Shown: in pieces, positions 1 through 27,966 of the stretch
Layout: each line of letters starts with the position of its first letter
How positions within the stretch are numbered: the stretch's first letter is position 1
IMG/VR virus record: IMGVR_UViG_3300037189_017819
Location: 1 to 27,966 of that record
Reading direction: 5' to 3' (one strand)
Origin: a virus
Length of the DNA stretch: 27,966 bases
Program-made: the position numbers and the translations under genes
The notes under the pieces: model-generated
What the model saw: the letters and a program-made list of their open reading frames with translations, nothing else
Databases searched by the model: none
What the model was told of the DNA's origin: nothing

Positions 1-135
1 CCAGGTGCCGCAAATAATCAAACACAGAAGTCAGGCTATGTAAATAACACTAACACGTTTACAGATGCTGTTGGCTCCACACACAATGAATTGCAACCGT
101 TGAGTAAAATTTTAACACCGAAAGCAGATAATTAA
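1..135 (+). CDS. C-terminal end of upstream gene, possibly neck protein (partial)
   Basis: An open frame enters from the left edge in phase with base 1 and runs 44 codons to a TAA at 133-135. The visible tail is polar and rich in Asn and Thr and ends KILTPKADN. The stop overlaps the ATG of the gp15 homologue by one base (TAATG), which suggests a shared operon and translational coupling. In T4 and its relatives the gene before gp15 is usually gp14, a neck protein, so that is the likeliest identity. This rests on gene order only, because I do not recognise the 44 residues themselves. Confidence 0.55.
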   Translation, partial: PGAANNQTQKSGYVNNTNTFTDAVGSTHNELQPLSKILTPKADN

Positions 136-1514
136 TGCCAGTACAGTTCAACTACGATGGGCAAATACGCCGATTCGTTATACAGTTTGTTCGTATGCTG
201 TCCAACTTCCAAGTGGAGTTTGGACAGAATGCTGTGGGCCAACGTACCTTACAAACTGTTCCAGTCTACTACGGAGATGCTAGTCGCCAGGCATCAATGA
301 TCTTACGCAACAACAGTGAAAACGCACTCAACGCTGTGCCGGCCATGGCTGTTTATATTTCCGGTCTGGCATACGAACAAGACAGATTACAAAATCCCTA
401 TCACGAAGGTGTACTCAGAGTAAGAGAACAAGTTTACAATCAAGATGCACAGGTACACACTGGTCAGCAAGATGGTATCTATACTGTAGAACGACTGATG
501 CCTGCTCCGTACAAACTAACAATGAAACTGGATATATGGACCAGTAACACTGAACAGAAACAACAACTACTTGAACAGATATTGCCCCTGTTTAATCCCG
601 GATTAGAAATACAAAGTACCGATAATTATGTTGACTGGACTAGCCTAAGTGTAGTATTATTAAAAGATGTTAGTTATTCAAACAGAAGTATTCCGGTGGG
701 TGCCGAGGAAAACATTGATATCGCTACGCTGACCTTTGAACTTCCTATATGGCTTACACTACCTGCCAAAGTTAAAAAGATGGGTGTTGTTGCACAAATT
801 ATTGCCAGCATCTATGATGCCAATGGTGACCTGAGTCCCGATGTTATCAACACAGGCGAAGGTCTAATGAGTCAACAACGCTTTACTCCAATGAACTATG
901 AAATTATCTATGTAGGAAACACGTTAACTTTATATTATAACAACGTTACTCCCACCAACAACGGCACTAAAATGCCATGGCGTAATTTGATTAACCTATA
1001 CGGCAAACTAACAAGTGGTATCAGTCAGGTGCGACTACAATTCGAATATCCAGACGGTGTACATGAAATTGTAGGAACTGTGGCACAAAATCCTATAGAT
1101 GAAACACAGTTATTGTTTACACCTTTCCCACAAACATTACCAGCCAATACCTTACAAGCAGTTGATGCCATTATTGATCCCAGGACTGTTACTGTGGATG
1201 ATAGTATCATCAATCCCAACTTGGGCACACGCTATTTGATTTTAAATCCAATTGGAGATGTTAATAGCGAAAGTGCTGTAGCATGGGCAGGTCCCCCAGG
1301 AACCAACCTGGTTGCTCGTGCTGGAGATATCATTGAATTCTCCCTTGATACCTTTGGGGCTCCGTATTGGCATGTGAGTTTTGATAGCCAGGAATCGGGT
1401 GTTCAATACGTTACCAATTTAAATACCACAACGCAATATCGCTGGACTGGCGAAGCCTGGGTCAAGAGTTTCGAAGGCGTATACCTCAGTGGGTTCTGGA
1501 GTCTGGTACTGTAA
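135..1514 (+). CDS. gp15: Tail sheath stabiliser and completion protein, T4 gp15-like, with C-terminal extension
   Basis: Homologues of T4 gp15 form a ring at the top of the contractile tail that caps tube and sheath and joins the tail to the neck. Residues 1-235 carry the pattern I know from aquatic T4-like phages: YDGQIRRFVIQF near the start, TLQTVPVYYGDASRQ at 38-52, ILRNNSENALNAVP at 56-69, DIWTSNTEQKQQLLEQ at 133-148, LFNPGLEIQSTDNYVDWTSL at 152-171, and PAKVKKMGVV at 210-219. The protein is 459 aa against 272 in T4. The extra ~200 residues form a separate C-terminal region ending in a hairpin-like YRWTGEAWV segment; I believe related phages have a similar extension, from memory. The start overlaps the upstream stop. 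Only a weak ribosome binding site precedes it, consistent with coupling. Confidence 0.9.
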   Translation: MPVQFNYDGQIRRFVIQFVRMLSNFQVEFGQNAVGQRTLQTVPVYYGDASRQASMILRNNSENALNAVPAMAVYISGLAYEQDRLQNPYHEGVLRVREQVYNQDAQVHTGQQDGIYTVERLMPAPYKLTMKLDIWTSNTEQKQQLLEQILPLFNPGLEIQSTDNYVDWTSLSVVLLKDVSYSNRSIPVGAEENIDIATLTFELPIWLTLPAKVKKMGVVAQIIASIYDANGDLSPDVINTGEGLMSQQRFTPMNYEIIYVGNTLTLYYNNVTPTNNGTKMPWRNLINLYGKLTSGISQVRLQFEYPDGVHEIVGTVAQNPIDETQLLFTPFPQTLPANTLQAVDAIIDPRTVTVDDSIINPNLGTRYLILNPIGDVNSESAVAWAGPPGTNLVARAGDIIEFSLDTFGAPYWHVSFDSQESGVQYVTNLNTTTQYRWTGEAWVKSFEGVYLSGFWSLVL

Positions 1515-1945
1515 TGATTGGCAATTATCTAGAAGGTTGCGGCGCACTCGTCTACGCCAGGACAACTAATCGTTATCTTTTCCTGTTACGCAATAAAACC
1601 AAACACGCAGGTGCATGGGGTATCGTTGGCGGCAAAATAGACTCAGGCGAAACTGTGATGCAGGGCTTGGTGAGAGAAATACAAGAAGAAATTGGTCAAG
1701 ACTATTCCAAAGGTAAGTTTATTCCCTTAGAAACATTTACTGCAGATAACCGCAAGTTTGTTTACTACACTTTTTTAATCAGTGTTACAGAAGAATTTGT
1801 GCCCAAGCTAAACGACGAACATCGTGGCTATTGCTGGGTTGAACTTGACGACCACCCAAAGCCGTTACATCCCGGGCTTTGGCGTAGTTTTAATTTTGAT
1901 ATTATTAAGAAAAAGATTAAGACTTTAGAATCAATACTGAATTAA
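1514..1945 (+). CDS. Nudix (MutT-like) hydrolase
   Basis: Nudix enzymes cleave a nucleoside diphosphate linked to another group, for example damaged dNTPs or nucleotide sugars, in the cytoplasm using Mg2+. The Nudix box is at residues 40-62: G40, then E46, then RE at 54-55, EE at 58-59 and G61, matching GX5EX7REUXEEXGU except that the last position is Gln instead of an aliphatic residue. The catalytic Glu residues are all present. At 143 aa it has the usual length of a single-domain Nudix protein. The ATG overlaps the gp15 stop (TAATG), so it belongs to the plus-strand operon although it is not structural. The substrate cannot be told from sequence. The 3' end overlaps the convergent neighbour by four bases. 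Confidence 0.88.
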   Translation: MIGNYLEGCGALVYARTTNRYLFLLRNKTKHAGAWGIVGGKIDSGETVMQGLVREIQEEIGQDYSKGKFIPLETFTADNRKFVYYTFLISVTEEFVPKLNDEHRGYCWVELDDHPKPLHPGLWRSFNFDIIKKKIKTLESILN

Positions 1946-2682
1946 CCAATATCCGCTTCTAGTACAAAGTCACGGAAACTGATCTGGCGGAAGTTAGGTA
2001 GTGATATCCAGTCTGTTGGACACCACCAAGTAGCCTGCGGCATTACTCGCACAAACTCAACATCATCATATGTAGTCATAACTGAACGCATGGCATTGGT
2101 CCAAAAGTTATGATTTTGTTCTTGACTGCCTGGAAGATAACCATTGGTATTTTTGTAGATATTGTTGATTGGGCCCAGGATATCATAGCTGTCGTAACCC
2201 ATTAAGAATACTTTCTTGTGCCCATCAAAGCAGGCCATGTATGCAGCAATACTGCCAGCATCATAACTTACGTTCTGTGGAATAAGATAAAATTTACCAG
2301 GATACTCAATAACGTGCTCGCCGTGGGCGTAGACGATGTTATCTGTGGGATATACGCTAAGTGCTACTTCTCGTGCAATTTCTTCTCCGACTACAATTAA
2401 GAAGTCAGGATTATAATCTCTATAAAGAGCATTACATCCATAACTTTGTAGACGATCGGCTCCTCCAAATCCCGCGTGGTGATTGGCAATGTGTCGCAGA
2501 TCGAACTCGCTGCGACTTTCGCCGTTGCCAATTGCAATGGCCTGTGTGGTGGTGTGTGTGTTAAACACTGAGTTAGGAACAAAGTCTGTTACTGGTACCC
2601 ATTCTGTATTTTTATACGTAAGACTAGTAACAACGTTTTCGCCACTGTAACTATCACGATAAATCTTTTTTAATTTTTGCAT
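1942..2682 (-). CDS. Rossmann-type DUF115/MptE-like protein, possible glycan-related enzyme
   Basis: This 246-aa protein looks like a Rossmann-type family found in phages and glycan loci. An N-terminal nucleotide-site-like AIAIGNGESR lies at residues 48-57. YGCNALYRDYNPDFLIVVG follows at 81-99, and YDAGSIAAYMACFDGHKKVF with LMGYDSYD covers about 140-167. The combination of GNG(E/T)SR, YGCNALYRD and a late GS-A-xx-A-xxxG-xK-V-xLxG(Y/F)D is what I associate with DUF115/MptE-like and sialyltransferase-like (GT42) folds. Activity is unknown. It may modify nucleotide sugars or surface glycans, which would fit its place beside the Nudix gene and the adhesins. It has its own late-promoter candidate and a GGGAT ribosome binding site. 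It ends head-on with the Nudix gene, both stops sharing TTAA. Confidence 0.7.
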   Translation of the reverse strand: MQKLKKIYRDSYSGENVVTSLTYKNTEWVPVTDFVPNSVFNTHTTTQAIAIGNGESRSEFDLRHIANHHAGFGGADRLQSYGCNALYRDYNPDFLIVVGEEIAREVALSVYPTDNIVYAHGEHVIEYPGKFYLIPQNVSYDAGSIAAYMACFDGHKKVFLMGYDSYDILGPINNIYKNTNGYLPGSQEQNHNFWTNAMRSVMTTYDDVEFVRVMPQATWWCPTDWISLPNFRQISFRDFVLEADIG

Positions 2683-2701
2683 AATTTATATCCCAGTATA
2701 G

Positions 2702-2709
2702 TATTTATG
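2702..2709 (-). promoter_or_regulatory. Late promoter (CATAAATA) for the DUF115-like gene
   Basis: The minus strand reads CATAAATA in the 29-bp gap between two genes, 20 nt upstream of the ATG at 2682. The T4 late promoter is TATAAATA, and relatives in aquatic phages use NATAAATA, which this matches exactly. Transcription would start a few bases downstream and leave a short leader holding the ribosome binding site. Confidence 0.7.
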
Positions 2710-2711
2710 TT

Positions 2712-5639
2712 TTATCCACGCAGTACCAATCTAGACCCACTGTTGGGAACAGGACCACTGGTTAGTGTACCATAAAATCCAACTATCAGTGTTGCAAAAC
2801 TCTGCCCAGAAGTATTATTTGACAATCCAAAAACTCTGGTTCCGTCGGTGCCGACATACATGGCATTTCCTCTAGGATCAGCTGTGAAGAGAGCCGAGAT
2901 GGCACCATACCCAGCGTTGGTGTTGTTGAAAACTGATGTAACACTAGATGATGTCGATCTTATTAATGTTAGTGTAAAGTTCGGTGTTGCGGCGTTGAGA
3001 CTCTGTGCAACTCGTTTTGGAGTGCCAAATAGATAGCCGCGTTGTGGCCATAAATTCAAATCTGCACGGTAGTCCAGGGCGCCAAAATTTGGAATTTGAT
3101 TTGTAAAATAGTTATTTGCAAGATTTACGACGCCAGTAGACGCTGTTGCACCCTGAAATAGCGTTACATTGCCTGTGTACAAAAGGCCTGAGAAAAATTG
3201 TTGGCTACTAAAGGTTGTTGCAATATACCATAATCCGCCACGTGCATCTCCGGACAATTGAGATAATGGAGAGCTGGCACTATAATCGTACCATAGATTA
3301 CTTCCACCGATCATGTTTGTGACATTATTGGTGCTTGGTGCCAGCACATTTGAAAATCTTGCGCCAGTGTTGGCACTAAATTGATTGATGTAAATTGTTT
3401 GTGTGGATACAGTTCCGGCCTGATTCACAAGGAATACGTTTCCGGTGTAGTCTGGCACCGGTGTTCCAAGACCAGTGGCAACAAGAGTTGCTGTTCCAGG
3501 AGTCATAACGTTGGCAACTCCAATTTCACCTGTTGCTTGGTCCACAACCACACACCAGGGTCGCACGTCCCAATTTCTATTGGTAGCATATACGTTTTTG
3601 TTATCTATACCCAGATATGCTGTGCCATTGGCCCGGGTAATGCTGTTGGTATAATACGTGGCTACACTGGTTATGGTGTCAACCTTGCCCACACCGTTAC
3701 TGGTTGAAACCCATATGGTACGATTACCGTCATATACCATGTCATAAAAACCTAAGGCCACGTTACCTGTGGCCGAGTTTACTCTTTGTAAAGGGGTTCC
3801 GCCGAGGCCTCCCGAAACACTCAATGTATATAGGCCCAATCCGCTGCAGATCCACATGTTGTCGCCAATGATAAAAGTTTTTGTGGAGTACGACGCATTG
3901 GAAAATGCTGTTGAACTTACTGCTGTTTGTGTTCCGCCAGTATACTGCCTGCCCAATCCTTGAAATGAGTATTCACTGCCACCGTTCATGGGCAGTACAA
4001 AACATTCAGTGCTTGTACTGGTAGTGACGTTGCTGCTGGGCCACCCACCAACAGGATCCACGTTGGCATATATTGTGTCTCCGGTGGTGCCAATTGGTCT
4101 CATTACGCCAAAATTAAAAGCACGACCATATGGTAGTGTAGTAGCACCGTGATCTGTAGCTATAGACGAAATTGGAACTTTGAGTCCAGTGAGATCCCAG
4201 GGATATGTCAAGCTGGTATGATAACTTGCCAGGTGGCCAAAATTGCTCGAGTCACTGTTAGTGACTGTTACAGTTGAATCAAAAAAAGGCATTCTACCTT
4301 TGTTTGTGACTGGAAGCATGCCAATGGCGCCGTCTTTGCCAGCCAGGTTAAGATAACCGTTGGGCAGTCTCGGAAAGGCAAATGATCCACCATTGGCTGG
4401 GGCAGCGGTGTTGTCCGATGGTGTGCCAATGGTTAGACTTGACGTCCAGGCATAACAAGGACTACCACCACTGAAAAGAGTTTGATTACTGTATGTCACT
4501 GTGCCGGTGACTGTGAATGTAAGATTATTGGCACTGGTGTCAGTAATATAAGCATCGGAACTGGCCACACGCAATAATAATTGTGTGTTTGCGATATTGG
4601 TAGCTGGCGTCCAGTTATTTTGATAATAGGTGTTTGTGGTGTAGTTTGCAGTATATAAAACCGTTCCTTTTAGTATGCGTAGATTTGTGATAAATCCATC
4701 AAAGAAAAATAAACCGCCGTCGGCCGCACCGACTGTGGTTGGCAAACTGTTGGTAGGAATGTTGGAAACCAATGCTGTTGTACCGAACAGTAGGCCATTT
4801 AAAAACACTCGAACTGTGGTTCCGTCGGACGTTACAGCGAAATTACTCCACCGACCGGGTATAACAGGGGTACCATTGGTAATGGTAGTTACTGAGCCGC
4901 TGAGATTGTACTGAAAAACAAAAAATCCGTTTTGCAAGAATACTGCCCAGTTTGTATTGGCACCAGATGACAGATTCCCTTGGCCAACAATAACCTGTTG
5001 CGTTGCCTTGTTAGCAACGTTGGGCAGGAACCATCCTTCCACTGTGAAAATACCCCCTGCGCCACCTAATTGTAAGTTTGCAGCTGCTGGAGTGCTGATA
5101 AAACCAGTAGACCCATCAAATCGTAAGCTGCCGCCCGGTGCATATAAACTAGCAGTATCTTCAGGGGCCACACGTTCAAATTCCATAATTGCCGACCACA
5201 GGCCCGGGGTGTTATTGATCCATGGCCATATCATGATATGTCGTGTCGTGGCGCTTACAATAATAAAACAGTTTGCTGGATCAAACCCGTGAACATATAC
5301 GCCGCCGCCGGTAAATGACTGATTGATTGGATAGTGTTGGCTGTTTGTTATTGCGGCACTGCTCCACACCTCGCAGGTGCTGGTGTAAAACACCAGTTTA
5401 ATCAGGTCCCATGTTATTATAAAATATTTAAAAGTGACTCCGTCAGCATTGAGGCAACGATATACCTTGGTTATTAACGGACTAAAAATACTTGTAGCTA
5501 CAGTATCATATGCAGTCCACCCAAGACTGGTTATTGCAGAATCCACGGCATTGAGAAGACCTGCTGCCCCAAGCTCAGACTGAGCTGTGATTATTTTGCT
5601 GTTATTGCCGACGGTGTACTGTGCTGTTGTTATTGGCAT
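2712..5639 (-). CDS. Modular tail-fibre adhesin: head, LamG domain, propeller-like C-terminus (paralogue 4)
   Basis: This is the last of four paralogous fibre proteins in the window (975 aa). Residues 1-165 form the shared head: AVDSAITSLGWTAYD at 31-45, KVYRCLNADGVTFKY at 58-72, FYTSTCE at 84-90, and TPGLWSAIMEFERVAPED at 144-161. Residues ~166-392 are a LamG/concanavalin-A-like domain with RFDGSTGF, an FTVEGWF strand and SDGTTVRVFLNG at 271-282. From ~394 (PCYAWTSSLTIGTP) the shared C-terminal region begins. It has propeller-like blades such as DGNRTIWVSTSNGVGKVD (637-654) and YLGIDNKNVYA (675-685), and ends SRLVLRG. LamG folds usually bind carbohydrates, so a receptor-binding role at the virion tip is likely. 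A possible promoter (GATAAATT) and an AGAGAA ribosome binding site precede the ATG. No signal peptide or membrane segment is evident. Confidence 0.8.
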   Translation of the reverse strand: MPITTAQYTVGNNSKIITAQSELGAAGLLNAVDSAITSLGWTAYDTVATSIFSPLITKVYRCLNADGVTFKYFIITWDLIKLVFYTSTCEVWSSAAITNSQHYPINQSFTGGGVYVHGFDPANCFIIVSATTRHIMIWPWINNTPGLWSAIMEFERVAPEDTASLYAPGGSLRFDGSTGFISTPAAANLQLGGAGGIFTVEGWFLPNVANKATQQVIVGQGNLSSGANTNWAVFLQNGFFVFQYNLSGSVTTITNGTPVIPGRWSNFAVTSDGTTVRVFLNGLLFGTTALVSNIPTNSLPTTVGAADGGLFFFDGFITNLRILKGTVLYTANYTTNTYYQNNWTPATNIANTQLLLRVASSDAYITDTSANNLTFTVTGTVTYSNQTLFSGGSPCYAWTSSLTIGTPSDNTAAPANGGSFAFPRLPNGYLNLAGKDGAIGMLPVTNKGRMPFFDSTVTVTNSDSSNFGHLASYHTSLTYPWDLTGLKVPISSIATDHGATTLPYGRAFNFGVMRPIGTTGDTIYANVDPVGGWPSSNVTTSTSTECFVLPMNGGSEYSFQGLGRQYTGGTQTAVSSTAFSNASYSTKTFIIGDNMWICSGLGLYTLSVSGGLGGTPLQRVNSATGNVALGFYDMVYDGNRTIWVSTSNGVGKVDTITSVATYYTNSITRANGTAYLGIDNKNVYATNRNWDVRPWCVVVDQATGEIGVANVMTPGTATLVATGLGTPVPDYTGNVFLVNQAGTVSTQTIYINQFSANTGARFSNVLAPSTNNVTNMIGGSNLWYDYSASSPLSQLSGDARGGLWYIATTFSSQQFFSGLLYTGNVTLFQGATASTGVVNLANNYFTNQIPNFGALDYRADLNLWPQRGYLFGTPKRVAQSLNAATPNFTLTLIRSTSSSVTSVFNNTNAGYGAISALFTADPRGNAMYVGTDGTRVFGLSNNTSGQSFATLIVGFYGTLTSGPVPNSGSRLVLRG
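4465..5145 (-). other. LamG (concanavalin A-like) cassette in paralogue 4
   Basis: This segment codes for residues ~166-392 of the 975-aa fibre. It starts at SLRFDGSTGF and ends just before PCYAWTSS. The strand order and the core SDGTTVRVFLNG, followed by DGFITNLRILKG, are typical of LamG_3-type lectin folds. The 757-aa paralogue lacks the same interval, which defines the cassette edges. Confidence 0.75.
5428..5471. repeat. 44-bp direct repeat, copy A (shared with 7732-7775)
   Basis: Bases 5428-5471 are identical to 7732-7775. Both copies code for the same head-domain stretch around KVYRCLNADGVTFK in two adjacent paralogues, and lie 2304 bp apart. The identity covers third codon positions, so it suggests recent duplication or gene conversion and not selection on the protein alone. 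Confidence 0.85.
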
Positions 5640-5661
5640 AAAAATTCTCTGTTATATATAC

Positions 5662-5669
5662 AATTTATC
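5662..5669 (-). promoter_or_regulatory. Weak late-promoter candidate (GATAAATT)
   Basis: The minus strand reads GATAAATT in the 36-bp gap, 23 nt upstream of the ATG at 5639. It differs from NATAAATA at the last base. Position and spacing are like those of the better promoters in this block, but the motif alone is weak. Confidence 0.35.
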
Positions 5670-5675
5670 AAAAAT

Positions 5676-7949
5676 TTAACCTTTTACTATTAATCTGCTG
5701 GTTGGCTGCGCATTTGATGTGGTAGTGCTGTAGATTCCGTTAATTGCTAGTATAATATTCTGAGAACCTGAACTAAAAAAGCCCGAAAATAGTTGACTAC
5801 CATTGGTAGTCAGGCTACAACTGTTTTGAAATGGAGTTTGTAGTAGTCCACCAGTCAGTGCTGTGTTGATTGAAGCGACTGCAAGACCATTAGCGCCATT
5901 TGTCGGAACTCCCAGTGGATCAAACAAACAAATAAAAGCCCCAATCGTGGTGGTTGCTGTCCCTTGCATGCCCGGGCGCTTAGGAGACCAAAAGTGCATT
6001 CCGCGGAAGGGAATAACATTGATGTCTCCCTTGAAATCAATTGAAGCACATTGGGTACTTGTTCCAGCTGTGGTTGTGGTGTACGTGCCGCCAGACGAAG
6101 TGAAACTAACATAGCTAGTAGTTTGAAGATTGCTAGTGAAGTATTCATCTATTCTGTGATTATTAGAACTAGGTTGGGCACAGATAAACCACACACGGTT
6201 ACTGATGTAATCATACACAAATGCATCTCCACCGTATGACAAAACAGCACCTCGCGGGGGGACCCGTGTGGTTCTTATTCCTGTGTTGGCATCAAACAAG
6301 GACATGTAAGTTGTCACGGATGTGGAAACAGCCGGTGTGGTTGCAGCAAAAACGTTACCTCGATAGTCTGGTACCGGGGTTCCATATTGACTGGCAGTGG
6401 CCAATAACGTGCCAGCATGTACCAGTACGTTGCTTTGGAATGTTAAACTATTACGATCAAACACAGCAATACTAGGAGCAGTATTGGCTGTGCGATTGAC
6501 CGCATAAATGTTTTTGTTATCTATACCAAGGTAACTACATCCATTGGCTCTGGTGTTGGCGCTGGTATAAAATGTAGTGGCATAAGTGACAGTATCTACG
6601 GACACAATGCCGTTGCCAGTGGATGACCAAACTGTGCGATTTCCGTCAAATAAAATATCCTGGAAAGGGCCAACTGCCGCGGGCCCACCTGTCGTAGAAA
6701 CACGCAGGGTAGAACGGTTAGTAACAGCAGTGGTACTTGGAAGTCTTGTGGCGGTACCAGATTGTGGTGCAGTGAAAATGCCGTAGTTAGAAATAGACCA
6801 CATGGTGTCACCAACATTGATTACCTTGATTGCGGCTGCGCTAGAATCTGAAACGCTGGCTTGATCAGATGGAGATGCTGCACTTACGGTGTACATAGCA
6901 GATTGATAATGAGGAACTAAGAGCTGCGCTGCACTTTCATATCCGCCGTTGATTGGCAATAATAAACACTCGGTATTGGTACTGGTGCTAACGTTGCCAC
7001 TGGGCCATCCTCCTGTGTTGTCAATATTGGCCAATATGGTATCTGCGGCTTGACCAATTGAGGAAGTGATGCCAAAGTTAAAGGCCTGGCCGAACGGTGT
7101 GTATTGATCCAATCGATCAACGGAAAAAGAGGATAGTAATTGTTTGCCAGTTCCGCCTCGGGCAGCAATAAAATCCCACCCGTAATTATTTGAATATCGA
7201 GAGTAGCTGCCAAGATGTCCGGCTATTGGATCACCAGTGACAACAGTGTTGGTGCCAGTGGCAAACAAGGGATTGACTGGTGGAAACATTCCTCGATTGG
7301 TCACAGGAACATAAAACTGAGTGGCCTGTGCTCCTGTTCTTCCATCTAATAGTCTAGGAAAACAAAACATAGCACGACCGGCTCCGCTGGTGCCTTGCAC
7401 AGCCCAGGGTGTGCCAATGTTTACACTACTGGTCCAGGCAAAACACGGCGTAGGTGATGTGGGCACAGAAGCCAAATCTTCTGGCGCTACTCGCTCAAAC
7501 TCCATGACTGCTGTCCACAGGCCCGGTTGACGATTAATAAAAGGCCAAATCATAACATGCCGAGTTGATGCCGACAAGATAAAATAACAGTCATAGATGT
7601 CATAGCCCTGAGCAAATCCGCCGGCATTTGTGTATGATTCATTTGTTGGAGTGCCAGTACCAGTGCTCCAGCTCTCACAGGTGCTGGTATAGAAGAATAA
7701 TTTAACTGTGTCCCACCTGATGATTAAAAACTTAAAAGTGACTCCGTCAGCATTGAGGCAACGATATACCTTGGTAACAATAGGATTAAAAAGTGTAGTC
7801 CCAATGGTATCAAATGCAGTCCACCCCAATTCAGTTATTGCAGAGTCCACGGCATTGATAATATTCGTAGAACCATTTCCAAATTCATTAGAAATTCTAA
7901 TGAATTTGGTTCCACCATTGGTTGTGTAATTTGTTATTTGTACGGTCAT
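5676..7949 (-). CDS. Modular tail-fibre adhesin lacking the LamG domain (paralogue 3)
   Basis: At 757 aa this is the short member of the four-paralogue family. Residues 1-158 carry the head: AVDSAITELGWTAFD, KVYRCLNADGVTFKF, FFYTSTCE and QPGLWTAVMEFERVAPED. The head then passes through a ten-residue linker (ASVPTSPTPC) straight into FAWTSSVNIGTP, the start of the shared C-terminal region. The LamG domain of the other three is therefore missing at a clean boundary. The C-terminal part has the family's propeller-like segments, DGNRTVWSSTGNGIVSVD and YLGIDNKNIYAVNR, the late KGDINVIPFRG motif, and ends SRLIVKG. There is no frameshift, so it looks functional. It follows the 161-aa gene by 20 bp with an AGAGAT ribosome binding site and no promoter, so it is probably co-transcribed. 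It may bind a different ligand or act as a spacer fibre. Confidence 0.75.
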   Translation of the reverse strand: MTVQITNYTTNGGTKFIRISNEFGNGSTNIINAVDSAITELGWTAFDTIGTTLFNPIVTKVYRCLNADGVTFKFLIIRWDTVKLFFYTSTCESWSTGTGTPTNESYTNAGGFAQGYDIYDCYFILSASTRHVMIWPFINRQPGLWTAVMEFERVAPEDLASVPTSPTPCFAWTSSVNIGTPWAVQGTSGAGRAMFCFPRLLDGRTGAQATQFYVPVTNRGMFPPVNPLFATGTNTVVTGDPIAGHLGSYSRYSNNYGWDFIAARGGTGKQLLSSFSVDRLDQYTPFGQAFNFGITSSIGQAADTILANIDNTGGWPSGNVSTSTNTECLLLPINGGYESAAQLLVPHYQSAMYTVSAASPSDQASVSDSSAAAIKVINVGDTMWSISNYGIFTAPQSGTATRLPSTTAVTNRSTLRVSTTGGPAAVGPFQDILFDGNRTVWSSTGNGIVSVDTVTYATTFYTSANTRANGCSYLGIDNKNIYAVNRTANTAPSIAVFDRNSLTFQSNVLVHAGTLLATASQYGTPVPDYRGNVFAATTPAVSTSVTTYMSLFDANTGIRTTRVPPRGAVLSYGGDAFVYDYISNRVWFICAQPSSNNHRIDEYFTSNLQTTSYVSFTSSGGTYTTTTAGTSTQCASIDFKGDINVIPFRGMHFWSPKRPGMQGTATTTIGAFICLFDPLGVPTNGANGLAVASINTALTGGLLQTPFQNSCSLTTNGSQLFSGFFSSGSQNIILAINGIYSTTTSNAQPTSRLIVKG
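7449..7475 (-). other. LamG-less junction in paralogue 3
   Basis: Here the head (ending ERVAPEDLA) joins the C-terminal region (starting PCFAWTSS) through a short Ser/Thr/Pro linker. The three relatives have a ~230-residue LamG cassette at this position. The join is in frame with no visible remnant. Confidence 0.7.
7732..7775. repeat. 44-bp direct repeat, copy B (shared with 5428-5471)
   Basis: This copy is identical over 44 bases to 5428-5471 and lies in the head domain of the 757-aa paralogue. Recombination between the copies would keep frame and swap everything downstream of the head. Confidence 0.85.
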
Positions 7950-7969
7950 TGATAATCTCTACAATATAG

Positions 7970-8455
7970 TTAAGTCCAAGATTCAATCTTGCCAGTCAAT
8001 CCGCCGCCACCGCCACCTTCACCAGTTGTGACAGCGGCTAATCCACCTTTGCCCACAACATAAACACCTGTGGTGGTGTAACTTTGCCCCAAACTTTGGT
8101 ACATGTTTCCAAAACTATCTATCACCGGTGTGTTACCAAAATTAATAGCTCCAAACACACTTGAATTACTGAATTGAATATTGGCACCTGTTATGTAAAA
8201 GGTTCTGATTTTGCCAAGATTTGATGTATTTCGTACGGTAGAAAATTGGGATTGATCGACTACTGCGTAGTCCACAAAAACATTAGAACTGACACTGGTC
8301 ACAAAAGGAACAATGTTTTGATTGAACACCGATGCTGTGTTGGCAGTTGTCACAGTCTTGGCAGTGATGTTTATGCCCAAGGTTCTTGTAGGTAATGTTC
8401 TAACGCTAGCTAGATCAAGCACTGCCATCACATTACCGTAACTCAGAGCGGCCAT
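7970..8455 (-). CDS. Small uncharacterised protein between fibre paralogues, glycine tract near the C-terminus
   Basis: I do not recognise this 161-aa protein. It is rich in Ser, Thr, Val and Asn, looks all-beta, and has no signal peptide, membrane segment or Cys. Near the end it carries GEGGGGGGLTGKIESWT, a short polyglycine run that recalls the glycine-rich adhesins upstream. Its ATG sits one base after the TAA of the 976-aa paralogue (GGCTAATATG) with AAAGGGC as ribosome binding site, so it is translationally coupled to that fibre. The coupling suggests a partner role, such as a fibre tip, trimerisation aid or assembly chaperone. This is inference from position only. Confidence 0.6.
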   Translation of the reverse strand: MAALSYGNVMAVLDLASVRTLPTRTLGINITAKTVTTANTASVFNQNIVPFVTSVSSNVFVDYAVVDQSQFSTVRNTSNLGKIRTFYITGANIQFSNSSVFGAINFGNTPVIDSFGNMYQSLGQSYTTTGVYVVGKGGLAAVTTGEGGGGGGLTGKIESWT

Positions 8456-8456
8456 A

Positions 8457-11387
8457 TTAGCCCTTTAACAACAGTCGGCTGGTTGCGGCGCCAAGTGCGG
8501 TACCTGGATTGTACAGCCCAGATTGTACGTAAACATTATTATTAACAGTCTGCGGAGAACTAAATGAATGGAATATGTGTATACCATTGGTAGTTGCCCA
8601 ATTACTTTGTCCAGTTGGGCGTTCCAATATACTGATACCTGGATTATTAGTACTTATAAACAAGGGATTACCTTCTGCTTTACCGACTTGGGCGCATAGA
8701 CTGACCAGATATGAATAAGGTTGATTTGATGCAGATCTAATGTCAAACCCAGGCTTTTTGTAACCAATGATATGTTGACCTCTATAAGGTATCAGTGTCA
8801 TGTCGCCGCGTTGATCTGCTGGGCCGGTGGTGCCGTAAAAATTTGTTTGGACCAGACCAACTGTTGTAGTGATAGCGGTCTGGCTTAGCTGAAGAATGGC
8901 TAGATTGCCAGTGGTAGAAATCTCATGAACCTGAAAGTTACTACCAGCAGGATGAGAAGTAAAGATGAAGGATCTTGGAATTCCATTCCAACCAATTGGG
9001 TCGTAAAAAGTGTTTACTCCGTAATTTTGTGTGCCAGTACCGGAACCAATACTTTGTCCTACATAAGCCCAGGCTTGTCCGGTGTTTGACTGAAATTGCG
9101 TTTGAAACTGAGTTTGCGCTGAGGTAGTTCCTGGCACTTGCCCCACTATAACATTGCCCAGGTAGTCCGGCTGTGGTGTACCCCAACTTGATGCCACAGT
9201 AAATGCTGTGTTTCCATTAAAGCTATTGCCAAACCATACATTGCCTGTTGCTCGATCAATGGTATAAATCTGTGCCTTGGTGTTGGCAAGTCTTGATACA
9301 GCATAAACGTTTTTGTTGTCTATGCCCAGATACCCACAACCATTGGCAATGGTCTGATTACTGGTAAAATAACTTGTGGTAAAGGTGTTGGCGTCCATGC
9401 GTACTACACCATTGGCCGTTGATCCCCAAATATAACCATTGCCGTCAAACACTATGTCGTACACACCGCCTGGGACAAATGTTCTAACCACAGGTAATTG
9501 AAAACTGCCACCCGATATCTGAAAACTACAGATACTGCCTGAACCAGCTTGATTTTGAGAGTTTCCCATGGCCGTAAAGATTGTGTCCCCGACTGCTATT
9601 GATTTCATTGGCACCATGATTTGTCCGCCGGGCCCAGCACTACTGACATTGACATTTCCCCAAGATAGTGGACTTTGATTGGTGGTAGCTAGTGTTGATG
9701 CACCATCAGCTCCGCCATACATGGGCAATGCCAGACACTCAACCTGCGTGCGGGCTGTGCTGCTCGGCCAACCGTTGGCAATGTCAATATTGGCCAATAT
9801 GGTATCACCGGGTTGACCATTGGTTCTAGCAATTACTCCAAAATTAAATGCACGACCAAATGGTGCAAGAGTCCCGCTGACAGCATCAACACTTATTGAG
9901 CTGGCCGCTGCAGACGCTGTGTTCCATCCATATGGAATAGCATAATAGCTGCCCAACATGCCAGCACTACCGAAAACGGATTCTGCACCGTTGTAGCTGT
10001 AGTTGGCATTTTGAGGCGGCATTGGACCACGATTGGTAACAGCCACATATTGAAATACTGCTCGTAGCCCAATCCCAAGCGCTGCTGTAAATGGCAGTCT
10101 CGGGAATCCAAAAGAATAGTTTGAAAAAGTTCCCACAACCGAACCATTTAAGGGTGTTCCTATAGTGAGACCATTGGTCCAGGCAAAATTGGGATTAGCT
10201 CCACTAAAATAACTAGTTGCATTGAATGCCGGTGTTCCAACGGCCGTGACTGTATAACCATTGGTGCTGGTGTCCACAATGTAGTTGCCCGAACTGGTGA
10301 CTCCCAAGAATAATTGCGTGCCTGTGATTGCGGTACTGCCATACTGTGTGCTATTTGTAGGAACCTGACTTTGAAATGGTATTCCAAAGCCGCTGGTAGC
10401 TAGTGCCGACCCTCTGACTATGCGTAGCTTGGTAATAAGTCCTTGGAAAAAAGTAGAGGCGCCGCCGTTATTGGTACTTCCAATGCCTGTGACAAGAGAG
10501 TTGGTACCGATTGCGTAGGCTGTTGATGTATTAGTTTGCAATATGCCGTTAACAAACATACGCAAGGTAGTGCCATCACTGCTCACCATGACATGGTGCC
10601 ACTGATTAGGCAGTATTGGACTATTTCCAGCAACTGATACCTGTGCACCAGCATTACTGACAGAGGTAAAATTTAATACGCCAGCAGTATTGACTATCCA
10701 GATAAAATTTGAATTGCTTGCCGTCAAGGTGGCGTTGTCTTGAGAAACAATATGTTGGCTTCTAATGCCAGGCGCAAGTGTGGTGAATATCCAGGCTTCA
10801 ATGGTAAACGCCACACCGGCGCCGCCAATGTTCAAGGTAGTAGCAGTATTAGGCACAGTCAAGTAGTCCGTTGTACCGTTGAATTGTATACTTCCGCCTG
10901 GTGAGGTCACAGTATCTTCTGGTGCTATGCGTTCAAATTCCAGGCAACCAGTCCACAGTCCCGGTGTTCCAAGTATAAAGTTCCAGATTACCAGATGTCG
11001 AGCTGATCCATTGATCAAGAAATAACAGTTGACAAGATCGTAGCCCTGATTGAAGGCTCCAAAATTTTGCCAACTTTCGTTTTGTGGTATTTTTGCAAGA
11101 GTGTTCCACACTTCGCAAACACTGGTGGTCAGCATCAACTTGACGGTGTCCCAGCGCATTATCCAGTATTTGAAGGCAACACCATCGGCACAGGGCGATC
11201 GGTAAACTCTGGTTATAATGGGATTGAAAAGTGTGGTGTTTACGCTGTCATAGAGTGTCCAACCCAGGCTGGTGATGGCTGCTTCTACACCAGCGATGAT
11301 ATTGGTACTGCCGTTGCCTAACTCATTGAGAACAACGACTTTTTTAGTGTTTCCACCCGAAGTGTAATTAAATGTTGTGACCGACAT
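8457..11387 (-). CDS. Modular tail-fibre adhesin: head, LamG domain, propeller-like C-terminus (paralogue 2)
   Basis: This 976-aa member has the same plan as its neighbours. The head is at 1-160: NELGNGSTNIIAGVEAAI, SLGWTLYDSV, MRWDTVKL, TPGLWTGCLEFERIAPED. The LamG cassette at ~162-395 has SIQFNGTTDYLTVP, FTIEAWIF, WHHVMVSSDGTTLRMFVNG and GLITKLRIVRG. The C-terminal region from NFAWTNGLTIGTP has the propeller-like DGNGYIWGSTANGVVRMD and YLGIDNKNVYAVSR, then RGDMTLIPYRG, and ends SRLLLKG. The head lacks the TSTCE sequence of its relatives (TTSVCEVW instead), but a Cys is kept. Its start aligns with the other paralogues although there is almost no room for a ribosome binding site after the GCTAAATA motif just upstream. 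A receptor-binding role is inferred. Confidence 0.8.
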   Translation of the reverse strand: MSVTTFNYTSGGNTKKVVVLNELGNGSTNIIAGVEAAITSLGWTLYDSVNTTLFNPIITRVYRSPCADGVAFKYWIMRWDTVKLMLTTSVCEVWNTLAKIPQNESWQNFGAFNQGYDLVNCYFLINGSARHLVIWNFILGTPGLWTGCLEFERIAPEDTVTSPGGSIQFNGTTDYLTVPNTATTLNIGGAGVAFTIEAWIFTTLAPGIRSQHIVSQDNATLTASNSNFIWIVNTAGVLNFTSVSNAGAQVSVAGNSPILPNQWHHVMVSSDGTTLRMFVNGILQTNTSTAYAIGTNSLVTGIGSTNNGGASTFFQGLITKLRIVRGSALATSGFGIPFQSQVPTNSTQYGSTAITGTQLFLGVTSSGNYIVDTSTNGYTVTAVGTPAFNATSYFSGANPNFAWTNGLTIGTPLNGSVVGTFSNYSFGFPRLPFTAALGIGLRAVFQYVAVTNRGPMPPQNANYSYNGAESVFGSAGMLGSYYAIPYGWNTASAAASSISVDAVSGTLAPFGRAFNFGVIARTNGQPGDTILANIDIANGWPSSTARTQVECLALPMYGGADGASTLATTNQSPLSWGNVNVSSAGPGGQIMVPMKSIAVGDTIFTAMGNSQNQAGSGSICSFQISGGSFQLPVVRTFVPGGVYDIVFDGNGYIWGSTANGVVRMDANTFTTSYFTSNQTIANGCGYLGIDNKNVYAVSRLANTKAQIYTIDRATGNVWFGNSFNGNTAFTVASSWGTPQPDYLGNVIVGQVPGTTSAQTQFQTQFQSNTGQAWAYVGQSIGSGTGTQNYGVNTFYDPIGWNGIPRSFIFTSHPAGSNFQVHEISTTGNLAILQLSQTAITTTVGLVQTNFYGTTGPADQRGDMTLIPYRGQHIIGYKKPGFDIRSASNQPYSYLVSLCAQVGKAEGNPLFISTNNPGISILERPTGQSNWATTNGIHIFHSFSSPQTVNNNVYVQSGLYNPGTALGAATSRLLLKG
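10200..10905 (-). other. LamG (concanavalin A-like) cassette in paralogue 2
   Basis: This codes for residues ~162-395 of the 976-aa fibre. The core WHHVMVSSDGTTLRMFVNG is the classic LamG_3 strand pattern: W, H, then V-x-S-x-DG, ending in NG. It ends just before NFAWTNG, the same boundary as in the two other LamG-bearing paralogues. Confidence 0.75.
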
Positions 11388-11392
11388 GTTTG

Positions 11393-11400
11393 TATTTAGC
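11393..11400 (-). promoter_or_regulatory. Late-promoter-like GCTAAATA close to a start codon
   Basis: The minus strand reads GCTAAATA only 6 nt before the ATG at 11387. It keeps TAAATA but has C in place of A in front of it. If used like a T4 late promoter, transcription would begin at or next to the ATG, giving an mRNA with no leader. It may also be chance. Confidence 0.3.
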
Positions 11401-11418
11401 CCTGGCTATTAAGTAGGC

Positions 11419-14406
11419 TTAACCCTTCATTATTATTCTGCCCACATTGGCCCCACTGGTGGTGTTTGCTGTGTAAATTCCGTTGACCACATACACTCTG
11501 GTATCAACGGTGTTGACTGGCCCCCATGTACCAAACATTTGAACACCATTTGTAGTGTTCCACCCGCTGCCCGATACCGGCACGCTAGATAGGGTTCCAG
11601 TTGGACTGTTTCCTGTGCCAATTGGAATGCCAGTGCTGTAGGCATTAAGAGCTGTTCCGCCAACCCAAAGTGGAGATATAAATCTTCCCAAGGCACTGGT
11701 TGTTCCGCCAGTATACTGAACTTGACCGGGACGTTTTGTATGTATAAAATAATGTCCCCTAAAAGGAAATATACTTAAATCTCCTTTGAAATCTGATATC
11801 GACCTAGGAGCCAAACCTCCCTGATAGAAAGCAACGGTGTTGTTGTTAGTTAAAATATTGACTGTGATGCCGGCTTGTGTAAGATTCGCAGTAAAAAGTT
11901 CTACTGTAGTAAATCCTGAAATACCAGGGTTTCCAGTCACCTCAAACAATCTACCAGAAATAAAATCGTAATGTCCTGAATGTCCATAATTGTTTGCACC
12001 GGCGCCAGGGTTTAGTGTACTATTCACAGTGGCAAAAACAGTTCCTGCAGCATTATTTTTCTGCATGTACAGACTGGTTATTAGCGTTGTACCCGCTGTT
12101 TGGAATAAAAATACATTGCCAGTGTAATCTGGCACTGGAGTTCCCCAGGTGCTGGCCACAGTAAATGCTGTGGTGGTTTCTATCGGAGGAGAGCTCCAGG
12201 TCTGTGTTTTATAATTAAATACTAAAACTTGAGGTTTGGTGTTACTGATACGTGTACTAACATAGATATTGGTGCCGTCGATACCCATGTATCCAGCACC
12301 ATTGGCAATGAGTCGACCATCAGGATAAAATACTGTGCTAAAGGTGGTGGGATTCATACGCATGACCCCGTTGGCAGTGGTACCCCAGATAGATCCGTTG
12401 CCGTCAAACACCATGTCAAACACACCAAACGGTATGTTGGCGCGGAAAGTAGGAGTACTAAAATTGCCGGCGGCCTGGCTGATTGTAAAAATTCCCGACC
12501 CAGTATTCGCAGCGGCGGCTACCGAGTTGGCCGACACAAATATAGTATCACCAACAACTACAGCTTTTCCTGGAAACACCGACGGACCAACGTTGGCAAA
12601 CGTATTGCTAAATGTTGACGGATTCCAAATACTGGCATTAATTGTAGTAGTGCCATTGTTTGTCTCGTGTCCACCATTCAGTGGCAATAACAAAGCCGCG
12701 GTATTGGCTCCAGTACTGCTTACCCACCCATTGGTAGAATCAAGGTTAGCAAAACTAGTGTCCTGTGCTCGAATATTTCCCAGGCCCCGGCCTATGCTCA
12801 CATTGTAAATGCGTCCAAAGCCAGCGACGCTGCGTGCACCTAATGGTGTAACTGCTGGGCTCTGTGTTATGGGGGTACCCTGCATGACACTGATTGTGCT
12901 GACTGGACTTTTTGCGGTATCCCAACCGTAGGGAATTTGTATATTAGCGTAACTGGCAAGATGTCCAAAATTTCCATCTCTTGCATTTATGGTAGTTATA
13001 CCTTGCGTGGGCGCACCAGGCGATGCAGTCGATAAAACTGGAGGCATTGGACCGCGATTGGTCACTGATGTGTAGTCAATTGTGCCACTTACGCCAGTGC
13101 CGCCGGCAATGGTTCTGGGACTAGAATATTGTATTGGACTGCCAGGCTCAGCAACGTTAACTATCCCCGATGGTGTTCCCATCTGCAACGAATTGGTCCA
13201 GGCATAACAAGGCATGCCGCCGCTCATAGGTGTTGCGTCATTAAATGCCCCGGCAGTGCCGCCAAACACTAGAGTTAGGTTAAAGTTATTGGGGCTTGAA
13301 TCGAGAAAACGATTACCTGCGGAAGTGACTGTTACCAATAGTTGTGTGCCAGTTACAGCAGTTAACGGAACATAATAGCTAGGTGGCAGGGCTAGAGAAA
13401 ATGTGGCATTGTATAAACATTGGCCTTTTATAATTCTCAGATTTGTTATGTATCCTGGAAAATATCCTGTAGCGACTGCGTTAGAATTAAAATGTGCTAT
13501 ACCTGTTATTATACTAGAAGAAGAATACATGACAGAGAAAGGCGGTAGCGCAACACTTATACCGGCTAGTACACCATTGATAAAGATTCTGATATTTTGC
13601 GAATCATATGATACTGCCACGTGATTCCATTGGTTCAATATTAAACGTGTGTTGTTGGTAGTAAAAGTTACTTGATTGGCTCGTGGACTAGTAGCCCAGG
13701 AGCTCCAGGTTATATCACCACCTGCGGTTATAGACAACTCGTATGTACCTGTGGTTGATCCATTAGATTGCGCTATAATAACTGGAGCACCTCCCGATGG
13801 TGACACAAAACCAGTTGGCAATATCCAAGCTTCTATAGTAAAGTCTCTACCAGCCAGGTTCATGTTGTCGCTGGCGGGCACAGAGCAGAAGTCTGATGTG
13901 CCGTTGAAAAGTAAACTGCCTCCGGGTGCAGTCACAGTATCTTCTGCTGCCACACGTTCAAATTCTAACACCGCAGTCCAGAGTCCGGGATGATTATTGA
14001 TGAAATTCCACAGCATGGCATGACGGTTTGTGGCCGACACTATGATTGAGCTTAACACCAAATCGTAACCTTGTGCAAATGCCCCGGCATTGGTCCAGGA
14101 TTCATTGATGGGTAGTTTACCAATGGTATTCCAAGTTTCACAAGTGCTGGTATAGAAAAATAACTTAACTGTGTCCCAACGTATGATCAGATATTTAAAA
14201 GTGACACCATCAACATTTAATACACGATAGACTCTGGTAACAACAGGATTAAATCCTGCGGCATTTATGCTGTCATACAAACTCCATCCCAATAGTGTCA
14301 GCGCGGTGTTGACGCCAGCAATGATATTGGTTGATCCGTTTCCAAGCTCATTGACGATGTCAATACGGTAACTGTTGGTAGTAAATAAAGTATTTGTAAC
14401 TGCCAT
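11419..14406 (-). CDS. Modular tail-fibre adhesin: head, LamG domain, propeller-like C-terminus (paralogue 1)
   Basis: At 995 aa this is the longest and the first transcribed of the four. Its head (1-158) has NELGNGSTNIIAGVNTAL, RWDTVKLFFYTSTCETW, GYDLVLSSIIVSATNRHAML and HPGLWTAVLEFERVAAED. The LamG cassette (~160-400) has SLLFNGTSDFCSVP, FTIEAWILP, WNHVAVSYDSQNIRIFING and GYITNLRIIKG. The shared C-terminal part from CYAWTNSLQMGTP has DGNGSIWGTTANGVMRMN, MGIDGTNIYVSTR, GTPVPDYTGNVF and KGDLSIFPFRG, and ends GRIIMKG. The ATG follows the stop of the 247-aa gene by one base (GGCTAATATGG), the same junction as at 8451-8462, so it is coupled to that gene. A carbohydrate-binding, host-recognition role is inferred from the LamG fold. 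Confidence 0.8.
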   Translation of the reverse strand: MAVTNTLFTTNSYRIDIVNELGNGSTNIIAGVNTALTLLGWSLYDSINAAGFNPVVTRVYRVLNVDGVTFKYLIIRWDTVKLFFYTSTCETWNTIGKLPINESWTNAGAFAQGYDLVLSSIIVSATNRHAMLWNFINNHPGLWTAVLEFERVAAEDTVTAPGGSLLFNGTSDFCSVPASDNMNLAGRDFTIEAWILPTGFVSPSGGAPVIIAQSNGSTTGTYELSITAGGDITWSSWATSPRANQVTFTTNNTRLILNQWNHVAVSYDSQNIRIFINGVLAGISVALPPFSVMYSSSSIITGIAHFNSNAVATGYFPGYITNLRIIKGQCLYNATFSLALPPSYYVPLTAVTGTQLLVTVTSAGNRFLDSSPNNFNLTLVFGGTAGAFNDATPMSGGMPCYAWTNSLQMGTPSGIVNVAEPGSPIQYSSPRTIAGGTGVSGTIDYTSVTNRGPMPPVLSTASPGAPTQGITTINARDGNFGHLASYANIQIPYGWDTAKSPVSTISVMQGTPITQSPAVTPLGARSVAGFGRIYNVSIGRGLGNIRAQDTSFANLDSTNGWVSSTGANTAALLLPLNGGHETNNGTTTINASIWNPSTFSNTFANVGPSVFPGKAVVVGDTIFVSANSVAAAANTGSGIFTISQAAGNFSTPTFRANIPFGVFDMVFDGNGSIWGTTANGVMRMNPTTFSTVFYPDGRLIANGAGYMGIDGTNIYVSTRISNTKPQVLVFNYKTQTWSSPPIETTTAFTVASTWGTPVPDYTGNVFLFQTAGTTLITSLYMQKNNAAGTVFATVNSTLNPGAGANNYGHSGHYDFISGRLFEVTGNPGISGFTTVELFTANLTQAGITVNILTNNNTVAFYQGGLAPRSISDFKGDLSIFPFRGHYFIHTKRPGQVQYTGGTTSALGRFISPLWVGGTALNAYSTGIPIGTGNSPTGTLSSVPVSGSGWNTTNGVQMFGTWGPVNTVDTRVYVVNGIYTANTTSGANVGRIIMKG
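13215..13930 (-). other. LamG (concanavalin A-like) cassette in paralogue 1
   Basis: This codes for residues ~160-397 of the 995-aa fibre, from SLLFNGTSDF to just before PCYAWTN. The core WNHVAVSYDSQNIRIFING shows the usual LamG hairpin. It has diverged from the cassettes in the other paralogues more than the flanking head and C-terminal segments have, judged by eye. Confidence 0.75.
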
Positions 14407-14407
14407 A

Positions 14408-15151
14408 TTAGCCTAGTTTGATATAAACAATAGTGAGTGCGCCATCTTTGGCACCATTGGCTGTGTTTACATCCACAGTAAAATAATCTGTGGTGCTGGC
14501 CGTGGTGTTCAAAGTGGTAGTCGAAGAATTAAACGACCCCGATGGCAAATTGATTGCGGTAACTGGGTTACCATTTCTATTCAGTGTGATATTAAATGCA
14601 CCAGTGCTTGGTGCTGTACCAGCAGTAAGGTAAGCTGAAATTAGTTGTATGCTGCCTTGCGGATACCAGCGTACTACACCCGGTCCCACGGTAACTGTAC
14701 TGATAAAATTATAAACTTTAACAGCACTGGTAAGGCCGCCGGTTGTGGCCGCTGTGGCCAATGCAGCTGAAATTGTGCTGCTGTTTACTGTGCCGGTGAC
14801 TGTGGTTAATAACCCAGTGGGGCCAATTACCAAGGTACTGGAACCCAAAGTTGACAATGCTAATGCACTGGTGGTAACGTCAGTTTGTAGTGCGGCGCCA
14901 CGGACTCCGCCAATTCTCAGTGTGGTGCCTACATTTAATTCAGCACCAGTGGTAATGCTATTGATACTAAAACTGCCGCCAACTGACAGACTACCACTAA
15001 CTGACAGCGAATTTGCACTGGGATTGAATGTCAATCCCGGACTGCTTAAAACACTTGTAGTCCTACCTTGGGCACTGACATTGAGACCAACGTATAAATT
15101 GGCCTGGTCAGTAACAGCAGGCAGTACTTGAATAGACTGAGCTACCTGCAT
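14408..15151 (-). CDS. Fibre-like virion protein with beta-repeat stalk and C-terminal beta module
   Basis: This 247-aa protein is rich in Ser, Thr, Val and Gly. Residues ~25-125 look like a beta-repeat stalk of the kind seen in trimeric phage fibres (GLTFNPSANSLSVSGSLSV, then LNVGTTLRIGG). The last ~95 residues form a compact beta module with VGPGVVRWYPQGSIQLISAY, FNITLNRNGNPV and DYFTVDV, similar to C-terminal modules I remember from structural proteins of aquatic phages. It probably forms part of a tail fibre or its connector. The gene starts 9 bp after the 1015-aa gene, where the stop codon is part of the ribosome binding site (TAAGGA). It is directly coupled to the first LamG fibre downstream. 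Confidence 0.65.
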   Translation of the reverse strand: MQVAQSIQVLPAVTDQANLYVGLNVSAQGRTTSVLSSPGLTFNPSANSLSVSGSLSVGGSFSINSITTGAELNVGTTLRIGGVRGAALQTDVTTSALALSTLGSSTLVIGPTGLLTTVTGTVNSSTISAALATAATTGGLTSAVKVYNFISTVTVGPGVVRWYPQGSIQLISAYLTAGTAPSTGAFNITLNRNGNPVTAINLPSGSFNSSTTTLNTTASTTDYFTVDVNTANGAKDGALTIVYIKLG

Positions 15152-15160
15152 GACGTGTCC

Positions 15161-18100
15161 TTAAGCCTGTGCTTCTGTCCAACTCAATCGTACCACGCAG
15201 TTGGCCTCTCCTCGTACACTAATATTGGTGGCTACCACGGTCAACACGTCTGGGCCGTCTGGGTACACGCCCACGTTGCCAGAGAGCTGCCCTCCGCCCA
15301 ATATACTGGTACCTAGGTCTCGAATTTCCGTCAAACTTTGTGCAGTTACGTTGTATGCTGTTGCCGGTCCAGGTCCACCCGCAACCGCGGTGGCCTCTGT
15401 TTCTGTGTAAAATGCAAATATGGGTTCGCCGCCTGAAACAGTTGTAGCATTACTGTGGAACTGATACTGTGCGAGACTACTACCACCCACGTTGGTCCAA
15501 CCTGGACGGCTGTTACTGACTGTGGCATTCAAGAATAGCTGTATCAAGAAACTACCATTACTGTAGATACTCATCGAACGCGGAGTCAATTGCATGCGAT
15601 TGACAATTTCTCTGGCTCCGATAAAACCACCAGGAACACCAGTATACACACTAGGAGCACTGCGTAAACTTATGATGGCATTTGATTGGCCGGCAAAAAC
15701 GTTGGCAAATTGTGTCATACCTGTTGTAAATACGAAAGATTTGTCATCATCAAAACCACCGTCCATGATCGCACTGGTACCCCAGTGATTGACCTCTGCA
15801 GCAAATTGTGGAGTGTGATTTTCTACTGCCACTGGAGCTTGTGTATTGGCTGTCCATGCTACAGCAGGACCACCCAGGGGTGCAAATATCAAAGGCTGTG
15901 TGTTTGATAAGAATGGTGCTGTGCTCAGCACCACACTGGTATTGGCCGTATAACTGGCAACAACAGCCTGGTCTGGTATACCTGGACCAATTACTTCCAT
16001 TCCAGCTTGTATGTTGACTGTGTTGGCCACTGTGATAGTTGCTACGTTGGCTGTGTATGTGGCTGTTTGCGTCACACCCGGACTTCCACGCTGACTCAAG
16101 GTGACCTGATTGGTGGCGTAGTTCAAGGACGAATAAGATACAAACTCTTGTGCAAACGAATCTCTCAACACCAATATCCCAGTGGGCGGCCATGTGGTGG
16201 GTATAGTACTCAATGTCATGGCAGTGGCTGTATTGGTCAGATTGGCTGACAATACCGCAGTATTGGAAAAGCTATTGGTCTCATAGCGGCCAGGCAAATT
16301 GCCGGACCGCATGTAAGCAATCTGTTGCACGTTGTTGTTGACCATTCTGTGACAGTAAATCACATCGCCATTGGGTCCGCGGAATCCCCAGCGTATAAAG
16401 CCGGCGCCGTACCAGGAGTAGTCTAGATATAACATCTGCATTTTAGAAAAGTCTTGGCGGAAACCACTGGGACCTGTGCCGTCACAGCGATCAATGTTCC
16501 ATTGACTCTGCGGAACTCTTACGTCTATGGTCTTGCTGATAAGACTGTTGCTGATATTGCCCAGGCCACGATATGTTGGACTCACTGTCAATAACGCATC
16601 ACTTTGGATGTTGATCACACGATATGTCATACCACGTATGACTATGAAGTCATTGGGTTGAAGTTGTTTGGTGAACAAGGTATTACTGCCTATGATACGG
16701 TCGCTGCCCACTGTGGCACTGATAGTTCCAGGCAAAGCTCCGGTGCTGGTGCGGCGCACTGCATAACAGGTTTGTCCGTCATATTCAAAGAAAATGCCGT
16801 TCTGACTGTCAAACAGTCCTGTGCGTACCATGCTACCATACCAGGAATTCATGGCACCACTATACAAACCTGAGGCCGGAGATGCGCTGGGTGCTGTGGC
16901 AGCTGTGTAGGTAAAGCGATAAGGATCCAATACCTGTGTGACGGTGAAGTTGCCATTGTAAGCAGCTTGATCTGCACCAAATATGCTGATTCCCACTCCA
17001 GGAAGAGCTATGTTGTGTTGATCTTTGGTGGTCACTGTGACTGTGGTACCAGAGCTGGTTAAATTATCCAACACAAAATTTGATTTCATGGTGGTTCCAG
17101 TGCTCATCTGTATACCTTTACCGCTTTGGTAACGGAAGTAACGACGAGTTTGACGAATATACTGATTGTTATGACCTTGGCTGTTATGACTGAATCTTAG
17201 ACCTCCGGTCAGCGCACGATGTAGGGTTGCACCTAGGGGTCTTACATACAAGGCTGCGGCCGCGGTGCTAATGGTACCGGTTGGTGTGTTGAGTGTATAG
17301 AAACTAAATGCTCTGGAGTTTGATATTGTAGTAACTACCCAGCTGCCATTGGGCGCAAAACTGGTGGCCGTGGCTCCTACTAGGCCAATTTCGTTGCCTA
17401 CGCTAAGACCATGCTGTATGCTGGTCACCACATTGATCAAGTTGCCTGTGTTGGTTATACCGGTGATACCAATGGCGCTGTTTGAGTACACATTGCTAAA
17501 ATATCCCAAGGTCACACCGGCATTATTGATGCTGCCCGTGGTACCAGTGTAAAAATATTTGCCAGTGTAGGTAAACGTATTAACACTGGGATTGGTGTCG
17601 ATCACATAGGTGCCATCTGCTCCTGCATAGGTAGTATCCAGTATGGTCACGGCGTTGCCCAACAACCAGGGCGAGTTGGCTATTGTGGCAGGAAACACGT
17701 TGGCTGTGTAGGTTCTACTACCGTTGACAGCTGTGATGTCAGTTATGTTAAAGTTGCCAGTGGCTGTGGAATAAAAGGCATAGGGACGATTATTGATCAT
17801 TCCCACCTGTTCCCATTTGGTCTGCTGTGTTGAATATTCAAAGTCTGTGTCGATCAGTGCTGTGGGCGTACTCACACGTAACTTGTTTACTGGATCCAGA
17901 TAAGATTCACTTGGACTAAACTTTTCATCGTACTCATCAACAACAATACTCAACTTGTCAGTTGCGCTTAATGTTGTGGTATTGTAACCAAGAGTAATTG
18001 TGGTAGTTGTTGTCGAACCATCTGCGCTGGTGGCAATAACATAGCTGGTGGCAGTTAGACTTGGATCACTGAAATTGTAGATTACTTGATTGGTAGTAAC

Positions 18101-18208
18101 ATCCGTGATTAAAATCAGTCGTTCACGTGGTATAGCACGTGGAATTACCAAAGTACGTGTACTTGGTATAAATGTGTAATATGTGTCTAGTATAGCTTTT
18201 CTTGCCAT
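15161..18208 (-). CDS. Large virion structural protein, baseplate or fibre-associated
   Basis: This 1015-aa protein resembles a large structural protein conserved in cyanophages and other aquatic T4-like phages. Signature segments are YLDPVNKLRVSTPTALIDTD with FEYSTQQTKWE (~100-135), RTGLFDSQNGIFFEYDGQT, FIVIRGMTYRVINI, and SQWNIDRCDGTGPSGF followed by YLDYSWYGAGFIRWGFRGPN. In between lie two or more copies of a beta module of the HG(L/I)-x-G-x-x-(I/V)-x-(I/L)-x-G type, for example INVVTSIQHGLSVGNEIGLV and VTVTTKDQHNIALPGVGISI. The exact role is unknown to me; baseplate or fibre attachment is likely. It has a matching late promoter (GATAAATA) and a strong TGGAGAAA ribosome binding site, as expected for a structural gene needed in quantity. 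It leads a unit that continues into the 247-aa and 995-aa genes. Confidence 0.75.
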   Translation of the reverse strand: MARKAILDTYYTFIPSTRTLVIPRAIPRERLILITDVTTNQVIYNFSDPSLTATSYVIATSADGSTTTTTITLGYNTTTLSATDKLSIVVDEYDEKFSPSESYLDPVNKLRVSTPTALIDTDFEYSTQQTKWEQVGMINNRPYAFYSTATGNFNITDITAVNGSRTYTANVFPATIANSPWLLGNAVTILDTTYAGADGTYVIDTNPSVNTFTYTGKYFYTGTTGSINNAGVTLGYFSNVYSNSAIGITGITNTGNLINVVTSIQHGLSVGNEIGLVGATATSFAPNGSWVVTTISNSRAFSFYTLNTPTGTISTAAAALYVRPLGATLHRALTGGLRFSHNSQGHNNQYIRQTRRYFRYQSGKGIQMSTGTTMKSNFVLDNLTSSGTTVTVTTKDQHNIALPGVGISIFGADQAAYNGNFTVTQVLDPYRFTYTAATAPSASPASGLYSGAMNSWYGSMVRTGLFDSQNGIFFEYDGQTCYAVRRTSTGALPGTISATVGSDRIIGSNTLFTKQLQPNDFIVIRGMTYRVINIQSDALLTVSPTYRGLGNISNSLISKTIDVRVPQSQWNIDRCDGTGPSGFRQDFSKMQMLYLDYSWYGAGFIRWGFRGPNGDVIYCHRMVNNNVQQIAYMRSGNLPGRYETNSFSNTAVLSANLTNTATAMTLSTIPTTWPPTGILVLRDSFAQEFVSYSSLNYATNQVTLSQRGSPGVTQTATYTANVATITVANTVNIQAGMEVIGPGIPDQAVVASYTANTSVVLSTAPFLSNTQPLIFAPLGGPAVAWTANTQAPVAVENHTPQFAAEVNHWGTSAIMDGGFDDDKSFVFTTGMTQFANVFAGQSNAIISLRSAPSVYTGVPGGFIGAREIVNRMQLTPRSMSIYSNGSFLIQLFLNATVSNSRPGWTNVGGSSLAQYQFHSNATTVSGGEPIFAFYTETEATAVAGGPGPATAYNVTAQSLTEIRDLGTSILGGGQLSGNVGVYPDGPDVLTVVATNISVRGEANCVVRLSWTEAQA

Positions 18209-18239
18209 GGTTTCTCCAACTTGTCCAGTTTATGTTAGA

Positions 18240-18247
18240 TATTTATC
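18240..18247 (-). promoter_or_regulatory. Late promoter (GATAAATA) for the 1015-aa structural gene
   Basis: The minus strand reads GATAAATA in the 43-bp gap, 32 nt upstream of the ATG at 18208. It matches the NATAAATA late consensus. The downstream leader has room for the strong GGAGAAA ribosome binding site. Confidence 0.7.
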
Positions 18248-18251
18248 TAAA

Positions 18252-18767
18252 TTATGTGCCTGTCATTATATCTAAGGGGTTAAATGGGTAACGACGTGTG
18301 TTTGTGTTTGTGCCCATTTGAGTGCGTACAGTCACTTGCGAATTGACAGGTACGCTGTCCGCAAACTTTAAATTTCCGCCGGTATCTACAGTATATCCCT
18401 TGTTGGCTGCAAGCACTTGTCCTTGCCAAACTACATCAGAATTTAATGTGAATGCTGGTTGTTGTACACCGTTGACCGAAACGGATAAATTCCAAGGATT
18501 CGTGACAGCAACTTTGGTACCATTGTAGCGTAATTGGAATGTGTTTTTAAATCCATCAGTCAAATAGCTAAGATCATCAAAATCATAAACTTCACTTGTG
18601 GTCAACGACCCTGCTCCACCGCCCAGGCTCAATGCTGCGATATTGGCAGTATTTACTACAATACCGCCGGCCACGCGAGTCCACGCATTGGTTTGGGTAC
18701 TGTAAGTATAGGTTACTCCACTGACTTGAGTGGTTTGTCCATTTTGGGGGTAACTCGGGAATGACAT
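18252..18767 (-). CDS. Small virion-associated protein with N-terminal fibre module
   Basis: This 171-aa protein begins SFPSYPQNGQTTQVSGVTYT and continues to NAWTRV. The same module opens the 102-aa protein at 24649-24957 (SFPTTPYNGEQ, then NSWGRV), so the two share a domain of ~33 residues. The rest has YDFDDLSYLTDGFKNTFQLR and NPWNLSVSVNGVQQPAF, which I associate with small structural proteins of aquatic T4-like phages. It is probably a fibre or baseplate accessory protein. It stands alone between two late promoters, so it is likely its own transcription unit or the end of one. Confidence 0.65.
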   Translation of the reverse strand: MSFPSYPQNGQTTQVSGVTYTYSTQTNAWTRVAGGIVVNTANIAALSLGGGAGSLTTSEVYDFDDLSYLTDGFKNTFQLRYNGTKVAVTNPWNLSVSVNGVQQPAFTLNSDVVWQGQVLAANKGYTVDTGGNLKFADSVPVNSQVTVRTQMGTNTNTRRYPFNPLDIMTGT

Positions 18768-18786
18768 AGTTTATCCAGTTATAGTG

Positions 18787-18794
18787 TATTTATG
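18787..18794 (-). promoter_or_regulatory. Late promoter (CATAAATA) for the 171-aa gene
   Basis: The minus strand reads CATAAATA in the 31-bp gap, 20 nt upstream of the ATG at 18767. The motif and the spacing equal those of the promoter at 2702-2709. Confidence 0.7.
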
Positions 18795-18798
18795 TATT

Positions 18799-21135
18799 TT
18801 AAGCGGTATAGGTCCCTGGGGCGGTGTATGTAATTATTGTATATCCAGGAGTTGCAGGCGGAGTCGAGACTACTGCACCCGGTGCACTTCCTGGATACAC
18901 CGAATTTTGAACTGCTAGAATAACTGTGCCAGATCCGCCGGTTAAGCCAACTCTTGCCGGCGGATTTCCAGATCCGCTTGTACCCCCACTACCGCCAGAT
19001 CCAAGACCATTTACACCAACCACGTACGGGCCACCGCCGCCGCCACCGCCGCCGCCGCCATAGGTATTTCCTGTAAATATCCAAGAGTATCCAGGTCCTC
19101 CAAATACAGTTCCTGCAAAAGCATTGGTGCCAACTCCGCCTGCACCACCTCCACCGCCGCCATGTCTATAAGTAACACTATCAGTTCCACCTACTCCTCC
19201 TGTGGACCCAAGACCACCACTGGCACTAGCTGGTTGTGTGGCACCACCACCTGCAAAATTACCAGCAGAACCGCTTGCACCACCTCCGCCACCAGATCCG
19301 CCAGGGTTGCCTTGTGCATTATTTGAAGCGCCATATCCACCACCAAGTGCTACTATGTTACCCAACGTTCCGCCACCAATTGCACTATTTCCACCATTGA
19401 TATTGGAACCACCTGCTGATCCAGGACCAACAACTATTGTATAAGTTGTGCCCGGTTCTAAATCAACTGAGCCAGTGACTACTCCACCTCCACCACCGCC
19501 TCCGGATCGATTGTCTACCGCTGCCGTGGTAGTTCCACCACCGCCACCACCGCCTACTACTAGATAATTAGTTGACGCAAAAGATACTGTGGTAGCTGTA
19601 AATGTACTGTTTGCCGTATAGGTTAGTACATAATATCCAGGTGCTGCCGGTGGAGTTGTTACAGTTGCACCCGGTGCTGATCCTGGAAAATTTAAAAACG
19701 GAATAGCTAAAATAACTACGCCGGCACGGCCACCAGATCCGCCAGCGCCGCCACTTGGTACTCCACGATTTCCTGGACCACCACCACCACCAGACCCACT
19801 GGTATTACTACTGGGTGATGTACCGGCACCGCCAGCTGCACCGCCACCGCCAACTGCGTATGTATTTCCAGTGATGGGCCAGGTGTATCCACTACCACCT
19901 GTGCCAGGTGCAAGACCTGCTGATGTTGCACCACCACCGCCTCCCGAATTGGTGCTGGCAGGAACTCCGGCACTACCAGGAAATCCTTGCCCTGGTGTTC
20001 CAGTTCCTGCAGTTGACGGAGCAGCAGCAGATCCACCGCCAGATCCGCCTGACAGTCCTGCAGGGCCACCGCCGGCCGGTGGTGCAAATGCGCCACCACC
20101 ACCACCACCGCCAGTTACTGCTATAGCAGTAAACAAAGGAGTAGAGCTATTAATAACTGAAGGAGCGCCAGGTGTTCCTGCAGCAGAAGTAGGTGCACCT
20201 GGTCCTCCTCCGCTGCCAGCAGTTCCAACAGTAATAGTGTAGGTGGCGTTGGTTATTATACCAACATTACCAGACTGTAAACCTCCAGCACCGCCTCCGC
20301 CACCACCCGACCCGGAGGCTCCTGTTCCAGATCCGCCACCACCGCCACCACCGCCGGCCACCGCCAAGTATTGAGCAATATAGGAGTAAACTCCCATACT
20401 AAATGTTCTTGTACTGGGTTGACCGTAAATATTAGTGGCTGAAATAGCAAAACTATAAATTCCAAGAGTAGTGGGTGTTCCTGACAATACACCACTAGAG
20501 GACAATGATAAACCCGGCGGTAGTGTATTGCCTTCGGCAACACTATAAGTTAGTGCTCCGCCGGTGGCTGATAAAGCGGTAGAGTAAGATGAAGATTGAG
20601 TAGCATCCAGTAAAGCACTTGCTGTTACCCAAACCGGTGGTGTTCGCCATTGTATGCCAGGATAGTATACTGCACCAGATACATTAGAGTTGAATACCAT
20701 TAGGGTATTCGCAGTAGCGGCTGCGGCTGCCGGTAGTGGTACACGGATTTCTGTAGAGTTTACATAGGTTGAATTGGCCACATTGCCTTGTAGGTATACT
20801 TGAGCATTACTCAAAAAGTTTTGTCCAATAATTCGTATGCCACTGGCAGTAGTGGTAGTTGCTGCATTGGCAGCGGTACTAACCACATAGTAATCAGTGT
20901 CACCATAATAAACCACGTTGATAGCAGGTACAACCACCGGACCATTCAAACTTGTTCCAGGTACACTAACTCCTAGCGCACCGGATTGAATGTTACCCAC
21001 ACTAAACTGTGTGTTGATATCTATAGTTGAACCAATTAATGTATAGTTGTTGCTGGTAGTGGCATACACACCCACCGCACTGGCCTGTGCGCTAGTGGCA
21101 GCTGTTCTACGAGTGGTTACAGATCGATTTGCCAT
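18799..21135 (-). CDS. Glycine-rich modular adhesin with TIG-like and PIG domains (778 aa)
   Basis: Domain order: N-terminal arm 1-70; an IPT/TIG-like fold ~95-155 (IRIIGQNFLSNAQVYLQG); a putative-Ig (He_PIG) domain ~168-250 with the classic LPPGLSLSSSGVLSGTPT; glycine-rich cassette 1 at 256-480; a linker (PGSAPGATVTTPPAAPG); glycine-rich cassette 2 at 524-743; and a tail PGSAPGAVVSTPPATPG ending TYTAPGTYTA. Each cassette opens with NYLVVGGGGG or QYLAVAGGGG, contains a YTI-V-VG strand and a W-P-I-T-G-N-like motif (419-424; WIFTGN at 685-690), and closes with a VVILAIP- or VILAV-type strand. Glycine-rich segments like these form polyglycine-helix bundles in T-even gp38 adhesins, so a receptor-contact role is plausible. 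Its first residues resemble those of the 1056-aa neighbour, suggesting a common attachment. There is no leader promoter; the gene follows the 1056-aa gene by 4 bp. Confidence 0.75.
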   Translation of the reverse strand: MANRSVTTRRTAATSAQASAVGVYATTSNNYTLIGSTIDINTQFSVGNIQSGALGVSVPGTSLNGPVVVPAINVVYYGDTDYYVVSTAANAATTTTASGIRIIGQNFLSNAQVYLQGNVANSTYVNSTEIRVPLPAAAAATANTLMVFNSNVSGAVYYPGIQWRTPPVWVTASALLDATQSSSYSTALSATGGALTYSVAEGNTLPPGLSLSSSGVLSGTPTTLGIYSFAISATNIYGQPSTRTFSMGVYSYIAQYLAVAGGGGGGGGSGTGASGSGGGGGGAGGLQSGNVGIITNATYTITVGTAGSGGGPGAPTSAAGTPGAPSVINSSTPLFTAIAVTGGGGGGGAFAPPAGGGPAGLSGGSGGGSAAAPSTAGTGTPGQGFPGSAGVPASTNSGGGGGATSAGLAPGTGGSGYTWPITGNTYAVGGGGAAGGAGTSPSSNTSGSGGGGGPGNRGVPSGGAGGSGGRAGVVILAIPFLNFPGSAPGATVTTPPAAPGYYVLTYTANSTFTATTVSFASTNYLVVGGGGGGGTTTAAVDNRSGGGGGGGVVTGSVDLEPGTTYTIVVGPGSAGGSNINGGNSAIGGGTLGNIVALGGGYGASNNAQGNPGGSGGGGGASGSAGNFAGGGATQPASASGGLGSTGGVGGTDSVTYRHGGGGGGAGGVGTNAFAGTVFGGPGYSWIFTGNTYGGGGGGGGGGPYVVGVNGLGSGGSGGTSGSGNPPARVGLTGGSGTVILAVQNSVYPGSAPGAVVSTPPATPGYTIITYTAPGTYTA

Positions 21136-21139
21136 GATG

Positions 21140-24100
21140 TTATGCTGTGTAAGTTCCCGAATCGTACCAAGTGATCACTGTTTGCCCAGGAGCAGCAGGT
21201 GGTGTTGTTACGGCAACGTTTGAACCGGCATACGTTGCCGAATACTGTGGTGTTGGTACTGCTATTGCCACTATACCACTTCCGCCGTTGCCACTGGTTC
21301 CATATGCAAACCATCCTGAACCGCCGGCTCCGCCGCCACGATTTACTTGCCCAAAGTTGGTAGTGACTGGTGTATTGAAAAATGGTGTGGGTGCGGACCC
21401 TGCATTAGTACCACCGTTACTGCCCGGGCCACCGCCACCTGCACCCCCGGCACCGCCAACTCCACCCACTGGTGGGGTACTACCTATAAAACAAGTACCA
21501 CCGCCGCCACCACCTCCAGCATAAACTGTGTTAGTAAACGGCCAGGTGGATCCCGCTCCACCTGCCCCACCTGCCCCGGTGGTGGTCGGCCCACCACCCG
21601 ATCCTCCACTGCCCGATCCGCCACCGCCCGATCCTCCACCTATTGTGCCCGGTGTGCCTGCAACAGATGTGCCGCCCGGAGAACCTTGACCTGGTGTGCC
21701 TGGGCCAGCGGTGCCTGCAATTGGGCTAAAGGATCCGGCTGTACCGCCACCTGACCCGCCTGGACCGCCCGATGGCGCTACATAAGAGCCGGACCTTCCA
21801 CCACCGGAACTTGTAACTGTTATAGGAGCCAGTGGAGATGTTGACTGTATACTACTTATACTACCAATATTACCAGAAGTACCAGCCTGTTGGGTACTGA
21901 GTCCGCCTGTACCACCAGCACCAACAGTGATAGTGTACGGCACGCCACTGCGTAGTCTAAGGCTAGCAGCTTGCAGTCCACCTGCACCACCTCCGCCACC
22001 GGCGCCGTATGGGCCAGAGGCACTACCACCACCACCACCGGCCACTATTAGATAGTTAACGGTATAACCAACTGCAAATGTAAACAGTCTGTTGGTTACA
22101 CTACCAATCGTGTTTGTGGCATCTATATAAAAACTGTAGGTACCAGTGCCAATTGTGTTTATTGTTCCACTAAAAACACCAGTACTAGAATCTAGTGCAG
22201 TTCCAGCCGGCAAGGTATTACCTGCGGCTACGCTATAAGTTATACTGGTGATATCTGTAGCTGTCAATGTGCGACTAAACGCTGTGCCAATGTCAACATT
22301 GGCTAGGGTGTTGGGGGTTACCCAAGTCGGTGAAGTGACTGCAACAGCCAATGTAAATCGTCTAGTAGCCACAGCACCAATAACATTTACAGCATTGACA
22401 TAAAAGCTGTAAGAACCAACACCAGAAGTTCCCAGTGTTCCAATAGTTCCACTAAAAACTCCATTACCAGTCAGCGTGGTTCCTGAAGGCAAGCTATTGC
22501 CAATGGCTGTCAGGTAAGTAACAGTATTGATATCTGTAGCGGATAACTGTATTGAAAAAGGCGTTCCTGATTTTTGACTAGATAGTGCTGTTGACGTGAC
22601 CCAGGTTGGCGTTGTGGTTGACACATAGTTGTTGGAAGAAGTAAAGGTGTGTACATAAGTAAGCGTGGGACCTGATCCATAAGTGGTTATGGTACCACCT
22701 GTGCCAATCTGTGCGCCAGGTACACTTGGATAAGTGATAATCCCAATACCACTGCCCCCTTGCCCACCGTTATAGCTAGAACCGGTTTGATTGGGCAGCG
22801 GTGCAACTGAGCTTGCGCCACCACCGCCGCCAGTGTTGGTCAACCCATATCCAAGTGGCCCACCATTGCCAACTGGCAATGATGGGTAAGCGACCTGGGT
22901 GGTTCCACCCCTACCGCCGCCACCTAATCCACCAATTGCTCCTGTAGGGGTTGTGTTAAATGCGCCACCTCCACCCGCATAAAAAACAGGAGATCCTGTA
23001 ATTGATAGGGATATACCATCGCCCCCGCGTCCAACAAATGTTGGATGTTGTCTTGGGCCACCCGCGGAGTCATATCCAGCTTCTCCGGCGCCACCACCAC
23101 CACCTCCACTTTGGTTGGTATTGTATCCACCGATGCCTCCGGGATTACCATACTGTGTGGCACCAGGGTTAGATTGTGCTGGTTGTGTTCCAGGTCCGCC
23201 GGGTTGGCCGACAGGACTTGGGGTGTTGTTGAGGTATGCTCCTCCCCCTCCGCTACCACCTGCATTGCCAAAAAATGGCACATTAAAAACTTGTGTTGTT
23301 GGCGATGGTTGCCAAGTAATTATACTATGGCCACCACCTCCACCCACTGCGGTGTATCCAAATACTGTAGAATTTTGGCCGTTACCCCCTGGGAAAGTAT
23401 TACCAGGAAAGGGCGGTCCTGAATTAGGTGTGGGACTGCTACTAGCTCCGCCACCGCCTACTACAACCGAGTATGGTGTAGCACTGGAAACACTATATGG
23501 GCCAGTGACTACTCCGCCACCGCCACCACCACCACCGACACCGAATCCGCCACCGCCACCACCGGCCACTATTAGATAGTTAACTGTATAGCTTGCACCA
23601 ATGGCTACAGTGATAGTCTGAGTAGTTACTTGTCCGTATTGATTGATAGCGGTCGCTGTAAAAGAGCCCGACGCCACGGCGGTGCCGGACATCAAGCCGT
23701 TGCTGTAAAAGGTCAATCCTATAGGCAAATTAGTTATAGCGGCGTATGATACTGTGTTGGTTGCAGATAACTGAAAAGTAACATTACCATATGTGCTAGT
23801 AAAACTACTACTGGTCCAGACTGGTGCTGGAAAATAAAATACAGTAGAACGGGCCGCTAAACTGGCACCGTTAAACACCATGAGGTTATATGTTCCTGTG
23901 ACTGACACGGTTGGCAGGGCCAAATTGATGCGTGTGGTGCCAACACGAGTGTTGCTAACCAATGTACCATTTATGAATACATTGCTGTTGCTTTGGAATC
24001 CGGTGCCAAATATGCTGGCATACGCACCAGAAAGATTGGCTGCATTATTACCTGCCAAGATATTGTAGCCGGAATCAGTATAGACAACATTGGATATTAT

Positions 24101-24310
24101 AGGAGTGCCTATGGCTATGACGCTGGTGATAGCGGTAGCAGTATTTGCGTTAGGAAGCAGCTGAGTGAATACTGTGTCACTGGACGCACCTGAACCAGTT
24201 AGTACATAATCATTTGTGGTGTCTGTTGTTGGATCACCAATGACTGCTATAGAACCAGATTGAGTACTGGCTGTCCTCGTTGTACGAGAACTAGCAGTAC
24301 GGATGGCCAT
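21140..24310 (-). CDS. Glycine-rich modular adhesin with TIG-like and three PIG-type domains (1056 aa)
   Basis: Domain order: N-terminal arm (RTASSRTTRTASTQSG); a TIG-like fold ~65-150 (YASIFGTGFQSNSNVFINGT); a PIG-type domain ~163-238 (LPIGLTFYSNGLMSGT); glycine-rich cassette 1 ~241-535; two tandem PIG domains ~567-748 (LPSGTTLTGNGVFSGTIGTL; LPAGTALDSSTGVFSGTINT); glycine-rich cassette 2 ~749-1020; and a tail ending VTTPPAAPGQTVITWYDSG then TYTA. The opening YTVNYLIVAGGGGG occurs twice, exactly 508 residues apart, and is backed by a 29-bp DNA repeat. PIG domains act as Ig-like stalk units in many surface proteins. The whole reads as a long adhesin with two tip-type domains. The ATG overlaps the stop of the 109-aa gene (TAATG). 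An enzymatic role is unlikely, as no catalytic motif is seen. Confidence 0.75.
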   Translation of the reverse strand: MAIRTASSRTTRTASTQSGSIAVIGDPTTDTTNDYVLTGSGASSDTVFTQLLPNANTATAITSVIAIGTPIISNVVYTDSGYNILAGNNAANLSGAYASIFGTGFQSNSNVFINGTLVSNTRVGTTRINLALPTVSVTGTYNLMVFNGASLAARSTVFYFPAPVWTSSSFTSTYGNVTFQLSATNTVSYAAITNLPIGLTFYSNGLMSGTAVASGSFTATAINQYGQVTTQTITVAIGASYTVNYLIVAGGGGGGFGVGGGGGGGGVVTGPYSVSSATPYSVVVGGGGASSSPTPNSGPPFPGNTFPGGNGQNSTVFGYTAVGGGGGHSIITWQPSPTTQVFNVPFFGNAGGSGGGGAYLNNTPSPVGQPGGPGTQPAQSNPGATQYGNPGGIGGYNTNQSGGGGGGAGEAGYDSAGGPRQHPTFVGRGGDGISLSITGSPVFYAGGGGAFNTTPTGAIGGLGGGGRGGTTQVAYPSLPVGNGGPLGYGLTNTGGGGGASSVAPLPNQTGSSYNGGQGGSGIGIITYPSVPGAQIGTGGTITTYGSGPTLTYVHTFTSSNNYVSTTTPTWVTSTALSSQKSGTPFSIQLSATDINTVTYLTAIGNSLPSGTTLTGNGVFSGTIGTLGTSGVGSYSFYVNAVNVIGAVATRRFTLAVAVTSPTWVTPNTLANVDIGTAFSRTLTATDITSITYSVAAGNTLPAGTALDSSTGVFSGTINTIGTGTYSFYIDATNTIGSVTNRLFTFAVGYTVNYLIVAGGGGGSASGPYGAGGGGGAGGLQAASLRLRSGVPYTITVGAGGTGGLSTQQAGTSGNIGSISSIQSTSPLAPITVTSSGGGRSGSYVAPSGGPGGSGGGTAGSFSPIAGTAGPGTPGQGSPGGTSVAGTPGTIGGGSGGGGSGSGGSGGGPTTTGAGGAGGAGSTWPFTNTVYAGGGGGGGTCFIGSTPPVGGVGGAGGAGGGGPGSNGGTNAGSAPTPFFNTPVTTNFGQVNRGGGAGGSGWFAYGTSGNGGSGIVAIAVPTPQYSATYAGSNVAVTTPPAAPGQTVITWYDSGTYTA
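22032..22060. repeat. 29-bp intragenic direct repeat, copy A (pairs with 23556-23584)
   Basis: Identical to 23556-23584. Both copies code for the opening of a glycine-rich cassette (VNYLIVAGG) in the 1056-aa adhesin. They are 1524 bp apart, exactly 508 codons. Confidence 0.85.
23556..23584. repeat. 29-bp intragenic direct repeat, copy B (pairs with 22032-22060)
   Basis: This is the upstream copy in the direction of transcription. Recombination with 22032-22060 would remove glycine-rich cassette 1 and both tandem PIG domains without changing frame. Confidence 0.85.
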
Positions 24311-24639
24311 TAGTAAATCTCCGTACCAAACGCTGAGAAACTCACTGTACTACTAGCAGCGTTGACTGATAGGATATCCGTGGCGCCCATGGTAATGCCC
24401 AAGGTCAATGTGATGGTATCATTGGCCGGCACTGGTGTGTTGAAGTTGACATAGTGTCGGGACTGTAAGGCGGCGCCTGCCGCCTGTACTGCCACACAAA
24501 ATGTAGTGCTGGTTGCAGCTTGATTGCAAATGGCAATGGTACTGATAACAGTATTATTACCCACAGGTGTTGTGTACAAGGTAGTCTGTGTGTTTGCTGT
24601 GGGGTTTAGTTGTCCTAGGACTTTGTATACTGTTGTCAT
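24310..24639 (-). CDS. Small conserved phage virion-type protein (109 aa)
   Basis: This protein resembles a small all-beta protein common in aquatic phages. Key segments are VLGQLNPTANTQTTLYTTPV near the N-terminus, STIAICNQAATSTTFCVAV, and PVPANDTITLTLGITMGATD with ILSVNAASSTVSFSAFGTEI at the end. I know the family by its pattern (VLGQ-NP-A-T-LYT and NDTITLTLGI) but not by a proven function; a small capsid-, baseplate- or fibre-associated role is usual for such genes. The gene starts 9 bp after its neighbour with the stop codon inside the ribosome binding site (TAAGGA). Its own stop overlaps the start of the 1056-aa adhesin, so it probably belongs to that adhesin's transcription unit. Confidence 0.7.
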   Translation of the reverse strand: MTTVYKVLGQLNPTANTQTTLYTTPVGNNTVISTIAICNQAATSTTFCVAVQAAGAALQSRHYVNFNTPVPANDTITLTLGITMGATDILSVNAASSTVSFSAFGTEIY

Positions 24640-24648
24640 TGCGGTTCC

Positions 24649-24957
24649 TTAAGCACCCATTAGTAAAAATGGGCTGATAGTATCTTGTGTCGTAGGAGTA
24701 ATACCTGTGGTAGCGCCCGAGAAATCTATCCAATAGTAATTGGTACCATCATAGGTCCAACGATACTGTGTGTCATTGGTGGTATTGTACCAGATGTCAC
24801 CAATGTTTGGACTGGCTGGTGGCAAAAAATTTGTAGTGCTCTTGTTATAAGCGGTCGCAACTACTCGCCCCCAGCTGTTCGTTACCGAATTGTACTGATA
24901 GGTCAGGTTGTTTATTGTAACCTGTTCTCCATTGTAGGGAGTAGTTGGAAAACTCAT
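24649..24957 (-). CDS. Small fibre-module protein (102 aa)
   Basis: Two short modules are visible. Residues 1-34 (SFPTTPYNGEQ, LTYQYNSVTNSWGRVV) match the start of the 171-aa protein at 18252-18767. Residues ~47-80 (PASPNIGDIWYNTTNDTQYR, then DGTNYYWIDFSG) are of the P-x-GD-x-WY-x-T-x-x-x-x-Y-x-W type that recurs in phage tail-fibre proteins. The function is unknown; a virion accessory role is likely. An AAGG ribosome binding site precedes the ATG, and a GCTAAATA promoter-like motif lies 20 nt upstream. Confidence 0.65.
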   Translation of the reverse strand: MSFPTTPYNGEQVTINNLTYQYNSVTNSWGRVVATAYNKSTTNFLPPASPNIGDIWYNTTNDTQYRWTYDGTNYYWIDFSGATTGITPTTQDTISPFLLMGA

Positions 24958-24976
24958 TATATTGCCTTGTTTTTAC

Positions 24977-24984
24977 TATTTAGC
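24977..24984 (-). promoter_or_regulatory. Late-promoter-like GCTAAATA before the 102-aa gene
   Basis: The minus strand reads GCTAAATA in the 31-bp gap, 20 nt upstream of the ATG at 24957. The spacing equals that of the two CATAAATA promoters. The motif deviates from NATAAATA by one base, so support comes mostly from position. Confidence 0.4.
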
Positions 24985-24988
24985 TGGA

Positions 24989-25378
24989 TTATGCTGGATC
25001 TGCTGGCGGGATAAACTCGATCCAACTTGTAGTGGCTTCGTCCCATGTGTAGATCTTGCCTTCTTCAACAGGCATTGCTACAGGTGCTTCCCATGTAAAT
25101 GTTGTGGCATCCAAGATCCAACTTGGGAATGGACTAGGTGGATAAAATGCATCTAGTTCTGCGTCATAAACATAACCAATTCCAGCATAGTTACCACGTA
25201 AAGCAATGCCACCGTCGGGTTCACCAGTTTCTGGGCTGTAGTGTACACCACCGCGTGTGTTGTAGCTGGTTTGTACCCAGGCAGCAGGATCACCTACGTG
25301 TCCAGCGTTGATAAAATCTTGTTCAGCAACAATAACCTGTATTACTGTACCGTTTTCTACTTTTGCAAAATGACTCAT
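24989..25378 (-). CDS. Conserved phage protein of unknown function, probable fibre or virion accessory (129 aa)
   Basis: This resembles a small protein widespread in T4-like cyanophages and their relatives. Recognisable features are the start MSHFAKVENGTVIQVIVAEQ, a central WVQTSYNTRGG, then LRGNYAGIGYVYDAELDAFY, PPSPFPSWILDATTFTWEAP, and IYTWDEATTSWIEF near the end. Its genes are commonly found near tail-fibre genes; the biochemical role is not known to me. It has the best late promoter in the window (TATAAATA, 32 nt upstream) and an AGGAGA ribosome binding site six bases before the ATG, so strong late expression is expected. That fits a virion component. Confidence 0.7.
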   Translation of the reverse strand: MSHFAKVENGTVIQVIVAEQDFINAGHVGDPAAWVQTSYNTRGGVHYSPETGEPDGGIALRGNYAGIGYVYDAELDAFYPPSPFPSWILDATTFTWEAPVAMPVEEGKIYTWDEATTSWIEFIPPADPA

Positions 25379-25409
25379 TTGTTTCTCCTAAAAAGTCTAA
25401 ATTATAGCA

Positions 25410-25417
25410 TATTTATA
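25410..25417 (-). promoter_or_regulatory. Late promoter, perfect TATAAATA
   Basis: The minus strand reads TATAAATA, an exact match to the T4 late promoter consensus, in the 49-bp gap 32 nt upstream of the ATG at 25378. The leader carries AGGAGA. The spacing equals that of the promoter at 18240-18247. Confidence 0.8.
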
Positions 25418-25427
25418 CTTGCAAATC

Positions 25428-27966
25428 TTATGCTGTGTAAGATCCTGTTGTGGTATATGTCAATACCGTCATCCCCGGGGCTGCAGGCGGAGTTGAAACT
25501 ACTGCGCCTGGTGCACTTCCTGGATAACGCGGTGTTGGAACTGCTATGATAACTGTGCCGCCGCCTCCGTTACCGCCACCAAAACCACCGGCTCCACCTC
25601 CCCCACCGCCACCAAGACCAGCGGTACCATTGGTACCCGGGCCATTTCCGAAAGAGCCAAGTCCACCACCGCCGGGAGCAGCTGGTATTGGGGCCGGAGC
25701 CGGTGGTCCCGACCAACTGCCATTACCGCCACCTGCATAGGTATTTCCTGTGATGGGCCATGTATATCCTAGACCGCCTGCGCCAACTGCGGTTAGGGTA
25801 CCTGCTCCACCAGCTCCACCAGCTCCACCGCCACCGCCAGATCGTGTTGCTGGCCCTGGGACTGATGTTAAATTACTTGCTCCGCCTGGAAAACCCTGCC
25901 CTGCTGTGCCTGCACCAACGTTTGTACTAGGGGTACTGGGTCCGGGTAATTGGCTGGCACCACCACCTGAGCCACCTGATCCAGCGTCAGTTGGTACACT
26001 CCAGGTACTGCCGCCACCGCCCCCAATTGCAACAGCATCATTGAATGTACTAGGAGTACCTTGGACGCCTGGAGTTGAGCCGGGTTGACCACCGGGGCCA
26101 CCACCACCTACAGTGATAGGATATGCTGTACCTGACACAAGAAGTGTGTTGCCGGTTAGTACACCGCCTGCGCCGCCACCACCTGACGCGCCAGCTGGTG
26201 CAAATCCACCGCCACCACCACCAGCTACTAATAGATACTGTGCTGAGTATGTATTGCTATTTGGACCAGCAACATAAGTTCCTGGTGTTGTAAATGTGAG
26301 TATGGTATTTGATCCAACGTTGGCCACTGTGGTTCCGGCAACAGGAGTGTAATTTCCGCTAAAGGCAACAGTAGGCATTCTTAAGACAACTACACCGGAT
26401 CCACCTGCTCCACCCGGGTAAGTACCAACATTGTTTGCGCCACCTCCACCTCCGCTGCCTGTTCCTGGAGTACCGGGTGTTCCTGCGCTAACGCCAGTTG
26501 CTCCTGATCCTCCTCCTCCTAGGCCGCCGAGTACGTTTATGCTACTACCACCTCCAGCATAATAGGTCAATGTTCCAGTGATTGAGCTGGCTAGACCTAC
26601 ACCACCTACTCCAGAAGTTGCATCAGGTTGGTAGGCACTACGTCCGGCGCCGCCTGCGCCACCTCCGCCACCACCTGCGTAACCAGGGGCGCCAACTCCA
26701 AATCCACCGGGGAATCCCTGTGTGCCTGCAATATTAAGGCCCGGACTGCCAATGGCCAAGCCTGCTTGTCCTGCCAGTTGAGTTGGTCCTGGGCCAAACG
26801 CACCGCCACCGCCGCCCGATGCACCCGATTGCCCACTGAATCTACTATTTCCCAAAGGATGTGGATAAAATCCACCTCCGCCGCCTCCGCCACCTGCTGC
26901 TGCAATAGTTGTAATTGTAGGAGCCGAAATATTTGAATAACCACCCGGTTGACCCACTCCAGTAATTCCGACAAATTGTGCTGCACCGCCCGACCCTACT
27001 GTTATTGTGTAGGCTGTTACTGTGGCGGGACTTGGTACAGTAATCTGTCCAGTTAAGAATCCGCCTGCTCCGCCACCGCTACCATTGGTAACGCCAGGGT
27101 GTGCCGATCCACCAGCACCACCGCCACCTACTGCTAGATAATTAATTGTGTATCCTGTGTTGTTAACTGTCAAGGTAAATTGGCGTGATGCAACTCCACC
27201 TGCCTGATTATATGCGTTGACATAAAAACTATAACTGCCTGCTGAGGTTACGTTTCCAGAAAATACACCCACTGTACTTAGTGCAGTACCAGTGGGTAGT
27301 GTATTGCCCGCAGCAACATAATACGTAACCGTGTTGATATCAGTGGCTATCAAATCCACAGCAAAATCTGTGTTGACACCAGTGGTCAATGCTGTTTCGG
27401 TCTTCCATGATGGAGTTGTTGTTGCGGTGTATGTTCCCGGGCCTGTAAATGTGTGTAAATAATATCCATTGGTTACAGCCAAATTACCACCCAAAGCATA
27501 CTGTATACCACGAGCATTTGGATAACCTACAATAACTACTCCAGTTCCACCTGAACCACCAGGTTGTGAACCCGGAACGTTGTTGTTGGAGCCGCCGCCT
27601 GATCCAGTACCATTTGTGGCAGGGTTGCCTGCTCCAGTACCATTTGCAGGGCCAGCACCGCCACCACCACCGGCACCACCACCACCACCACCACCGCCGC
27701 CTGCGTATGAAAAACCGTTGATGGGCCATGTGTAAGCAGCTCCGCCGTTGGAGCCACCAACTGCACCACCTGCACCACCACCACCAAAACCGGTACCAGG
27801 ACTGCCACCGCCAGGATATCCCTGAGCTCCTGTGGGAGTATAGAACAAAGCGGCCGGACTTGGAAAACCATATGCCACAGTTGGTGTCACGGCACCTGCA
27901 GCAGCACCGCTTGGACCACTTGGGCCTGGATTAGTTCTACCTCCACCAACAGCTACAAGGTTACCA
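25428..27966 (-). CDS. Glycine-rich modular adhesin with PIG domain (5' end outside the window)
   Basis: The frame stays open through the right edge: upstream of the GTG at 27888-27890 the codons continue with NLVAVGGGRTNPGPSG, so the true start lies beyond 27966. At least 845 residues are visible. In order: a glycine-rich cassette (to ~27500) with TWPINGFSYAGGGG; a PIG domain (~27420-27165; LPTGTALSTVGVFSG); a second cassette (~27150-26360) opening INYLAVGGGGAGG; a third cassette (~26245-25530) opening QYLLVAGGGGGG and holding YTWPITGNTYAGGG; and the tail PGSAPGAVVSTPPAAPG that ends TTTGSYTA. Plan and tail match the 778- and 1056-aa adhesins. A receptor-binding fibre or tip is the likely role, by analogy with polyglycine adhesins. 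The promoter and attachment domain are not in the window. Confidence 0.75.
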   Translation of the reverse strand, partial: GNLVAVGGGRTNPGPSGPSGAAAGAVTPTVAYGFPSPAALFYTPTGAQGYPGGGSPGTGFGGGGAGGAVGGSNGGAAYTWPINGFSYAGGGGGGGGGAGGGGGAGPANGTGAGNPATNGTGSGGGSNNNVPGSQPGGSGGTGVVIVGYPNARGIQYALGGNLAVTNGYYLHTFTGPGTYTATTTPSWKTETALTTGVNTDFAVDLIATDINTVTYYVAAGNTLPTGTALSTVGVFSGNVTSAGSYSFYVNAYNQAGGVASRQFTLTVNNTGYTINYLAVGGGGAGGSAHPGVTNGSGGGAGGFLTGQITVPSPATVTAYTITVGSGGAAQFVGITGVGQPGGYSNISAPTITTIAAAGGGGGGGGFYPHPLGNSRFSGQSGASGGGGGAFGPGPTQLAGQAGLAIGSPGLNIAGTQGFPGGFGVGAPGYAGGGGGGAGGAGRSAYQPDATSGVGGVGLASSITGTLTYYAGGGSSINVLGGLGGGGSGATGVSAGTPGTPGTGSGGGGGANNVGTYPGGAGGSGVVVLRMPTVAFSGNYTPVAGTTVANVGSNTILTFTTPGTYVAGPNSNTYSAQYLLVAGGGGGGFAPAGASGGGGAGGVLTGNTLLVSGTAYPITVGGGGPGGQPGSTPGVQGTPSTFNDAVAIGGGGGSTWSVPTDAGSGGSGGGASQLPGPSTPSTNVGAGTAGQGFPGGASNLTSVPGPATRSGGGGGAGGAGGAGTLTAVGAGGLGYTWPITGNTYAGGGNGSWSGPPAPAPIPAAPGGGGLGSFGNGPGTNGTAGLGGGGGGGAGGFGGGNGGGGTVIIAVPTPRYPGSAPGAVVSTPPAAPGMTVLTYTTTGSYTA
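27675..27695. repeat. Trinucleotide microsatellite, seven ACC units
   Basis: Seven perfect ACC units on the plus strand code for a run of glycines (GGT codons) on the minus strand. It is the longest uninterrupted trinucleotide run I noticed. Most other glycine tracts mix codons and so break the repeat. Slippage here would change glycine number without a frameshift. Confidence 0.8.

Follow-up and report, generated by a model that had tools for sequence, protein, structure and literature searches.

How did a LamG domain come to be present in three of four tandem paralogues of one phage and absent from the fourth, and what might the four proteins do? We addressed these questions in the window, i.e. 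the whole stretch of 27,966 bp that was analysed, which is the complete IMG/VR record IMGVR_UViG_3300037189_017819 of a phage known from metagenomes only. Our preferred answer, to which we assign a probability of roughly 60%, is that all four genes arose by old tandem duplications of a surface, probably receptor-binding protein, and that the joint between a conserved head and a C-terminal (C) region received a LamG, most likely in a single event. The source phage is contractile-tailed and T4-like, as the window encodes a homologue of the T4 tail sheath stabiliser gp15 (Pfam PF16724, E 1.3e-26). The genes around the paralogues are phage structural genes, and in one relative, L058, a match to gp23 is found close to the family gene. 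The following genes of the window matter for the argument.

135..1514, plus strand: T4 gp15-like tail sheath stabiliser, context gene
2712..5639, minus strand: paralogue 4, 975 aa, with LamG between head and C region
5676..7949, minus strand: paralogue 3, 757 aa, head and C region, no LamG (AlphaFold2 model)
7970..8455, minus strand: 161-aa ORF between paralogues 2 and 3
8457..11387, minus strand: paralogue 2, 976 aa, with LamG between head and C region (AlphaFold2 model)
11419..14406, minus strand: paralogue 1, 995 aa, with LamG between head and C region
14408..15151, minus strand: 247-aa gene, candidate adaptor, its last ~100 aa being a beta-rich module
15161..18208, minus strand: 1015-aa virion structural protein, upstream context (phrog_5838)

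An earlier, sequence-only reading of this DNA had described four tandem paralogues with the same head and C region, and all four ORFs were recovered at the coordinates it gave: these paralogues follow one another in the same orientation on the minus strand, in the order 995, 976, 757 and 975 aa, and share a head of ~158 aa and a C region of ~590 aa. Between copies the heads are 49-64% identical (154-158 aligned aa) and the C regions 32-38%, conservation falling from the head to the C region with the last ~200 aa being least conserved. Phage receptor-binding proteins have conserved N-terminal parts, and a conserved head followed by a most variable C-terminal part is their usual pattern.

The 161-aa ORF directly upstream of the LamG-free copy, not mentioned in that reading, has a glycine-rich tail. 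It was rejected as a broken fifth copy, as it scored 0.1 bits against the C-region profile when shuffled copies reached up to 10.6, as well as a kin of the 247-aa neighbour, to which it shows no likeness; relatives of it were absent from all family loci fetched. Towards one end of the window a NUDIX hydrolase gene (1514-1945, plus strand) overlaps by four bases the end of a minus-strand 246-aa gene of no known function (1942-2682, phrog_30607), and towards the other, at 18799-27965, three large glycine-rich proteins (Gly_rich_2, phrog_2295) are encoded almost consecutively.

In the three long copies the LamG insert spans from after the last ED of the head to just before a P[CN][YF]AWT motif, the position at which the 757-aa copy has its short joint.

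4473..5156, minus strand: LamG insert of the 975-aa copy, aa 162-389, 228 aa (PF13385, E 1e-16, 61.8 bits)
7449..7475, minus strand: nine-residue joint LASVPTSPT of the 757-aa copy, where the others hold LamG
10206..10913, minus strand: LamG insert of the 976-aa copy, aa 159-394, 236 aa (PF13385, E 6e-18, 65.9 bits)
13225..13938, minus strand: LamG insert of the 995-aa copy, aa 157-394, 238 aa (PF13385, E 8e-19, 68.7 bits)

The LamG cassette proposed for three copies is thus confirmed by Laminin_G_3 matches (E 1e-16 to 8e-19), all above the curated cut-off of PF13385 (27.6 bits), and Pfam returned no Laminin_G_3 match in the 757-aa copy. Absence of a LamG fold from the insert had been named as grounds for abandoning the idea; for the 976-aa model, Foldseek matched the LamG fold to pentraxin, neurexin and perlecan LG3 with TM-scores of 0.62-0.68 by target length. 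Apart from LamG, none of the four copies has a significant Pfam or PHROG match. The link of about ten residues described for the 757-aa copy measures nine. The edges, said to be the same in all four copies, agree in position and register, while their literal motifs vary by a residue or two: ERVAPED (975 and 757), ERIAPED (976) and ERVAAED (995) on the head side, and PCYAWTSS (975), PCFAWTSS (757), PNFAWTNG (976) and PCYAWTNS (995) on the C side. Two architectures, with and without LamG, are therefore encoded side by side in one phage, as had been proposed.

Further family members, gathered by alignment-based scans of IMG/VR, reveal which architecture is the ordinary one. Profile comparison showed a LamG-free joint of a few residues in 20 of 20 relatives from 16 other viral contigs, several of which are near-identical to each other so that fewer independent lineages are represented, and among 20 family members scanned with Pfam LamG was found in three, namely the three window copies. 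Members of this family hence ordinarily lack LamG, which was gained in the lineage of the window. The description of LamG as missing through modular gain or loss holds with regard to presence and absence at one clean joint but not with regard to polarity, the relatives being LamG-free. The nine-residue joint of the 757-aa copy is slightly longer than the joints of these relatives. Other large inserts occur in the family: ~240 aa in the L020-type head (aa ~52-290), ~60-80 aa in the L038/L039 copies, again within the head, and more in the C region among members. It appears that several loops of the head-C scaffold tolerate insertions. Some inserts of the L020 head and the L038/L039 copies consist of repeated GTGY..GDTI-type units.

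Most relative contigs carry one copy and four carry two in tandem (L035, L037, L038, L039), all being minimum counts as the contigs are fragments. Searches beyond these contigs were negative: tblastn of the 757-aa protein against 50,697 phage records gave no match, tblastn of the family protein of L009 found no annotated phage relative, and a pattern scan of genome contigs, which relies on short peptide patterns, found no cellular or prophage relative. Sequence relatives with solved structures were limited to weak LamG matches (best E 8.5e-4), and no annotated or experimentally established function was found among head-C family members.

The four window copies form one clade with support of 100/100 in the tree of head plus C region, in which 976 pairs with 995 (97/98) and 757 with 975 (84/75); the C-region tree gives the same pairs, 757 with 975 at 91/86 and 976 with 995 at 100/99. 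The best tree, ((757,975),(976,995)), is in line with the gene order, which suggests two rounds of tandem duplication specific to the lineage of the window. Three data sets that overlap in content each group the three window LamGs as a single clade (98/76, 87/87 and 89; moderate support on long branches), making one gain of LamG the likeliest reading of these trees. The 757-aa copy is either a survivor of the original form or the product of a later loss; here the trees tend towards loss, short of proof.

According to the first of these histories to be weighed, LamG was gained once before the duplications and then cleanly lost from the 757-aa copy, a course of events which we hold at close to even odds. 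It draws on the best trees nesting 757 with 975 inside the LamG-bearing set, on the fit of this branching to the gene order and on the slightly longer joint, a possible excision residue; the tree holding the three LamG copies together nevertheless survives the AU test with p-AU values of 0.13 (head plus C region), 0.144 (C region) and 0.294 (head). That surviving grouping is what would be expected had the 757-aa copy branched before the gain, keeping the original form, with one gain in the ancestor of the other three. This second history is tentative and falls clearly below even odds: every outside relative is LamG-free, the window LamGs look like one clade, a single event suffices and the head plus C data do not reject it, but the best trees together with the gene order place 757 with 975.

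Improbable, by comparison, is that LamG cassettes recombined between the copies or were acquired independently. The comparison of separate trees, proposed as a check for such cassette exchange, did reveal a difference, the LamG tree pairing 975 with 976 (99/76 and 90/87) against the strong 976 plus 995 pair of the C region, and the 975 plus 976 pairing is rejected by the head plus C data (p-AU 0.013); LamG units are moreover plentiful in neighbouring genes of the relatives as potential donors. The LamG data are, however, compatible with the 976 plus 995 pairing (p-AU 0.12), so that exchange is not shown. Identity among the three LamGs (about 36%) is on par with that among the C regions, pointing to LamG and C regions having diverged together and disfavouring a recent transfer. 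In a search by trees for the LamG donor, the LamGs of the window grouped with a mixture of units from poly-LamG genes and LamGs of other phage proteins, with no donor pinpointed.

We modelled the 757-aa and 976-aa copies as monomers with AlphaFold2, using alignments built from the proteins of the window and its relatives, resulting in models with mean pLDDT values of 68.7 (pTM 0.83) and 66.6 (pTM 0.65), respectively. In both, the head lies mostly near pLDDT 80-95, and values drop below 50 over large parts of the middle and of the C-terminal region. The joint, residues 155-160 in the 757-aa copy, is below 50 in both models, suggesting that it is probably flexible. Foldseek related the C region to many beta-propellers (CJ1041C, TM 0.57; BtuG, 0.52-0.54; WDR12, 0.57; by target length), in support of the propeller-like C-terminal region that had been postulated; the C region is thus predicted to hold a beta-propeller, at middling model confidence. 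Fibre remains a putative label: none of the four copies has a fibre or spike PHROG match, and the monomer model comprises a compact head and a beta-propeller. A full-length structural counterpart of the 757-aa copy, A0A6J5Q945 in BFVD (785 aa; TM 0.80/0.77, 29% identity, E 3.5e-60), is a head-C family member of LamG-free size from an uncultured Caudovirales phage, with no function assigned.

A beta-propeller behind a lectin domain also recalls enzymes, e.g. sialidases with a ConA-like lectin domain ahead of the propeller, and NanB and NanC, which have this layout, rank first among the PDB structures matched by the 976-aa model. We consider it very improbable that the window proteins are such enzymes: the TM-scores reach only 0.14-0.23 by either length, so that the domain order and not the catalytic site is matched, and a sialidase function was rejected as the Asp boxes and the (F/Y)RIP motif are absent from all 24 members.

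That the LamG-free copy is an assembly artefact is hardly credible: misassembly is possible in a metagenomic contig with four tandem paralogues, but contig IMGVR_UViG_3300032304_002290, possibly from the same biological sample, is identical to the window over its entire 20,111 bp with the 757-aa form included, paralogues of 32-64% identity differ too much to be collapsed, and the 757-aa copy has an open frame and a joint like that of LamG-free relatives.

At every locus examined, including the window, a gene ending in the ~100-aa beta-rich module immediately precedes the family gene. These genes, located at 14408-15151 in the window, at 9518-9994 in L009, at 8651-9622 in L039 and elsewhere in others, have no functional annotation. 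The upstream protein of L009 begins with a stretch matching tail-fibre and baseplate-wedge PHROGs, and the small upstream protein would be an adaptor or stalk carrying the head-propeller protein. Just upstream of this putative adaptor-adhesin pair, four relatives (L034, L036, L064, L059) have a poly-LamG gene. The two read to both ends encode proteins with 28-30 LamG-matching stretches, the number of domains being lower as one LamG domain may split into several stretches.

L034/L153, G011:C1:21216-38048: giant poly-LamG gene, 5,610 aa, glycine-rich start
L036/L154, G013:C1:38029-20756: giant poly-LamG gene, 5,757 aa, glycine-rich start

The glycine-rich start of these giant proteins resembles the window proteins at 18799-27965. 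Between the two contigs some LamG units are near-identical and others far diverged, which suggests swapping of units. L035 has, immediately downstream, a 589-aa gene in which two stretches match LamG. At this locus LamG is thus encoded by a gene of its own in relatives and inside the adhesin in the window phage. A more far-reaching proposal, which we regard as doubtful, is that of a platform in which the adaptor and the head-propeller protein are constant and the lectin shifts between the giant poly-LamG neighbour and the interior of the adhesin, giving combinatorial adhesins with and without lectin on one virion.

PF13385 LamG/ConA-like domains, the same domain as in the window inserts, are annotated in virion and baseplate wedge proteins of cyanophages, and phage records with a similar LamG numbered 113 and 130, mostly from Synechococcus phages. 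These cyanophage-type LamGs sit in other proteins, the head-C scaffold occurring in none of the records of that collection. The clustered genes with a common conserved head, a putative assembly domain, recall the tailspike sets of Ackermannviridae such as CBA120, in which several tailspikes are assembled in a branched complex (PMC3184105). PMC8825819 and PMC11414711 describe clustered receptor-binding genes with common N-terminal parts in this family, and the former gives four tailspikes for CBA120; together with the relatives holding two tandem copies, this makes the four paralogues less unusual than the sequence-only reading had stated. Ackermannviridae tailspikes have N-terminal segments in common and differ in the remainder, whereas the window proteins are paralogous throughout, have a propeller body, carry one mid-protein module that is either present or absent and have no tailspike-family match among PHROGs. 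By analogy, the window case would work like such multi-receptor-binding sets, outside the tailspike families. Domain gain and loss in phage receptor-binding proteins is documented and ongoing (PMC10684548); in comparison with that mosaicism, the window case occurs among paralogues of one genome.

Our preferred reading of ancient duplicates with a LamG inserted most likely once includes a model according to which the conserved N-terminal head would serve as a virion-attachment or assembly domain and the diverged C region with its predicted beta-propeller would face the host. LamG would have been slotted into the flexible joint between the two and would then have diverged along with the copies hosting it, one copy having kept, or reverted to, the LamG-free form. 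LamG domains often, though not always, bind glycans, and at the joint LamG may give three of the four copies a second point of contact, with carbohydrates. The virion could display both kinds of head-propeller adhesin together, the longer kind having an additional module for carbohydrate binding. The data above show the paralogy, the module edges, the LamG fold, the LamG-free state of the relatives, the duplication within this lineage and the conservation of the small upstream gene; virion location, attachment through the head, carbohydrate binding and simultaneous incorporation of the copies are what we infer from them.

As a summary, we describe a protein family whose scaffold is covered by neither a Pfam nor a PHROG model, tolerates large inserts at several loops and was duplicated repeatedly, with up to four copies in the window phage. 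LamG may be fused into the adhesin or borne by an adjacent giant gene, and the presence of the same scaffold with and without the lectin in one genome provides a natural comparison of the contribution of LamG to adsorption.
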